This document shows, one piece after another, positions 1 through 64,000 of a stretch of DNA of 64,000 nt (positions are counted from its first letter, which is position 1; each line of letters opens with the position of its first letter). The translations under genes and the position numbers were made by a program. The stretch is taken from the NCBI RefSeq assembly GCF_001428385.1, contig NZ_LMSK01000003.1, positions 1 to 64,000 on the forward strand, given 5' to 3'. This DNA comes from Rhodanobacter sp. Soil772 (GTDB lineage Bacteria > Pseudomonadota > Gammaproteobacteria > Xanthomonadales > Rhodanobacteraceae). Under the pieces are notes generated by a model that worked only from the letters and a program-made list of their open reading frames with translations, was not told the DNA's origin and did not search any database.

Positions 1-221
1 CGATGACCATCGTGACGCACGGGCTGACCGGCAAGATCACGGTGAACGGCCACGAGTACGACTCGGTGATGCCGCCGATGGCGCAGCTGACCGACGACGA
101 GGTGGCCAACATCCTGACCTACGTGCTGAACAGCTGGGACAACCCGGGCGGGCAGATCAGCAAGGAAGAAGTGGCCAAGGCTCGTGCCGAAGCGGCGCCG
201 GCCCCGGCAGCGGAGCACTGA
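1..221 (+). CDS. nirK: C-terminal end of a cytochrome-c-tailed protein, probably copper nitrite reductase NirK (5' end outside window)
   Basis: Only the last 72 or so codons are present, read in the frame of position 3 and ending with TGA at 219-221. The fragment reads as the end of a class I c-type cytochrome fold: a glycine-rich stretch, a Met-Pro-Pro-Met segment that would supply the axial methionine to heme iron, the terminal helix ([15 protein letters not shown]), and an Ala/Pro/Glu-rich tail. Three-domain NirK enzymes that reduce nitrite to NO end in such a cytochrome domain. The next gene, one base downstream, encodes a NirV-like protein, which commonly follows nirK. A stand-alone cytochrome c cannot be excluded because the copper domains and the CxxCH heme motif lie outside the window. 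Confidence 0.65.
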
Positions 222-222
222 G

Positions 223-987
223 ATGCGTACGCGACTGGCATGGGTCTGGCTCGGCCTGATGCTGGCACTACCGGCAGCGGCGGCGGATTACGTCGCCCTG
301 CCGGGCGGGACCTTCACCAGCGTGTTGCCGGCCGATGGCAAGGTGGCCGCGGCGCAGGTCGCGCCATTCCGCCTGCGCACCGAGCCGGTCACCAATGCCG
401 AGTTCCAGGCGTTCGTGAAGACCCATCCGCAATGGCGGCGCGACCAGGTCGCGAAGATCCTTGCCGACGAACGCTACCTCAGCCACTGGGCCGACGCAGG
501 GACACTGGGCGATGCAGCGTTGCCCGAGCAGCCGGTCACACGGATCAGCTGGTTCGCCGCGCAGGCGTACTGCGAGAGCGAGCAGGCGCGCCTGCCGAGC
601 TGGTACGAGTGGGAATACGCGGCCGCGGCCGATGCCACCCGCCGCGATGCGCGTGCCGATCCGGCCTGGCGCGAAAGCATCCTGGGCTGGTACTCGCGCC
701 CGTCCAGCAAGGCGCTGCCGGACATCGGCGGCGCGCCGAACGCCTACGGCGTGCGTGACCTCAACAACCTGGTGTGGGAATGGGTCGACGACTTCAATGC
801 GCTGATGGTCGCCAGCGACAGCCGCGAGCAGGGCGATCCGGACCTGCTGAAGTTCTGCGGCGCCGGCGCGATCAGCCTGCAGGAAAAGGAAAACTACGCG
901 GTGCTGATGCGTATCGCGATGCTGTCCGCGCTGAAGGCCGCCGACACCACCAACAACATGGGCTTCCGCTGCGCGAAGCCCGAATGA
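223..987 (+). CDS. nirV: NirV-like formylglycine-generating-enzyme (SUMF1) family protein
   Basis: The protein has 254 residues. The ATG at 223 was chosen because it begins a normal signal peptide (hydrophobic core at about residues 4-16, cleavage after the Ala run near residue 21); a longer in-frame start would hide it. The rest is an FGE-sulfatase/SUMF1 fold, shown by the PVTNAEFQAF segment near residue 60, RISWFAAQAYCESEQARLPS in the middle, a VWEWVDDF motif and a GFRCA ending. NirV proteins are encoded next to nirK in many denitrifiers; their exact role is unsettled, and maturation or electron delivery to nitrite reductase has been suggested. It starts one base after the preceding stop, so it is probably cotranscribed and translated together with it. 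Confidence 0.8.
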   Translation: MRTRLAWVWLGLMLALPAAAADYVALPGGTFTSVLPADGKVAAAQVAPFRLRTEPVTNAEFQAFVKTHPQWRRDQVAKILADERYLSHWADAGTLGDAALPEQPVTRISWFAAQAYCESEQARLPSWYEWEYAAAADATRRDARADPAWRESILGWYSRPSSKALPDIGGAPNAYGVRDLNNLVWEWVDDFNALMVASDSREQGDPDLLKFCGAGAISLQEKENYAVLMRIAMLSALKAADTTNNMGFRCAKPE

Positions 988-997
988 GGAATGCGTC

Positions 998-1570
998 ATG
1001 AAACGCCTGTTGTTCCTGTTTGCGATGTTCCTGCTGCTCGGCAGCGCGCGGGCGGCCACGCCGCTGCCCGGCGACTCGGTGTACAACCTGCCGCTGCAAC
1101 TGACCGACCAGGACGGCCGCCAGCAGACGCTGGCCGAGCGGCGCGGCCGCCCGCAACTGGTGACCATGTTCTACACCTCGTGCCAGATGGTCTGCCCGAT
1201 GATCATCGACAGCCTGCGACTGACCCGCAACGCGCTGGATCCGGCCACGCGCGCGCAGATCGACCTGCTCGCGGTGAGCTTCGACCCGGCGAAGGACGAC
1301 GTGGCCACGCTGAAGAGCTACGCGCAGAAGCGCAAGCTGGACCCGCGCATCTGGACCCTGGCACGGGCCGAGCCGACGCAGGTACGCCAGCTGTCCGGCG
1401 TGCTGGGCCTGCAGTACCGGCAACTGCCCGACGGCGAGTTCAATCACAGCAGCGAACTGATCCTGCTCGATGCCGACGGCCGCATCGCCGCCCGCACCAC
1501 GAGGATCGGCAAACTCGACCCCGAGTTCGTGGAAGCGATCCGCAAGGTGGTCGCGCAGCCGCGCGGCTGA
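998..1570 (+). CDS. SCO1/SenC/PrrC family periplasmic copper chaperone
   Basis: The protein has 190 residues with an N-terminal signal peptide or anchor (about residues 1-19) followed by a thioredoxin-like domain. The copper site is visible as CQMVC (Cys62 and Cys66) and His150 in the segment FNHSSEL, the Cys-x3-Cys plus distal His pattern of SCO proteins. Members of this family deliver copper to the CuA centre of cytochrome oxidase or act as periplasmic thiol redox proteins. It lies 10 bp after nirV, so here it may supply copper to the nitrite reductase itself. That function is inferred from position only. Confidence 0.88.
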   Translation: MKRLLFLFAMFLLLGSARAATPLPGDSVYNLPLQLTDQDGRQQTLAERRGRPQLVTMFYTSCQMVCPMIIDSLRLTRNALDPATRAQIDLLAVSFDPAKDDVATLKSYAQKRKLDPRIWTLARAEPTQVRQLSGVLGLQYRQLPDGEFNHSSELILLDADGRIAARTTRIGKLDPEFVEAIRKVVAQPRG

Positions 1571-1657
1571 GGCGACCGCCTCCCGCGGCTTGATCCATAT
1601 CAGCGCGGCAAGCGCCGGCCGCGCGCAGACTTCCGGAAAGGCTTCGGGAGAATCTGC

Positions 1658-2095
1658 ATGGGTGCCTGGTATCCGTGGATCGTGCTGGTGCACCTGGCGT
1701 GCGCCATCGTGTTCGTGGGCGCGGTGACGTTCGAGGTGCTGGTGGTCGAGTCGCTGCACAAGCATTTCGACGCAGCCACCCTGCAGCGCATCGAGCAGGC
1801 GATCATGGCGCGGGTGCGCCGGTTCATGCCGGTGGTGGTGATCCTGCTGTTCGTCAGCGGCGGCGTGTTGTTCGATATCCGCTGCGACGGCATCAGCTGC
1901 GTCGGTTCGCGCTTCGGCAACCTGCTGCTGCTGAAGGTGCTGCTGGCGTTCGGCGTGCTCGGCGTGTTCGTCAACGCGATGTGGGCGATGCGCAGCGGAA
2001 AGATGGACGTCTGCCGGTTCCGGCATACCCATCGCGTCGTGCTGGGCCTGATGGTGGGCATCGTCTTCCTGGCCAAGACCATGTTCTACTTGTAG
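1658..2095 (+). CDS. Small four-helix inner-membrane protein, CopD-like
   Basis: The protein has 145 residues and is almost wholly membrane-embedded, with predicted helices at roughly 6-26, 54-72, 88-108 and 120-142. Histidines sit at the start of the first helix (LVHLA) and before the last one (FRHTHR), a layout seen in CopD-like and heme- or copper-binding membrane proteins. A purine-rich GGGAG lies about 10 bp before the ATG. Its position between the SCO chaperone and tpx suggests a part in copper or redox work in the envelope, but no catalytic motif is visible. The CopD assignment is tentative. Confidence 0.6.
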
Positions 2096-2121
2096 CCATC
2101 CATCCACACACGAGGTGCACG

Positions 2122-2622
2122 ATGTCCCATGTCACGTTCAAAGGCCAGCCGATCAGCGTCGACGGCCAGTTTCCCGCGCTGGGTTCGACCGCGCCGGCAT
2201 TCAGCCTGGTCGGCGGCGACCTGTCCGACGTGGCGCTGTCCGGCTACGCCGGCAAGCGCAAGGTGCTGAACATCTTCCCCAGCGTCGACACCGGCGTATG
2301 TGCCGCCTCGGTGCGCCGCTTCAACGAACTGGCCGGCAAGCTCGACAACACCGTGGTGCTGTGCATCTCGGCCGACTTGCCGTTCGCGCAGGCGCGCTTC
2401 TGCGGCGCCGAGGGGCTGGACCGGGTGACCAACCTGTCGCTGATGCGCGGCCACCAGTTCCTCAACGACTATGGTGTGGCGATCGCCAGCGGCCCGCTGG
2501 CCGGTCTGGCTGCACGCGCGGTGCTGGTGCTGGACGGGCACGACAAGGTGATCCACGCCGAGCTGGTCAGCGAGATCGGTCACGAGCCGAACTACGACGC
2601 GGCGTTGAAGGCGCTGGGCTGA
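2122..2622 (+). CDS. tpx: Thiol peroxidase (atypical 2-Cys peroxiredoxin)
   Basis: The protein has 166 residues, the usual Tpx length, and reduces hydroperoxides using thioredoxin. The peroxidatic cysteine lies in the segment [15 protein letters not shown] near residue 60 and the resolving cysteine in ARFCGAEG near residue 94; this 34-residue spacing is typical of Tpx. The ATG at 2122 follows a GAGG-like ribosome-binding site, 26 bp after the membrane-protein gene, so it may share that transcript. It faces the globin gene, with a short hairpin repeat between them. Confidence 0.95.
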
Positions 2623-2641
2623 TTGCCCTCGCCCTGATTCC

Positions 2642-2666
2642 GTGGGGCGGGCACTGCCCACCCTAC
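2642..2666. repeat. Short palindromic intergenic repeat (GTGGGGCGGGC type)
   Basis: The 25-bp segment between the convergent tpx and globin genes contains GGGCGGGCA-C-TGCCCACCC, a 9-bp stem with one G/T mismatch around a single base. I recall sequences of this kind as dispersed intergenic repeats in many gamma- and betaproteobacteria, where they are often mistranslated in hypothetical proteins. It may serve as a bidirectional terminator here, although it has no T-tract. Confidence 0.55.
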
Positions 2667-2680
2667 GGCGTATGTCCACT

Positions 2681-3097
2681 TCAGCGATTGATACCGACGA
2701 TCGGCACGCCGAACGGCTGCGCCTGCGGGTGCAGGCCGAGGCCCAGCTTGAGGCTGCGGCCGATGCGTTCGGCGTATTCCAGCATCAGTGTGGCGCCGGC
2801 TTCGTCCAGTTCTTCGGCACAGGTTTCGCGCCACAGTGCGAGCCAGCGGTCGAAGTGTTCGGCGCGGATCGGATGCGGCCGGTGCGCGCCCATCGGGTTG
2901 CCGCGATAACTGCCTGCACGCAACGCCACCGAGGCCCAGAACGAGGTCAGCAGGCGCTTGTGTTCGTCCCAGTCGTGCACGGCCGCGTTGAAGATCGGGC
3001 CGATCTGCGGCTCGCGCCGCACCTTTTCGTAGAAATGATCGACCAGCCTGGCGATGGCCGGTTCGTCCAGGGGCGACGGTGGGTTCATGCGGGACAT
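2681..3097 (-). CDS. Group III truncated hemoglobin
   Basis: The protein has 138 residues with a 2-on-2 globin fold. The proximal heme ligand is probably His81 in PIRAEHFDRWL, followed by the LALWRETC helix typical of group III truncated globins; the B/E-helix region carries HFYEKVRREPQIGPIF. Such globins bind O2 and NO and are linked to NO or nitrite stress. That suits a position near nirK, which makes NO, but the function is inferred. The start at 3097 gives a normal length; a second Met three codons later is possible. Confidence 0.88.
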   Translation of the reverse strand: MSRMNPPSPLDEPAIARLVDHFYEKVRREPQIGPIFNAAVHDWDEHKRLLTSFWASVALRAGSYRGNPMGAHRPHPIRAEHFDRWLALWRETCAEELDEAGATLMLEYAERIGRSLKLGLGLHPQAQPFGVPIVGINR

Positions 3098-3190
3098 TGT
3101 GGATCCGTGCGCGGAACGATGTGCAAGTTTACTGGCAACAAAAAACGCATCCGGCCGCGAGCAGCCGGATGCGTCGCTGGTCCGGGAGGC

Positions 3191-3640
3191 TTACTTGCCC
3201 AGGCTCAGCGTACCCTTCATCAGCGCGGCATGGCCCGGGAAGGTGCAGAAGTAGGCGTACTGTTCGCCGGCCTTGAGCTTGGCCACGTCGATCGTGGCGG
3301 TGTCGGATTCGCCGCCGCCGATCAGCTTGGTGTGCGCGATGATGCGGGCGTCGCCCGGCTTCTCGTAGCTGTTGGCGGCGCCGGCCTTCATGCCGTCGGC
3401 GATCACGCCGGACTCGTCGGCGCTGTGCGACAGCACCCAGTTGTGGCCCATCGCGGTGACCGGCAGCTTGCCGGTGTGCTTCAGGGTGACCTTGAAGGTC
3501 TTGCAGGTCTTCGGCACGGTGATGGTTTTCTGGTTGAACTGCATGGCGTCGCTGCCCTCGATGGTGGTCGCGCATTCGGCGGCCATCAGCGGGGTGGAGA
3601 GCAGGCCGAGCAGGGCAATGGCAATCAGTTTGCGCATCAT
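3191..3640 (-). CDS. azu: Azurin (periplasmic blue copper protein)
   Basis: The precursor has 149 residues: a 20-residue signal peptide and a 129-residue mature azurin starting at [10 protein letters not shown]. All type 1 copper ligands are visible: His46 in GHNW, Cys112 and His117 in YFCTFPGH, and Met121 just after. The structural disulfide Cys3-Cys26 is also kept. The ATG at 3640 has AAGGAG nine bases upstream. Azurin donates electrons to nitrite reductases and cytochrome peroxidases, so it probably works with the NirK-like protein encoded at the window start. It is transcribed divergently from the ferredoxin gene. Confidence 0.97.
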
Positions 3641-3707
3641 GATGTGTTGCTCCTTGGGGAAGTGGTGGGGCTCAGGTAAATTCTGCGGTGGCGGCGCGCG
3701 GCGGGCA

Positions 3708-3721
3708 CTGATCTGGATCAT
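3708..3721 (-). promoter_or_regulatory. Candidate FNR/DNR-type site upstream of azurin
   Basis: The sequence CTGAT-CTGG-ATCAT matches the FNR/DNR palindrome TTGAT-N4-ATCAA with one mismatch in each half. Its centre (3714.5) lies 32 bp from the centre of a CAGAAT hexamer on the minus strand at 3685-3680. That equals the spacing between a class II activator site at -41.5 and a -10 box. It would make azurin expression respond to low oxygen or NO. This is inferred from sequence alone. Confidence 0.45.
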
Positions 3722-3784
3722 GGCCGCGGCACCGGCTGTCATTGACACTGTAGCCATCGCCGACGAGTGTCGGAAGGAGGCACG

Positions 3785-4108
3785 ATGACGCACGTCGTCA
3801 CCGAAAACTGCATCAACTGCAAGCACACCGATTGCGTCGAGGTGTGTCCGGTGGACTGCTTCCACGAAGGTCCCAACTTCCTGGTGATCGACCCGGATGA
3901 ATGCATCGACTGCACGCTGTGCGTGGAGGAGTGCCCGGTCGGCGCGATCTTTCCCGAGCTCGACGTGCCGGCGGGGCAGGAAATCTTTCTTTCGATCAAT
4001 GCCGAGCTGGCGCGCGAGTGGCCGGTGCTGACCAGCAAGATCCCGTCGATGGACGATGCCGCGAAGTGGGACGGCGTGCCGGACAAGCTGCCGTTGCTGA
4101 AACGGTAG
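3785..4108 (+). CDS. fdxA: Seven-iron ferredoxin FdxA ([3Fe-4S][4Fe-4S])
   Basis: The protein has 107 residues, standard for this family. Cluster cysteines are at 9, 12, 17, 21 (followed by Pro), 40, 43, 46 and 50 (followed by Pro). The altered spacing in the first group (C-x2-C-x4-C-x3-CP) is the pattern that gives one 3Fe-4S and one 4Fe-4S cluster. A strong AAGGAGG precedes the ATG by four bases. The C-terminal 50 residues form the usual extension. It is a soluble electron carrier; its partner in this organism cannot be read from the context. Confidence 0.96.
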
Positions 4109-4112
4109 GCAC

Positions 4113-4140
4113 AAAAAAGCCCGCAGACGCGGGCTTTTTT
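4113..4140. terminator. Bidirectional intrinsic terminator between fdxA and gap
   Basis: Six A, stem GCCCGC, loop AGAC, stem GCGGGC, then six T. The A and T tracts flank a perfect 6-bp GC stem, so it can end transcription of both convergent genes. Confidence 0.93.
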
Positions 4141-4160
4141 ATTTCATGCGGTTCGGCAGC

Positions 4161-5237
<1,077 letters not shown>

Positions 5238-5327
5238 TCAATCGTGAAATCTTACAATGAAAGCACCCGGATGGCCCGCGCCCGATTGTCGCTGTGGCAG
5301 ACTGCGGGTTTTGCGTTGGCAGCCGCC

Positions 5328-6146
5328 ATGTCCATTTCAAGCCGCTCATTTGCCTTCGCGGCCGTCATGCTCGCGCTCGCGCCATCGGCCCAGGCCTGGG
5401 GGCCGCTCGGCCACAGCGTGGTCGCCGAGCTGGCGCAACGGCACCTGGATCCGGCTGCCGAGGCCGAGCTGGAGCGCCTGCTGGCGCCGGAGCACACGCA
5501 GCGGCTGGCCGACGTGGCCAACTGGCCCGACCAGATCCAGAACGATCCGGCGCGCGCGGCATTGTGGAAACAGACGCGCGGCCGGCACTACGTCAATTTC
5601 CGCGGCGGCAGCGCTTGCGACTACGTGCCGCCGCGCGACTGCCGCGACGGGCGTTGCGTGGTGGCCGGCCTGCAGTATTACGTCGGCGTGCTCGGCGATC
5701 GCGGCAAGCCGGACAGCGCACGCCGCGAGGCGCTGAAGTTCGTGGTGCATTTCGTCGGCGACATCCACCAGCCGCTGCATGCCGGCTACCGCGACGACAA
5801 GGGCGGCAATACGTACCAGGTGCAGTTCGACGGCAGGGGCAGCAACCTGCACAAGGTGTGGGATTCGGGGCTGCTGTCCAGCCGCGGGCTCGACTGGCAG
5901 GCCTATGCGCAGGCGCTGGATTCGGCGGTGCCGGTGAACCTGCCGGCGCCGGTCGCGCCGCTGGACAACCCTTACGCGCAATGGGCGGAGGAGTCCTGCC
6001 GGATCACCGCCGAACCCGGCTTCTATCCGGCCGGCCACGAGATCGACCCGGCCTACGTCAGGGCCGAGCTGCCGCTGGCCGAGCTGCGCCTGCGCCAGGC
6101 CGGCCGGCGCTTGGCCGCGGTGCTCAACCTCGCGCTGGCGCGATAG
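5328..6146 (+). CDS. Secreted S1/P1-family zinc nuclease
   Basis: From the ATG at 5328 the precursor has 272 residues: a signal peptide of about 23 residues ending SAQA, then a mature protein starting with Trp. An N-terminal Trp acts as a zinc ligand in P1 nuclease, which favours this start over an upstream ATG at 5271. Other family marks are GHSVVAELAQ near the mature N-terminus, FVVHFVGDIHQPLHAGYRDDKGGN (zinc-site His and Asp, shown here in part) and NLHKVWDSGL. The enzyme would cut single-stranded DNA and RNA in the periplasm or outside the cell. It is divergent from gap, with 165 bp between them. Confidence 0.9.
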   Translation: MSISSRSFAFAAVMLALAPSAQAWGPLGHSVVAELAQRHLDPAAEAELERLLAPEHTQRLADVANWPDQIQNDPARAALWKQTRGRHYVNFRGGSACDYVPPRDCRDGRCVVAGLQYYVGVLGDRGKPDSARREALKFVVHFVGDIHQPLHAGYRDDKGGNTYQVQFDGRGSNLHKVWDSGLLSSRGLDWQAYAQALDSAVPVNLPAPVAPLDNPYAQWAEESCRITAEPGFYPAGHEIDPAYVRAELPLAELRLRQAGRRLAAVLNLALAR

Positions 6147-6241
6147 CGCCGGAGGCGCTGTCTGCGCGCCAGCGCACATCGACAGCATGCATACGAATGC
6201 AGGGTGGTGGCGCGCCGCGCGGCATCTGTTAGCCTCGACAC

Positions 6242-7711
6242 ATGAACGAGAATCCTCTGCGCCGCACCAAGATCGTCGCCACCCTGGGCCCCGCCACCGA
6301 CGTGCCGGGCATGCTCGAACGGATCATCGCCGAAGGCGTCAACGTGGTCCGCCTGAACCTCTCGCACGGTCTGCCGGATGATCACCGCGCGCGCGCCAAT
6401 GCGGTGCGCGCGGCGTCGGCAGCCGCTGGGTGTGAAGTCGGCATCCTGGCCGACCTGCAGGGGCCGAAGATCCGCATCGAGACCTTCGCGAACGGGCCGG
6501 TGGAACTGGTCGACGGCGCGTCGTTCGTGCTCGATTGTCGCCCCGACGTGCCGCCCGGCGATGCCACTCGTGTTGGCGTCAGCTATTACGGCTTGCCGGG
6601 CGACGTGCACGCCGGCGACGTGCTGCTGCTGGACGACGGACTGGTCGCGCTGAGCGTGCAGGAAGTGGCTGGTACCGAGGTGCGTTGCCAGGTGCTGATC
6701 GGCGGCAAGCTGTCCAATCGCAAGGGACTCAACCGGCAGGGCGGCGGGCTTTCGGTGACGGCGCTGTCGGACAAGGACAAGGCCGACATCAAACTGGCCG
6801 CCGAGATCGGCGCCGACTTCCTCGCGGTGTCGTTCGTGCGCTCGGCCGAGGACATGCACCAGGCGCGCCGGCTGCTGCACGAAGCCGGCGGCAACGCGGC
6901 GCTGGTGGCGAAGATCGAGCGCGCCGACGCGATTCCGGTGCTGGGCGAAATCATCGACGCCTCCGACGTGGTGATGGTGGCGCGCGGCGACCTCGGGGTG
7001 GAGATCGGCGACGCCGAGCTGCCCGGCCTGCAGAAGAAGATCATCCGCGAATCGGTGCAGCGCAACCGCGCGGTGATCACCGCCACGCAGATGCTGCAGT
7101 CGATGGTGCGCTCGCCGATCCCGACCCGGGCCGAAGTGCTCGACGTGGCGAACGCCGTGATCGACGGCACCGACGCGGTGATGCTGTCGGAGGAAACCGC
7201 GGCCGGCGCGCACCCGGACAAGGCGGTAGCGGCAATGCGCCGGATCTGCCTCGGCGCCGAGCGCCAGTTCGAGCCGAAGGAAGACCTGACCGCCGGTGGC
7301 CACATGCTCGATCGCACCGATCAGGCGATCGCCCTGGCGGCCATGATGCTGGCCGGCCAGCTCAACGTGCGCGCGATCGTGGCATTGACCGAATCCGGCG
7401 CCACCGCGCAGTGGTTGTCGCGCTACGGCAGTGCCGTGCCCATCTTTGCGCTGTCGCCCATGGCCGATGCGCGCCGGCGCATGCTGCTGTTGCGTGACGT
7501 GCAGCCGGTAGCGTTTTCCCACGAGGGGCTGACCTCGGTGGCTACCGCGCGCTCCGCCGTGCAGCAACTGTTCGCCCAGGGCCACCTGCAGGAAGGCGAC
7601 CGCGTGGTACTTACCCAGGGCGACCACGTCGGCCAGGGCGGCGGCACCAACACCTTGAAGCTGCTCTCGGTCGGCACCGACGGCATGGTCGAAAGCCTGC
7701 GCGACCTGTGA
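6242..7711 (+). CDS. pyk: Pyruvate kinase
   Basis: The protein has 489 residues, a normal bacterial length. The N-terminus (RRTKIVATLGPAT) and the catalytic-lysine region (AALVAKIERADAIP, then MVARGDLGVE and ITATQMLQSM) are unmistakable. The C-terminal regulatory domain carries SGATAQWLSRYG, the phosphate-binding SGxTAxxLSR signature. It makes pyruvate and ATP from phosphoenolpyruvate. It lies 95 bp after the nuclease gene; no strong ribosome-binding site is visible before the ATG at 6242. Confidence 0.97.
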   Translation: MNENPLRRTKIVATLGPATDVPGMLERIIAEGVNVVRLNLSHGLPDDHRARANAVRAASAAAGCEVGILADLQGPKIRIETFANGPVELVDGASFVLDCRPDVPPGDATRVGVSYYGLPGDVHAGDVLLLDDGLVALSVQEVAGTEVRCQVLIGGKLSNRKGLNRQGGGLSVTALSDKDKADIKLAAEIGADFLAVSFVRSAEDMHQARRLLHEAGGNAALVAKIERADAIPVLGEIIDASDVVMVARGDLGVEIGDAELPGLQKKIIRESVQRNRAVITATQMLQSMVRSPIPTRAEVLDVANAVIDGTDAVMLSEETAAGAHPDKAVAAMRRICLGAERQFEPKEDLTAGGHMLDRTDQAIALAAMMLAGQLNVRAIVALTESGATAQWLSRYGSAVPIFALSPMADARRRMLLLRDVQPVAFSHEGLTSVATARSAVQQLFAQGHLQEGDRVVLTQGDHVGQGGGTNTLKLLSVGTDGMVESLRDL

Positions 7712-7809
7712 GGCTGACGCGTGGCTGTCTGGTCGGCTGCGCGTTGACTAGCGCTGAACGACGGCGCGGCTACACTTCGTCTCAGCCACATCCGGCACAG
7801 GAGAACGCC

Positions 7810-8250
7810 ATGAAATCCATGTTCCGCCCGCTGCGTCAGGGTCTGCTGCTGGCACTGGCGCTGGGCTTCGTCACGCCGGTGCTGGCGCAGGTGCGCAAGA
7901 TCGACCAGCAGGACCTGTACCGCTACTGGATCCTGCTCAATACGCGGGTGCAGATGGATGTGCCCAACAGCGGGCTGAACCTGGACAAGCCCGGCTGCGC
8001 GGCGGTGACCTATACGGTGGGCTCCGACGGCGTGCCGATGAACGTGCAGGTGGTCAAGGTGGCGCCGAAGAGCGACCTGGGCCCGGTGGCGCGCAGCGCG
8101 GTCTCCAATTTCCGCTACGGCCCGTCGTTGACCAACCGCATCGGCGAGCCGGTTGCCACCTATTACGTGGTGCCGTTCAATGCGCCCAAGGATCCGGTCC
8201 AGCGCCAGCAACTGCTGGACCAGTGCAAGCTGCCCGGCTACGCCCCCTGA
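7810..8250 (+). CDS. Secreted TonB C-terminal-domain-like protein
   Basis: The protein has 146 residues. An AGGAG site lies 6 bp before the ATG. A signal peptide covers about residues 1-26 (ending PVLAQ). The remainder resembles a TonB C-terminal fold: CAAVTYTVGSDGVPMNVQVVKV followed by VARSAVSNFRYGP, although the usual proline-rich spacer and membrane anchor of TonB are missing. It is therefore probably a periplasmic TonB_C-type domain protein and not the energy transducer itself. It sits between pyk and fba, and its function is unknown. Confidence 0.65.
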   Translation: MKSMFRPLRQGLLLALALGFVTPVLAQVRKIDQQDLYRYWILLNTRVQMDVPNSGLNLDKPGCAAVTYTVGSDGVPMNVQVVKVAPKSDLGPVARSAVSNFRYGPSLTNRIGEPVATYYVVPFNAPKDPVQRQQLLDQCKLPGYAP

Positions 8251-8272
8251 AATCGGCCGGCCGGCCGCGGAC

Positions 8273-8304
8273 TGGCACGTGCGACCGCCAATCTGGCCTA
8301 TAAT
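8273..8304 (+). promoter_or_regulatory. Candidate promoter for fba
   Basis: A perfect TATAAT lies at 8299-8304, 84 bp before the fba start. The only -35-like element is TGGCAC at 8273-8278 (20-bp spacer), which is poor, so only the -10 hexamer is convincing. Confidence 0.35.
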
Positions 8305-8387
8305 TGACGTTTTGAACCGTGCCGCTTCGGCCCCGAGGCGGCTTCAACCATGTGCTGGCGGGCAAGCCCCTGCACCACGGAGTCGTC

Positions 8388-9392
8388 ATGAGTATTGAAG
8401 ATCTCGAAAGCATCGCCCTGGCGATGGTCGCGCCCGGCAAAGGCATCATCGCCATCGACGAATCGACCAACACCATCAAGAAGCGCTTCGAGGCGGTCGG
8501 CATCGAGAACACCGAGGAAAACCGCCGCGCCTACCGTGAGCTGCTGCTGACCACGCCGGGCCTGAACGAGCACATCTCCGGCGCGATCCTGTACGACGAG
8601 ACGATCCGCCAGTCGACCCGGGACGGCGTGCCGTTCACCACGCTCATGAAGAAGGCCGGCATCATCCCCGGTATCAAGGTCGACAAGGGGCCGCAGCCGC
8701 TGGCCGGCTTCCCCGGCGACGTGGTCACCGAAGGCCTCGACGGCCTGCGCGAGCGCCTGCAGGAATACGCGAAGCTGGGCGCCCAGTTCGCCAAGTGGCG
8801 CGCGGTGATCAACATCTCCGAAGAGAACCCCAGCTCCACCGCGATCGAGGCGAACTGCCATGTGCTGGCCCGCTACGCCGCGCTGTGCCAGGAAGCCGGC
8901 CTGGTGCCGATGGTCGAGCCCGAAGTGATCATGGACGGCGACCACAGCATCGAAGTCAGCTACGAAGTGCACGAAGCCGTGCTGCGCAGCCTGTTCAACG
9001 CGCTGTACGAGCAGAACGTGATGCTGGAAGGCACCATCCTGAAGATCAGCATGGTCATCCCGGGCAAGGATTCGGACGAGCAGGTCGACGTCGAGGAAGT
9101 CGCCGAAGCCACCGTGCGCGTGCTGAAGTCCACCGTGCCGGCTTCGCTGCCGGGCATCGTGTTCCTCTCCGGCGGGCAGACCGACGAGCAGTCCACCGCC
9201 CACCTCAATGCGATGAACCGCATGGGTCCGCACCCGTGGCCGCTGTCGTTCTCCTACGGTCGCGCCATGCAGCAGGCGGCGTTGAAGCTGTGGTCGAAGG
9301 ACATGAAGGCGAACTACGCCGATGCGCAGAAGACCGTGCACGCCCGCGCGCGCGACAATGGCCTGGCCGCGCTGGGGCAGTGGAACGGCTGA
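8388..9392 (+). CDS. fba: Class I fructose-bisphosphate aldolase
   Basis: The protein has 334 residues. The Schiff-base lysine is Lys219 in the class I signature MLEGTILKISMV; AIDESTNTIKKRF near residue 22 is the conserved N-terminal substrate-binding segment. It splits fructose-1,6-bisphosphate into dihydroxyacetone phosphate and glyceraldehyde-3-phosphate by the metal-independent mechanism. Class I enzymes of this eukaryote-like type are less common in bacteria than class II but are usual in Xanthomonadales. The ATG at 8388 (MSIEDLES) follows a GGAG; longer in-frame starts have no family support. Confidence 0.96.
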   Translation: MSIEDLESIALAMVAPGKGIIAIDESTNTIKKRFEAVGIENTEENRRAYRELLLTTPGLNEHISGAILYDETIRQSTRDGVPFTTLMKKAGIIPGIKVDKGPQPLAGFPGDVVTEGLDGLRERLQEYAKLGAQFAKWRAVINISEENPSSTAIEANCHVLARYAALCQEAGLVPMVEPEVIMDGDHSIEVSYEVHEAVLRSLFNALYEQNVMLEGTILKISMVIPGKDSDEQVDVEEVAEATVRVLKSTVPASLPGIVFLSGGQTDEQSTAHLNAMNRMGPHPWPLSFSYGRAMQQAALKLWSKDMKANYADAQKTVHARARDNGLAALGQWNG

Positions 9393-9405
9393 GGGTTGAG
9401 TTCCA

Positions 9406-9454
9406 GCGATCATCCATGATCGCGAGAATCAAACGGGCAGCCATCCATGGCTGC
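9406..9454. repeat. Two tandem perfect palindromes with a CATCCATG core
   Basis: GCGATCAT-CC-ATGATCGC (9406-9423) and GCAGCCAT-CC-ATGGCTGC (9437-9454) are two 8-bp perfect stems with the same 2-base centre, 13 bp apart. They lie just after fba and before the terminator. The shared CATCCATG core with different outer stems suggests copies of a REP-like element; a role in mRNA 3'-end stability is possible. Confidence 0.6.
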
Positions 9455-9465
9455 ACTCCTCAAAA

Positions 9466-9491
9466 AAACGGGCACCGTGAGGTGCCCGTTT
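9466..9491. terminator. Bidirectional terminator between fba and the outer-membrane gene
   Basis: Stem AAACGGGCACC, loop GTGA, stem GGTGCCCGTTT. The stem is 11 bp and perfect, preceded by more A and followed by T-rich sequence, so it can serve both convergent genes. Confidence 0.9.
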
Positions 9492-9508
9492 CGTTTGCAT
9501 AACGTGAA

Positions 9509-10108
9509 TCAGAAGCGGTATTCCGCGCTGACCGAGACCATGTCGGTGCTCAGGTTCACCCGATCCTTCTTCGCGTCGTAGTAGTCGTAGTTCAGGCCGA
9601 CGCTGACGTTGTTGCTGAAGTCGTAGCCCACACCGGCGCCGGCGTACCAGCTGGTGTCATCCAGGCCCTTGCGGACCGGGTTGGCGTCGTTGCTGAGGCC
9701 GTGGCCCTTCCAGCCGTAGACGCCGGTGCGTGCGCTGACGTACCAGTTCGGGCTGACGTTGAAGTGGCCGTTCACGCCGGCGGTCCAGCCGTGCAGCTGC
9801 GACTTGCCGTCTTCAACGACCGGCTGGCTGTTGAAGATGTTCTTCGCGTGGATATTGCCCAGGTCGTTGTAGCCCACCTCGGCGCCCAGCGCGACGGCCG
9901 GGCTCAGCGCCCAGCGGTAGCCGCCGTTGATGCCGTAGCCGGTGTCGTTGTCGTTGTACGCGCCATGGTTGATCGAAGTCCGGCCGACATTGCCATTGAT
10001 GAACCAACCGTCGTTGTGGGTCGGCGCGCTCTGCGCGAACACGGCGGGAACGGCCAGCAGGCCGGCGGAAGCGAGGGCGAGGGCGAGCAAGGTGTTTTTC
10101 ATTTTCAT
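9509..10108 (-). CDS. OmpA/Ail-type outer-membrane beta-barrel protein (paralogue 1)
   Basis: The precursor has 199 residues; the ATG at 10108 is preceded by GGAG eight bases upstream, and a longer in-frame start lacks this. A signal peptide ends near AVFA-Q. The mature part is a run of alternating beta strands rich in Gly, Tyr and Asn (DGWFINGNVGR, YGINGGYRW, VGYNDLGN, RTGVYGWKGHG, YAGAGVGYDF, GLNYDYYDAKK) and ends in Phe, as outer-membrane barrels do. It is an eight-strand barrel by length. It is clearly related to the gene at 10314. Function unknown. Confidence 0.85.
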   Translation of the reverse strand: MKMKNTLLALALASAGLLAVPAVFAQSAPTHNDGWFINGNVGRTSINHGAYNDNDTGYGINGGYRWALSPAVALGAEVGYNDLGNIHAKNIFNSQPVVEDGKSQLHGWTAGVNGHFNVSPNWYVSARTGVYGWKGHGLSNDANPVRKGLDDTSWYAGAGVGYDFSNNVSVGLNYDYYDAKKDRVNLSTDMVSVSAEYRF

Positions 10109-10313
10109 GGAAGTTTCTCCGGTTGTTGTCATGGCAGTCGGCCCAGTGGGGGAGTGGCCGCTGCTGGCGGTGCGCCTTTCAAGTCGATTGGCGACACCCG
10201 AGCCTTAGATGGGTTGTGGTCCGAAAGATTCAATACCAATCAGTTCAGTATTAAGCCAGCGTTAATCCGGACGAGACGGCGAGGAAACCCGCGCCATCTC
10301 GCCGCATCCGGGG

Positions 10314-10967
10314 TCAGAAGCGGTATTCGGCCGTCAGCGACGCCGTATCGGTGGACAGGCTGATGCCGTCCCTCTTGGCGTGGTAGTAGTCGTACGCCAG
10401 GCCCACGCCGAAGTGGCTGTTGATGTCGTAGCCCACGCCGGCACCGGCGTAGTAGTCGACCTTGTCCAGATCGTGCCGGTTGATGTCCTGGTTGGCGTAG
10501 CCGTGGCCCTTCCAGCCATACACGCCGGTGCGCCCGCTGACATACAGGCCTTGCCAGACATTGATCTTGCCGTTCACGCCGGCGGTCCAGCCGCGCAGCG
10601 CGTTGCGCTGATCCTTCAGGTTGACCGGGTTGTCGTTGAACGCATTCTTCAGCTTGAAGTTGCCGAGGTCGTTGTAGCCGACATCCACGCCGAGCCCGAG
10701 ATCCTCACCGACCTTCCAGCGGTAGCCGCCGGTGATGGCGTAGGTCGTCGGATGGTCGTTGTACGGGCCCTTGTTCACATGGGCCTGACCCACGCTGCCG
10801 TCGATGAACCAGTTGCCGCTGCCGATGGCCTGGCCCGGCTGGTAATTGCCGGTGGTCGGGGCGGTGCTGTCGCTGATCGCCGGAGCGGACGTGCTGTCCT
10901 GCGCCAGGGCGGGCAGGGTGCACAAGGCGGCGGATGCGATGGCGAGGGCAATGAGCGTCTTTTTCAT
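10314..10967 (-). CDS. OmpA/Ail-type outer-membrane beta-barrel protein (paralogue 2)
   Basis: The precursor has 217 residues, with AGGAG seven bases before the ATG at 10967, a signal peptide ending PALAQ and a Ser/Thr-rich spacer of about 30 residues before the barrel. Barrel segments match paralogue 1 strand for strand (WFIDGSVGQ, YAITGGYRW, VGYNDLGN, RTGVYGWKGHG, YAGAGVGYDI, AYDYYHAKRDG) and it also ends in EYRF. The two genes lie in tandem with 205 bp between them, pointing to duplication. This copy is the upstream one in the direction of transcription. Confidence 0.85.
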   Translation of the reverse strand: MKKTLIALAIASAALCTLPALAQDSTSAPAISDSTAPTTGNYQPGQAIGSGNWFIDGSVGQAHVNKGPYNDHPTTYAITGGYRWKVGEDLGLGVDVGYNDLGNFKLKNAFNDNPVNLKDQRNALRGWTAGVNGKINVWQGLYVSGRTGVYGWKGHGYANQDINRHDLDKVDYYAGAGVGYDINSHFGVGLAYDYYHAKRDGISLSTDTASLTAEYRF

Positions 10968-11194
10968 GGGGAACTCCTCTTCTATTGAACCGGGCCGCGG
11001 ATCGTGGGGACGACGCGCGCGGTCGGGCAGCACCTGGGGATGGCTCTGCGGGGCGTATTACTAGCGGGACGATGCTGAAGCTCGCTGAACCGGATGGGCT
11101 GGTGTTAAGCGGTTATTAATCCCGGCGCCGCGAGCGACAGCGAGTGGGCATATCGGCGACAATGGGCGCTTTTGCACCCTCCGGAGACTGCCCG

Positions 11195-13204
11195 ATGACC
11201 ACCCGCCGCGAACTCGCCAATGCCGTGCGAGCCCTTGCCATGGACGCCGTGGAAGCGGCCAAATCCGGTCATCCGGGCATGCCGATGGGCATGGCCGACA
11301 TCGCCGAGGTGCTGTGGAACGACTTCCTGCACTTCAATCCCGCCAACCCGAAGTGGTTCAACCGTGACCGCTTCGTGCTGTCCAACGGCCACGGTTCGAT
11401 GCTGCAGTACGCGCTGCTGCACCTGACCGGCTTCGACCTGCCGATGGACCAGCTGAAGCGCTTCCGCCAGTTGCATTCGAAGACCGCCGGCCACCCGGAA
11501 GCCAGCGAAACGCCGGGAGTGGAGACCACTACCGGTCCGCTTGGCCAGGGCCTGGCGAATGCGGTCGGCTTCGCGCTGGCGGAGAAGGTACTGGCGGCGC
11601 ATTTCAACCGTCCGGGTCACGACGTGGTCGATCACCGCACCTACGTCTTCCTCGGCGACGGCTGCCTGATGGAGGGCATCTCGCACGAAGTCGCCTCGCT
11701 GGCCGGCACCTGGCAGCTGGGCAAGCTGGTCGCGATCTACGACGACAACGGCATCTCGATCGACGGCGAAGTGCACGGCTGGTTCACCGACGACACGCCG
11801 GCGCGCTTCGAGGCATACGGCTGGAACGTGATCCGCGGTGTGGACGGGCATGACGCCGAGGCCGTGAAGAAGGCGATCGCCGCGGCCACCGCGCAGAACG
11901 ACAAGCCCACCCTGATCTGCGCCAAGACCATCATCGGCTTTGGCGCGCCGAACAAGCAGGGCAAGGAAGAAAGCCACGGTGCGGCGCTGGGCAAGGACGA
12001 GATTGCCGCCGCACGCGAACAACTCGGTTGGCACCACGCGCCGTTCGAGATTCCCGCCGACATCTACGCCGGCTGGGATCACAAGAAAGCCGGCAGTGCC
12101 GCCGAGCAAGCCTGGAACGGCGCGTTCGCGAAGTACGCCGCCGCGCATCCGGAACTGGCCTCCGAATTCAAGCGCCGTCTCGCTGGCGAGCTGCCCGCCG
12201 ACTGGGCCGCGAAGTCGCATGCGTACATCGCCAAGCTGCAGGCCGAAGGCCCGGAAGTGGCCTCGCGCAAGGCCTCGCAGATGACGCTGGACGCGTTCGG
12301 CCCGCTGCTGCCGGAGCTGATCGGCGGTTCGGCCGATCTGGCCGGCTCCAATCTCACCAAGTGGAAGGGCAGCCTCGACGCCGCCACCGGCAACAGCGCG
12401 GACGGCAAGGGCAACTACGTCTACTACGGCGTGCGCGAGTTCGGCATGACCGCGATCGCGAATGGTCTCGCGCTGCACGGCGGCTTCATCCCGTACGACG
12501 CCACCTTCCTGGTGTTCTCCGACTACGCGCGCAACGCGGTGCGCATGAGCGCGCTGATCCCGGCGCACGCGATCCACGTCTACACGCACGACTCGATCGG
12601 CCTGGGCGAGGATGGCCCGACTCATCAGCCGGTCGAGCACATGGCTTCCTTGCGCTACATCCCGAACAACCACCTGTGGCGCCCGTGCGATGCGGTGGAA
12701 TCGGCGGCGTCGTGGAAGGCGGCGATCGAGCGCAAGGGCGCGCCGTCCTGCCTGATCTTCTCGCGGCAGAATCTCAAGCACCAGCAGCGCAGCGCGCAGC
12801 AGGTGGCCGATATCCTGCGCGGCGGCTACGTGCTGTCCGATCCGCTGGACACGAAGTTCCAGGCGATCCTGATCGCCACCGGCTCGGAAGTGGAGCTGGC
12901 GATGGAAGCCGCGCGCGCGCTGGCCCAGCAAGGCATCGCGGTGCGCGTGGTGTCGATGCCGTGCACCGAGGTGTTCGACGCGCAGCCGCTGGAATACCGC
13001 GAAGGCGTGCTGCCCGGTTGGTGCCGTGCCCGCGTGGCGGTGGAAGCGGCGACCGCCGACTTCTGGTGCAAGTACGTGGGTCTGGACGGCGAAGTGGTCG
13101 GCATGACCACGTTCGGTGCGTCCGCGCCGGCACCGCAGCTGTTCGAGCACTTTGGCTTCACTGTCGCCCATGTGATCGATGCGGTGAAGCGCGTCGTGCG
13201 CTGA
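11195..13204 (+). CDS. tkt: Transketolase
   Basis: The protein has 669 residues. Key segments are the N-terminal [13 protein letters not shown], the thiamine-diphosphate motif [18 protein letters not shown] with the downstream DDNGISIDG, and the C-terminal part with [20 protein letters not shown]. It moves two-carbon units in the pentose phosphate pathway. The ATG at 11195 follows GGAG and gives the family N-terminus [17 protein letters not shown]. It ends at a strong terminator shared with the convergent phosphatase/pgk pair. Confidence 0.98.
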
Positions 13205-13221
13205 GCGCGGGTTGCTTCAGC

Positions 13222-13258
13222 CACAAAAAAAGCCGCGGTACGCCGCGGCTTTTTTGTG
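13222..13258. terminator. Bidirectional terminator between tkt and the phosphatase gene
   Basis: CAC, seven A, GCCGCGG, loop TACG, CCGCGGC, T run, GTG. The GC stem and flanking A/T tracts form a long near-perfect hairpin usable in both directions. Confidence 0.93.
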
Positions 13259-13269
13259 CACCGGCAAGC

Positions 13270-13908
13270 TCAGGCGAGCAGCAGCCGGGCCAGGTCGTCC
13301 GGCGTCGCCGCGATCGCGCTGGCGCCGGCCTGCTCCAGTTCCTCGCGGCCGCCGAAACCCCACAGCACGCCGAAGCCGCGCACCCGGTTGGCGACCGCGC
13401 CGTCGATGTCGAAGTGGCGGTCGCCGATCATCACCGTGTTGGCCGGGTCGGCACCGAAGTCCGTCAGCGCCTCGGCAATCATCGTGGCCTTCTCGCTATG
13501 CGCGCTGTCCGGGTGCGGGCCATACAGGCGCAGGAACGCGTCACCGAACGGCAGGTGGGCGATGATCGGCGCGGCGTGGCGGTGCGGCTTGCTGGTGACC
13601 ACGGCGAGCTGATGGCCGGCGCCGCGCAGCCGCTCGATCAACAACTCGATGCCCGGATAGATCTCGTGCTCGCGCCAGCCGAGCGTGTTGAAGCGCTCGT
13701 GGTAGTACGCCACCGCCGCCTCGATGCGTTCGGCGTCGTTGTCCAGCAGCGGCGCGAAGCTGTGCCGCAGCGGCGGTCCGATCCAGCGGCGCAGTTCCGC
13801 ATGCGCCGGCGCCGGCACGTCCAGCCGCGCCAGCGCATGCTTCACGCAGGCGGTGATGCCGTGCTCGGAATCGATCAGGGTACCGTCGAGGTCAAACAGG
13901 CAGAGCAT
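13270..13908 (-). CDS. HAD hydrolase, phosphoglycolate-phosphatase-like
   Basis: The protein has 212 residues with all HAD motifs: DLDGTLIDS (nucleophile Asp at residue 6 and acid/base Asp at residue 8), VVTSKPH (motif II Thr/Ser), and VMIGDRHFDIDGA (motif IV). The cap between motifs is alpha-helical, as in phosphoglycolate phosphatases. Its ATG overlaps the pgk stop by one base (TAATG), so the two are translationally coupled. Substrate specificity is not shown by sequence; repair or removal of 2-phosphoglycolate or a related phosphate is the family expectation. Confidence 0.8.
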   Translation of the reverse strand: MLCLFDLDGTLIDSEHGITACVKHALARLDVPAPAHAELRRWIGPPLRHSFAPLLDNDAERIEAAVAYYHERFNTLGWREHEIYPGIELLIERLRGAGHQLAVVTSKPHRHAAPIIAHLPFGDAFLRLYGPHPDSAHSEKATMIAEALTDFGADPANTVMIGDRHFDIDGAVANRVRGFGVLWGFGGREELEQAGASAIAATPDDLARLLLA

Positions 13909-15092
13909 TACTTGGCGGCTCGCGCCTTCAACGCGGTGACCGCCGGCAGTTCCTTGCCTTCGAGGAATTCGAGGAAGGCGCCGCCGCCGGTGGAGATGTA
14001 CGACACCTGGTCGGCGATGCCGTACTTGTCGACCGCGGCCAGGGTGTCGCCGCCGCCGGCGATCGAGAACGCATTCGACGCGGCGATCGCCCGCGCCAGC
14101 GTCTCGGTGCCCTTGCCGAACGCGTCGAACTCGAACACGCCGACCGGGCCGTTCCACACCACGGTGCCGGCCTTGGCGATCAGCGCGGCGTACATTTCCG
14201 CGGTTTGTGGGCCGATGTCGAGGATCATCTCGTCCTCACCGACCTGGTCGACCGGCTTCACCGTGGCCGGGGCCTGCGCCGAGAACGCCGGCGCCACCAC
14301 CACGTCGACCGGCATCGGCACCTCGGCACCGCGGCGCCTGGCGTCGGCCAGCACCTTTTTCGCGGCGTCGATCAGGTCCGGTTCGACCAGCGAGTTGCCC
14401 ACCGGATGGCCCATCGCGGCGATGAAGGTGTTGGCGATACCGCCACCCACGATCAGCTGGTCGACCTTGCCGATCAGGTTGTCCAGCAGGGTCAGTTTGG
14501 TCGACACCTTGGAGCCGGCCACGATCGCCAGCAGCGGATGTGCCGGGTGCTCCAGCGCCTTGCCCAGTGCGTCGAGTTCGGCGCTCAGCAGCGGGCCGGC
14601 TGCGGCGATCGGGGCGTACTTGATCACGCCATGGGTGGAGGCCTGGGCGCGGTGCGCGGTGCCGAACGCGTCCATCACGAAGATGTCGCACAGCGCGGCG
14701 TATTTTTTCGCCAGCGTGTCGTCGTCCTTGCCTTCGCCGACGTTCATGCGGCAGTTTTCCAGCAATACCACTTCGCCTGCGGCCACCTCCACGCCGTTGA
14801 CCAGATAGTCGGCCACCAGCCGCACCGGCTGGTCCAGCTTGCTGCTCAGCCACAGCGCCACCGGCGCCAGCGAGGATTCGGCGTCGAACTGGCCTTCCTT
14901 CGGCCGGCCCAGGTGCGACATCACCATCACTTTCGCGCCGGCGTCGCGGGCGGCCCGGATCGTGGGCAGGGCGGCGTCGAGGCGCTGGGTCGAGGTGATC
15001 CGGCCGCGGTCGTCGATCGGCACGTTCAGGTCTTCGCGGATCAGCACGCGCTGGTCGCGCAAATCGAGGTCGTTCATGCGGATGACTGACAC
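13908..15092 (-). CDS. pgk: Phosphoglycerate kinase
   Basis: From a GTG at 15092 the protein has 394 residues. I chose this start because GGAG lies seven bases upstream and because the extra VSVIR before [20 protein letters not shown] matches how Xanthomonas Pgk proteins begin; the ATG at 15077 is the alternative. Visible motifs include SHLGRPKEG, the GSKVSTKL hinge region, VGGGIANTF and the C-terminal [12 protein letters not shown]. It transfers phosphate from 1,3-bisphosphoglycerate to ADP. It forms a coupled pair with the HAD gene. Confidence 0.97.
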
Positions 15093-15263
15093 GGCGGGAC
15101 TCCGGTAGTAGGTCGGGAACGGCCCGGGTGGGCGATAACCGCCTATTGTCCGATCCGCCGGGTGCCGATGCAAACGCTATGGGCCGGGGGTGCGCGTTGC
15201 GGCGCGCCATGTGCCTGGCTCACACTGTGGCAAACTGCGGTTATCCGTCAGGGGGGATGGCTC

Positions 15264-15926
15264 ATGGCTAACGGGTTGGTGCTCTACGGCTACTGGCGTT
15301 CCAGTGCCGCGTATCGCGTACGCATCGCGCTGAATCTGAAGGGGCTCGAGTACGAGACGCGGCCGGTGCACCTGGTGCGTGACGGCGGCGAGCAGCATGC
15401 GCCGGACTATCGCGTGCTCAATCCGCAGGAACTGGTGCCGTGCCTGTGCGACGGCGACCGGGTGATCACCCAGTCGCTGGCGATCATGGAATACCTCGAC
15501 GAGATGCACCCGGAACTGGAGATGGCCCTGCTGCCGGTCGATGCGCGCGGGCGCGCCCAGGTGCGCGCGCTGGCGATGGCGGTGACTTGCGATATTCATC
15601 CGCTGGGCAACCTGCGCGTCCTGCAGCAGCTCGAGGCGCAGTTCGGCGCCAGCGAAGAACAGCGCGCGGAGTGGTCGCGGCACTGGATCGGCGCCGGCTT
15701 CAAGGCGATCGAGGTGATGCTGGGAGACAACGTGGCGACTGGCCGTTATTGCCACGGCGAAACGCCGGGCATGGCCGATGCCTGCCTGATACCGCAGGTC
15801 TACAACGCGCTGCGCTGCAAACTGCCGATGGACGATTACCCGACCATCTCGCGTATCTACCGGTCCTGCAACGAGCTGGAAGCGTTCCAGCGTGCGGCGC
15901 CGGAAGCGCAGCCGGATGCGCCTTGA
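15264..15926 (+). CDS. maiA: Maleylacetoacetate isomerase (zeta-class glutathione transferase)
   Basis: The protein has 220 residues. The zeta-class active-site region is LYGYWRSSAAYRVRIALNLKG (Ser-Ser pair near residues 13-14, abbreviated here), followed by NPQELVPCL and a C-terminal helical domain with CDIHPLGNLRVLQQL and TPGMADACLIPQVYNA. The enzyme isomerises maleylacetoacetate to fumarylacetoacetate in tyrosine/homogentisate breakdown using glutathione. Its usual partner, fumarylacetoacetase, is not in this window. A GGGGGG run lies just before the ATG. Confidence 0.92.
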   Translation: MANGLVLYGYWRSSAAYRVRIALNLKGLEYETRPVHLVRDGGEQHAPDYRVLNPQELVPCLCDGDRVITQSLAIMEYLDEMHPELEMALLPVDARGRAQVRALAMAVTCDIHPLGNLRVLQQLEAQFGASEEQRAEWSRHWIGAGFKAIEVMLGDNVATGRYCHGETPGMADACLIPQVYNALRCKLPMDDYPTISRIYRSCNELEAFQRAAPEAQPDAP

Positions 15927-15928
15927 GC

Positions 15929-15997
15929 GGGGAATAGGGAATCGGAAATGGGCAGAAGCGACGAGCGCGCTCTGGCTCTAGACGATTCCCTGTCCCC
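15929..15997. repeat. Intergenic inverted repeat between maiA and pilU
   Basis: GGGGAATAGGGAATCG (15929-15944) pairs with CGATTCCCTGTCCCC (15983-15997), with one unpaired base, around a 38-base loop that contains a weaker inner hairpin. It lies between two convergent genes and probably ends both transcripts. The GGGAATAGGGAATCG type resembles dispersed repeats I recall from Xanthomonadales intergenic regions. Confidence 0.65.
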
Positions 15998-16002
15998 GGC
16001 TC

Positions 16003-17115
16003 TCAAAACCCCATGCCGTACGGGTCGTTGCCGACCAGTTCCTCGTCGTTGGAGCCGCCTTCGGCGAGGCGGATCTTCAGCGCCAGGCCGTCGCGCGAGT
16101 CGGACTTGTTGAGCACTTCTTCCAGCTCCACGCGGCCGTCCTTGTACAGCCGGTACAACGATTGGTCGAAGGTCTGCATGCCTTCCTGCAGGCTGCGGTC
16201 CATCGCTTCCTTGATCTCGTGGACCTGGCCGCGGCGGATCATGTCGCGGATCAGCGGGGTGTTCAGTAGCACCTCGGCGGCCGGGATGCGGCGACCGTCC
16301 TTGCCCATTACCAGGCGCTGGCTGATCACCGCGCGCAGGTTCAGCGCCAGGTTCATCAGCACGTTCTTGTGCGCCGATTCGGGGAAGAAGTTGAGGATGC
16401 GCTCCAGCGTCTGGTCGGCGTTGTTCGAATGCAGCGTGGCCAGGCACAGGTGGCCGGTCTCGGAGAACGAGATCGCCGCCTCCATGGTGTCGGTGTCGCG
16501 GATCTCGCCGATCATGATCACGTCCGGCGCCTCGCGCATCGCGTTCTTCAGCGCCTCGTGGTAGCTGTGCGTGTCCAGCCCCACCTCGCGCTGGTTGACG
16601 ATGGATTTCTTGTGCCGGTGCAGGTACTCGATCGGGTCCTCGATGGTGAGGATGTGCCCGGGCGAATTGGTGTTGCGCTGGTCGAGCATCGCCGCCAGCG
16701 TGGTCGACTTGCCCGAACCGGTGGCGCCGACCACCAGGATCAGACCGCGCGGCTCCATGATCAGGTCGCGGAAGATGCCGGGCAGCTGCAGCTGGTCGAT
16801 GCTGGGGATCTCGCTCTTGATCGCGCGGATCACCATGCCCACTTCGCCGCGCTGCTTGAACACGTTGATGCGGAAACGGCCGGCTTCCTTCACCGCCAGC
16901 GCCATGTTCAGCTCCAGGTCGCGTTCGAACTGCGGTACCTGGCCCTCGTCCATCAGCGAATAGGCGATCTTCTTGACCATGCCGCTGGGCAGGCCGGTAT
17001 TGCCCAGTGGATACAGCTTGCCCTCGACCTTGATATTCACCGGGGCGCCGGTGGACAGGAACATGTCCGACGCGCCCTTGTCTACCATAAGCTTGAGGAA
17101 GTAACCGATGTCCAC
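16003..17115 (-). CDS. pilU: PilU-type twitching motility ATPase
   Basis: From a GTG at 17115 the protein has 370 residues, with the family-like N-terminus VDIGYFLKLMVDKGASDMFL. Motifs in order are Walker A GATGSGKST, Asp box HILTIEDPIEYLH, Walker B APDVIMIGEIRD, and the His box ETGHLCLATLHSNNADQ. The C-terminal tail beyond the core (SDSRDGLALKIR) matches PilU and not PilT. PilU assists PilT in retracting type IV pili. No pilT is next to it; the neighbours are maiA and an unrelated lipoprotein gene. An AGGGG lies before the GTG. Confidence 0.93.
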   Translation of the reverse strand: MDIGYFLKLMVDKGASDMFLSTGAPVNIKVEGKLYPLGNTGLPSGMVKKIAYSLMDEGQVPQFERDLELNMALAVKEAGRFRINVFKQRGEVGMVIRAIKSEIPSIDQLQLPGIFRDLIMEPRGLILVVGATGSGKSTTLAAMLDQRNTNSPGHILTIEDPIEYLHRHKKSIVNQREVGLDTHSYHEALKNAMREAPDVIMIGEIRDTDTMEAAISFSETGHLCLATLHSNNADQTLERILNFFPESAHKNVLMNLALNLRAVISQRLVMGKDGRRIPAAEVLLNTPLIRDMIRRGQVHEIKEAMDRSLQEGMQTFDQSLYRLYKDGRVELEEVLNKSDSRDGLALKIRLAEGGSNDEELVGNDPYGMGF

Positions 17116-17199
17116 GAATGACCCCTGTTTGCGAAATGCGCGTTGCAATGATGGATTATGCCCGCCCACAATACGCTGCGACACACCATGAGGAATGTG

Positions 17200-17760
17200 A
17201 TGTACATCTTTTCCCCGCCGGCCGGGTCCCCGCGCCGTATCCGCACCGCCATGGCCGTCCTGGTACTGACCCTGGCACTGGCCGGTTGCGCCTCGGTGCC
17301 GCCGCCGAATGACTCGATGAATCAGGCGCAGAACCGGCTGCAGATGGCCCGCGATGCAGGCGCGGCGGATTACGCGCCGGTCGACCTGGGCTTTGCGCAG
17401 GACAAGTTCCAGCTGGCGCAGGCGGCCATGGCCGAGCGCAAGTACGCCGACGCGGCGAACCTGGCCGAGGAATCGCGGGCCGACGCCGAGCTGGCCCAGG
17501 CCAAGGCCCGGTTGGGCGCGGCGCGGGCGCAGATCCAGAGCAAGGTGCAGGAAAACACCCGCCTGCGCCAGCAGGGCGAACAGGCTGCAGGCGCCGGGCA
17601 GACGCAAGACGCGGCTCCGGCTCCGGCCAGCGCACCGCCGACCGGGGACATGCCGGCGCCGTCGTCGTCGACCCTGTCCGCGCCGCCGGCCGATGGCTTC
17701 CAGACCGTACCCGACGCCGTCCAGCAACCCGCTGCGAATTCCCAGGGAGGCCAGCCATGA
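17200..17760 (+). CDS. DUF4398-type lipoprotein
   Basis: The protein has 186 residues from the ATG at 17200, chosen because AGGA lies five bases upstream; in-frame ATGs also occur at 17158, 17188 and 17251. A lipobox LALAGC places the lipidated Cys at about residue 30. Residues 45-130 form an alanine-rich helical segment with YAPVDLGFAQDKFQLAQAAM, typical of DUF4398, and the C-terminus is a low-complexity Pro/Ala/Ser tail. It overlaps the next gene by four bases. It is probably an envelope structural or scaffold protein. Confidence 0.75.
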   Translation: MYIFSPPAGSPRRIRTAMAVLVLTLALAGCASVPPPNDSMNQAQNRLQMARDAGAADYAPVDLGFAQDKFQLAQAAMAERKYADAANLAEESRADAELAQAKARLGAARAQIQSKVQENTRLRQQGEQAAGAGQTQDAAPAPASAPPTGDMPAPSSSTLSAPPADGFQTVPDAVQQPAANSQGGQP

Positions 17761-18398
17761 AGCGCTCCACTGCCACTCTTGCCGCGATCATGCTGGCGCT
17801 GGCCAGCCTCGGTTCGGCGCACGCCCGGCAGGATGACATCGACATCAGCCGGCTGACCGGCAGCCTCAACCAGCTTGCCGACGACCCCGGCATGGGCAAT
17901 TACGCGCAGGCCGAACAGGCGCGCGCCCGCGACGCGATCAACCGGCTGGCCCAGGCCAGCTCGCGCGAGCGGCCGCACGTGCTGTACCTGGCCGAGCGCC
18001 GGGTCGACCTGGCCAAGACCGCCGCGCAACTGCAGGACGCCCAGATCAAGCTGACCCAGCTCGACCGCGAGCACGATCAGATCCTGCTCGACAACAGCCG
18101 GCGCGATGCGGAACTCGCGCGGCGCGAGCTGGAACGCCAGCGCCTGCAGTACCAGCTGGCGCAGGAAGAGTCCGCCCGGCTGCAGGCGCAGGGGTTGGAA
18201 TATTCGCAGGCCGCCGACCAGGCGCGTGCCGAAGCCGAGCGCGCGAAAAAACTGGCGGCAGCGCAGAGCAAGGTAGCCAGGGCCGCCCGGCGCCAGGCCG
18301 AGCTGGCCGCGCAGGCGGCCAAGGCAATGCGTTCGCAGATGGAAGACACCGACAAGCCTGCCGAGGCGGCCCCGGACACCTCGAAAAAGCACCCTTGA
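17757..18398 (+). CDS. Periplasmic coiled-coil protein coupled to the DUF4398 lipoprotein
   Basis: The protein has 213 residues. The ATG overlaps the previous stop (ATGA). A signal peptide covers about residues 1-23. Residues 75-190 are a long uninterrupted coiled coil rich in Ala, Glu, Arg and Gln (LDREHDQILLDNSRRDAELA and similar). No OmpA-like domain follows, although such proteins often pair with one. Coupling to the lipoprotein suggests that the two form a complex that spans the periplasm. The exact function is unknown. Confidence 0.7.
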   Translation: MKRSTATLAAIMLALASLGSAHARQDDIDISRLTGSLNQLADDPGMGNYAQAEQARARDAINRLAQASSRERPHVLYLAERRVDLAKTAAQLQDAQIKLTQLDREHDQILLDNSRRDAELARRELERQRLQYQLAQEESARLQAQGLEYSQAADQARAEAERAKKLAAAQSKVARAARRQAELAAQAAKAMRSQMEDTDKPAEAAPDTSKKHP

Positions 18399-18410
18399 CG
18401 CAACCCCCGG

Positions 18411-18430
18411 CGGGGCGCTGCGGCGCCCCG
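18411..18430 (+). terminator. Perfect GC hairpin after the coiled-coil gene
   Basis: CGGGGCGC, loop TGCG, GCGCCCCG: an 8-bp perfect stem, 13 bp after the stop codon. There is no T-tract, so it may act as a transcript-end stabiliser or a weak terminator. Confidence 0.6.
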
Positions 18431-18762
18431 TCGACGCCCGCGTCCTGTGCCTGAAGGCGGCTCGCCCGGGTTTCGGTTAGGTAAGTGTAAAAGACTGTTT
18501 TGACAGCTATTTCGCGGAAGCCTCCAGGTTTCGCGGAGGGGCCTCGCAAGGCTTGCAGCCCCCTGACCGGGGGAGTAGGGTCGAAGTCCCACGAGGCATC
18601 CAGGCCGCGTGGGCTACTGACCCGAATCATGCGCTTATCCCACGTTTCCATGCGTCACCCGCTTCCCGGTATGCCGGCGCGGGTCGTGGGTGCGTGCATG
18701 CATTCAACGTCTGCGGATGCTTCCTGTCGCATCCGTACGTCAACTAGCGAGGAGGTCGGATC
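18431..18762 (+). promoter_or_regulatory. Long leader of the DUF465 gene with stacked hairpins; no coding potential seen
   Basis: This 332-bp stretch has no convincing gene. A TTGACA hexamer lies at 18500-18505 but no good -10 follows. From about 18520 to 18625 several stems can form in order: CCTCC/GGAGG, GCCT/AGGC, CCCC/GGGG, and a longer one in which AGTAG and CCCACG pair with CGTGGG-CTACT near 18565-18620. An alternative pairing GCCTCG/CGAGGC competes with them. It could be a structured 5' leader, but it matches no RNA family that I can name with confidence. A strong AGGAGG precedes the DUF465 start. Confidence 0.3.
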
Positions 18763-18990
18763 ATGTTTGAAAACCAGCAGCGTGATGATGTCGAGGCATT
18801 GATGAAGGCCGACGCCGAATTCCGGCGGCTCTACCAGCACCATCGGGAACTCGACAGCAAGGTGCACGACGCCGACATCGGCGTGCTGCCCATCGACGAT
18901 GTCACTCTTGCCAGCATGAAAAAGGAAAAACTGCTGGCCAAGGCGCGACTCGAACGCATGTGGACGGATCGGGCGCACCTCATCCACTGA
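18763..18990 (+). CDS. DUF465 (YdcH-like) small helical protein
   Basis: The protein has 75 residues, the usual size, and is wholly alpha-helical. The segment FRRLYQHHRELDSKVHDAD followed by KKEKLLAKARLERMW is the DUF465 pattern. The strong AGGAGG before the ATG suggests good expression. Proteins of this family are small, probably dimeric coiled coils of unknown role. The gene stands between a long untranslated leader and a large hairpin, so it looks like a single-gene transcript. Confidence 0.85.
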   Translation: MFENQQRDDVEALMKADAEFRRLYQHHRELDSKVHDADIGVLPIDDVTLASMKKEKLLAKARLERMWTDRAHLIH

Positions 18991-19010
18991 CACTGCGGTT
19001 TCACGCAAGC

Positions 19011-19057
19011 GCGGCCCCGGGCCCTTCCCAGCGTATCGGGAAGGATGCCGGGGCCGC
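19011..19057. terminator. Two-tier 47-base hairpin between DUF465 and cbs
   Basis: The outer stem GCGGCCCCGG/CCGGGGCCGC is 10 bp and perfect. Inside it CCTTCCC pairs with GGGAAGG. No T-tract follows. It probably ends or stabilises the DUF465 transcript, or it is a REP-like element. Confidence 0.6.
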
Positions 19058-19151
19058 CGCGTCTGCGGCGTGCGGCCAGGCCACTCGGTTATCATGGCGA
19101 TCCTGCAGCGGCGGCGTCGCCCGAAGCTGCTTTCCCAGTGACGGAGTCCCC

Positions 19152-20522
19152 ATGACGGTCCACCAGAGTGTCCTTGAGCTGATCGGACGTACCCCGATGG
19201 TGCGCGCGCAGCGCCTCGACACCGGGCCGTGCGGGCTGTTCCTCAAGCTGGAGAGCGCCAACCCCGGCGGCTCGATCAAGGACCGCATCGGCCTGTCGAT
19301 GATCGAGGGCGCCGAGAAGGACGGTCGCATCCGCCCGGGCGACATTCTGGTCGAGGGCACCGCCGGCAACACCGGCCTGGGCCTGGCCCTGGTCGCGCAG
19401 CAGAAAGGCTACCGCCTGATCCTGGTGGTGCCGGACAAGATGAGCCGCGAGAAGATCTTCAACCTCAAGGCGATGGGCGCGGAAGTGGTGCTGACCCGCT
19501 CCGACGTGGCCAAGGGCCACCCCGAGTACTACCAGGACATGGCCGAGCGGATCGCCCGCGAAACCCCCGGCGCCTACTTCATCAACCAGTTCGGCAACCC
19601 CGACAACCCGGCCGCGCACATCGCCAGCACCGGGCCGGAAATCCTCGAACAGATGGACGGCCAGGTCGACGCGATCGTGGTCGGCTGCGGCTCGTCCGGC
19701 ACGCTCAGCGGCCTGTCGAAGTTCTTCGCCGAGCACTCGCCGCAGACCGAACTCGTCCTGGCCGACCCGGTCGGTTCCATCCTGGCGCAGTACATCAACG
19801 AAGGTACGCTCTCGACCAAGTCCGCCAGCTGGATGGTCGAAGGCATCGGCGAGGATTTCCTGCCCAGCATCAGCGACTTCACCCGGGTGAAGAAGGCCTA
19901 TGCGATTCCCGACAAGGAGAGCTTCCTCACCGCGCGCGAACTGCTGGCGAAGGAAGGCATCCTGGGCGGCTCGTCCACCGGCACCCTGGTCGCCGCGGCG
20001 CTGCGCTACTGCCGCGAGCAGACCACGCCGAAGCGCGTGGTGACCCTGGTCTGCGACACCGGCAACAAGTACCTGTCCAAGCTGTACAACGACTACTGGA
20101 TGCTCGACAACGGCTTCATCGAGCGCGAGCAGCACGGCGACCTGCGCGACCTGCTGCTGCGCCCGTTCGCCCAGCGCGACACCGTGGTGGTCGGCCCGAA
20201 CGAACTGCTGATCACCGCCTACAACCGCATGAAGCTGTACGACGTGTCGCAGCTGCCGGTGATGGATGGCCGCAAGCTGGTCGGCATCGTCGACGAGTCC
20301 GACGTGCTGATCCACGTGCACGCCGACGGCGCGCGCTTCCGCGACCCGGTGTCGACCGCGATGATGACCAACCTGCAGATGCTCGACGTGCGCTCGCCGG
20401 TCGAATCGCTGCTGCCGGTGTTCGAGCGCGGCCACGTGGCGATCGTGGTCGACGGCGACGATTTCCTCGGTCTGATCACCCGCATCGATCTGCTGAACTG
20501 GTTGCGCCGCAAGGTGGATTGA
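19152..20522 (+). CDS. cbs: Cystathionine beta-synthase with C-terminal CBS-domain pair
   Basis: The protein has 456 residues. The PLP lysine is Lys43 in ESANPGGSIKDRIG, the phosphate-binding loop is EGTAGNTGLG, and GGSSTGTLVAAAL closes the catalytic domain near residue 280. Residues from about 335 to the end form two CBS motifs (VGIVDESDVL and FLGLITRIDLLNWL). It condenses serine and homocysteine to cystathionine. Its transsulfuration partner is encoded at 42705, more than 22 kb away, and the intervening DNA is mostly polysaccharide genes. A GGAG lies before the ATG at 19152. Confidence 0.93.
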   Translation: MTVHQSVLELIGRTPMVRAQRLDTGPCGLFLKLESANPGGSIKDRIGLSMIEGAEKDGRIRPGDILVEGTAGNTGLGLALVAQQKGYRLILVVPDKMSREKIFNLKAMGAEVVLTRSDVAKGHPEYYQDMAERIARETPGAYFINQFGNPDNPAAHIASTGPEILEQMDGQVDAIVVGCGSSGTLSGLSKFFAEHSPQTELVLADPVGSILAQYINEGTLSTKSASWMVEGIGEDFLPSISDFTRVKKAYAIPDKESFLTARELLAKEGILGGSSTGTLVAAALRYCREQTTPKRVVTLVCDTGNKYLSKLYNDYWMLDNGFIEREQHGDLRDLLLRPFAQRDTVVVGPNELLITAYNRMKLYDVSQLPVMDGRKLVGIVDESDVLIHVHADGARFRDPVSTAMMTNLQMLDVRSPVESLLPVFERGHVAIVVDGDDFLGLITRIDLLNWLRRKVD

Positions 20523-20650
20523 ACGATCCGGTGCCGTGCGTGTCGATGTGGCGGCCGGCCCGCGAAAGCTTGTGTCAATGAAGTCCGGCCAGAATCGCTT
20601 GCCCGCGGCGGAGCCCGAGGCTCCGCCACCCATCAAAGGAAGCTGCCCCG

Positions 20651-22480
20651 ATGTGCGGAATTGTTGCTGCCGTTGCCCAGCGTGATGTCGCTCCGCTGCT
20701 GATTGCCGGCCTGAAGGCTCTCGAATACCGGGGCTACGACTCGTCCGGTGTGGCCGTGCTCGACCGCGGCGCGATTCGCCGCGTGCGCGCCAAGGGCAAG
20801 GTGCGCGAGATGGAGGCGCTGTACCTGGCCGCGCCGCTGCCCGGTGGCACCGGCATCGCGCATACTCGCTGGGCCACCCACGGCGTGCCGAACGAGGCGA
20901 ATGCGCATCCGCACATCGCCGGCCGGGTCTCGATCGTGCACAACGGCATCATCGAGAACTACGTCAGCCTGCGCGCCGAACTGCAGGCAGGCGGCCATGT
21001 GTTCACCTCGGAAACCGACACCGAGGTGATGGCCGCGCTGATCGACCGACGCATCGATCAAGGCCTGAACCTGCGCGAGGCGGTGCTGGCCACCGTGCGC
21101 GAACTGGAGGGCGCCTATGCGATCGCGGTGCTCAGCAGCGACGAGCCCGACCGCGTGGTCGGTGCGCGCCGCGGTGCGCCGCTGCTGGTCGGCGTGGGCA
21201 TCGGCGAGAACTTCCTCGGCTCCGACGCGCAGGCGCTGATCCAGGTCACCAACAAGATGGTCTATCTCGACGAGGACGACGTGGTCGAGATCACCCGCGA
21301 CAGCGTGCGGGTGTTCGGCCTCGACGGCACGCCGGTCGAGCGCGCCGTGCACGAGAGCGAGCTGTCCACCGACGCGGTCGAGCGCGGCGAGTACCGCCAT
21401 TACATGCAGAAGGAAATCTTCGAGCAGCCGCGCGCGGTGGCCGACACGCTGGAGGCACGCATCGGCCCGCACGGCGTGCTGCCGAACATCTTCGGCATCG
21501 ACAGCGACGCGCTGCTGCGCGCCACCCGCGGCCTGCACATCATCGCCTGCGGCACCAGCTATCACGCCGGTCTGGTCGCGAAATACTGGATCGAGGAATA
21601 TGCGCGGCTGCCGGTCAGCGTGGAAGTGGCCAGCGAGTATCGCTACCGCGAGACGGTGGTGCCGGCCGACACTCTGTTCGTGGCGATCTCGCAGTCCGGC
21701 GAAACCGCAGACACCCTGGCTGCACTGCGCGAGTCGCGCCGCCGCGGCTACCTGGGCACGCTGGTCATCTGCAATTCGCCCGAGTCCTCGCTGGTACGCG
21801 AGGCGGACCTGAAGTTGATGACTCGCGCCGGCCCCGAGATCGGCGTGGCTTCGACCAAGGCCTTCACCACCCAGCTGGCCGGCCTGGCCCTGCTGGCGCT
21901 GGAACTGGCTCGCCGCAACGGGCTCGATGACGACCGTTACGCCGCGCTATGCGCCGAGCTGCAGCGCCTGCCGCGCGCGATCGAGGGCGCGCTGCAGCTG
22001 GAACCGGCGATCATCGAACTGGCCGGCGAGTTCATCCAGCGCCAGCATGCGCTGTTCCTCGGCCGCGGCGCGCAGTATCCGGTGGCGCTGGAAGGCGCGC
22101 TGAAGCTCAAGGAAATTTCCTACATCCACGCCGAGGCGTACCCGGCCGGCGAACTCAAGCACGGCCCGCTGGCCCTGGTCGACGAGAGCATGCCGGTGGT
22201 CGCGGTGGCGCCGAACGGCCCGCTGCTGGACAAGCTGAAGTCCAACCTGCAGGAAGTGCGTGCCCGCGGCGGCCGCCTGATCGTGTTCGCCGACGGCGCC
22301 GCCGGCATGGGCGACATGGCCAGCCACGGCGTCATGTTGCGGGTGGAATCCGGCGGCAACTTCATCGCCCCCGCCGTGTTCACCGTGCCGCTGCAACTGC
22401 TCGCCTACCACGTCGCCGTGCTGCGCGGCACCGACGTCGACCAGCCGCGCAACCTGGCAAAATCCGTGACGGTGGAGTAG
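20651..22480 (+). CDS. glmS: Glutamine-fructose-6-phosphate aminotransferase (isomerising)
   Basis: The protein has 609 residues. The nucleophile is the processed N-terminal Cys2 in MCGIVAAVAQ, followed by the glutaminase loop (RWATHGVPNEANAHPH). The isomerase half has two SIS domains, with GTSYHAGLV, ISQSGETADTLAAL and the C-terminal LAKSVTVE. It makes glucosamine-6-phosphate, the entry to UDP-GlcNAc for peptidoglycan and LPS. It ends at a long inverted repeat shared with convergent manC. Confidence 0.98.
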   Translation: MCGIVAAVAQRDVAPLLIAGLKALEYRGYDSSGVAVLDRGAIRRVRAKGKVREMEALYLAAPLPGGTGIAHTRWATHGVPNEANAHPHIAGRVSIVHNGIIENYVSLRAELQAGGHVFTSETDTEVMAALIDRRIDQGLNLREAVLATVRELEGAYAIAVLSSDEPDRVVGARRGAPLLVGVGIGENFLGSDAQALIQVTNKMVYLDEDDVVEITRDSVRVFGLDGTPVERAVHESELSTDAVERGEYRHYMQKEIFEQPRAVADTLEARIGPHGVLPNIFGIDSDALLRATRGLHIIACGTSYHAGLVAKYWIEEYARLPVSVEVASEYRYRETVVPADTLFVAISQSGETADTLAALRESRRRGYLGTLVICNSPESSLVREADLKLMTRAGPEIGVASTKAFTTQLAGLALLALELARRNGLDDDRYAALCAELQRLPRAIEGALQLEPAIIELAGEFIQRQHALFLGRGAQYPVALEGALKLKEISYIHAEAYPAGELKHGPLALVDESMPVVAVAPNGPLLDKLKSNLQEVRARGGRLIVFADGAAGMGDMASHGVMLRVESGGNFIAPAVFTVPLQLLAYHVAVLRGTDVDQPRNLAKSVTVE

Positions 22481-22483
22481 CGC

Positions 22484-22545
22484 GAAAAACGAGGGAAGAG
22501 GAATGAGAGACGGGTGGAAGCTTCGCTGCCTTTCTCTCGTTTCTC
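22484..22545. terminator. Long inverted repeat between convergent glmS and manC
   Basis: GAAAAACGAGGGAAGAGG (22484-22501) pairs with CCTTTCTCTCGTTTCTC (22529-22545), about 15 of 17 positions including G/T pairs. A small GAAGCTTC palindrome lies in the loop. By position it is a bidirectional transcription end. The arms resemble the inverted repeat at 15929 in layout but not in sequence. Confidence 0.6.
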
Positions 22546-22566
22546 ACTAATTCACTCGCTCCTTTC

Positions 22567-23979
22567 TCAGGCTCTTCCGTAGACGTCGTCGTAGCGCACG
22601 ATGTCGTCTTCGCCGAGGTAGCTGCCGGACTGCACTTCGATCAGTTCCAGCGGCAGCTTGCCGGGGTTGCGCAGGCGGTGCTTGCTGCCGAGCGGAATGT
22701 AGGTGCTCTGGTTTTCGCCGAGCAGGAACACCTTGTCGTCGCAGGTGACCTCGGCGGTGCCGGAGACCACGATCCAGTGCTCGGCGCGGTGGTGGTGCTT
22801 CTGCAGGCTCAAGGATGCGCCGGGCTTGACCACGATGCGCTTGACCTGGAACCGTTCGCCTTCCTCCAGCGAGTCGTAGCTGCCCCACGGCCGGTACACT
22901 ACGCGGTGCAGCGAGTGCTCGCTGCGGCCGGCGGCCTTCAGCTGCTCGACGATCTTCTTCACGTCCTGCGCGGCGTCGCGGTGCGCCACCAGGGTGGCGT
23001 CCGGCGTGGTCACCACGATCAGGTCGTCGACGCCGACGGTGGCGAGCAGGTGGCGCTCGTGCGAGCGCAGCAGCGAGTTGCGCGTGTCCACCGCCAGGGT
23101 ATCGCCCTCGCGCAGGTTGCCGTCGGCGTCCTTGTCGCCGGTCAGCCACAGCGCCGACCACGAGCCGATGTCGCTCCATGCGCAGCTGACCGGGATCACC
23201 GCGGCGCGCTGGGTCTTCTCCATCACCGCGTAGTCGATCGACTTGTCCGGCACCAGCGCGAATGCGTCGTGGTCGATGCGCACGAAGTCGAGATCGGTCG
23301 AGGCCTTCGCGTGCGCTTCGCGCACGGCGGCGAGCATCGCCGGCGCGTGTGCGGCCAGTTCCTCCAGGTAGCGTGAAGCCTTGAACAGGAACATGCCGGA
23401 GTTCCAGTCGTAGCCGCCGTCAGCGAGGTACGCCTCGGCGGTGGCCAGGTCGGGCTTCTCGACGAACTGCTCCACGCGGAAACCGTGACCGTCGATCGCC
23501 CCGGCGCGGCGGATGTAACCGAAGCCGGTCTCCGGGCGATCCGGGCGGATGCCGAACGTCACCAGCCAGCCCTGCGCGGCCAGCGGCAGCGCCTGCTGCG
23601 CTGCTGCGACAAAGGCGGCGGTGTCGCCGATCAGGTGATCGGCCGGCAGCACCAGCAGCACGGCGTCGGCATCGCGCTGCAGCGCCTGCAGTGCGCCCAG
23701 CGCGATCGCCGGCGCGGTATTGCGCGCCAGCGGCTCCAGCACGATGGTGGCGTCTTCGATGCCTGCTTCCAGCAACTGGTCGGCGGCGAGGAAACGATGG
23801 TCTTCGCTGGCCACCACGATCGGCGCGGCGACGCGCGGCAGCTGCCGGGTGCGCGCAATGGTCTGCTGGAACAGCGTGCCCTTGCCGGCCAGCGCGAGGA
23901 ACTGCTTGGGCAGGTTCTTGCGCGATACCGGCCACAGCCGGGTGCCGCTGCCGCCGCTGAGGATGAGGGGAATCAACAT
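22567..23979 (-). CDS. manC: Mannose-1-phosphate guanylyltransferase / mannose-6-phosphate isomerase (type II, bifunctional)
   Basis: The protein has 470 residues. The N-terminal nucleotidyltransferase begins with LILSGGSGTRLWPVSRKNLP, and the C-terminal cupin isomerase domain shows PWGSYDSLEEGERFQVKRI and QKHHHRAEHW (metal-binding His). It supplies GDP-mannose, the substrate of Gmd encoded at 33510. It is the last gene of the rmlBACD operon, 14 bp after rmlD, so L-rhamnose and GDP-mannose supply are transcribed together. Xanthomonas calls the equivalent gene xanB. Confidence 0.96.
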   Translation of the reverse strand: MLIPLILSGGSGTRLWPVSRKNLPKQFLALAGKGTLFQQTIARTRQLPRVAAPIVVASEDHRFLAADQLLEAGIEDATIVLEPLARNTAPAIALGALQALQRDADAVLLVLPADHLIGDTAAFVAAAQQALPLAAQGWLVTFGIRPDRPETGFGYIRRAGAIDGHGFRVEQFVEKPDLATAEAYLADGGYDWNSGMFLFKASRYLEELAAHAPAMLAAVREAHAKASTDLDFVRIDHDAFALVPDKSIDYAVMEKTQRAAVIPVSCAWSDIGSWSALWLTGDKDADGNLREGDTLAVDTRNSLLRSHERHLLATVGVDDLIVVTTPDATLVAHRDAAQDVKKIVEQLKAAGRSEHSLHRVVYRPWGSYDSLEEGERFQVKRIVVKPGASLSLQKHHHRAEHWIVVSGTAEVTCDDKVFLLGENQSTYIPLGSKHRLRNPGKLPLELIEVQSGSYLGEDDIVRYDDVYGRA

Positions 23980-23993
23980 GGCCAGGTCCTTGT

Positions 23994-24929
23994 TCAGTGC
24001 TCGGATGCGGCAAGCCGGCGTATCACGTCGTGCAGGCCGTGCTGCCAGTCGGGCGGCGGGAAATCGAAATGCTGCCGGAAACCGCCATTGTCCAGCAACG
24101 ACCAGGCCGGGCGCATGGCCGGCGTGGGGAATTCGGCACTGCTGATCGGGACTACCCGCGGCGGGCGGGCAAGCATGCCAAGTGCCGCGGCTTCATCGAA
24201 GATCGCGCTGGCGAAGCCGTGCCAGGTGGTGGCCCCGCCGGCGACCAGGTGATGCGTGCCGATCAGTGCACGACGCTGCGCGCTGCCGGACTGCAGCCAG
24301 CGGTCGAGGGCGGCGAGGGTGCCGTCCACGATCAACCCGGTGTCGGTGGGTGCGCCGTGCTGGTCGACCACCACGCGCAGCTCGTCGCGCTCGGCGCCCA
24401 GGCGCAGCATGGTGCGCAGGAAGTTGTGGCCGTGCGCGGCGTAGACCCACGCGGTACGCAACGTCAGCTGATCGGCGCCGCTGTCGCGCAGCGCCTGTTC
24501 GCCGGCCAGCTTGCTGCGGCCGTAGGCGCCGAGCGGGCCAGTCGGCGCGTCGACGGCGTACGGCTGCGACTGCTTGCCATCGAACACGTAGTCGGTGGAG
24601 TAGTGGATCACCAGCGCGCCGTGCGCCGCCGCCCAGCGGCCGAGCGCGCCGACCGCTTCGCCGTTGACGCGGGTGGCCAGCGCCTCTTCCTGTTCGGCAC
24701 GGTCGACTGCGGTGTACGCGGCGGCATTGACGATCACGTCCGGTTGCACGCGGTCGAGCAGGGCGGGCAGCGATTCGGGGATCGACAGGTCGGCGACCTC
24801 GCCATGGCCGCCGTGCGTCAGCGCGCCGTCGCGAGTGGCGACGGTCAGTTCACCGCGGGCAGCCAGGCCTCCGTGCTCAAGAAACGTGCGGCCGAGCTGG
24901 CCGTTGGTGCCGAGCAGCAGGGCTCTCAC
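23994..24929 (-). CDS. rmlD: dTDP-4-dehydrorhamnose reductase
   Basis: The protein has 311 residues, an extended SDR. The cofactor motif is GTNGQLGRTF at residues 8-17; the catalytic Tyr-x3-Lys is YGRSKLAGE, and DYVFDGKQSQPY is the family substrate segment. It does the last step to dTDP-L-rhamnose. Its ATG overlaps the rmlC stop by four bases, so the two are coupled. Confidence 0.96.
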   Translation of the reverse strand: MRALLLGTNGQLGRTFLEHGGLAARGELTVATRDGALTHGGHGEVADLSIPESLPALLDRVQPDVIVNAAAYTAVDRAEQEEALATRVNGEAVGALGRWAAAHGALVIHYSTDYVFDGKQSQPYAVDAPTGPLGAYGRSKLAGEQALRDSGADQLTLRTAWVYAAHGHNFLRTMLRLGAERDELRVVVDQHGAPTDTGLIVDGTLAALDRWLQSGSAQRRALIGTHHLVAGGATTWHGFASAIFDEAAALGMLARPPRVVPISSAEFPTPAMRPAWSLLDNGGFRQHFDFPPPDWQHGLHDVIRRLAASEH

Positions 24930-25483
24930 GGTGCGTGGACCGGCAGCCGCTCGGGCGGAACGTCCTCAAGCAGCGGCGTCTTGCCGTCCTTGTCCGACAG
25001 CAGCGGCTCGCTCAGCGGCCAGTCGATGCCGAGCGCGGCGTCGTTCCAGCGGATGCCGGCGTCGGCCTTCGGGTCGTACAGCGCGGTGCACTGGTAGGTG
25101 AAGGTGGCGAACTCCGACAGCACGCAAAAACCGTGCGCGAAACCTTCCGGTATCCAGAAGTGGCGATGGTTGTCGGCGGTCAGCATCACGCCGACCGACT
25201 GCCCGAACGTGGGCGAGCCGCGACGGATATCCACCGCCACATCGTAGACCTCGCCTTCGAGCACGCTGACCAGCTTGCCCTGCGGGTTGGGCCACTGGTA
25301 GTGCAGGCCGCGCAGCACGCCGCGCGCCGAGCGCGAGACGTTGGATTGCACGAAGCGATGGTCGACGCCGGCTGCGCGGTACTTCGCCTCGTTGTAGCTT
25401 TCGTAGAAGAAGCCACGGGCGTCGCCGAACACCTGCGGTTCCAGGATCAGCGCGCCGGGCAGCGCGGTTTCGATCACTTTCAT
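24926..25483 (-). CDS. rmlC: dTDP-4-dehydrorhamnose 3,5-epimerase
   Basis: The protein has 185 residues with a cupin-like fold. [10 protein letters not shown] contains the catalytic His of the family, and [16 protein letters not shown] is the second conserved block. It epimerises the 4-keto sugar made by RmlB at C3 and C5. It overlaps rmlA and rmlD by four bases on each side. Confidence 0.96.
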
Positions 25484-26370
25484 CGCACGTGGCCTTGCCG
25501 GGTCAGCTGCTGCAGATACTGGCCGTAGCCGGTCTTGGCCAGCGGCGCGGCCAGCGCCAACAACTGTTCGGTGTCGATCCAGCCGTTGACGTAGGCGATT
25601 TCTTCCGGGCAGCACACCTTGAGGCCCTGCCGGTTCTCGATCGTCTCGATGTAGTTGCCCGCTTCCATCAGCGACTCGTGGGTGCCGGTGTCGAGCCAGG
25701 CGAAGCCGCGGCCAAGCTGCTCCAGGTGCAGCGAGTTGTCGTCGAGGTAGCAGCGGTTGAGGTCGGTGATCTCCAGCTCGCCGCGCGGCGAGGGCTTCAG
25801 CGAAGCGGCGTAGTCGCACACGCGGCCGTCGTAGAAGTACAGGCCGGTGACCGCGTAGTTCGACTTCGGCTGGGCCGGCTTTTCCTCCAGTCCGATCACG
25901 CGGCCGGCGTCATCGAATTCGGCCACGCCGTAACGTTCGGGGTCCCTTACCCAATAACCGAACACGGTGGCGCCGCGTTCGCGCGAAGCGGCACGCTTGA
26001 GCCGCTCGGTCAGGCCCACGCCGTAGAAGATGTTGTCGCCCAGCACCAGGCAACTGGGCTGGCCGTCGACGAAGTCGCGACCGATGGTGAACGCCTGCGC
26101 CAACCCGTCGGGCGAGGGCTGCACCGCGTAGCGGATGTCGATGCCCCACTGCGAGCCGTCGCCGAGCAGGCGCTGGAACATCGCCTGCTCGTGCGGGGTG
26201 TTGATCACCAGCACCTCGCGGATGCCGGCCAGCATCAGCGTGGCCAGCGGGTAATAGATCATCGGCTTGTCGTACACCGGCAGCAGCTGCTTGCTGACCG
26301 CGCGGGTGATCGGATGCAGCCGGGTGCCGGAGCCGCCGGCGAGGATGATGCCTTTCTGCGTGTTGCTCAT
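25480..26370 (-). CDS. rmlA: Glucose-1-phosphate thymidylyltransferase
   Basis: The protein has 296 residues. The nucleotide-binding signature is [16 protein letters not shown], and [16 protein letters not shown] and LGDNIFYG are the other family blocks. The ATG at 26370 gives the usual length; a longer frame start has no support. It makes dTDP-glucose, the first committed step toward L-rhamnose. It is 26 bp after rmlB. Confidence 0.97.
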
Positions 26371-26396
26371 GAACCCGTCCTTTCTGTTCTCGGCTT

Positions 26397-27446
26397 TCAT
26401 GAGCCGAGGCGCTCCATGCGGTAGCTGCCGTCGAGCACGCGCTGCACCCACGGCTGCTGGGCCATATACCAGTCCACCGTCTGCGCGATGCCGGTTTCGA
26501 AGGTCTGCGACGGCTGCCAGCCCAGTTCGGTCTGCAGCTTGCTGGCGTCGATCGCGTAGCGGCGATCGTGGCCGGGGCGGTCCTTGACGTAGGTGATCAG
26601 CGACTCGCGCGCACGACCGTCGGCCAGCGGCCGGCGTGCGTCGAGCAGGGCGCAGATGGTCTTCACCACGGCGATGTTCTCGCGTTCGGCATTGCCGCCC
26701 ACGTTATAGGTCTCGCCCACCCGGCCGGCATCCAGCACGCGGCGGATCGCGCTGCAGTGGTCGCCGACGAACAGCCAGTCGCGGATGTTTTTCCCGTCGC
26801 CGTAGACCGGCAGCGACTCTCCGACCAGCGCTTTCTGGATCACCAGCGGGATGAGTTTTTCCGGAAATTGGTACGGCCCGTAGTTGTTCGAGCAGTTGGT
26901 GGTCAGTACCGGCAGGCCGTAGGTGTGGTGAAACGCACGCACCAGGTGATCGGAGGCGGCCTTCGAGGCGGAGTACGGCGAGTTCGGCGCGTACGGCGTG
27001 GACTCGGTGAACTTGCCGTCGGTGCCGAGCGAGCCGTACACCTCGTCGGTGGACACATGCAGGAAGCGGAACGCGCCGCGGGCGGCGCCTTCCAGTCCGC
27101 GCCAGTAATCGCGGGTGCATTCGAGCAGGCCCAGCGTGCCGACCACGTTGGTCTGCACGAACTCGGCCGGACCGTCGATCGAGCGGTCCACGTGCGATTC
27201 GGCGGCGAAATTGACGACGGCATCAGGCCGGTGTTCGGCCAGCAGCTGGGCCACCAGTGTGCGGTCGCCGATGTCGCCGTGCACGAACACGTGCCGCTCG
27301 TTGCCCTGCAACGAGGCCAGCGTGTCCGGGTTGCCGGCATAGGTGAGCTTGTCCAGATTGACGACGCGCAGGCCATCGGCGATGGCCTGCAGCACGAAAT
27401 TGGCGCCAATGAAGCCGGCTCCGCCGGTGATCAGCAGTGTCTTCAT
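26397..27446 (-). CDS. rmlB: dTDP-glucose 4,6-dehydratase
   Basis: The protein has 349 residues. [11 protein letters not shown] (about 8-18) binds [14 protein letters not shown] carries the catalytic Tyr and Lys, and [10 protein letters not shown] is the active-site Thr-Asp-Glu loop. It is the first gene of the minus-strand operon rmlB-rmlA-rmlC-rmlD-manC. GGAG lies seven bases before the ATG. The 245 bp upstream is shared with a divergent glycosyltransferase gene and must hold promoters for both, although none is clear. Confidence 0.97.
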
Positions 27447-27691
27447 GTATCACTCCAGATTGAACCAAAGTATTCTGTCATAACAGGGAGGGGATGGTGT
27501 GCGGGGCGCTTTGCAGTCTTGCAGCGCGGATTCATGTGTGGCGGGGTCGACGGCGCGTTTCAGGTGCTGGTTCTTGTGCAGGTTGAAAGTGCCGGGATGC
27601 CGGACATCGGCTCCAGTCCATCGCCATGAAGGCATCGTGAGCGAATACCTGGTTTGCGGATGTATCTGAGGTGGATGTGTCGGTTCCTTCC

Positions 27692-29044
27692 ATGAAAATG
27701 ATCCATCCGACGCTGAGCAGCTTCCTCATCCGGGCGTTGTCGAGTCCGCACTTGTCCATGCTCCGCAATCAGCTTCCCGTGCCCATGCGGCAATGGGTTC
27801 GCAGGGTGCTTGAAAAACCCGTACGGCAGGGCCTCGGATTCCGTCGCACACCGGAATGGCGACAGGCCACGGCAGTGGCGGCCGGCACGCCACCGGCCCG
27901 TCAGTCGACGCATGGTGCCACGCCCCTCCAGGGGATCAACCTCTACGGCTATCTTTCCCGTTGGCTCGGCTTGGGCGAGTGTGCGCGGTTGTATGCCAAC
28001 GCGATGCTTGCATCGGGCTATCCGGTATCGCTGCACGATGTGGACATCGACATTCCGCATGCGCGACATGACCGGACGCTGGCCCCGTTCATGGACTCGG
28101 CAGCATCGTTCAGCCGGGACCTGATCTTCGTCAATCCGGATCACTGGGAAGACACCTTGCTCAGCATCGGGGGGCCTTGCGGACACAATCGCCATGTGAT
28201 CGGTTACTGGTTCTGGGAACTGGAAAACTTTCCCGAGGATTGGCGGCAGGCACTCGACCGGGTCGACGAGATCATGGTTTCGTCCGCCTTCGTCGAGCAG
28301 GCGGTGCGCCGGGTCTGCAGCAAACCGGTAACGCGCGTGCCGATGCCCCTGGCGCTGGGGGAGGACAGTGGCCTGCAGCGCAGGCATTTCGACTTGCGCG
28401 AAGACGACTATGTCTTTTTCTGCTCGTTCGACTTCAACTCGGCGGTCGCAAGGAAGAATCCGCATGCCGTCATCAAGGCATTCCGCCACGCGTTTCCGCG
28501 CGGTGACGAAAAGGTCGCCCTGCTGATCAAGTCGAGCAATGGCGACCGCAATGCGGCCTTGCTGATGCAACTGCTTGGGGCTGCCGCGCGCGATCCCCGC
28601 ATCATGGTGCGCGACGACCTGCTCGAACGGCATGACTTGCAGGCGCTGCATCGCTGCATCGACGTGTATGTGTCATTGCACCGCTGCGAGGGCTTCGGGC
28701 TGGGTATGGCCGAGGCGATGTGCATGGGCAAGCCGGTGGTGGCCACGGCCTATTCGGGCAACATGGAGTTCATGACCACGGCCAACAGCTGCCTGGTGAA
28801 CTACCAGATGGTCGCCGTGCGTCCCGGTGAATATCCCTACGCGGATGGCCAGCAGTGGGCCGACCCGGATCCGCAGCACGCCGCGCGCCATTTCCATGCG
28901 CTGTATCGGGACCGCACCTTGGGACGTTCCCTGGGCGCGCAGGCCGCACAGGACATGGCGCACAATTTCTCGGTCGAGGCCTGCATGAACGTATTGAAAA
29001 AACGGTTGAGTCTGGTTGACCCTCGATTGGATGGAGCCGCGTGA
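27692..29044 (+). CDS. GT4-type glycosyltransferase
   Basis: From the ATG at 27692 the protein has 450 residues; a GTG at 27671 or an ATG at 27698 are other possible starts, and none has a clear ribosome-binding site. The C-terminal half is a GT-B donor domain: VARKNPHAVIKAFRHAFP, LLIKSSNGD, and the E-x7-E region RCEGFGLGMAEAMCMGKPVV. The N-terminal half has GINLYGYLSRWLGLGECARL. It is the first gene of the plus-strand series that ends with gmd and rmd, so it probably adds rhamnose or mannose to the polysaccharide. Confidence 0.85.
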   Translation: MKMIHPTLSSFLIRALSSPHLSMLRNQLPVPMRQWVRRVLEKPVRQGLGFRRTPEWRQATAVAAGTPPARQSTHGATPLQGINLYGYLSRWLGLGECARLYANAMLASGYPVSLHDVDIDIPHARHDRTLAPFMDSAASFSRDLIFVNPDHWEDTLLSIGGPCGHNRHVIGYWFWELENFPEDWRQALDRVDEIMVSSAFVEQAVRRVCSKPVTRVPMPLALGEDSGLQRRHFDLREDDYVFFCSFDFNSAVARKNPHAVIKAFRHAFPRGDEKVALLIKSSNGDRNAALLMQLLGAAARDPRIMVRDDLLERHDLQALHRCIDVYVSLHRCEGFGLGMAEAMCMGKPVVATAYSGNMEFMTTANSCLVNYQMVAVRPGEYPYADGQQWADPDPQHAARHFHALYRDRTLGRSLGAQAAQDMAHNFSVEACMNVLKKRLSLVDPRLDGAA

Positions 29045-29097
29045 TGGGCCTGCTGCCGGCCGATACTTGCGCTGACCACGCAGATGGACGTGATTGA

Positions 29098-29628
29098 ATG
29101 ATGAACGAACCTCATGACGCGCCGTCCGGAAGCGCCAGTGGAATCCCTGCTGCACCGCTTGTCCCGGCGAGTCTCGATTGGCGCAAGCTGGCGGATCAAC
29201 GCCTGGCTCGTCTGGTCGAGCTCGAACATGACCACGCCGTCATGCGCGATCGGCTTGCGCTGCTGCAGGTCGATTATCGCCAGATGCTGGTGGCCAACGA
29301 GGAGCAATTGCAGCGCATCGTCGAACTGGACCGGGAGCGCCTGAAGATGGAGCGCAGGCTGGCCGAGCTGGCGCGGGAGTGCGCCGACGTACGAGCAGTG
29401 TTCGTGAACAGCCGCTCATGGCGCCTGACGCGGCCGCTGCGAGTGATTTCCAGATGGTGGCTAGCCGACCGGCATAGCGTCGGAGGGCTGGTACGCATGA
29501 TGCTGCGAGTCCCTCTGCTGCGACGGGGCGCCAGGTTCGTGGTGCGGCGAGTGCCGGGCTTGCATGGTCGCCTGCGAACCAGGCTGTATCCGCAGGCCGG
29601 AAAGGTCGGGCGCGGGAGCCTCCATTGA
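29098..29628 (+). CDS. Small coiled-coil protein with an SRSWRLTRPLR motif
   Basis: The protein has 176 residues and no enzyme domain. Residues about 30-100 form a coiled coil (HAVMRDRLALLQVDYRQMLV and the following heptads), then NSRSWRLTRPLRVISRWW and a basic C-terminus. The SRSW-LTRPLR motif also follows the coiled coil in the 1309-residue fusion protein at 46226 ([14 protein letters not shown]) and is common after coiled coils in O-antigen glycosyltransferases. It therefore looks like a free-standing version of that module. It lies between two glycosyltransferase genes and may organise them, which is inference. Confidence 0.65.
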   Translation: MMNEPHDAPSGSASGIPAAPLVPASLDWRKLADQRLARLVELEHDHAVMRDRLALLQVDYRQMLVANEEQLQRIVELDRERLKMERRLAELARECADVRAVFVNSRSWRLTRPLRVISRWWLADRHSVGGLVRMMLRVPLLRRGARFVVRRVPGLHGRLRTRLYPQAGKVGRGSLH

Positions 29629-29683
29629 AAATGCCGGGCCTGGGCCCGGAGTGCGCCGGCCGGAAGACACCCGGGGAGCCTTG

Positions 29684-32600
29684 ATGAAAATCGTGCTGGA
29701 TCTCCAGGGCGCGCAATCGCACAGCCGTCACCGGGGCATCGGTCGTTATTCCCTGTCGATGGCAAAGGCCTTCGCCGCGGAGGCCGGGCACCACGAGTTG
29801 TGGCTGGCATTGAATGGACGCCAGGATGAAAGCTCGATCGACCTGATCGAACAATTCGCGGGGCTGATCCCGCGCGAACGCGTCGTGATCAACGAGCTGC
29901 CGGCCGATATTGCCGGCTGCCTTCCCGGAAATCTCTGGCGCGCCCGGATGGCTGCCGCGGCGCAAGCCGGCTTTCTTGCCGGCCTGCAGGCGGACTGCAT
30001 CTGGCACAGCAGCCTGTTCGAGGGGTGGGGCGACGACTCCACCGCAGCGCTGGGCAGCGGTGTCGACGATCGCCGCCACGTCGCCACGCTGTACGACCTG
30101 ATTCCACTGCTGAACCCGGCGCGGCATCTGCACGATGCCGCGTATCGGCGGTGGTATTACCAGCGGCTGGGTTTGCTCAAGCGCTGCGGCTTGCTGCTGG
30201 CGATTTCGGAATCGTCGCGGCAGGAGGCGGTCGAGGGGCTGCAGATCCGCGCGGATGACGTGGTGGTGGTTTCCGGTGCCGCCGATCCGGTGTTCCGACC
30301 CATGCCGGCCGATGCTGCCGACTGGGCGCGCTGGCAGCGCGACTGGCGATTGCAGCCGGGTTTCGTGCTGTATGCCGGCGGCTACGACACGCACAAGAAT
30401 GTCGATACGCTGGTCGCGGCCTTCGCCGAGTTGCCGCCCGCATTGCGGCAGCGGCATCCGCTGGTGCTGGCCGGCCGTTGCGACGAATTGGCGGTAACAC
30501 ACCTGCGCGGAGTTGCCCGCAGGCATCGCCTGGCCAGCGACAGCCTGATCTTCACCGGCACGCTGGAGGATGAGGAACTGGCGCGGCTGTATTCCAGTTG
30601 CACCCTGTTCGTGGCGCCATCGCTGCATGAGGGCCTGGGCCTGCCCCCGCTGGAGGCGATGGCCTGCGGCGCCGCCGTGATAGGTTCCAATACGGCCAGC
30701 CTGCCCGAGGTCATCGGCCGGCCGGATGCACTGTTCGATCCGCGCAGCCGCAGCTCGATCGCGGCCAGGTTGCAGGAGGCGTTGACGGACGCCGGCTTCC
30801 GCGAAAACCTGCGTGCGCATGCCGTGGTGCAGTCGCGACAGTTCACCTGGCCGGTCAGTGCGCGCAAGGCGTTGGCTGCGATCGAACGGCAGGTGCAGGG
30901 CCGTCGCACCGGCTTCCAGCCACCTCGGCCGCGCCTGATCCATGTCTCGCCGCTGCCACCGGTACGCTCGGGCATTGCCGATTACAGCGCGCGCCTGTTG
31001 CGCGAACTGGACAGGCATTACGACATCGAGGTGGTCGTCGATCAGCCGGAGATGACCGATCCATGGGTGCAGGCGAACTTCCCGGTCCGTTCGCTGCACT
31101 GGTTCCTGCAGCACGCCGATGCCTGCGAGCGGATCCTGTATCACTTCGGCAACTCGCCGTTCCACGCGCACATGTTCGGGATGCTGCGGCGGCACCCCGG
31201 CGTGGTGATGCTGCATGATTCGTGGCTGGGCGCGGCACGGAACTGGATGGCGCATGACGCCGGCGACCCGCAAAGTTTCCTGCGCCTGCTGTATGACAGT
31301 CATGGTTACGCCGGTCTGTTGCACGACCAGCGTCATGGGCGCGCGGCTACGCTCGATGCCTGGCCGGTCAACCGGGATGTCATCGACCAGGCATTGGGCG
31401 TGATCGTGCATTCGAATTACGCCGTCAACCAGGCGCGTCGGCACTACGGCGCGGTCGCTGCGGACAAGTTCACGGTCGTGCCGTTTCCGAAGGAGCGCAC
31501 GCACGGCGATCGGCGATTGGCGCGCCGCCTGCTAGGCATCGAGCCAGGCGATTTCGTGGTGTGCAGTTTCGGCATGCTGGCGCCGACCAAGTTGAACCAC
31601 CGGCTGCTGGCAGCCTGGCTGCAGTCGCCGCTGGCTGCAGATGCTTGCTGCCGGCTGATCTTTGTCGGCGAGAACCACGGTGGCGACTACGGTCGGGCGC
31701 TGAGCGCGACGATTGCTGCGGCCATGGGCGGGAAACGCATCCACATTACCGGCTTCGTCGGTGCCGACAGTTATGCCGACTATCTGGATGCTGCCGACGT
31801 GGCGGTGCAGCTGCGCACGGACTCGCGCGGCGAAACCTCGGCGGCGGTCTTCGACGTGCTGGCCCATGGCCTGCCGTTGATCGTCAATGCGCACGGCACG
31901 GCAACGGAGTTGCCGGAGGCGGCGGTGCTCAGGATCGTCGACCATTTCAGCGACACGGAGCTTGCTGCTGCCTTGCAGGTATTGAGGGACGACGCAGAAC
32001 GGCGCGCCGCACTCGCCGTCGCCGCGGGCCGCCTGATCCGGCAAGAGCACCATCCGGCCGAAGTGGCGCTGCGCTACCACGACGCCATCGAGCATTTCGT
32101 GGGGCAGACGCCTGCAGCCGAGCAGCAGCGCCTGCTGGTGAACATGCAACGCGCGCAACCCGAACTGGCTGCGGATGGCCCGGCCCTGCGGGAGCTGCAG
32201 CTGGCGCTGGCGGCGAACCGGCCGCGGCTGGACCGGCCGCGCGTGTATGTCGACGTCACCGCCACGGCCAGCAGCGACCTGCATACCGGTATCGAGCGGG
32301 TGGTGCACGGCGTACTGTCGGCACTGCTGCAGCTTGAGCAGACACAGTACCGGATCGAGCCGGTGCGGCTGGAGGCGGGTCGCTATGTGCATGCCGCCCC
32401 TTGCACGCTGAAACTGCTCGGCCATCCGCCGCTGGCGCTGCCGGAGGACGAGGTGCAGCCGCGTGCCGGGGACATCCTGCTGGGGCTGGACTGGGTTGCC
32501 GATGCGCTGCCGCTCAATACGGCGCTGCTCGATGCATGGCGCGTACGCGGTGTGCGCATGCTGTTCGTGGTCTACGACCTGCTGCCGGTGCGTCGGCCAG

Positions 32601-33409
32601 AATGGTTTCCGGATGGCATCGCGCAGATGCATGCGCGCTGGCTGCAGTGTATCGGCCATCAGGCAGATGCCTTGCTGTGCATCTCGCGATTCGTTGCCGA
32701 TGATGTGCGTCGCTGGTTCGACGAACACCCGCCGGTACGGCGTGGCGAGCTGTCGCTGGGCTATTTCTATCCGGGCAACGATCCGGCCGCCGCCCGGCCG
32801 AGCTCGGGCCTGCCGACCGATGCGGCCGATGTGCTGCAGCGGTTGCGGGCGTCGCCATCGTTCCTCGCGGTGGGCACGATCGAGCCGCGCAAGGGTCATG
32901 CGTTCGTGCTGGAGGCGTTCGAGCGGCTGTGGGCGGCTGGCGTCGAAGCGAACCTCGTGGTGGTCGGACGGCAGGGCTGGATGTCCGAGGCACTGGCCGA
33001 GCGCCTGCGCGCGCATGCCCGGGCGGGAAGCCGGTTGATCTGGCTGGAACGGGCCAGCGACGAGTACCTGGAACAGGTCTATGACAGTGCGCGTGCACTG
33101 GTGGCGGCCTCGGAGGCGGAGGGCTTCGGCCTGCCGCTGGTCGAGGCGGCACGGCGTGGCCTGCCGGTGATCGCGCGCGACATTCCGGTGTTCCGCGAGG
33201 TGTCCTCGGCGTTTGCCAGCTATTTCGATGGCGATGACATGGACAGTCTGGTCGAGGCATTGCGGCAAGCCATCGCGATGGACCGTCCTCGGCGATTGCC
33301 TGATGCCGATGCCGTGCTCAGCTGGCAGGACACCACCGGCCGGCTGTGGGAAATGTTGTCCGACGACGGGCATCCGCAGTGGCTGCCGCCGTGGCGGCCG
33401 CGTGGGTGA
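29684..33409 (+). CDS. Giant glycosyltransferase with three GT4-like domains
   Basis: The protein has 1241 residues from the ATG at 29684, which follows GGGGAG. Three GT-B units are seen: residues about 1-400 (YAGGYDTHKNVDTLVAAF, then LHEGLGLPPLEAMACG), about 416-810 (RLIHVSPLPPVRSGIADYSA, then RGETSAAVFDVLAHGLP, where the usual E-x7-E is altered), and about 850-1235 (AVGTIEPRKGHAFVLEAF, then EGFGLPLVEAARRG). The second unit may be non-catalytic or have another activity. Multi-domain GT4 polymerases of this kind build repeating mannan or rhamnan O-chains (WbdA in E. coli O9a has two). Next to gmd/rmd it is the best candidate for the D-rhamnan polymerase. Confidence 0.88.
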   Translation: MKIVLDLQGAQSHSRHRGIGRYSLSMAKAFAAEAGHHELWLALNGRQDESSIDLIEQFAGLIPRERVVINELPADIAGCLPGNLWRARMAAAAQAGFLAGLQADCIWHSSLFEGWGDDSTAALGSGVDDRRHVATLYDLIPLLNPARHLHDAAYRRWYYQRLGLLKRCGLLLAISESSRQEAVEGLQIRADDVVVVSGAADPVFRPMPADAADWARWQRDWRLQPGFVLYAGGYDTHKNVDTLVAAFAELPPALRQRHPLVLAGRCDELAVTHLRGVARRHRLASDSLIFTGTLEDEELARLYSSCTLFVAPSLHEGLGLPPLEAMACGAAVIGSNTASLPEVIGRPDALFDPRSRSSIAARLQEALTDAGFRENLRAHAVVQSRQFTWPVSARKALAAIERQVQGRRTGFQPPRPRLIHVSPLPPVRSGIADYSARLLRELDRHYDIEVVVDQPEMTDPWVQANFPVRSLHWFLQHADACERILYHFGNSPFHAHMFGMLRRHPGVVMLHDSWLGAARNWMAHDAGDPQSFLRLLYDSHGYAGLLHDQRHGRAATLDAWPVNRDVIDQALGVIVHSNYAVNQARRHYGAVAADKFTVVPFPKERTHGDRRLARRLLGIEPGDFVVCSFGMLAPTKLNHRLLAAWLQSPLAADACCRLIFVGENHGGDYGRALSATIAAAMGGKRIHITGFVGADSYADYLDAADVAVQLRTDSRGETSAAVFDVLAHGLPLIVNAHGTATELPEAAVLRIVDHFSDTELAAALQVLRDDAERRAALAVAAGRLIRQEHHPAEVALRYHDAIEHFVGQTPAAEQQRLLVNMQRAQPELAADGPALRELQLALAANRPRLDRPRVYVDVTATASSDLHTGIERVVHGVLSALLQLEQTQYRIEPVRLEAGRYVHAAPCTLKLLGHPPLALPEDEVQPRAGDILLGLDWVADALPLNTALLDAWRVRGVRMLFVVYDLLPVRRPEWFPDGIAQMHARWLQCIGHQADALLCISRFVADDVRRWFDEHPPVRRGELSLGYFYPGNDPAAARPSSGLPTDAADVLQRLRASPSFLAVGTIEPRKGHAFVLEAFERLWAAGVEANLVVVGRQGWMSEALAERLRAHARAGSRLIWLERASDEYLEQVYDSARALVAASEAEGFGLPLVEAARRGLPVIARDIPVFREVSSAFASYFDGDDMDSLVEALRQAIAMDRPRRLPDADAVLSWQDTTGRLWEMLSDDGHPQWLPPWRPRG

Positions 33410-33509
33410 GCTCCGGAGCGATCGGGTTCACGCGGCCACAAACTACCGCTTTCACAGATCCCGGCTTGCCCGTAGCATGTCCGTACTTGACCGTACGCAG
33501 GGACCCTGA

Positions 33510-35454
<1,945 letters not shown>

Positions 35455-36663
35455 TCTGCACTTCGGCGCCGAGCCAGCTGCTGCCCACGAAATCCTCCTG
35501 GCGGGTGTTGAACACATGGAAGATCAGGGCGTTGTCGCGCCACTCGAAATTCTTGTCCAGGTGGGAGTCCTCGCGTGACAGCGACAGCGAGACCGAGTAG
35601 CTGCCCTTGCCCAGCCGGGCGGGGAAGCTGAAGCAGTACGTGACTTCCTCGCCTGCCGTCAGCTGTTCGAGCGGCTGTTCGAGACGATGCGTGTTGATGC
35701 CGTAGATGGCCTGGCCGAGCCGGTCCTTCAGCAGGAAGCCGAGCACCAGCCGCGACAGCGCCACGTTGGCGCGGATGCGAACCTGCAGGCGCAGCGGCTC
35801 ACCCACTTCCACCGTGTCGGCCGGGAGGTCGTGCTGGTTGAGCAGGCGTGCATCGATGATGCTGGCTTCGCCGGTTCCCGAGATCGTGGTGACCCGGCCG
35901 TCGGCCAGGGCCTGCTGCCTGATCATCTGGTGATTGTGCTCGGCCATCATCGCGTTGTAGTAGTCGAGTACGTCGACTGGCGGCCCCTGCATGCGGATAC
36001 GGCCGGAATCCATCAGGATGGCCCGGTCGCAGACGGTCTGGATGGCGTAGCGGTCGTGCGACACGATCAGCAGGGTGGTGCCTTCGCGGCGAAACGTACG
36101 GATGCGCTCGAAGCTCTTGTGTTGGAAGTACGAGTCGCCCACCGACAGCGCTTCGTCGACGATCAGGATGTCGGGCCGCTGCGCAGTGGCCACGCTGAAG
36201 GCCAGGCGCATCTGCATGCCGCTGGAGTAGGTGCGCACCGGCTGGTCGATGTACTCGCCGATCTCGGCGAACGCTTCGATCGCCGGCATCAGGCGGGCGA
36301 TCTCTTCGAGCGATAGCCCCAACAGCTGGCCGCCCATCACCGCGTTCTGCCGGCCGGTGAAATCGGGGTGGAAGCCCATTCCCAGTTCCAGCATCGCGGC
36401 CACTCGCCCGCCCGCCACGATCTCGCCGCAGGTGGGCCGCACCGTGCCGGCGATCAGCTTCAGCAAGGTGCTCTTGCCGGCGCCGTTGGCACCGACGATG
36501 CCCACCGCCTCACCGGCATGCAGGTGGAAGTCGATGTCTTTCAGCACCCAGCGTTCCACATGGCGTGGCTTGCCGACCGGCATGAGCCACTCGGCCAGGC
36601 GCGACCATTGCCCGGGGTATTGCTTGTAGGCCTTGCCCAGCCCGCTGACGCGAATGTCACCCA

Positions 36664-37461
36664 TCAGAGTTCGTCCACCATCTCGCCGGCACGGCGGCGG
36701 AACAACACCAGCGCAGCCACGCACAAGACGGCGGCGAGCACGGCTACCGGCCAGATCGTCCGCCAGTCCGGGGCCTGTCCGTACAGGAAAATACCCTGGT
36801 AGGCCTGTGCCAGCGGAGTCATCGGATTGAGGGCCATCCATGGCCGGATCGCCGCCGGCAACGTGGCGGTGGAATAGATGATCGGGGTGAACCAGAACCA
36901 GAACTGCAGCAGGATGTTCACGAACTGGCCGACGTCGCGGAAGAACACGTTGAGCACCCCGGCGATGATGCCAAGGCCGGTGGCGAAGGCGATCTGTACC
37001 AGCAGCACCGGCACCGCGTACAGTGCGATCCAGCCCGGGAAGCTGTGGGTCAACGCGAGGAAGATCAGGAAGATCGAGAAGGTGATGGCGAAGTTCACCA
37101 GCGCATTGATCACCGTGATGGCGGGCAGGCAGATGCGTGGAAAATTGAGTTTCTTGATCATGTTCCCGTTGTCGAGGAATACCGTCTGCCCGCGCTGCAG
37201 GATCTCGCCGAACAGGCCCCAGGTCAGCAGGCCGGCACACAGGAAAACGCTGTACGCGTAGGGGCTGTTCATGCCCGGCAGGCGGGTGCGCATCAGCTCG
37301 GAGAACACCACTGTGTACACGGTGATCATCGCTACCGGTTGCAGCACGGTCCACGCCGCGCCGAGCAGCGAATTGCGGTAGCGCGCCTGGAATTCGCGTT
37401 TGACGCTGCCGAGGATGAAGCCCCGGTAGTGCCACAGGGCGCGGGTAAGGGTGAGGCTCAT
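36664..37461 (-). CDS. wzm: O-polysaccharide ABC exporter, membrane subunit (system 1)
   Basis: The protein has 265 residues and six predicted membrane helices of the ABC-2 type. FQARYRNSLLGAAWTVLQP near the N-terminus and FRDVGQFVNILLQFWFWFTP in the middle are hallmark segments. Together with Wzt it flips lipid-linked polysaccharide across the inner membrane. The neighbouring gmd/rmd genes suggest that the cargo contains D-rhamnose. Confidence 0.95.
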   Translation of the reverse strand: MSLTLTRALWHYRGFILGSVKREFQARYRNSLLGAAWTVLQPVAMITVYTVVFSELMRTRLPGMNSPYAYSVFLCAGLLTWGLFGEILQRGQTVFLDNGNMIKKLNFPRICLPAITVINALVNFAITFSIFLIFLALTHSFPGWIALYAVPVLLVQIAFATGLGIIAGVLNVFFRDVGQFVNILLQFWFWFTPIIYSTATLPAAIRPWMALNPMTPLAQAYQGIFLYGQAPDWRTIWPVAVLAAVLCVAALVLFRRRAGEMVDEL

Positions 37462-37525
37462 GCGGGTTCGACTCCGGTCAGTCGATTGCGTCGTGGCTGT
37501 CCTGCGTCGGCGAGGCCTGCTTGCG

Positions 37526-38395
37526 TCATGGTTTGCGTGCCACGATGATCTGGCTCTTCGGCATGAACTGGTCCAGCTGCTGCTTGAGCTGGGTCCCCTG
37601 CGGCAGGGCCAGGATGGCGCGCCATGCCTCGGTCCAGTGATTCAGCGCCGGATGATCGGGCTTGTCCAAGTCTACTTTGCAGGCCCAGAACAAGGCCCAC
37701 CAGATCGACCAGAAGAATCCGTACTGGGTGTGCTCCTCGATGACCAGGCCGGCGCGGGTAACCATCCGTGCAAACTGTTCGCGTTCGATGATGCGGACAT
37801 GGTTGGGTTTCTGGAAGTAGCTGGGTGGCGCCACGTGCTTTTGCAGGTTCTCCTGCAGCGCATCCGGCACGCTCAGCAGGTAGCGGGCGCCCGGCTTGCC
37901 GATGCGCACCAGTTCGGCGAGCAACTGGTCGGGATCGTCGACGTGTTCGAGTACCTCGGTGCACAGCACGCGGCTCGCCACGGCGTCCGCCAATGGCAAT
38001 GGGTTGGCGTCGCTGACATGGGTGGCGTAGGCGTGCGGGATGATTTCCGCCAGCTTTCCCCCGATCGCGGCGATCACCTGCGGGTCGATGTCGACGACGG
38101 TGACATGCGCACCGCGGCGGGCGCAGAACAGGCTGGCGCCACCGTCGCCGCAACCCACGTCGACCACCGTGTCGTCCGGCCCGATCGGGATGCCGCGAAA
38201 CACCTCGTCGGTGGCGTTCTGGAACCACCCGCTCAGCACGGCGTCGTGCAGGCCGACACCGGTGGCGCCGGACAGGTCGACGGTTTCAGGTGTCGGGGCG
38301 GGTGCGCCTGGCTCGCCGCGGGCGTCGGATGACACCGACCCGGCGCCTTCCGCGGAAGGCGGCAATCCAAGCAGCTTCTTGGTGAGGTCGGACAT
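37526..38395 (-). CDS. Class I SAM-dependent methyltransferase
   Basis: The protein has 289 residues. The SAM-binding motif is VVDVGCGDGGASLF near residue 78, followed by VTVVDIDPQ and CTEVLEHVDDP. The first 45 residues are low-complexity and Pro/Ala-rich. It lies 64 bp upstream of wzm on the same strand. Methylation of the non-reducing end is a common stop signal for ABC-exported O-chains, so a terminator role is possible but not shown. Confidence 0.85.
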   Translation of the reverse strand: MSDLTKKLLGLPPSAEGAGSVSSDARGEPGAPAPTPETVDLSGATGVGLHDAVLSGWFQNATDEVFRGIPIGPDDTVVDVGCGDGGASLFCARRGAHVTVVDIDPQVIAAIGGKLAEIIPHAYATHVSDANPLPLADAVASRVLCTEVLEHVDDPDQLLAELVRIGKPGARYLLSVPDALQENLQKHVAPPSYFQKPNHVRIIEREQFARMVTRAGLVIEEHTQYGFFWSIWWALFWACKVDLDKPDHPALNHWTEAWRAILALPQGTQLKQQLDQFMPKSQIIVARKP

Positions 38396-38486
38396 GGTCA
38401 GTTTCCGGGAGCGTGGAGGTGCCGATGCGGATGATGGCAGCAGGCGAATGGGGTGCGCACGGTCGTGGCGAAAAATGCACCGGGAA

Positions 38487-39710
38487 TCATGGGCGGGGTT
38501 CGGTCGCGCCGACGGATACCGGTGTGGCCACGGTTATCGCCGCAGTACGGGTTGGGCGCGTGCAGCGGTACCGGAAGCCTTCCGCAATATGCCTGCCGCG
38601 TTGCCGCAGCGGTTGTTCAAGGTAGCGGTAGTTCAGGTCGGCCAGCAAGGCAATCATGCCGGCTGCGAGCAGAAACAGCAGCCACGCCGGAAGGTGCAGG
38701 GGCGCGTCGCCGGAGCTGCCGAGGCGGAAGCCGAGTTCGCGCAGCAGGAAATATACCGGCACGTGAATCAGGTAGATCGCGTAGGAACGGGCGCCGATCC
38801 ATACCAGCACGCGCTTGCACCAGCCGTCCGGCAGCAGGTAATGCCGATCGTACGAGGCGAGCCACACCAGCACGGCGGAAAGTGCCGCGATCGCACTGAT
38901 GCGGTAACGCCAGTCCTGCAGGTCGGCCGAGGTGAGTGCGGCGAGGGCTGCCAGCAACAGGCAGGGCAGCAGCACGCGCAGCCATCGCATGCGCAACAGG
39001 AAGCCCGGGTTCAGCGCCGCATACGTCTTGCCGGATGCGGCCATGGCCAGCAAGACACCCAGCGCCAGTGCGTCGGTACGCACCGACATCAGCAGCGGCG
39101 TGCGGAAGACGCATAGCTGGACCACGACCAGCAAGATCATCAGCAGGTCGATGCGCCGGCGCAGCATGGCCACGAGCAAGGGCAGCAGCAGGTAGAACTG
39201 CTCCTCCAGCGACAGGCTCCAGTAAACGAAACTGGCGCCGTACTCGTAGCGGAAGAAGGCGTCGGCAAAACGGAAATTGGCCACATTCAGCATGCCGGCC
39301 ACGCTGGCCATCAGGTTGGCATGGATGCTGCCGAAAGCACCGCTGCGATTGAACGCGACCGCAGCCAGCAGGATCAGCCCCAGCCACAGCCAAGCCGAGG
39401 GCAGCAGGCGCCAGAAGCGGCGGATCCAGAACGCCCCGATCGTGCCTGCCTGCGCGCGCAGGTTCGTTCCGGCAGCTGCCATCTGGGGCAGCAGGCTGCG
39501 CGCGATGACGAAGCCGGAAATGGCCAGGAACAGGTCCACCCCGAACCAGAAATCCGCGTGCTGGAACAGTCGGCCGATCCACGGCAGGCCGGGGTGGAAC
39601 AGGTTGCCCTGCATGTGATGAAAGGCCACGCCGATGACGGCAACCGCGCGCAGGCATTCGATATCGCGGTTGCGCGTTTCGTGTGGCGCCTGCTCAGGTC
39701 GGGTCGACAT
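38487..39710 (-). CDS. Membrane-bound sugar O-acyltransferase (acyltransferase-3 family)
   Basis: The protein has 407 residues with about ten membrane helices. The family motifs are RNRDIECLRAVAVIGVAFHH (His near residue 33), WFGVDLFLAISGFVIARSL and YWSLSLEEQFYLLLP. Such enzymes transfer acetyl or longer acyl groups onto exopolysaccharide or O-antigen sugars in the inner membrane. It overlaps the preceding glycosyltransferase by 17 bases. The ATG at 39710 gives the usual short cytoplasmic start. Confidence 0.92.
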   Translation of the reverse strand: MSTRPEQAPHETRNRDIECLRAVAVIGVAFHHMQGNLFHPGLPWIGRLFQHADFWFGVDLFLAISGFVIARSLLPQMAAAGTNLRAQAGTIGAFWIRRFWRLLPSAWLWLGLILLAAVAFNRSGAFGSIHANLMASVAGMLNVANFRFADAFFRYEYGASFVYWSLSLEEQFYLLLPLLVAMLRRRIDLLMILLVVVQLCVFRTPLLMSVRTDALALGVLLAMAASGKTYAALNPGFLLRMRWLRVLLPCLLLAALAALTSADLQDWRYRISAIAALSAVLVWLASYDRHYLLPDGWCKRVLVWIGARSYAIYLIHVPVYFLLRELGFRLGSSGDAPLHLPAWLLFLLAAGMIALLADLNYRYLEQPLRQRGRHIAEGFRYRCTRPTRTAAITVATPVSVGATEPRP

Positions 39711-41004
39711 GCACGGGATCCATCGAGCGGGTTGTGCTGGCAGCCAGTCGGTCGAGGATGAACCGCTGCAATCGTGGCCGCACCACCTCGGCGGAACAGT
39801 AACGTTGCAGCGACGCGGCAGCGGCGTTGCCCATCGCCGCATACACTTCCGGTTCGTTCCTGGCTACGTGATAGCTGCGCCGGTAAGCGTCGACCAGCGA
39901 CTGGTAGTGGATGCGCTGGCGCAGGGTGCGATAAGCCTGGCGCTGATCGTGCGGCCAGGTGCTGGGCTCCACGCTGGAGTCGATGACGAAGGCCCCCTCG
40001 GGGGTGACGTAATCCAGCATGGACGTGTGCCGTGGTGCCACCGCCGGCTTGCCGGCCGACATGTATTCCATCAGCGGCAGGCACTGACCCTCGCCGTGCG
40101 AGGTGTTGACCGCGTAGGTCGTGGCGCGCAGCAGGGTGTTGTATTCCGGCTTTTGCAGGTAGGCATGTACCAGCACGACGCGGCAGGACAGCCGCCCCAT
40201 CTTGTAGACCGCTTCCAGCAAGCTCGGGATGATGTCGGCGGGGTCGTGATGGGTCAGCTTGATCAACAAGGTGGCGTCCGCCTTGTCGCGCAGCGCATCG
40301 CAGAAGCCGGTAATCATCTCCAGCCAGTTCTTGCGCGCGTCGTGGGGATTGAAGATGGCGGTGTACAGCACGCCGTCCAGGACAAGTTCGCCCTGGTAGT
40401 CATGCCGGTTTTCCGGCAGCGGCAGCGGGTCGGGCTGTGCGGCCAGCAGCAGGCTCTTGCGGTACGCCGAAAGATCCGTGCGGCGGGTGTCGATCACCAG
40501 CCCGTTGACGGGCAAGGTGACCGGTCCGCCCAGGGGTTCGCGCAAGGACTGCACGCGATCCCACAATGGGGCCGGCACGCTGGCGATGGGAAAGTCCGCA
40601 CCCAGGGCGGCACGGGTCCGCTCCACCGTGAAGCTGGAGTGGGTCAGTGCGGCACCGAGCTTCGCCAGCACGCGGGTCCAGTCGTTGCGCGGCTTGCCGC
40701 CGAATGCCTCGCTGGGCAGGGCCTCGTACTCCCAGGCAAACACCGGGATGGTCGGGCAGGCCAGTCCGATCGGCGTCTTGTTCGGTGGCATGAAGCACAG
40801 AAACACGCAGGGCTCGCCATGGCGACGGCAGCTGGCGTGGATCGCGTCGACCTGGCGCTCGGGGTCATCCACCTCGATGACGATACCCAGTTCGTCAAGC
40901 AACGGGCGGAACTCCTCCACCACGAAGCGGTAGCTGTATTCGGGGCGCCCCAGTTGCTGCTGGATCTGCCTTGCCGCCGTGCTGGTATGGATCAGCAGGA
41001 TCAT
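39694..41004 (-). CDS. Glycosyltransferase, paralogue of the adjacent upstream gene
   Basis: The protein has 436 residues. It has a GT-B/GT4-like donor domain with YTAIFNPHDARKNWLEMITGF, LLIKLTHHD and GEGQCLPLMEYMSAGKPAV. The segment LACPTIPVFAWEYEALPSE is shared almost exactly with the gene at 41001. The ATG at 41004 overlaps the neighbour's stop by four bases. The two were probably produced by tandem duplication and then diverged. Its sugar specificity cannot be told from sequence. Confidence 0.8.
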   Translation of the reverse strand: MILLIHTSTAARQIQQQLGRPEYSYRFVVEEFRPLLDELGIVIEVDDPERQVDAIHASCRRHGEPCVFLCFMPPNKTPIGLACPTIPVFAWEYEALPSEAFGGKPRNDWTRVLAKLGAALTHSSFTVERTRAALGADFPIASVPAPLWDRVQSLREPLGGPVTLPVNGLVIDTRRTDLSAYRKSLLLAAQPDPLPLPENRHDYQGELVLDGVLYTAIFNPHDARKNWLEMITGFCDALRDKADATLLIKLTHHDPADIIPSLLEAVYKMGRLSCRVVLVHAYLQKPEYNTLLRATTYAVNTSHGEGQCLPLMEYMSAGKPAVAPRHTSMLDYVTPEGAFVIDSSVEPSTWPHDQRQAYRTLRQRIHYQSLVDAYRRSYHVARNEPEVYAAMGNAAAASLQRYCSAEVVRPRLQRFILDRLAASTTRSMDPVHVDPT

Positions 41005-42476
41005 GATGCGACCGGCAGCGGCTGCGATGACGAGCCGGATGCGGGCGATGCAGGTGGCTTGCCCGACAGGGGCAGGTCCGGGCACAGGAACGCATGCAGG
41101 TGCGACTTCACGACCTCGTGGCCGCAGTAAGCCTGGATGGCCTCGTGCGCCCGGCGCGACATCTGCCGGTAGCGGTGCGGGTCGTGTTGCGCAACTTCAA
41201 AACTGCGCCGGTATGCATCGACCAGCGACTGCCAGTCGAGCTGGTGGTACGAGGTCCGGTTGACCTCGTTGTCGCCATGCGGCCATACCGTGGGCACGTC
41301 GGGGTAGCTCGCCACCACGAAGGCAAGGCTGTCGTCGACGTAATCGGCCATGGCGGTGTTGTCCGGAGCGATGGCCGGCACGCCCTCGCCGAGAAACTCG
41401 ACCAGCGGCAGGCACAGGCCCTCGCACAGCGAGGTGTTCACGTAATAGGTGGTCGCGGCGACCAGGGCGGCATAGTCCTCATCGGGCAGATAGCCGTTGA
41501 TGGCAATCACCCGGCATTTGAAGGGGGCCAGCTTGGTCAGCAGCATCAACAACTGGATATGCGGATGGGCAAGGTGGGTGCCGGTCAGCTTCAGGACCAG
41601 GGTTGCATCTGCGGTATCGCGGAAGGTCCAGCAGAATGCGGTGATCAGATCCTCCCAGTTCTTTCGACCGGCCGCGGGTGCCAGCACGGCGGTGTAGACC
41701 ACCCCGTGCAGGCGGGTGCGGATGGGTTTGGCCGGCGGCAGCTCCCAGCCGCAGATCAGCGGCGCCGATTCGTCTGCGTCGGTAAACGCGTCGGGCAGGT
41801 CGGGTACCTGGACGTCCGCCATGCTCGACCGTGCACGCGTTGGTTCGGGCAGGTCATCGAGGTCGCCCGGAAGAAAAGCGGTCTCGTCCTCCTCGTCAAG
41901 GTAGATCAGGCCATCCACGTCGAGGCCCATGCATCGACTGTCAGCCACGCTGGCATTCACCTTGAGCAGCACACCCTGCGCCGCGGGAGGCACGTGGCCA
42001 TGTTCGCTGCCGTGGGCGATCGGCTTGATCGGCGAGGGAATCGCCACGATCGGGAAGCTTGGCCCCATGCCGCGCCGTACCGCCGCCACGGTGTGGCTGG
42101 ACAGGGTGATGGCGCGGCCGGTACGCGACAGCACGTAGCGCCAGTCGTGCCGTGGGTCGTCCAGCCAGCATTCTTCCTCGATCTGCTGGGGAATATCCGG
42201 GTATTCCCATGCAAACACCGGGATGGTCGGGCAGGCGAGGCCCAGTGGGGTCTTGTGTGGTGGCGCGAACGACAGCAGGACGCAACGCTCGCCGACGGCG
42301 AGGCACTGCGCGTGGATGGCGTCGGCTTCCGCCGGGTTTTCCAGCTGGACGACTTCGCCCAGCTCCGCAAGCACCTCGGAAAACGCACGCAACAGGAAGA
42401 AATAGCTGTATTCCGGCGCGCCAAGATGCGCTCCGATGCTGCGCTGGTCGATTTGGGCGTGTAGAAGAAATTTCAT
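41001..42476 (-). CDS. Glycosyltransferase, first gene of the wzm/wzt system 1 operon
   Basis: The protein has 491 residues. The layout matches the downstream paralogue: an N-terminal KFLLHAQIDQRSIGAHLGAP, the shared LACPTIPVFAWEY block, then VYTAVLAPAAGRKNWEDLIT, LVLKLTGTHLAHPH and SLCEGLCLPLVEFLGEGVPA. Between the halves is an acidic stretch (DEEDETAFLPGDLDDLPE) not obvious in the paralogue. It starts the six-gene minus-strand series GT, GT, acyltransferase, methyltransferase, wzm, wzt and is divergent from metB with 228 bp between, in which I see no clear promoter. Confidence 0.8.
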   Translation of the reverse strand: MKFLLHAQIDQRSIGAHLGAPEYSYFFLLRAFSEVLAELGEVVQLENPAEADAIHAQCLAVGERCVLLSFAPPHKTPLGLACPTIPVFAWEYPDIPQQIEEECWLDDPRHDWRYVLSRTGRAITLSSHTVAAVRRGMGPSFPIVAIPSPIKPIAHGSEHGHVPPAAQGVLLKVNASVADSRCMGLDVDGLIYLDEEDETAFLPGDLDDLPEPTRARSSMADVQVPDLPDAFTDADESAPLICGWELPPAKPIRTRLHGVVYTAVLAPAAGRKNWEDLITAFCWTFRDTADATLVLKLTGTHLAHPHIQLLMLLTKLAPFKCRVIAINGYLPDEDYAALVAATTYYVNTSLCEGLCLPLVEFLGEGVPAIAPDNTAMADYVDDSLAFVVASYPDVPTVWPHGDNEVNRTSYHQLDWQSLVDAYRRSFEVAQHDPHRYRQMSRRAHEAIQAYCGHEVVKSHLHAFLCPDLPLSGKPPASPASGSSSQPLPVAS

Positions 42477-42704
42477 GCTGTTCCGATCGACCACCACGGA
42501 GCCGCCGGGCGGCGGGGATGCCAGATGCTGCATGGTGCCGCAGTATGGGCGTATCGGAAACCTTGGATGGTGCGAGGCGACACACGGGCGCCGGGGTTCG
42601 ATGGAAAATGAACGGCTTGCTCGCCGTCATTTTGGCGGGTACAGGGCGAACGGGTAAGATGGCTCCCTTATGGCTTGCCCTGATCAGGCCCGGACCCTCG
42701 CAGC

Positions 42705-43871
42705 ATGAAAAACCCGAACAAGAGCCCATCACTCGGCCTTGGCACCCGTGCCATCCACGCTGGCCAGCACCCCGATCCCAGCACCGGCGCCATCATGACG
42801 CCGATCTACGCCACCTCGACCTACGTGCAGGAGAGCCCGGGCAAGCACAAGGGCTACGAGTACTCGCGCACGCAGAATCCGACCCGGATGGCCTACGAGC
42901 GCTGCGTGGCGGACCTGGAAGGCGGCGTGGCCGGCTTCGCGTTCGCCTCCGGCCTGGCGGCGGCGGCGACTGTGCTGGATCTGCTGGATTCGGGCAGCCA
43001 CGTGATCGCGATGGATGACCTCTACGGCGGCACCTACCGCCTGTTCGAGAAGGTGCGCCGGCGCTCGGCCGGGCTGGACTTCAGCTTCATCGACCTGAAC
43101 GACACGGCGGCGTTGAAGGCGGCGCTGAAGCCGAACACGCGGATGATCTGGGCGGAGACGCCGACCAACCCGATGCTGAAGCTGGTCGACCTGGCCAAGG
43201 TCGCCGCGTTCGCGAAGAAGCACGGCCTGATCCTGGTCGTGGACAATACGTTCTGCTCGCCGATGATCCAGCGCCCGCTGGAATACGGTGCGGACCTGGT
43301 GCTGCATTCGGCCACCAAATACATCAACGGGCATTCCGACATGGTCGGCGGCATCGTGGTCGCCGGCAATCGGGAACTGGCCGGGCAGATGGGTTTCCTG
43401 CAGAACTCGGTGGGCGCGGTAGCCGGTCCGTTCGATGCCTTCCTCGCCATGCGCGGCCTGAAGACCCTGCATCTGCGCATGAAGGCACATTGCGCCAGCG
43501 CGCTGGAACTGGCGGCGTGGCTGCAGAAGCATCCGGCGGTCGAGCGGGTGATCTACCCGGGCCTGAAGAGCCATCCACAGCACGCGCTGGCGAAGCGCCA
43601 GATGAACGGCTTCGGCGGCATCGTCACGATCGAGGTGCAGGGCGGCCTGAAGAAGGCTCGCCGCATGCTGGAGCGCTGCGAGCTGTTCGCGCTGGCCGAG
43701 TCGCTCGGCGGCGTCGAGAGCCTGATCGAGCATCCCGCGATCATGACCCACGCCTCGGTGCCCGCAGCCAACCGCAAGCGGCTGGGGATCAGCGACGGGC
43801 TGGTGCGGTTGTCGGTCGGGGTGGAGGACATAAGGGACCTGCGTGATGAACTGGAGCGTGCGTTGGGTTGA
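42705..43871 (+). CDS. metB: Cystathionine gamma-lyase/synthase family PLP enzyme
   Basis: The protein has 388 residues. The PLP lysine is Lys205 in HSATKYINGHSD, and YEYSRTQNPTR and AETPTNPMLKL are family blocks. The sequence alone does not separate gamma-synthase from gamma-lyase; the presence of cbs in the window favours gamma-lyase activity in reverse transsulfuration. In Xanthomonas the gene called metB borders the variable LPS cluster next to wzm/wzt, the same order as here. It is flanked by export clusters on both sides. Confidence 0.9.
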   Translation: MKNPNKSPSLGLGTRAIHAGQHPDPSTGAIMTPIYATSTYVQESPGKHKGYEYSRTQNPTRMAYERCVADLEGGVAGFAFASGLAAAATVLDLLDSGSHVIAMDDLYGGTYRLFEKVRRRSAGLDFSFIDLNDTAALKAALKPNTRMIWAETPTNPMLKLVDLAKVAAFAKKHGLILVVDNTFCSPMIQRPLEYGADLVLHSATKYINGHSDMVGGIVVAGNRELAGQMGFLQNSVGAVAGPFDAFLAMRGLKTLHLRMKAHCASALELAAWLQKHPAVERVIYPGLKSHPQHALAKRQMNGFGGIVTIEVQGGLKKARRMLERCELFALAESLGGVESLIEHPAIMTHASVPAANRKRLGISDGLVRLSVGVEDIRDLRDELERALG

Positions 43872-43998
43872 ACGGTCCGATCGCCGGTAAATTCGCGTTC
43901 TCATCACTGCGCATGCGAAAAATTGATACATACAGCTGTGTGCCGTTCATCCCCGGGATTGTCGATAGCACAGTCGCGAACAAGGTTTATCCGAAGTC

Positions 43999-44823
43999 AT
44001 GATTTCAGCCTATCGTCTCATCGACCCGCTCTCTCCATACCGAGCGCTGTGTCGTCACTTCGCGCTGGTTGTGCAGATGGCTCGACGTGATGTTGTAGGC
44101 CGTTATCGCGGATCGTTCATTGGATTGCTCTGGTCGTTTTTCAATCCGTTGCTGATGTTGATGATCTACACGTTCGTGTTCGGGATCATCTTCAATTCGC
44201 GCTGGAACGCCCAGGTGACGGGCCACTTCGAGTTCGCGATCATCCTGTTCGCGGGATTGAACATCAACTCCATGTTCGCGGAATGCGCCAATCGGGCTCC
44301 GACGTTGATTGTGGAAAACACGAATTTCGTCAAGAAGGTCGTGTTTCCGCTGGAAATACTGTCGTGGAGCGCGCTGGGCTCAGCACTGTTCCACCTGCTG
44401 ATCTCGACGGTTGTCCTGCTGATCATCTTGTTGTTCGTGAAGGGCTCCCTGCCGTGGACGATCGTCCTGTTCCCGATAGTCGTCGCATGCTTTTTGCCCT
44501 TTGTGGCCGGTACCATCTGGCTGCTGGCGTCCCTCGGCGTTTTTCTGCGTGACCTCAAACAGGCCACTGGCATCATCACCACGGCGCTCATGTTCCTTGC
44601 ACCGATCCTGTATCCCAAGGAATTCATTCCCGAGCCATATCGTGACTGGATGTATCTGAATCCGTTGACGGTGATCGTGGAGGCCTCCCAGGACGTCCTC
44701 ATCTGGGGAAGGCCGCCGTCATGGATTCACCTTGGCCTCTATGCCGTATTGGCGTGCCTGTTTGCATGGCTTGCCTTTGCATGGTTCGAGCGAAGCAGGA
44801 AAGGGTTCGCTGATGTCCTCTGA
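43999..44823 (+). CDS. wzm: O-polysaccharide ABC exporter, membrane subunit (system 2)
   Basis: The protein has 274 residues and six predicted helices. ARRDVVGRYRGSFIGLLWSF and FLRDLKQATGIITTALMFLAP mark it as an ABC-2 polysaccharide permease. It is distinct from the system 1 Wzm in sequence, so the two are not recent duplicates. It is the first gene of a tightly packed operon and overlaps wzt by 11 bases. No strong ribosome-binding site is seen before the ATG. Confidence 0.94.
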   Translation: MISAYRLIDPLSPYRALCRHFALVVQMARRDVVGRYRGSFIGLLWSFFNPLLMLMIYTFVFGIIFNSRWNAQVTGHFEFAIILFAGLNINSMFAECANRAPTLIVENTNFVKKVVFPLEILSWSALGSALFHLLISTVVLLIILLFVKGSLPWTIVLFPIVVACFLPFVAGTIWLLASLGVFLRDLKQATGIITTALMFLAPILYPKEFIPEPYRDWMYLNPLTVIVEASQDVLIWGRPPSWIHLGLYAVLACLFAWLAFAWFERSRKGFADVL

Positions 44824-46222
44824 CAATTTCAGCATTCGTGTCGACGGGCTCGGGAAACGCTACGAGATCTATGCGCAACCGGCCGATCGGCTCAAGCAGA
44901 TGATCCTGCCGCGCTTTGGGCGGGCGGTAGGCAAGGATGGACTTGCCTATTTCAAGGAGTTCTGGGCACTGCGCGGCGTGTCGTTCGATGTGCGGCGCGG
45001 TGAAACCGTGGGCATCATTGGACGCAACGGTTCAGGCAAGTCGACCCTGCTGCAGATGGTGTGCGGGACGCTCCATCCGACCGAGGGCGTTGTGGAGGTG
45101 CCTGGGCGGATTGCCGCCCTGCTTGAGTTGGGAGCCGGATTCAATCCGGAATTCACCGGCAAGGAAAACGTCTATCTGAGCGGACTGCTTTACGGCATCC
45201 CGGAAGGCGAATTGCGCAAGCGTTACCAGTCGATCGTGGAGTTTGCCGATATCGGGGACTTCATCAACCAGCCGGTCAAGACGTATTCGAGCGGCATGTA
45301 CGTGCGGCTCGCGTTCGCGATTGCGGCCCATGTCGATGCCGATACCCTGGTGATCGACGAGGCGTTGAGCGTCGGCGATGTGCGTTTCACGCAGAAGTGC
45401 ATGCGCTACCTGCGTGAATTCCAGAAGCGCGGCACGCTGCTGTTCGTCAGCCATGACACTGGGGCAGTCACCAGTCTGTGCAGCCGGGCTATCTGGCTGG
45501 ATTCGGGACGAATGGTAATGGACGGCTCCGCACGCGATGTCGTGGAGAGGTACTTGGCTGAGCAACATGCGGCCGATCGTGCATCGCTTGGCGAGTCAGT
45601 AATAGTGCGGGTTCCCATTTCGGCGACTAGTGCGATTACCGACGGAGTGAACGCGGGGCCTGCCACCATGCCGGCAGACGTGGTCGATCCGCGCAAGGCC
45701 ATGCTGAATGGCGAGGCGACACGCAATCTTGTCGAGATATTCGAGTTCGACCCGACGCAGATCGACAACGAATTCGGTACGGGTGCCGCGCGTATCATCG
45801 ATGTGCAGTTGTTGAACGGCAATGGCGAGGTACATCGGCTGACGGCAGGCGGCGAAGTTGCCGACCTGATGATCGAGGCCGAGGTGTCCGAATCTCTGGA
45901 TGCACCGATCTTCGGGTTCTACGTCAAGGATCGGCTGGGGCAGCGGTTGTTCGGTGACAACACTTACCTCAGCTACCGGGAGCAGCCCTTCTGTGCGCGA
46001 GTCGGTACCCGACTACGTGCGCATTTCCGCTTTCGTATGCCGGTGTTGCCCAGTGGCGATTATTCGGTGGACGTGGCACTGGCCAATGGAACCCAGGAGA
46101 ACCATACCCAGCAGCACTGGATCCATGATGCCCTCACCTTCAAGGCGAGCGAGAGCACCATGCGGCATGGGTTGGTTGGTATCCCGATGCACGCCATCGA
46201 GATCGAGCTGACGGGAGGGTAA
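44813..46222 (+). CDS. wzt: O-polysaccharide ABC exporter, ATP-binding subunit with carbohydrate-binding tail (system 2)
   Basis: The protein has 469 residues. Walker A is GRNGSGKST (70-78), the signature is YSSGMYVRLAFA, and Walker B is LVIDEALSVGD. The C-terminal domain from about 330 has GFYVKDRLGQRLFGDNTYL, the Wzt glycan-binding block, and is preceded by a spacer of about 70 residues. Such tails recognise a capped chain end before export. The next gene, three bases on, encodes a methyltransferase fusion that could make such a cap. Confidence 0.95.
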   Translation: MSSDNFSIRVDGLGKRYEIYAQPADRLKQMILPRFGRAVGKDGLAYFKEFWALRGVSFDVRRGETVGIIGRNGSGKSTLLQMVCGTLHPTEGVVEVPGRIAALLELGAGFNPEFTGKENVYLSGLLYGIPEGELRKRYQSIVEFADIGDFINQPVKTYSSGMYVRLAFAIAAHVDADTLVIDEALSVGDVRFTQKCMRYLREFQKRGTLLFVSHDTGAVTSLCSRAIWLDSGRMVMDGSARDVVERYLAEQHAADRASLGESVIVRVPISATSAITDGVNAGPATMPADVVDPRKAMLNGEATRNLVEIFEFDPTQIDNEFGTGAARIIDVQLLNGNGEVHRLTAGGEVADLMIEAEVSESLDAPIFGFYVKDRLGQRLFGDNTYLSYREQPFCARVGTRLRAHFRFRMPVLPSGDYSVDVALANGTQENHTQQHWIHDALTFKASESTMRHGLVGIPMHAIEIELTGG

Positions 46223-46225
46223 TCG

Positions 46226-49200
46226 ATGGAGTTTACGGGCGAGCGCTACGTGCCGACCGAGGCGGGAGAGATCCGGCACGAACACTTGCATCGTTACGCA
46301 TGGTGCGCGCACCTTGTCGAAGGCAAGGATGTTCTCGACATTGCCTGCGGCGAGGGCTATGGCAGCGCGATGCTTGCGCGAAGTGCCCGTTCAGTAGTTG
46401 GAGTGGATATCGCCGACAATGCAGTCGAGCATGCGCGTACGACGTACCATGACATTCCCGACCTTGAGTTCGTGCAGGGCAATGCCGCACAGATACCGCT
46501 GAATGATAATAGCGTCGATGTGGTGGTCTCATTCGAAACCATCGAGCATCACGATCGCCATCGGGAAATGCTCAGCGAGATTCGTCGCGTGCTGCGGCCT
46601 GATGGGTTGCTGGTCATTTCCTCGCCGAACCGAACGGTCTATTCGGAACTGGCCGGGCATCACAACGAATTCCATGTCAAGGAGCTGGATTTTGCCGAGT
46701 TCGATGCGGTGCTCCGGGAGCAGTTTGGCGATATCTACTACTTCGGTCAGAGGCTCGCGGTCGGCTCGTCCATCTTTACGTTGCAGGGTGACGGAGCCAC
46801 CGTACAGACGATTGACGCACTGACGGACACGGGATCCGAGGTCGTCGAACGTGCCGCGTCACTGGCCGACCCGGTCTATTTCATTGCGATTGCTGGTGTG
46901 CTGGACACAGTGTTTCCAGAAAAATTGCGCCCCTCTGTTCTGTTTTCCGAGGCCGAGGATCTTTATACCCATCATCGCAGGGTCGCTGCGTGGGCAGCTG
47001 GACTCGACGTCGAGCTGAATGAGTTGCGTGAGGCGTATGGGAACATGGTGCGGGAGCATGAGTCCACGGTGGCTTGGGCCAAGTCGCTAGATACGGAGCT
47101 GAATGCCCTGCACGAGTCGTATGGACAGACCCAGGCAGACCATGAAAAGGTAGCCACTTGGGCCAAGTCGCTGAGCGTGAAGTTGACGCAGGAACATGCA
47201 CACAGCGCCAAACTTGCAGCAGAGCAAGAAGCAGCAATTGCCTGGGCGCAATCCCTGGATAGGGAACTGGATACCCTACGAGAGTCGTACGGGCAGACCC
47301 AGATAGATCATGAGAAGGCGGTCACTTGGGCGAAGTCGCTGAGCGTGGAGTTGACGCAAGAGCGTACACGCGGCACTAGACTTGCCGCAGAACACGAAGA
47401 TGCAATTGCCTGGGCACAATCCTTGAGTGCCGAACTGGATGCTTTGCGCAAGTCGTATGGGCAGACCCAGATAGATCATGAGAAAGCGGTCACTTGGGCA
47501 AAGTCGTTAAGTACGGAATTGACACAAGAACGTGAGCGTGGCGCTAGACTCGCCACGGAACACGAAGAGGCGGTCGTCGAAGCAACACGTCTGCATGAGG
47601 AACTTGCAGCACTGCAGAGGGAAAAGCGCGAAATGGAAGAATGGGGGCGCGCTGTCGAGCAGCAGTTGGCTGCAATGGGACAGCATATCAAGGGCTTCTC
47701 CGGCCAGCACCAGCGTGCCGCGATGGTCGGTGAGAAGATAGTCGAAGCTTTTACGCGAGTCAGCGGCGAACTGAGCGAGCTTCAGTCCCGTTACGCCGCA
47801 TTGTGTGTCGAGCACGAGAAAGTGGCTCAATGGGCACATGCGTTGGACGGCGAACTGGCCGATCGCAATACCTTTGTCGCTTCGTTGCAGGATGAACACG
47901 GTCGATTGAGAGCCCGCGCGGAGTTGCTGAACGGCGAGCTGGCGACATTGGGCAATCAGTACGAACGAGTGTTGCAATCGCGCTCCTGGGCTCTGACCCG
48001 GCCGTTGCGTGCGATCGGCATGTTGCTGCGTCGAGATTGGCAGGGCCTGCAGGTGATTTTTGCAGAACGGCGCATGCTTGGAGCCCGTAAGGCGAAGGGG
48101 GTGATGGAGGCGCTGGCCGACTCCCTTCCCGTGGCCCAAACCGACGCACTGCAGTCGCGGGACGAGTCGTCCGGGCAACACGTGAGCGAGTTGGCGTTTC
48201 CGTTCTACAACGAACCCGAAGTCACCATCATCATTCCGACCTATGGCAACCTGGCCATCACGGCGGCATGCCTGCGCTCGATTGCTGCGCACCCACCGCA
48301 GGTGCCGTACGAGGTTCTGGTAGCCGAGGATGCCTCCGGAGATGTCGACATGGGTGCGTTGACCGGGGTGTCTGGTCTTCGTTACGAAGTCAACCCAGAG
48401 AATCTGGGTTTCCTGCGCTCGTGCAACCGTGCCGCCGGGTTGGCGCGCGGCCGTTATCTCTATTTCCTCAATAACGATACCGAGGTTACGGACGGGTGGC
48501 TGGACAGCATGCTGGACGTGTTCAGGCGATTCCCGGATTGCGGCATGGTCGGTTCCAAGCTGATTTACCCGGATGGTCGACTGCAGGAAGCCGGCGGGAT
48601 CATCTGGGCCGACGCCAGTGCCTGGAATTACGGGCGCCTGGATGACCCCGCGCGCAGTATCTACAACTATGTGCGTGAGACGGATTACTGCTCGGGCGCG
48701 TCATTGCTGATCCCTGCCGAATTATTCGAGCGACTGGGTCGTTTCGATGAGCGTTATGTACCCGCGTATTGTGAGGATTCGGATCTCGCTTTCAAGGTGC
48801 GCGAAGTTGGATTAAAGCTCTACTACCAGCCGCGCTCGGTGGTTGTGCATCACGAAGGCGTATCACACGGCACCGATGTCAGCTCCGGCATCAAGGCTTA
48901 TCAGGTCGAGAACCAGCGGCGCTTCTACGAACGTTGGCATGAAGTACTCAAGCGTGAGCATTTTCCCAATGGTGAAAACGTCTTTCGTGCGCGTGGGCGT
49001 ACGGGTGCGATGCGGACCATTCTCATCGTGGATCACTATATCCCCCAGCCGGACCGGGATGCGGGCTCACGCACCATGTGGCAGTTCATCCGCATGTTCG
49101 TACGGAAGGGCTTCTCGGTGAAGTTCTGGCCGGAGAATCTGCACAACGATCCGGCCTACGCGCCGCTGATGCAACAGCACGGTGTCGAAGTTATCTACGG

Positions 49201-50155
49201 TGCCGAATATCACCAGGGTTTTGAGCAGTGGATGCACCAGCATGCAGCAGATATCGACGTCGTGCTGCTGAGCCGCCCGCATATTGCGGTCAACTTCATC
49301 GAGGCGGTGCGCAAGAACAGTAGTGTGCCCCTGCTTTATTACGGCCACGATGTGCATTACCTGCGTATCGAGGACCGGTTGCGTATACAACCGGCAGACA
49401 AGCTGCTGCGGGCGGAGTGCGACAGGGCAAGAAAGCTGGAACACGAAGTCTGGAAGCTGGTGGACGCCGTCTACTATCCTTCTGTCAGCGAGACGCAGCA
49501 CGTGCGCGCGTGGTTGGATGAGCATGCACCGGAGGTGCATTCCCATACGATAGCCGCATATGCGTTCGATGATTTTCCCGAGCATCCCGATGCGAACCTG
49601 GCCAATCGGCACGATCTGGTCTTCGTCGCGGGCTTTGCCCACCCACCGAATGTGGATGCCGCGGAGTGGTTTGTCCGTGAGGTGCTGCCTCTTGTCCGTA
49701 GGCACCGCCCGCAGATTCACCTCGATCTGGTCGGTTCCAACCCGTCCGATGAGGTCAAGGCATTGCATGGCGATGGCGTTACGGTTACGGGTTTCGTCAC
49801 CGATGAAGAGCTTGCGGCACGCTATGCGAACGCGCGCGTTGTCGTTGCGCCACTGCGCTTCGGCGGAGGCATGAAAGGCAAAGTGATCGAAGCCATGCGC
49901 TTTGGCGTGCCGTGCGTGACTACGTCGGCCGGGGTGCAGGGTCTCGAACAGACAGTCGGGTTTCTTGCTGCTGCGGATACCGCTGAGGATTTTGCAGAGC
50001 GGGTTCTGCACCTGCTCGATGATGATGCCGCCTGGCGTCGAAACTCCGCTGCGGGGCAGGCTTTCGTGCGTGCCAATTTCACGGAAGAAGCGCAATGGAG
50101 CGAGTTCGCGCAAGAGCTTTCATGGCGCGTAGCTGCCGAGGAGCGTACGCCATGA
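46226..50155 (+). CDS. Methyltransferase - coiled coil - GT2 - GT4 fusion protein
   Basis: The protein has 1309 residues in four parts. Residues 1-245 are a SAM methyltransferase ([13 protein letters not shown] at 36-48, then [14 protein letters not shown]). Residues about 250-580 are a coiled coil that includes three tandem 56-residue repeats. At 585-595 lies [11 protein letters not shown]. Residues about 666-920 are a GT2 domain ([34 protein letters not shown]). Residues 931-1300 are a GT4 domain ([38 protein letters not shown]). It is coupled to wzt on one side and hddA on the other. The layout recalls WbdD, in which a coiled coil sets chain length between a terminating enzyme and the polymerase. 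Here transferase domains are fused directly, so one protein may both extend and cap. Confidence 0.9.
47066..47569 (+). repeat. Three tandem 168-bp coding repeats (56 residues, eight heptads each)
   Basis: Units run 47066-47233, 47234-47401 and 47402-47569. Each contains WA-SL--EL--L--SYGQTQ-DHEK and then TWAKSLS-(K/E)LTQE. Units 2 and 3 are nearly identical at DNA level over long parts, for example a shared CAGACCCAGATAGATCATGA. A length of 56 is a whole number of heptads, so gain or loss of a unit would lengthen or shorten the coiled coil without breaking its register. Confidence 0.9.
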
Positions 50156-51180
50156 TCGTACGTGCGCGTGCACCGCTGCGGCTGGGTCTCGCCGGCGGTG
50201 GCACCGATGTATCACCTTACTGCGATGTCTACAGCGGTCGCGTGATGAACGTCACCATCGACCGCTATGCGTATGCGATCTTGACGGCAGGCAACGGACG
50301 AGAGACCTGTTTTCATGCACTCGATGTACGCCACGAAGAGACGCATTCCTGTGACGAGAGTGTTGCGGGCGGCGGGCCACTGCAATTGCTCAAAGGCGTG
50401 TACGCGCGGGTGTCGCGCGATTTTCTTCACGGCGAACAACCGTCGCTGACGGTGAAGACGTTCTCGGATGCTCCGCCAGGTTCCGGGTTGGGCTCGTCCT
50501 CGACCATGGTGGTGGCGCTGTTGCAGGCGTTCGTCGAATATTTCTCGCTGCCTCTGGGTGAGTACGAAGTGGCGCAGCTCGCCTATGACATCGAGCGCAA
50601 GGATCTGGGCCTGGCGGGCGGCAAGCAGGATCAATATGCAGCCACCTTTGGCGGCTTCAACTTCATGGAGTTCTACGCGGACGATCGGGTCATCGTCAAT
50701 CCGTTGCGCATAAAAGATTGGGTCTGGGCTGAACTCGAGAGTTCACTGGTGCTGTACTTCACCGGTGTTTCGCGCGCTTCCGCCGACATTATCGATCAGC
50801 AATCGCGCAATGTGGGCAACAAGAATCAGGCTTCTATCGATGCCATGCATCAGCTGAAGGACGAAGCCATTCAGATGAAGGAATGCATCCTCAAGGGCGA
50901 CCTTCGTCGGCTGGAGTCCACGCTTCAAGCGGGTTGGGTGGCGAAGAAGAAAACCGCCACCAGCATCAGCAATCCACTGATCGAAAAGGTCGAGAAAGTT
51001 GCTTTCGCCAACGGCGCGCGCGCCGCCAAGGTGTCCGGTGCCGGCGGCGGCGGCTTCATGATGTTCCTGTGCAGCCCCGAGCAGCGCATCGGCCTGACTC
51101 GTGCGTTATTGGAGCAAGGTGGCAGCATCATGGATTTTCATTTCACGCATCAAGGAGCCACCTCATGGCGGATCATCTGA
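50152..51180 (+). CDS. hddA: D-glycero-alpha-D-manno-heptose-7-phosphate kinase
   Basis: The protein has 342 residues, a GHMP kinase. [15 protein letters not shown] at the N-terminus, the ATP loop [11 protein letters not shown] near residue 125, and [13 protein letters not shown] near the C-terminus are the three GHMP motifs. It phosphorylates heptose-7-phosphate at the 1-alpha position, which leads to the GDP-activated and not the ADP-activated sugar. It overlaps the previous gene by four bases (ATGA). Confidence 0.93.
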
Positions 51181-51764
51181 ACGGACACATCGACGGCGAG
51201 TTCGACAAGTCAATCAAGCTGCTGCACGCCATGTCCATGGACACGGTACTGCGAGAGTCGATACCGCGTGCGGTAGCGCTGTCGGTGGAGGCGCTCAAGG
51301 GTGGCAACAAGCTGATGTTTGCGGGTAACGGCGGTAGTGCCGCGGATGCACAGCATTGGGCGGGTGAACTGGTCAGCCGCTTCTATTTCGATCGCCCGGG
51401 TCTTCCGGCTATCGCCTTGACGACGGACACCAGCATCCTCACGGCCATTGGCAACGACTATGGCTATGACTATGTCTTCGCCCGGCAGGTAGAGGCGCTT
51501 GGCCGCAAGGGTGATGTGTTTTTTGCCATTTCTACATCAGGCAATTCGAAGAACATCCTGCGGGCGATCGAGGCGGCTCGGACCATCGGCATCAAGGTGA
51601 TCGGGTTTACCGGGCAGGGCGGCGGAAAGATGGCTGAACTGTGTGACCTGTGCTTCCGCATGCCGTCGTCGGAGACACCGAAGATCCAGGAAGGGCACGA
51701 GTTCATTGGTCATCTCCTGTGCGGCCTGATCGAGCACGAGATATTCGGCCATGGCGCGCACTGA
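51165..51764 (+). CDS. gmhA: Sedoheptulose-7-phosphate isomerase
   Basis: The protein has 199 residues with a SIS domain. MFAGNGGSAADAQHWAGEL, the conserved SRF, and FFAISTSGNSKNI are the family blocks, and EGHEFIGHLLCGLIE supplies the metal-site His/Glu. It begins the heptose pathway by making D-glycero-D-manno-heptose-7-phosphate. AAGGAG precedes the ATG, and it overlaps hddA by 16 bases. Confidence 0.95.
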   Translation: MADHLNGHIDGEFDKSIKLLHAMSMDTVLRESIPRAVALSVEALKGGNKLMFAGNGGSAADAQHWAGELVSRFYFDRPGLPAIALTTDTSILTAIGNDYGYDYVFARQVEALGRKGDVFFAISTSGNSKNILRAIEAARTIGIKVIGFTGQGGGKMAELCDLCFRMPSSETPKIQEGHEFIGHLLCGLIEHEIFGHGAH

Positions 51765-52464
51765 CGAGGCGGTAATTCTTGCCGGTGGTTTCGGTACCCG
51801 TTTACAGAGCGTCGTCAGCGATGTGCCCAAGCCGCTCGCGCCGATCCAGGGCAAGCCGTTTCTTGCTTTTCTGCTCGATCGGTTGGCCGTGCAGGGGTTC
51901 CGGCGGGTAGTGCTGGCGACCGGCTACATGGGCGACAAGGTTCGCCAGGTAATGGGCGATCGCTGGCACGGCATGTCACTGATTTATTCGCAGGAACAGC
52001 AACCGTTGGGTACCGGCGGAGCGATCGCCCAAGCGTTTCCGCGAATCCATGGTGATGCGTTGTTCGTGCTCAATGGTGACACCTATCTCGAGCTTGATTA
52101 TGGTGCCTTCGACGAACAAGCAGATGCGTCTGGCGCGAAGCTCGGTATGGCACTCGCCCAGGTGCCGGATGTAGCCCGCTATGGTGCCGTCCAAGTCCAG
52201 GGGCATCGGGTGATCGGTTTTTCCGAAAAGGGGTTGCGCGGTCCGGGTTACATCAATGCGGGTGTGTACCGGCTGGCACGCGAGGTTGCAGGTGCTTTCC
52301 CTGCGCTTGCCAGTTTCTCTTTCGAGAACGCGGTACTGGTTCCGGCAGTACAGGATGGGCAGGTGCAAGCCTTTACTCAAACTGCGGCGTTTATCGATAT
52401 CGGTGTACCGGAGGATTACTCCCGCGCGCAGCTTGAGCTCGGTGGAAGCGAGAGCGGCGCCTGA
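51751..52464 (+). CDS. hddC: D-glycero-alpha-D-manno-heptose-1-phosphate guanylyltransferase
   Basis: The protein has 237 residues. The nucleotidyltransferase signature AVILAGGFGTRLQSVVSDVPKP is near the N-terminus (shown in part), with LGTGGAI and NGDTYLELDY following. Because it lies between gmhA and gmhB with hddA present, GTP is the probable nucleotide and GDP-heptose the product. It overlaps gmhA by 14 bases. Confidence 0.92.
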   Translation: MARTDEAVILAGGFGTRLQSVVSDVPKPLAPIQGKPFLAFLLDRLAVQGFRRVVLATGYMGDKVRQVMGDRWHGMSLIYSQEQQPLGTGGAIAQAFPRIHGDALFVLNGDTYLELDYGAFDEQADASGAKLGMALAQVPDVARYGAVQVQGHRVIGFSEKGLRGPGYINAGVYRLAREVAGAFPALASFSFENAVLVPAVQDGQVQAFTQTAAFIDIGVPEDYSRAQLELGGSESGA

Positions 52465-53066
52465 TGGGACTGCAACCGGCGCTTTTTCTCGATCGGGATG
52501 GCGTGATCAACGTTGATCACGGCTATGTCTGCACGCCAGACCGCACGGAGTTCGTCGACGGGATATTTGATCTCGTGCGGCTGGCCAATCGACGAAACCA
52601 TCGGGTGGTAGTCGTCACCAACCAGGCGGGTATTGCCCGGGGCTACTACTCCGAGGATGAGTTCCGGCGCTATATGGAATGGATGTCCAGCGTGTTCGAG
52701 GAACATCAGGCCAGACTGGATGCGGTCTACTACTGTCCGCACCATCCCGCCACTGGGCAAACGGGATACTTGCGCGCTTGTACCTGCCGCAAGCCCGCCC
52801 CAGGCATGATCCTGGCAGCACAGCGGGACTTGGCTCTGGATCTGGCGGCATCCGTTCTCGTCGGCGACAAGCCATCCGATATTGCTGCTGGCCAAGCAGC
52901 GGGGGTCGGGCTATGTGTACTGGTCGGCACAAATGGCGCGACGGGGCATGGCATCACAGAGGACTTGAGGGCGATGGTTGATGTGCTTGCGGTGCGCCAG
53001 GCAGGAGACCATCAATCAGTCCTTATCGGGTCAGATATCATCATCAACACAGCATCCACGAGGTGA
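52464..53066 (+). CDS. gmhB: D-glycero-D-manno-heptose-1,7-bisphosphate 7-phosphatase
   Basis: The protein has 200 residues, a HAD-IIIA phosphatase. ALFLDRDGVINVD has the nucleophile Asp10 and Asp12, VVVTNQAGIARGYY is motif II, and CPHHP with CTCRKP is the zinc-binding loop typical of GmhB. It removes the 7-phosphate. Its ATG overlaps the hddC stop by one base (TGATG). It completes the GDP-heptose set. Confidence 0.94.
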   Translation: MGLQPALFLDRDGVINVDHGYVCTPDRTEFVDGIFDLVRLANRRNHRVVVVTNQAGIARGYYSEDEFRRYMEWMSSVFEEHQARLDAVYYCPHHPATGQTGYLRACTCRKPAPGMILAAQRDLALDLAASVLVGDKPSDIAAGQAAGVGLCVLVGTNGATGHGITEDLRAMVDVLAVRQAGDHQSVLIGSDIIINTASTR

Positions 53067-53070
53067 GCAC

Positions 53071-53520
53071 GTGAGTATTTCGTTTTTCAGTGCAGCAGCC
53101 AGAGCAACCCTTATTGTCGCGTTGACGTGGGGCGTGGCTGCTTGCTCACCCGGGGAGTCCTATACCGGTTCCTCAGCACCGGCGGCCCCGGCGAAAGCTG
53201 CAAGCACTGCAACAGGCTCCGCCTTGATGGCGGCAGGTGTGAAGCTCCAATCCGAGCCAGCTGTTCTCGAACAGTGCGGTGCCTTGCGTGGGAAGCGTGC
53301 TGCGGTCAAGGTGAGCTGGGATGCCACGACGGCACGCGTCAACACAGTGAAGATCTGGGTGCAGGATCCCAGCAAGGAGCCCAAGCTTTGGGCCGCCACC
53401 GGCGCTGCGGGAAGCAAAGTGAGCGGGGCCTGGATGACCGATGGCAGTGCTTTCATCCTGACCGATGCCGGTGGCAGGCAACTCGCCAGATTGGTCATGC
53501 GCGCCGCGTCGTGTGGTTGA
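53071..53520 (+). CDS. Small putative lipoprotein at the end of the heptose operon
   Basis: From a GTG at 53071, with GAGG upstream, the protein has 149 residues. A hydrophobic signal ends in GVAAC, giving Cys25 as the probable lipid site. A short Ala/Ser/Pro linker follows, then a compact domain with two cysteines (LEQCGALRGKR and the final RAASCG), which could form a disulfide, and beta-rich segments such as VNTVKIWVQDP. It starts four bases after gmhB. No family was recognised; it resembles an Ig-like periplasmic domain. Confidence 0.6.
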   Translation: MSISFFSAAARATLIVALTWGVAACSPGESYTGSSAPAAPAKAASTATGSALMAAGVKLQSEPAVLEQCGALRGKRAAVKVSWDATTARVNTVKIWVQDPSKEPKLWAATGAAGSKVSGAWMTDGSAFILTDAGGRQLARLVMRAASCG

Positions 53521-53946
53521 ATTGAATGGCGCCGCTGGTCGGTCTGTAGTCGAACACCGTCATCAGGGATTACATGCGAAAGTGCCTTGCGAGATGTGTC
53601 TGCGCAGATCGCGATTGTGCAAAATCTTGCGCTCGATCCGTACAAGACGTAATGGGTCTGCAACGAACGATGCTGATGCTCTTACTTGTCCAAGCGAGCA
53701 CTATGAGCCTCAGATAAATTCGGTAATGTGACTCGGGAATTCGGCCATCCGATTGCGGCAACATACGATGGTCTGTGCGCCCACGGTTGGCGGCTTGCAC
53801 TGTGTCGCCAGGGTATATGGTGTGTTCCGGCGCTTGAGAGCTGTGGCTGTGGCGAGTTCAATGCCTTGCCGATGAACGACGCGCTTTGAAGTGATATGGG
53901 TGCGGAAGTTAATCTTGATGATTCCACGATTTTGGAGTGTGCACAG
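53521..53946. other. 426-bp gap without a gene; one candidate promoter
   Basis: No reading frame here has a convincing start, composition or length. GC content is visibly lower than in the metabolic genes. TTGAAG at 53885-53890 and TAATCT at 53909-53914, 18 bp apart, could be a promoter for the lipoprotein gene at 53947. The rest may be leftover sequence from a past rearrangement. Confidence 0.4.
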
Positions 53947-54399
53947 ATGGCTACGAAGATGACATACGTGAAAACCGCACTGCTTGCCTTGGCACTTTGC
54001 TCGGCGTTGGCATTGCAGGGCTGCAGTGAAGAGAGTGATACGAATTCGCAGGCCTCTGCCCCACAGGCCGCGGCAGCCGAGGCGACTTCCACGAATGTTT
54101 CATCCAGCCTGCGGATATCCGGATTCGGCCCGACCCCGGTCAAGGCGGGTGAGCCGTTCAACGTGCAGCCGAATCAGCAGGCAGCGCTTTGGGTACGTGT
54201 TGACCAGCCACTGGATGGCACCGACGCAGCGGTTTATCTCGATGGCGTGAAGCTGCAAAGCTATATTTCCGGCAATCTCATCACCGCTGCCGTGCCCGCC
54301 AGTCTTTATGCGAAGGCGGGCCAGTACGCGCTGCATGTCGCCGGGAGCAAGGGCAAACAGTCCTATCAAAGCGGTGACGTGCAGTTCATCGTTCAGTAA
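53947..54399 (+). CDS. Small lipoprotein with an Ig-like (IPT/TIG-like) domain
   Basis: The protein has 150 residues from the ATG at 53947, which follows GGAG at ten bases. The lipobox LALQGC gives Cys26. After a Ser/Ala-rich linker the domain runs from about residue 55 with ISGFGPTPVKAGEPFN, ALWVRVDQPLDG, VYLDGVKLQS and a final DVQFIVQ, the strand order of an IPT/TIG-type Ig fold. It is a different protein from the one at 53071 but has the same layout. It may sit on the inner face of the outer membrane; its function is unknown. Confidence 0.65.
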   Translation: MATKMTYVKTALLALALCSALALQGCSEESDTNSQASAPQAAAAEATSTNVSSSLRISGFGPTPVKAGEPFNVQPNQQAALWVRVDQPLDGTDAAVYLDGVKLQSYISGNLITAAVPASLYAKAGQYALHVAGSKGKQSYQSGDVQFIVQ

Positions 54400-54467
54400 G
54401 TGATGAACTGCGCTCTCCGCACATGCAGGGAGCAGGCCGTGTCGCTTCACTAATCCAAGGTGTATGC

Positions 54468-55556
54468 ATGCCATCCGGAAGAACCGTCGCGGAAGGGTTG
54501 GCAACCAGGAAAGACAATTTCCTGTTGCTGCGGGTCATCGCTGCCCTGATGGTCATTTATGGGCACAGCTTTGCGCTGTCTCCGATCCCCGGTGCGCGCG
54601 ATATCTTCCTGCGCCTCAACTGGGACACGTACAGCGGAGATATCGCCGTCGATATCTTCTTTGTGCTCAGCGGGTTTATGGTGAGCGGAAGCTATCTTCG
54701 GCGCTCGGATCCGGTCGATTACCTCAAGGCACGCCTGCTGCGCATTGTCCCCGCATTGCTTGCCTGCCTGATCGTCACCGCGTTTGTGATCGGCCCGATA
54801 CTTACCAGTCTGTCACTGACGGATTACCTGCGATCGCACGGTGTAACCCATTACGTCGTGCAGAATCTCAAGTTCTCCTCCGACGTGTCATATACGCTGC
54901 CTGGCGTGTTTCAATCCAACCCGTTCGGGCCATCCGTCAATGGCAGTCTCTGGACGCTGCCGGCCGAATTCCACATGTATCTCTTCGTGGCCATCATCGG
55001 CGCGGTAGGCCTGCTTCGCAGTCGAAAACTTACACTTCTCGTCCTCGCAGGACTGGCACTTGCGGGTGTTTTCCGTCCGGAGCTTTTGCCACTGCACTGG
55101 ATGTGGGTGCGCCTGGCCGGTTACTTCCTGCTCGGCATAGCCGTGCAGCTGTACAAGGACAAGATCGAGATAAGCCATGTCGGTATGCTTGCACTGTTAT
55201 TTGCAACCTATCTGTGTCGACGTGCGGAAATCTACCCGTGGGTGTTTGCGCTGGCGCTCACCTACTTCTGTTTCTGGTTTGGCTACTGCGTGCGGCTGCC
55301 ATCCATTGAGAAGTATGGCGACCCTTCCTACGGAGCCTATCTGTGGGGCTGGCCGCTGCAGCAGGTTTATGCAGCGATGTTTCCGCACGCCGCACCTTCG
55401 CTTTCGTTCCTTGTCTGTGGGTGCGCGGCCCTCGCGCTCGGCTACCTTTCCTGGCACACGGTTGAACGACAGGCACTGCGTTTGAAATCCGTACGCCTTT
55501 GGCCGCTCACTGCGCCAGCGACGACGCAGGACGGGCTGGACCGCCGCGGCACATAA
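54468..55556 (+). CDS. Membrane-bound acyltransferase-3 family protein
   Basis: The protein has 362 residues and about ten helices. NFLLLRVIAALMVIYGHSFAL has the conserved Arg and His, DIAVDIFFVLSGFMVSGS is the second family motif, and NGSLWTLPAEFHMYLF the third. It is shorter than, and not closely related to, the acyltransferase at 38487. It would acylate a cell-surface sugar. AAGG precedes the ATG at 54468. Confidence 0.9.
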   Translation: MPSGRTVAEGLATRKDNFLLLRVIAALMVIYGHSFALSPIPGARDIFLRLNWDTYSGDIAVDIFFVLSGFMVSGSYLRRSDPVDYLKARLLRIVPALLACLIVTAFVIGPILTSLSLTDYLRSHGVTHYVVQNLKFSSDVSYTLPGVFQSNPFGPSVNGSLWTLPAEFHMYLFVAIIGAVGLLRSRKLTLLVLAGLALAGVFRPELLPLHWMWVRLAGYFLLGIAVQLYKDKIEISHVGMLALLFATYLCRRAEIYPWVFALALTYFCFWFGYCVRLPSIEKYGDPSYGAYLWGWPLQQVYAAMFPHAAPSLSFLVCGCAALALGYLSWHTVERQALRLKSVRLWPLTAPATTQDGLDRRGT

Positions 55557-55739
55557 ACCCGTAATAACGGGCCGTGCGACAGTCCTGCTAAGCTCCATGA
55601 CGATGCCGGGTGTGCACCATCTGCCGCTCCCGGTCGTCCATTGCCCATCGGGGGAACAGTGGCAGGGAGAGGTCGATCCGGTCAATGGCCATAGGACCAG
55701 CGGTGGGCTGACTGAGTCGCCTACGGGAGAAGGTGCGGC

Positions 55740-56648
55740 ATGGAGACTACGTGTCCGGTGTGCGAGGCAGGAAAGTCGGTGTTCTACGCGAATATCGATG
55801 GGTACGACTACGCGCGGTGCGTCTCTTGCGGGTCACTGCATATTGCCAACGATGTGCTGGTTGATATCGACAACGGGAATAGCACGCGTCTGTACGATGA
55901 AGCCTATTGGAACGAGGAGTTATGCTCGGCGCGTACGCGCGCCAGAGGGGAATCGTTGACCCGGGCTGGCGAGGCATTGCTTTATTGCCAGCGACCGGTA
56001 ACGCGCTTTCTCGATGTGGGTACCGGCCCCGGCTATCTGCTTGACGAACTGGCTAAGCAATATCCAAAGCGACCGGACTTGTTCCATGGCGTCGAACTGT
56101 TTCCTCCGGTGGAACGAACATCCCACCCGAAGTACGTGGAAGGCGACGTGGGCATGCTGGAGGAAACCTATGATGTGGGAGTGTGCATCGAAGTCATTGA
56201 GCACCTCACACCGCGGATGTTGGGCAAATTGGCGGACGGGCTGGCCAAGGTCAGCCTGCCTGACAGTCTATGGTTGTTCAATACAGGCATGCCTGACTAT
56301 GTGATCAATGAGGACCGCGGGTACTTGGATCCGTTACATCGCGGACACATCGTCTCGTACTCCTTGCGCGGAGCCGCACATATTTTTGAGCCGCGCGGAT
56401 TCCGCATTATGGCGCTGCCTGGAAAGAGTTTCGCTTTCGTCGCTGAATTCCAGCCTGCCGCGGATGCGCTTGATTTCGAGTACCGTATCTATCACCCGTT
56501 GCCGCACAACGACGCTCTGCTACGCGAGTCTGGGCTCATGCGCCAAGCCGCCTTCGAGTCGGCCCGGGCGTACTTTTACTATTCGGAATTCATGGCGCGA
56601 ACGGAGTGGGCGTTGAGTCTTCAGCGAGAGCTTGGCCACAAAAAATGA
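55740..56648 (+). CDS. Zinc-finger class I methyltransferase
   Basis: The protein has 302 residues. The N-terminus has CPVCEAGKS and CVSCGS, a four-cysteine zinc site seen in sugar C-methyltransferase-like proteins. The SAM motif FLDVGTGPGYLLDEL lies near residue 95, followed by VGVCIEVIEHLTPRM. The C-terminal part resembles the methyltransferase-type tail of the family. Its substrate is probably a nucleotide sugar or glycan of this cluster. It lies 183 bp after the acyltransferase gene, a gap that holds only a short CCCGT-AATA-ACGGG hairpin. Confidence 0.8.
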   Translation: METTCPVCEAGKSVFYANIDGYDYARCVSCGSLHIANDVLVDIDNGNSTRLYDEAYWNEELCSARTRARGESLTRAGEALLYCQRPVTRFLDVGTGPGYLLDELAKQYPKRPDLFHGVELFPPVERTSHPKYVEGDVGMLEETYDVGVCIEVIEHLTPRMLGKLADGLAKVSLPDSLWLFNTGMPDYVINEDRGYLDPLHRGHIVSYSLRGAAHIFEPRGFRIMALPGKSFAFVAEFQPAADALDFEYRIYHPLPHNDALLRESGLMRQAAFESARAYFYYSEFMARTEWALSLQRELGHKK

Positions 56649-56757
56649 TCGAGCACCGGCTTCTGATGCCGTGTGCCGCGAGAGCTGCAGAATGGCGTTA
56701 TGAGCGCCGTCCTGCGGTTTGGATATCACGTCGTTTTCGGTATCGGCGAGATCGACC

Positions 56758-58767
56758 TCAAGGCTGCGACCCCACGAATCCAATCTCCTTTCCAAGAGCG
56801 GCGAGTGGGCGCGCGTCGCGCGTCGTGGCTACATCAAGAAGATTATCGACTTCGATGCGGACGTTGACGGGTTGACCAGGCGTGATGCCGCAGCTGTCCG
56901 GAATCGGAAAGTTCAGCTTCGAAACGCCTCCGGGTTTACTGTCCTGAGTCGGCGTAGCGCAGCCATTGAAGCTGACCATAACCTTCGGAGCGCTGTTGTA
57001 CAGGTATGAGGCCTGCGAAGGCGTATAGACAATTAGTTCGAAGTGATCGCCAGCCTTGGGTGTTAGGAGAATGAGGTTGTCGTCGCTGAGCCAACGACCA
57101 TTACTTCCCTCGGAGGCGTTGAATCCACGCATATAGCTATAGTTGTCGGCAGCATGAATGTGGCGTTGGACTTCGTCGTGCTGAGGGGTAAGCGGTGAAG
57201 GCGTCAACGAGATGGCCGCCAGCAGAGCATAGCCATCCCGTGGTGCATCGGACAGCTGGTAGTTCGAGCGAACACGCCCAAGGTAGTCCGAAGAATCACT
57301 CGGAGCCTGCACGAAATAGACCGGCCGTCCGGTTTCCAGGCGCGATACGGGAATGTCATTGAAATCCAGAATGAGCCGCTCCGCGAGAAGGGAGATGGTT
57401 GGGGCGGAATACCAGCCGACACCGAAGATGTAGGCGTTCTTCGGAAGCGCTCGTACCTCTTCGACCACGTGTAGGAGCGCGCGATTGTCATCAAGATTTG
57501 TGCTGGCGTAGACAAGCGCTCGGGAGCCCTTTACCAGCCATACCAGTGGTAGGCTAAGAATTAGGCATGTGATCAATATGGCCGAAATCCTGGCCAGTCT
57601 GCCGTACGCACGATTGCGCCAATCACTGGACCAGGTTGCGACAAACATGATCATCCCGACATTGGCGCAGATCATGCCGTCGATGATACGCCGGTGCCAC
57701 GCTTTGGCTGTGGGCGTTACTAGCAGCCACCACGCCATGTAGACGATGGCGATAACTAGGATAGTCAGTGTGCTCCACTTGCCTACTTGCTTGGGTGAAC
57801 GCAAAAGCGTTGCTACCCCGGCGAAGCAGAGGAGTACAAGCCATAGGGCGGTGGCCCACATGGCAAATCGATAATCATGACTCAGATGATGCAGATGCAA
57901 ACTCAGTTTTCCGAGCAGGCCCGTCGTTGTATCCGCAAGTCCAGTGTGGACACCCGCTTGCCGGAAGATTCCCGACGTTTCCTCTGTCCACCAGTTCGTC
58001 CAGGCATCGACGCCGCCCAACGCCACTGCTCTCCATAACTCCATTGCAATCATGGTGAGTATGCCGCCGGCTGCCAGTGCACCCATCCTCTTCATATGCG
58101 GCGCCCGCTGGCCATCTGCAGGACAGGCCAGCTCCAGGATGACGCAAAGGCAGAGAGCGCCTGCCCCGATGAGCATCACCGTCTTGGTAATCACGGCCAG
58201 CGCGAGAAGCACACCCACCACGAATGCCGTGACTAGTGGTCGCTTGCTTCGCTCGCTGTAGAAGATAGTAGTAGCAGCAAAAACTAAAGAAATAGCCGGT
58301 ATTTCGCCATAGCCACCGAAACCGAATTCCAGTATGCCAGGCACAACGGCAGCGGTGCAGGCTGCGAAGAGTGCAAGCGTCCGGCTCCCTCTCTGCCTCA
58401 CCAAAAGGAAGGTGGTTGCCAGCAGTAGGGCGAAGTAGGCGATATTCACTACTTGCGCTTGCGGAATGGCTATGCCCCAAATCTTGAAGACAGCGGCGGC
58501 TGGAAGGATGTATGGAGCGCCTGTTTGTATCTCATGGGGGAAAACGTCGCGCTGCGCGTAGGAGCGGCGATAGCCTTCGTCCTTGGCGATGGAGCTGGCG
58601 ACTTCCAGATTCATGCCACCATCGAACGATGGCGCCGAATGAATCGCTACCTTGGCTGTCCCGATAAAAAGCAGGGACAGCAACAGCCCAAAAAAAATGG
58701 AAGAAATGAGAGAAAGCGCTTTCGCCGAGCGCCCTGAGTCGGAGCTCATATTCATGCCATTAACCAT
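56758..58767 (-). CDS. GT-C type membrane glycosyltransferase
   Basis: From the ATG at 58767 the protein has 669 residues; ATGs at 58755 and 58749 are equally possible, and none has a good ribosome-binding site. About ten to eleven membrane helices fill residues 15-430. The first periplasmic loop has SFDGGMNLEVASS, the acidic loop expected in GT-C enzymes that use polyprenyl-phosphate sugars. The last 220 residues are a soluble, probably periplasmic domain. GC content is low and patchy. It overlaps the GT2 gene by eight bases and probably uses the sugar that GT2 puts on undecaprenyl phosphate. Confidence 0.75.
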   Translation of the reverse strand: MVNGMNMSSDSGRSAKALSLISSIFFGLLLSLLFIGTAKVAIHSAPSFDGGMNLEVASSIAKDEGYRRSYAQRDVFPHEIQTGAPYILPAAAVFKIWGIAIPQAQVVNIAYFALLLATTFLLVRQRGSRTLALFAACTAAVVPGILEFGFGGYGEIPAISLVFAATTIFYSERSKRPLVTAFVVGVLLALAVITKTVMLIGAGALCLCVILELACPADGQRAPHMKRMGALAAGGILTMIAMELWRAVALGGVDAWTNWWTEETSGIFRQAGVHTGLADTTTGLLGKLSLHLHHLSHDYRFAMWATALWLVLLCFAGVATLLRSPKQVGKWSTLTILVIAIVYMAWWLLVTPTAKAWHRRIIDGMICANVGMIMFVATWSSDWRNRAYGRLARISAILITCLILSLPLVWLVKGSRALVYASTNLDDNRALLHVVEEVRALPKNAYIFGVGWYSAPTISLLAERLILDFNDIPVSRLETGRPVYFVQAPSDSSDYLGRVRSNYQLSDAPRDGYALLAAISLTPSPLTPQHDEVQRHIHAADNYSYMRGFNASEGSNGRWLSDDNLILLTPKAGDHFELIVYTPSQASYLYNSAPKVMVSFNGCATPTQDSKPGGVSKLNFPIPDSCGITPGQPVNVRIEVDNLLDVATTRDARPLAALGKEIGFVGSQP

Positions 58768-59734
58768 TTTTAATATTTGCATGATTACGATCGCTGCTTC
58801 CGAATTCCAGGTGCCGGAGACGAACATCGATTCGTTCCAGTAGTTTGCGGTTGGTCGCGATCAAGTCACCGATCAGTCCCATCATGCTGAACAGCATGCC
58901 GAGCGTGAGGCACAAGGAGGCGAAAATGACCGACTGAACATGGCCCTCTCCGCCATTGTCGAAATAGAAGTAGAGGAACCGGACACCGGCGACCGCCCCG
59001 GCGAGAAGAAAGACCGATCCCGCATAGAAGAACAGAGCCAGCGGGCGATATATCACGAAGACGCGCAGGATCGTGACCAGCGAACGCTGGACGTAGCTGG
59101 AGATGCTCTTCACCAGGCGCGACGGCCGCAGATCGCCATTGGTACGGATCGGCACAGAGATGATACGCAGGTTGCTCTGGCCCGCCTGGATGATGGTTTC
59201 CAGCGTATAGGTGTAGGCGTTGAATACGTTCAGGCGCATGGCTGCTTCGCGCGACATCGCGCGGAAACCACTGGGAGCGTCCGCAACATCGGTCTTGCTG
59301 GCCACACGCACCGCCCAGCTGCCAAGACGTTGAAGCTTCTTCTTGACCCAGGAGAAGTGTTCGGTTTGTTCGATTGGTCGCGCGCCAATGACGATGTCGG
59401 CTTGTTGAGCAAGAATTGGCGCCGTCAGTTTGGGAATGTCGGCACCGCAGTACTGATTGTCCGCATCGGTGTTGACGATGACATCCGCGCCGAGCTTCAG
59501 GCAGGCGTCGAGACCGGACATGAAACCCACCGCAAGGCCGCGGTTTACCGGGTGGCGCACCACGTGGTGGACACCGTTCTGGCGGGCTACTTCTGCCGTA
59601 TCGTCAGTTGAGCCGTCGTCGATGATCAGCCATTCAACTGAGTCAAAGCCCTCGACCTCACGTGGCAACTCTGCCAGGGCGATTGCCAAGGTTTCGGATT
59701 CATTGAGGCACGGAATCTGGATAATGAGTTTCAT
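58760..59734 (-). CDS. GT2 polyprenyl-phosphate sugar transferase with C-terminal membrane helices
   Basis: The protein has 324 residues. The catalytic GT2 domain shows IIQIPCLNESETLAIAL, the DDGSTDDT loop, NTDADNQY (the DxD metal site) and DAPSGFRAMSRE. Two helices near 245-310 anchor it to the membrane. This is the layout of enzymes that move a sugar from a nucleotide to undecaprenyl phosphate (DPM1/GtrB-like). AGGA precedes the ATG at 59734. Confidence 0.88.
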   Translation of the reverse strand: MKLIIQIPCLNESETLAIALAELPREVEGFDSVEWLIIDDGSTDDTAEVARQNGVHHVVRHPVNRGLAVGFMSGLDACLKLGADVIVNTDADNQYCGADIPKLTAPILAQQADIVIGARPIEQTEHFSWVKKKLQRLGSWAVRVASKTDVADAPSGFRAMSREAAMRLNVFNAYTYTLETIIQAGQSNLRIISVPIRTNGDLRPSRLVKSISSYVQRSLVTILRVFVIYRPLALFFYAGSVFLLAGAVAGVRFLYFYFDNGGEGHVQSVIFASLCLTLGMLFSMMGLIGDLIATNRKLLERIDVRLRHLEFGSSDRNHANIKNG

Positions 59735-59940
59735 GGGTCGTCCTGGAGTGTGGTTCGCGTACGCGTCGGGGTTCGGTTCGCGTCTCAGATTGTTGGAGCG
59801 CTGTGGCACGATAACATCGGGGTTGCTTGATCCTGGATATCGCAGGCGCGTACCGCACGGCCAAAGGCGTCGTCTCTTCAGGGTCGATCAGGGGCGCTCT
59901 CCAACTGGCCATACACGCCAAGCGAGCGAGCCTTTCCGTA

Positions 59941-60894
59941 TTAGCCATCACGCCGGCGAAACATGACCACACTCCCCCAGATAAAGTTGATCAGGTCACC
60001 CAGGGTGGTGGCTATGCGCAGTGCGACAACAAGCAGGACCACTTCCACGGGAGGCAGCACCCCGCTAAGCCAGGCGCTCAACATGGCTTCGCGGATACCT
60101 AGACCGGCTGGCGCGCCAGGGGCAACAAAGCCCAGGATCCAGCTGCTGGCGAATGCGCCGATGAGGAATATCGGGCCAGGTATCGATACGCCTGCGGGTG
60201 CCAGCGAGCCAGCAACCAGCCAGAGGCCGTAGCCGATCATGACGAAACTGGTCGCATACAGTGCATAGCAGATACCGACCGTTACTGGATCAAGATGCAA
60301 TCTAGCGGGCGCGGCTAATAGCTCTTCGCGTGCCGGGTTTCGCAAACGGGTCAACCATATGGCAACACGCGGCGCCAGCAGCAATGCGACCAGCGCACCT
60401 ACAGTCACCCCAATCAGTAGCGGTACCCGGTACTGGGTTATTTGCCATTGCAGCAACGCAGATGGAGGTGCCCACAGCAGGGTGAGTGCGCCGATATGTG
60501 CGCTCACAACCAGTGCCAGCAGGAGTTCATAGGCTATGGAGAGCAGCGCCGGAGACATCTGCACGCCAATGCCACGCGTCAACGCGATGCGCCCGATGTG
60601 CTGGGCCACATTGCCCGGGAGGTATTTGCCAAACTGAGTGGTGGCCACGATGGATAGCAGGCGCGAAAATTTGGCAGGCTGGCGCATGGCATGCAACAGC
60701 CTCGTCCAAGCAAGGGCCGTTGTCAGGATGGACAGTGTATAGAGCAGGGTAAGGCAGGCCATAGCGGCAAGTACCCTACTGTCGAGCAATGCCGACAAGT
60801 CCTTGCCGGCCAAGGCGCGGTGCGCGTAGACCACGAAATAGCCGCCAGCGACGAGTGCGAGCAGGATGCCTAGGCCTTTCAGTGTTCGCTTCAT
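59941..60894 (-). CDS. Flippase-like integral membrane protein (UPF0104/LPG-synthase TM family)
   Basis: The protein has 317 residues and about eight helices. GKYLPGNVAQHIGRIALTRG and GFVAPGAPAGLGIREAML are the family's two signature regions. The family covers the membrane half of lysylphosphatidylglycerol synthase and stand-alone proteins suspected of flipping lipids. As the first of three minus-strand genes with GT2 and GT-C, it may move the Und-P-sugar across the membrane, the role GtrA plays elsewhere. That role is inferred. Confidence 0.8.
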   Translation of the reverse strand: MKRTLKGLGILLALVAGGYFVVYAHRALAGKDLSALLDSRVLAAMACLTLLYTLSILTTALAWTRLLHAMRQPAKFSRLLSIVATTQFGKYLPGNVAQHIGRIALTRGIGVQMSPALLSIAYELLLALVVSAHIGALTLLWAPPSALLQWQITQYRVPLLIGVTVGALVALLLAPRVAIWLTRLRNPAREELLAAPARLHLDPVTVGICYALYATSFVMIGYGLWLVAGSLAPAGVSIPGPIFLIGAFASSWILGFVAPGAPAGLGIREAMLSAWLSGVLPPVEVVLLVVALRIATTLGDLINFIWGSVVMFRRRDG

Positions 60895-61134
60895 GATCGG
60901 CGCGTGCCCACTGCAGATTTCTTATGCTGTGCCGATGAAGACGAATCCGCACCACTGGGCATTGCCGCAAGCGTGGCTGGTTTGCTGCGGGCGGCGTGTG
61001 GCTGCTTGCCCCATTTCCAGCATAGGCATTGCAAGAATGGTGACTCTCTACCCGAGCGACGGCACGGATGGCGCAGGAGGCCATTTCTGTGTGAGGCGCT
61101 CACGGGAAAGTACTTGTTCCCGATGTGGGCCACG
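60895..61134. other. 240-bp gap without a gene
   Basis: This lies between the flippase-like gene and the epimerase gene, both on the minus strand. A 110-codon plus-strand frame crosses it but has no start signal, biased codon use or recognisable motif. I see no terminator or repeat; it must hold the promoter of the flippase-GT2-GT-C series. Confidence 0.4.
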
Positions 61135-62061
61135 TCAGTGCGTGGCACGGTCGATCCACTCCCATGTTCGTGTTAGGCCTTCTTTCAGGGAAGTTTGATG
61201 GCGCCAGCCGTAGGCCTTTGCCGCATGCGTGGCGGCCATAGCGATGCACGAGGCGTCTACAGCCCTGCCGGCGTCGTAGCTGCGGTGCAATGGCTTACCC
61301 GTAGCCGCTTCCATGACGTCGAAGAGTTCGTTGAGGCTGATGCTGGCGCCACTGCAGACATTGAAGATTCTCGTGCCTTTGAGCATGGGGGTATCGAGAA
61401 TCATGGTGCAGAGTCGGACCAAGTCGTCGATGTAGACATAGTCGCGACGGACAGATCCGTCGCCCCATACGTGGAGTGTCTCGTTGCGTAGAATTTTGCC
61501 GAAGGCGGCCGGAATAACGCCGAAACCGGGGCGTTCGGGCTGGCCTGGGCCATAGATGTTCGAAGGACGCAGAATAGTGGCCTTGCCGTCGAACTGGTCG
61601 CACCAGGCTGAGACGAGATGTTCCGAAGCGAGCTTGGCTGCGCCGTGATACGAGCGGGGGTGGACACGCGCGCTTTCGTCGGATGGCAAGCCGGAGGCAT
61701 CTGCGTAGAGCGAGCCTCCGGAGGACATGTATAAAAGCTCCACGTCAGGGTGATCCTGGAGCGCCTGCAGCAAGGAAGCGGTGATGTAAAGATTGGTGTT
61801 CACCTCCTGCAACGGCCGCGCTGCCGATGTGCCAGGTGTTGATGTCGAAGCAAGATGCACGACGGTATGGCTACGCGTGAGCAAAGAGGTGAAAGCTTCT
61901 GGTTCCCGGAATTCGCCGACTATCGATTCAACCAGTGGATGCTTGAATCCCGGCGTGCTGCGGTTGACGGTGATGACCGGCGTGCCCTTCAGGGCCAAGG
62001 TTCGTGTCAGGCTGCGCCCGACAAAACCGCCTCCGCCGAGAATGAGTACCGCCTCAGTCAT
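61135..62061 (-). CDS. NAD-dependent sugar epimerase/dehydratase
   Basis: The protein has 308 residues, an extended SDR. AVLILGGGGFVGRSL at the N-terminus binds NAD, MSSGGSLYADA and RSYHGAAKLASEH carry the catalytic Ser and Tyr-x3-Lys, and LRPSNIYGPGQPERPG is the substrate loop of UDP-sugar epimerases. The likely substrate is a UDP-hexose; the exact reaction cannot be named. GGAGGAAGG precedes the ATG. It overlaps the upstream glycosyltransferase by eight bases. Confidence 0.88.
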   Translation of the reverse strand: MTEAVLILGGGGFVGRSLTRTLALKGTPVITVNRSTPGFKHPLVESIVGEFREPEAFTSLLTRSHTVVHLASTSTPGTSAARPLQEVNTNLYITASLLQALQDHPDVELLYMSSGGSLYADASGLPSDESARVHPRSYHGAAKLASEHLVSAWCDQFDGKATILRPSNIYGPGQPERPGFGVIPAAFGKILRNETLHVWGDGSVRRDYVYIDDLVRLCTMILDTPMLKGTRIFNVCSGASISLNELFDVMEAATGKPLHRSYDAGRAVDASCIAMAATHAAKAYGWRHQTSLKEGLTRTWEWIDRATH

Positions 62062-63175
62062 CTTTCCTTCCTCCAAGCAGCCGCGTATAGATGCGCCAAT
62101 AACGATTTGCGCAGTCGTCCCATGTACCGAGGTCCTTGGCCACACGGCGGCGCGCGGCTTCCCCGAAACGATGATTGGTGGCCCCGTCCTCCAGCATGTC
62201 CAGTGCGTTGCTGTAGGTTTCCTTGGAGTCGCACAGCAGGCCCGTCTCGCCGTCGACGACGACGGTGGCATGCGCCGGCATACGGGAGGCAATGATCGGC
62301 AGGCCGGCAGCCATGGCTTCCAGCATTACCTGTGGCCGTCCTTCGGCGTGGCGACTCAACGTTACCAGTCCGCAGGCGTGAGGAAACCACTCTTTGGCCA
62401 ATTGCGCCGGCGCGGCGGGGCCGTGGTAGTGCACCCAATCGGGTACATCGATGTCCTGCTCCATGGGCCCGAACAAGTGTAATTCACGCGAACCATCCTT
62501 GAAGAGCGGGTATGACCAGTCGAATAGCGGCCCGAGCTTGTCCATGGTAAGACGCGCAACCACGATCCAGCGCTTGGGATGATTGGCGACCTGTGTACGA
62601 TCTATGGCGTACCAGACCGGGTCGATGCCGAATGAAACAGGACAGATCTCGGCGACATCGCCGAATGCATGTTGCAGGGGATCGCGCATCCACTCGGCGT
62701 TCGGGCAGATGGCCACCTTGCGCCCGTGCATCATCCTGCGAAGCAGGGGGCGCATGAATGGCAACCTGAGCAGCCTCAAATCATTGCCCAACACGGTTAT
62801 GAGGGCGGGCTTGCCGTCGCGAGGCAGTGGCAGCGCGGACTGCAGCCAGTTGATGTGGTAGATGTCCGTATCCGGATGCCTTCGATAGGCTGCGGCGAGT
62901 AGGAGTAGCAGCTTGACGGGCGCAAGCAGTGCCCGGATGCCGCCGCTCCGCATCATGTGCGAGATGCCGCCAAGGTCGACGAGCTTTCCAAGCCACTGAG
63001 CTTCCGCTGGTGTGGAGGCATTGATGACCCCCTCGGGAAGTTCACCGGGTGGTGCCCACACGGTCAACTCGTTGGAAGGTGTGCGCGCCAGCGCGTAAAC
63101 CATGTTTCTGATGAACACACCACGCCAACCGGCGGCATCGCGTGGATACATGGTGCTGACCAGAAATACGCGCAT
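62054..63175 (-). CDS. GT4 glycosyltransferase
   Basis: The protein has 373 residues. The N-terminal MRVFLVSTMYPRDAAGWRGV and the donor-domain blocks RWIVVARLTMDKLGPL and HAEGRPQVMLEAMAAGLPII (E-x7-E) define it. It probably adds a sugar to the same glycan as the epimerase product, because the genes overlap by eight bases. Its acceptor is unknown. Confidence 0.9.
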   Translation of the reverse strand: MRVFLVSTMYPRDAAGWRGVFIRNMVYALARTPSNELTVWAPPGELPEGVINASTPAEAQWLGKLVDLGGISHMMRSGGIRALLAPVKLLLLLAAAYRRHPDTDIYHINWLQSALPLPRDGKPALITVLGNDLRLLRLPFMRPLLRRMMHGRKVAICPNAEWMRDPLQHAFGDVAEICPVSFGIDPVWYAIDRTQVANHPKRWIVVARLTMDKLGPLFDWSYPLFKDGSRELHLFGPMEQDIDVPDWVHYHGPAAPAQLAKEWFPHACGLVTLSRHAEGRPQVMLEAMAAGLPIIASRMPAHATVVVDGETGLLCDSKETYSNALDMLEDGATNHRFGEAARRRVAKDLGTWDDCANRYWRIYTRLLGGRKDD

Positions 63176-63399
63176 TATTTCAGCCCGCTGCCGATTTGAG
63201 CGTCAGCGGAGCGAGGAAATCGATTGAGCATGAGTGACATCTGATTTGTATCCAATGCGGAATCCATATGACTCAAGTTACGTGTGGTGTGGGGTATGCG
63301 GCATTCGGGTTTGACAGGCTGACAGGGCGGCATTGTGTCGGCCACTGCATGGTTTTTCGAAGGACCATCGGGTTGCGGCAGCAAGCTGTCGCAGTTGGA

Positions 63400-64000
63400 C
63401 TATGTCCGGTCCGGGGTGACGGCCGGTTCACACGGCTTGCGCACTTCCAGATGGTGCCCGGTGCATATGTTGTCCCAGTTAGGCCAAGCCAATGACAGGA
63501 GCCAGGTAGTCACATTGGTGGTAAAAATCGCGATCAGGGCCACCGGCAGCAGAATCAACTTCAGGGCTCCTCGCCTCGTATCTACCCCACCGGCGATTGC
63601 CAGGCACATAACCAGGCCGGCTGCACGTATCGCATGGCCGGATCGATGCAGATCCGTGACTTCCAGTTTGGCGCGCGCCATGTCCCTGCGCAGACCGAAT
63701 TCGGTATAGCGCTGGAAGTCGAAGGGTTCGTTGTGCACGGGGTAGAGGAATGGCATGGAAATCCAGGCACGACCGCCCGGCTTCAGTACGCGTGCTATCT
63801 CCTTGACCGCCAGAGCAGGATCCGGAACGTGCTCAATCACCTCGAGACAGACGACACCATCGATGCAAGCATCGGCGACAGGGAGATGGCAGGCATCGGC
63901 GAAAATATCCGGTCTCGCGTTGTAAAATTCATTGCCGGTTGCCGGATAGTCCAGCGCGACGTAACTCGCTGTTTCGGGCAGATGGGCGGCGATCCATCGG
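63400..64000 (-). CDS. Class I methyltransferase, 5' end outside window
   Basis: About 200 C-terminal codons are present and the frame stays open to the window edge. Reading from the edge, the protein shows VALDYPATGNEFYNARPDI, ADACHLPVADACIDGVV, CLEVIEHVPDPALAVKEI and RVLKPGGRAWISMPFLYPVH, the type 11 methyltransferase pattern; the SAM glycine motif would lie just beyond the edge. A hydrophobic segment near the C-terminus suggests membrane attachment. The 224 bp between it and the GT4 gene has no clear gene. Confidence 0.82.
   Translation of the reverse strand, partial: RWIAAHLPETASYVALDYPATGNEFYNARPDIFADACHLPVADACIDGVVCLEVIEHVPDPALAVKEIARVLKPGGRAWISMPFLYPVHNEPFDFQRYTEFGLRRDMARAKLEVTDLHRSGHAIRAAGLVMCLAIAGGVDTRRGALKLILLPVALIAIFTTNVTTWLLSLAWPNWDNICTGHHLEVRKPCEPAVTPDRT

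Follow-up and report, generated by a model that had tools for sequence, protein, structure and literature searches.

The window, a stretch of 64,000 nucleotides from Rhodanobacter sp. Soil772 (contig NZ_LMSK01000003.1, positions 1 to 64,000), contains a wzm-wzt pair encoding a polysaccharide exporter of the ABC type, in the same cluster as an intact open frame that begins with ATG and encodes a single protein of 1309 residues (Table 1). The Wzt of this pair bears a C-terminal glycan-binding domain, and its stop codon is separated by 3 bases from the ATG of the fusion gene, which bears out the placement of this protein, in the first-pass annotation, directly after a Wzt with a glycan-binding tail. 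At the other end the stop codon of the fusion gene and the ATG of hddA overlap, and the four genes 3' of the fusion correspond to the GDP-heptose pathway. A scan of eight window proteins against NCBIfam recovered no rml gene.

Table 1. Features of the exporter, fusion and heptose genes in the window, with the evidence for each
Feature	Coordinates	Strand	Evidence
wzm, ABC-2 permease of polysaccharide exporter	43999..44823	+	PF01061 E 2.7e-26
wzt, exporter ATPase with C-terminal glycan-binding domain (Wzt_C residues 320-457)	44810..46222	+	PF00005; PF14524 E 1e-33; start codon is the analyst's choice
Fusion protein, putative cap-ruler-polymerase, 1309 aa	46226..50155	+	single ORF, domains, comparison with 52 orthologues
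N-terminal class I SAM methyltransferase module (candidate cap module), ~residues 1-240	46226..46945	+	Pfam, alignment, AF2 model, Foldseek
Predicted coiled coil, residues 246-600, predicted helix almost without breaks	46961..48025	+	AF2 model, hydrophobicity periodicity
Seven in-phase 28-residue (4-heptad) units	46985..47572	+	WAxSL/WAxGL motif spacing; Tandem Repeats Finder
SRSWxLTxPLR motif 3' of coil, candidate membrane-proximal amphipathic helix	47978..48040	+	alignment, 8 rows
GT2 (GT-A) module, ~residues 664-925; NNDT residues 749-752	48215..49000	+	Pfam, alignment, structural comparison
GT4 (GT-B) module, ~residues 930-1302	49013..50131	+	Pfam, structural comparison
hddA-like D-glycero-D-manno-heptose 7-phosphate kinase	50152..51180	+	NF049969 404 bits, under cut-off 600
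gmhA-like sedoheptulose 7-phosphate isomerase	51171..51764	+	TIGR00441 E 1.9e-61, 206.7 bits, slightly under cut-off 209.45; start is the analyst's choice
hddC-like heptose 1-phosphate guanylyltransferase	51751..52464	+	NF049965 187 bits, under cut-off 300
gmhB-like heptose bisphosphate phosphatase	52464..53066	+	TIGR00213 182.5 bits, over cut-off 149.6

Pfam identifies Methyltransf_11 (residues 37-131, E 2.9e-25), Glycos_transf_2 (residues 667-785, E 1.9e-14) and Glyco_trans_1_4 (residues 1129-1266, E 1.3e-28) in the fusion protein, and in the predicted layout a coiled coil separates the N-terminal methyltransferase from the GT2 and GT4 modules at the C-terminal end of the same chain. The SAM motif DIACGEGYG occupies residues 38-46, with D38, A40 and G42-G46 invariant in eight aligned rows; in the SRSWxLTxPLR region S9, W12, T15, P17 and R19 of alignment A2 are likewise invariant across eight rows. 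Among the 50 Foldseek matches listed, the N-terminal model retrieves generic class I methyltransferases (TMt 0.28-0.68), and the substrate of the methyltransferase is therefore not readable from them. The GT half, compared with the PDB, has its top target-normalised TM-score, 0.74 among the 50 matches listed, with PimB' in complex with GDP-Man. No kinase domain is present in the 18 Pfam matches of the protein or in the best 25 of its 55 NCBIfam matches, and Pfam detects no third transferase in the polypeptide.

The coil, about 355 residues between the methyltransferase and GT2, is marked by a strong hydrophobicity period: residues 245-600 peak at 3.50 with a power of 19.2 (maximum of 1000 shuffles, 8.9) and contain one proline, and at period 3.5 the methyltransferase, GT2 and GT4 regions have no coil signal (power 0.2-0.8). 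The AF2 model of residues 1-601 contains helices at 246-355, 358-489 and 497-600; as its mean pLDDT is 67.8, the coil is to be regarded as predicted rather than established. The single frame, the Pfam matches, this periodicity and the modelled helices uphold the earlier description of a 1309-residue protein with methyltransferase, coiled coil, GT2 and GT4. Within the coil, WAxSL/WAxGL motifs start at residues 256, 284, 312, 340, 368, 396 and 424, and Tandem Repeats Finder reports a period of 168 bp at 47114-47568 (2.7 copies, 80% matches). Relative to its two nearest kin, the methyltransferase-to-GT2 spacer of the window protein is longer by 196 residues, exactly 7 x 28. At a helix rise of 0.1485 nm per residue, 28 residues correspond to about 4.2 nm. 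Such four-heptad units are common in the coils of orthologues, and in 23 of 50 orthologue coils the internal repeat is not above shuffles. The coil spans 101-667 residues in these 50 orthologues, its length varying with both flanking ends conserved. The spacer differs from that of the window protein by a multiple of 7 in 9 of the 30 rows with this methyltransferase, the window itself counted, and among distant kin the spacer lengths are not clearly phased by heptads relative to the window. A search of open-licence papers found none on repeat-built rulers.

Matches to the GT half with at least 52% identity occur in 38 of 233 genomes of the family (window counted; in one genome the match is in two fragments). 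The GT2-GT4 half is conserved at 51% identity or more in 53 orthologues, again counting the window, and the N-terminal module varies: it is the methyltransferase (MT) in 30, a sulfotransferase-like module (ST) in 13, DUF4915 in four, a long methyltransferase in four, and absent or cut off in two. One MT assignment (L096) was made by hand. For the fourth class the PDB sequence matches include a single kinase, at E 0.96, and the class is therefore named just 'long MT'. A contig scan yielded eight loci, five of them duplicates of loci with G handles, and a Marinicella locus with the methyltransferase part only (L104) was left out; frames picked automatically 5' of some loci were in many cases antisense and had no Pfam matches. 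Related polymerases with differing cap modules and coil lengths occur, some of them inside one genus. The recurrence of the same N-terminal methyltransferase in 30 of the 53 orthologues rejects a chance assembly, and the intact frame together with orthologues elsewhere rules out an artefact of ORF calling. Matches to the cap modules outside fusions at these loci were cut ends of fusion genes and one weak methyltransferase (47 bits, L065); one locus (L133) encodes a stand-alone DUF4915-coil protein.

Forty-seven loci have both a cap module and a Wzt with a C domain, and in these the Wzt_C clusters track the cap in 28 of 29 MT, 9 of 10 ST, 4 of 4 DUF4915 and 4 of 4 long-MT loci, the latter two classes forming two subclades of one cluster. 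Of the 30 MT orthologues, 28 adjoin a Wzt whose C domain belongs to a single cluster. The exceptions are an ST and an MT locus (L086 and G463), each with another Wzt C class, and three loci (G043, G084, G046) whose best Wzt match has no C domain; one genome (G183, 89% complete) has no Wzt at E <= 1e-40. On the Wzt_C tree the cap changes three times, which is the minimum (200 shuffles: mean 16.9, range 14-18), as against 13 changes when the same 47 rows are placed on the polymerase tree (shuffles: mean 16.9, minimum 13) and 15 on the polymerase tree of the orthologues (shuffles 15-21). As 13 and 15 are the lowest shuffle values, the cap is non-randomly distributed on the polymerase tree as well. 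The ATPase half of Wzt (Wzt_N) tracks the cap almost equally, with four changes, and the covariation is therefore not specific to the C domain. Furthermore, in 37 of the 47 loci wzt borders on the end of the fusion gene that encodes the cap, and 36 of these are MT, DUF4915 or long-MT loci, in which the covariation may hence be linkage; linkage may thus explain part of the match between cap and Wzt. In five ST loci (G063, G024, G367, G128, G227) Wzt lies 6, 25 or 14 kb away or on another draft contig, and its C-domain class is unchanged. Across 28 MT loci, methyltransferase distances correlate with those of Wzt_C (0.76), Wzt_N (0.78), GT2 (0.68) and GT4 (0.45), the last two being parts of the same polypeptide; given Wzt_C, the partial correlation between the methyltransferase and the GT modules is 0.25, reached by none of 999 permutations.

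The donor gene hddA follows the polymerase. It is found in 35 of 51 genomes, never farther than about 1.1 kb from the fusion gene, and the polymerase tree requires three changes for it (shuffles: mean 14.0, minimum 9). It is absent from the other 16 fusion-bearing genomes, 14 of which are at least 90% complete, and heptose is therefore not the substrate across the whole family. Judged from these sequence comparisons, the fusion is a predicted cap-ruler-polymerase protein, and its cap module moves together with the exporter.

A polymerase and a terminator in one chain are not a new layout, as WsaE and the Klebsiella pneumoniae proteins O12 WbbB and O7 ORF6 are characterised precedents. The first-pass annotation contrasted the protein with WbdD/WbdA, in which cap methyltransferase and polymerase are separate proteins, a contrast that leaves out these three single-chain cases. 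WsaE, of the S-layer glycan system of Geobacillus stearothermophilus NRS 2004/3a, is described as an N-terminal methyltransferase with two glycosyltransferase domains and a role in a terminal 2-O-methyl cap, and the stop and start codons of wzm, wzt and wsaE overlap (PMC2943079, PMC3898925). The likeness is one of described domains; WsaE transfers rhamnose with WsaF as its partner, its donor genes are rml where those of the window are hdd, and a coiled coil, predicted in the window protein, goes unmentioned in the passages on WsaE drawn on here. O7 ORF6 is reported to share the N-terminal methyltransferase, the central coil, two C-terminal GT modules and an ABC-exported O antigen; it is however a methyltransferase-kinase forming a methylphosphate cap, carries a CBM and uses dTDP-rhamnose through two GT2 modules (PMC11231755), whereas the window protein has GT2 and GT4. 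As the predicted coil begins at residue 246, there is space for the methyltransferase alone and none for a kinase; with no extra domain 5' of the coil and with GT2 and GT4 modules, the window protein is not of the O7 ORF6 type. O12 WbbB also joins polymerase and terminator in one polypeptide, and its coil is reported as an established ruler; unlike the methyltransferase of the window, its terminator is a Kdo transferase, within an enzyme of families GT99/GT102/GT103 (PMC11231755). WbdD/WbdA of Escherichia coli O9a and O8 and of K. pneumoniae O3 and O5 likewise have a methyl or methylphosphate cap and a coiled-coil ruler (PMC11231755), but there the terminator and polymerase are two proteins, and O9a WbdD has a kinase besides. 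Membership in the O9a WbdD type is rejected, since the start of the coil leaves no kinase space and the GT modules are in the same chain.

Taken together, these observations make it probable that the fusion is a one-chain cap-ruler-polymerase, with terminal methyl cap, coil ruler and tag reading by Wzt_C, for a surface polysaccharide that depends on the ABC transporter and is very likely the LPS O antigen. Perhaps anchored near the membrane, the GT2 and GT4 modules at the C-terminus would extend the lipid-linked chain, and one or both would presumably draw on GDP-D-glycero-D-manno-heptose from the pathway encoded downstream. The coil, part of which consists of 28-residue units, would keep the methyltransferase at a distance, such that only chains reaching it would be O-methylated, presumably at the non-reducing end, and coil length might thereby set chain length. 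The methyl cap would halt growth and be recognised as a tag by the adjacent Wzt through its C domain, whereupon that Wzt would export the chain. The earlier proposal that the protein extends the chain at one end and caps it at the other is apt for the protein but not for the glycan, as known systems do both at the non-reducing end. A combined polymerase and terminator, as first proposed, is plausible: architecture, neighbourhood, the sequence covariation of cap with Wzt and of polymerase with donor gene, and the variable coil between them fit it. Among published results, the Wzt of Aquifex aeolicus is reported to bind a 3-O-methyl cap (PMC9445017) and O-methylation in E. coli O101 to require an intact coil-bearing methyltransferase (PMC13168486); methylation by WsaE in vitro is described as independent of chain length (PMC2943079), which counts against the ruler reading.

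The methyltransferase might instead modify internal repeat residues or a side branch, with no part in termination or export control, and the coil might be a mere oligomerisation tether. O-methyl sugars can indeed occur internally too. We nevertheless consider this quite improbable, as the cap type covaries with the Wzt type, as would be predicted if the exporter reads it as a tag, unrelated modules are swapped in at the same place, which better fits a terminator slot, and the coil varies in length between conserved ends. A less radical departure keeps the terminator and ruler but makes the polymerase incomplete, with at least one stand-alone transferase supplying further linkages, as WsaF does in Geobacillus and a ribosyltransferase in K. 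pneumoniae O7. This is a serious possibility to which we give somewhat less than even credence, and it is compatible with the cap-ruler-polymerase reading except for the word 'self-contained' in the first-pass annotation, which overstated the case: in known systems the initiating and adaptor transferases are proteins of their own, and Pfam detects no third transferase in the fusion. WsaE is described as acting with WsaF and O7 ORF6 with ORF7; moreover, a GT2-GT4 paralogue lies 18 kb away (C3:68515-70392, 39% identity), and translations at 39694-42533 of the window read as probable GT genes. On the other hand, wzt, the fusion and hddA leave no space for a further gene, and the fusion fills the space between wzt and hddA likewise in orthologous loci where both are adjacent.

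The match between cap and Wzt might also reflect gene linkage only, the contiguous wzt-to-coil block being swapped whole, with no functional fit between its parts. The prevalent adjacency of wzt to the cap-coding end and the nearly equal counts of cap changes on the Wzt_N and Wzt_C trees speak for it, but we consider it unlikely as the full explanation. The Wzt of ST loci may lie 2.3-3.7 kb upstream, at a distance of 6-25 kb or on a different contig, and yet all but one share one C-domain class; the lone exception is the ST locus with an adjacent Wzt; and in one genome (G136) an additional Wzt whose C domain is of the MT type precedes a different methyltransferase protein.

In polysaccharides exported by ABC transporters, termination, measuring and export recognition are understood in a few systems. 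What is added here beyond the known layout is comparative, namely that relatives appear, from their sequences, to swap the cap module together with a matching exporter. It is conceivable, at odds only slightly below even, that the N-terminus is an interchangeable terminator slot, filled besides methyltransferases by sulfotransferase-type modules leaving a chain-ending sulfate and by DUF4915 modules adding or forming a further cap, each with a class of Wzt reader to match; length would be tuned separately by gain or loss of whole 28-residue coil units, and cap, length and repeat unit would evolve independently, as in a natural domain-swap series. The orthologue series, in which related polymerases bear varied caps and coil lengths, lends itself directly to testing whether the Wzt C domain recognises the cap rather than the repeat unit, whether the coil sets chain length in 28-residue steps, and whether the sulfotransferase-like and DUF4915 modules terminate chains. 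Cassettes of a cap plus its reader also suggest themselves as a unit for glycan engineering.

The putative sulfotransferase-type and DUF4915 terminators are kinds absent from the open-licence literature searched, which yielded no description of this protein family as a sulfotransferase terminator or in work on Rhodanobacter/Dyella O antigens, and no paper on DUF4915. In Aeromonas salmonicida, a separate gene of unknown function for a 216-residue sulfotransferase-like protein is reported between wzt and wbbB (PMC4483657). The xanthomonad LPS locus between metB and etfA (Xac strain 306, Xoo strain BXO8) is described as having metB next to wzm-wzt and homologues of the Geobacillus cluster (PMC2238763), the same genomic slot as in the window. 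WsaE is named among the matches of that locus (PMC3898925), where its probable homologue is split over ORF3 and a truncated ORF4/XAC3598.

The fusion gene of the window is an intact open reading frame whose 1309-residue product combines, as proposed in the first-pass annotation, a methyltransferase, a coiled coil, and GT2 and GT4 glycosyltransferase domains in a single chain. The enzymatic domains are recovered by Pfam (see table), and the hydrophobicity of residues 245–600 has a period of 3.50, at a power of 19.2 (shuffle maximum 8.9), against 0.2–0.8 at this period in the remaining regions. The AF2 model places helices at residues 246–355, 358–489 and 497–600 with moderate confidence (mean pLDDT 67.8). 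The C-terminal GT half is predicted to adopt a GT-A fold followed by a GT-B fold (mean pLDDT 75.2, pTM 0.67); the Foldseek matches listed include ppGalNAc transferases and chondroitin polymerase for the former, and PimB' with GDP-Man and a methylmannose polysaccharide mannosyltransferase for the latter. The annotated position right after a Wzt with a glycan-binding tail also holds: wzt, whose product contains the Wzt_C domain, stops 3 bases before the fusion start codon. At the other end, the ATG of an hddA-like gene (heptose 7-phosphate kinase) overlaps the fusion stop codon and is followed by gmhA-, hddC- and gmhB-like genes; only the gmhB-like gene among these four passes its curated cut-off. 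The metB gene, identified by reading its translation, lies upstream. As the variable LPS locus of xanthomonads sits by metB, according to the available part of PMC2238763, the window locus occupies the same slot. The genome comprises 3.57 Mb in 5 contigs.

Features of the window and of the compared loci (L) and genomes (G; G000 is the window's own)
Feature	Position	Strand	Basis or context
Fusion gene	46226-50155	+	window
Class I methyltransferase	residues 37-131		fusion protein, Pfam
GT2	residues 667-785		fusion protein, Pfam
GT4	residues 1129-1266		fusion protein, Pfam
Second ABC exporter cluster	35405-42533	-	window, other side of metB
Wzt with Wzt_C	35405-36661	-	second exporter cluster
Wzm-like	36664-37461	-	second exporter cluster
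Methyltransferase, 289 aa	37526-38395	-	second exporter cluster
Probable acyltransferase	38487-39842	-	reading of translation
Two probable GT4 genes	39694-42533	-	reading of translations
Methyltransferase, 302 aa	55740-56648		window
GT2-GT4 paralogue	G000:C3:68515-70392		L002, L077
Stand-alone DUF4915 protein, 552 aa	L133:6618-8273		G070
Second Wzt, MT-type C domain, then 490-aa Methyltransf_24 protein	L132:6530-7999		G136
Longest coil, ST cap	L086:6601-7587		G421
DDE transposase	L041:2908-3945		G069, directly downstream of fusion gene

The first-pass annotation saw here a possible self-contained polymerase and chain terminator; the architecture and the comparative data support this proposal in part, but the layout is not new. 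In the available text of the reports on Geobacillus WsaE (PMC2943079, PMC3898925), an N-terminal methyltransferase is joined to two rhamnosyltransferase domains, the gene directly follows wzm-wzt, and the terminal 2-O-methyl cap is credited to the protein. The available part of PMC11231755 describes K. pneumoniae O7 ORF6, with a methyltransferase-kinase, coil and two GT2 modules, and O12 WbbB, with terminator, coil and polymerase within one chain. Given these precedents, the window fusion is a variant of a known layout: unlike ORF6 it lacks the kinase and pairs GT2 with GT4, and unlike WsaE, with its rhamnosyltransferase domains, it adjoins GDP-heptose genes.

Orthologues were defined by the GT half. 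In the family, 38 of 233 genomes have a match that is at least 52% identical (the window's own genome included, and one genome with the match in two fragments). With a threshold of E <= 1e-200, 37 of 398 genomes from the order have a match, and 14 of these lie outside the family; in a sample of 369 genomes from the class, 3 have one at E <= 1e-180, all belonging to the order. A comparison set of 53 (window and two named loci included; GT-half identity 50.9–100%) shows four kinds of N-terminal module, or cap: 1) a methyltransferase as in the window (MT, 30); 2) a sulfotransferase-like module (ST, 13); 3) DUF4915 (4, each exceeding the Pfam cut-off); and 4) a long MT (4), in which the methyltransferase is followed by ~400 residues of no assigned kind. 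The other two are L044, the G070 orthologue, which lacks a cap, and L080, cut by a contig end. Pfam detects ST weakly: Sulfotransfer_3 matched 4 of 8 modules scanned at E <= 0.001, with one (L059) exceeding the cut-off, and an NCBIfam scan of one module gave no match; all 12 complete ST modules, however, contain the P-loop motif GMHRSGTS. The window's genus itself contains MT caps (window, L038-L040, L081, L082), DUF4915 caps (L042, GT half 75% identical, and L048) and an ST cap (L079, 73%).

The polymerase tree, in which 51 of the 53 rows have a cap, requires 15 cap changes, which equals the minimum of 200 shuffles (mean 19.1). This points to many switches with some clustering left, and hence to a loose coupling of cap and polymerase. 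The presence of hddA, in comparison, changes only 3 times (shuffle mean 14.0, minimum 9), suggesting that donor supply goes more with the polymerase than with the cap. The gene is found in 35 of 51 genomes, always ~1.1 kb or less from the fusion gene; 14 of the 16 genomes lacking it are at least 90% complete. By cap kind, counting the two named loci, it accompanies 22/30 MT, 8/13 ST, 4/4 DUF4915, 1/4 long MT and 2/2 with no cap or a cut-off one.

Cap and exporter, by the same kind of comparison, appear to be coupled. Where a locus has both a cap and a Wzt that includes a C domain (47 loci), grouping the Wzt_C sequences by single linkage (BLASTP E <= 1e-20) reproduces the cap kind in 28/29 MT and 9/10 ST loci; all DUF4915 (4/4) and long MT (4/4) loci share one cluster, forming two subclades on the tree. 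At E <= 1e-10 all merge except the ST cluster and one single. The Wzt_C tree, which carries long-branch warnings, requires 3 cap changes, the minimum for four kinds (shuffle mean 16.9, minimum 14), and the tree of the ATPase half, Wzt_N, 4, against 13 on the polymerase tree for the same rows as Wzt_C, the lowest shuffle value (13–18); these are quick trees, and the shuffles ignore relatedness. In a smaller set of 37 rows the counts are 5 for Wzm and 7 for the polymerase (shuffles 7–9). Within 28 MT loci, MT distances correlate with those of Wzt_C (0.76), Wzt_N (0.78), Wzm (0.69), GT2 (0.68) and GT4 (0.45); the partial correlation is 0.62 with Wzt_C given GT and 0.25 with GT given Wzt_C, values reached by 0/999 permutations in each case.

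Gene linkage could explain much of this match, because 37 of the 47 loci have wzt directly beside the part of the fusion gene that encodes the cap. The ST set nevertheless argues against linkage as the sole cause: there the Wzt lies 2.3–3.7 kb upstream, 6–25 kb off, or, in draft genomes, on a separate contig, yet its C domain falls into a single class in 9 of 10. Of the two Wzt in G136, one is DUF4915-type and stands just ahead of the DUF4915 fusion; the other is MT-type and stands ahead of a different methyltransferase protein, itself followed by a 793-aa protein with two GT2 stretches. Exceptions to the match are L086, an ST locus whose adjacent Wzt belongs to another class; G463 (MT); and G043, G084, G046 and G183, where the best Wzt match lacked a C domain or none was found. 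Also against it, the Wzt beside the stand-alone DUF4915 protein of G070 clusters with the L086 one. Since Pfam Wzt_C still matches all 8 relatives on which it was run (L086, G070, four ST, and one each of DUF4915 and long MT), 6 of them above the cut-off, the classes are subfamilies of a single domain.

The coil, the presumed ruler, includes in the window protein seven 28-residue units in exact phase, and its DNA shows a 168-bp repeat. The two nearest kin (GT half 91–93% identical) have an MT-to-GT2 spacer exactly 196 residues, or seven units, shorter. Shifts in length by whole 4-heptad units preserve the heptad register; across the MT kin, though, the spacer is not clearly 7-phased (9/30 rows at multiples of 7, window included). 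Among 50 orthologues the coil spans 101 to 667 residues. Internal repetition exceeds all 200 shuffles in 27 and is absent in 23, the best lag (of 7–84) being 28 or 56 in 22 of the 27. The longest coil, of ~667 residues in L086, is largely made of 56-residue repeats, and at the DNA level a 168-bp unit recurs 5.8 times with a 96% match, suggesting a recent expansion.

In the best reading, GT2 and GT4 would polymerise the chain on the membrane side of the coil, the methyltransferase, placed at the opposite end, would cap chains extending that far, and Wzt_C would read the methyl cap. The C domain of A. aeolicus WzmWzt binds 3-O-methyl mannose, as stated in the available part of PMC9445017. The main doubt concerns the ruler step and comes from WsaE, which in the available text of PMC2943079 methylates in vitro regardless of chain length. 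With swappable caps and matched exporters, a polymerase tied to a donor gene, and rulers built from units, the series is of greater interest than the single protein.

Several related loci were also observed. The stand-alone DUF4915 protein of G070 continues into an extended stretch that resembles a coil, with the motif STSWRVTAPLRW at its end; it has the layout of WbdD with DUF4915 replacing the methyltransferase-kinase, and its gene lies directly after wzm-wzt and before that of a 1150-aa WbsX/GT4/GT2 protein. Six loci (L070-L075) contain open frames of 1505–1606 aa whose GT half is ~41–43% identical. These have one more GT4-type domain towards the N terminus, recognised by Pfam in L070 and by profile matches in the other five; on the same strand of the flanks examined, none has a Wzt-like gene scoring more than 150 bits, and a looser look covered only L070 and L072. 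The paralogue in the window's genome is 39% identical and lacks this kind of cap module, and further genomes in the family also have matches in open frames of ~700–870 aa. G069, with the transposase, lacks hddA. At E 1e-20 the Wzt_C of the second window cluster groups with no other; at 1e-10 it becomes part of the MT/DUF4915 group. The last residues of the 302-aa methyltransferase, RTEWALSLQRELGHKK, resemble one 28-residue coil unit, and this protein may be a remnant or a short version that stands alone.
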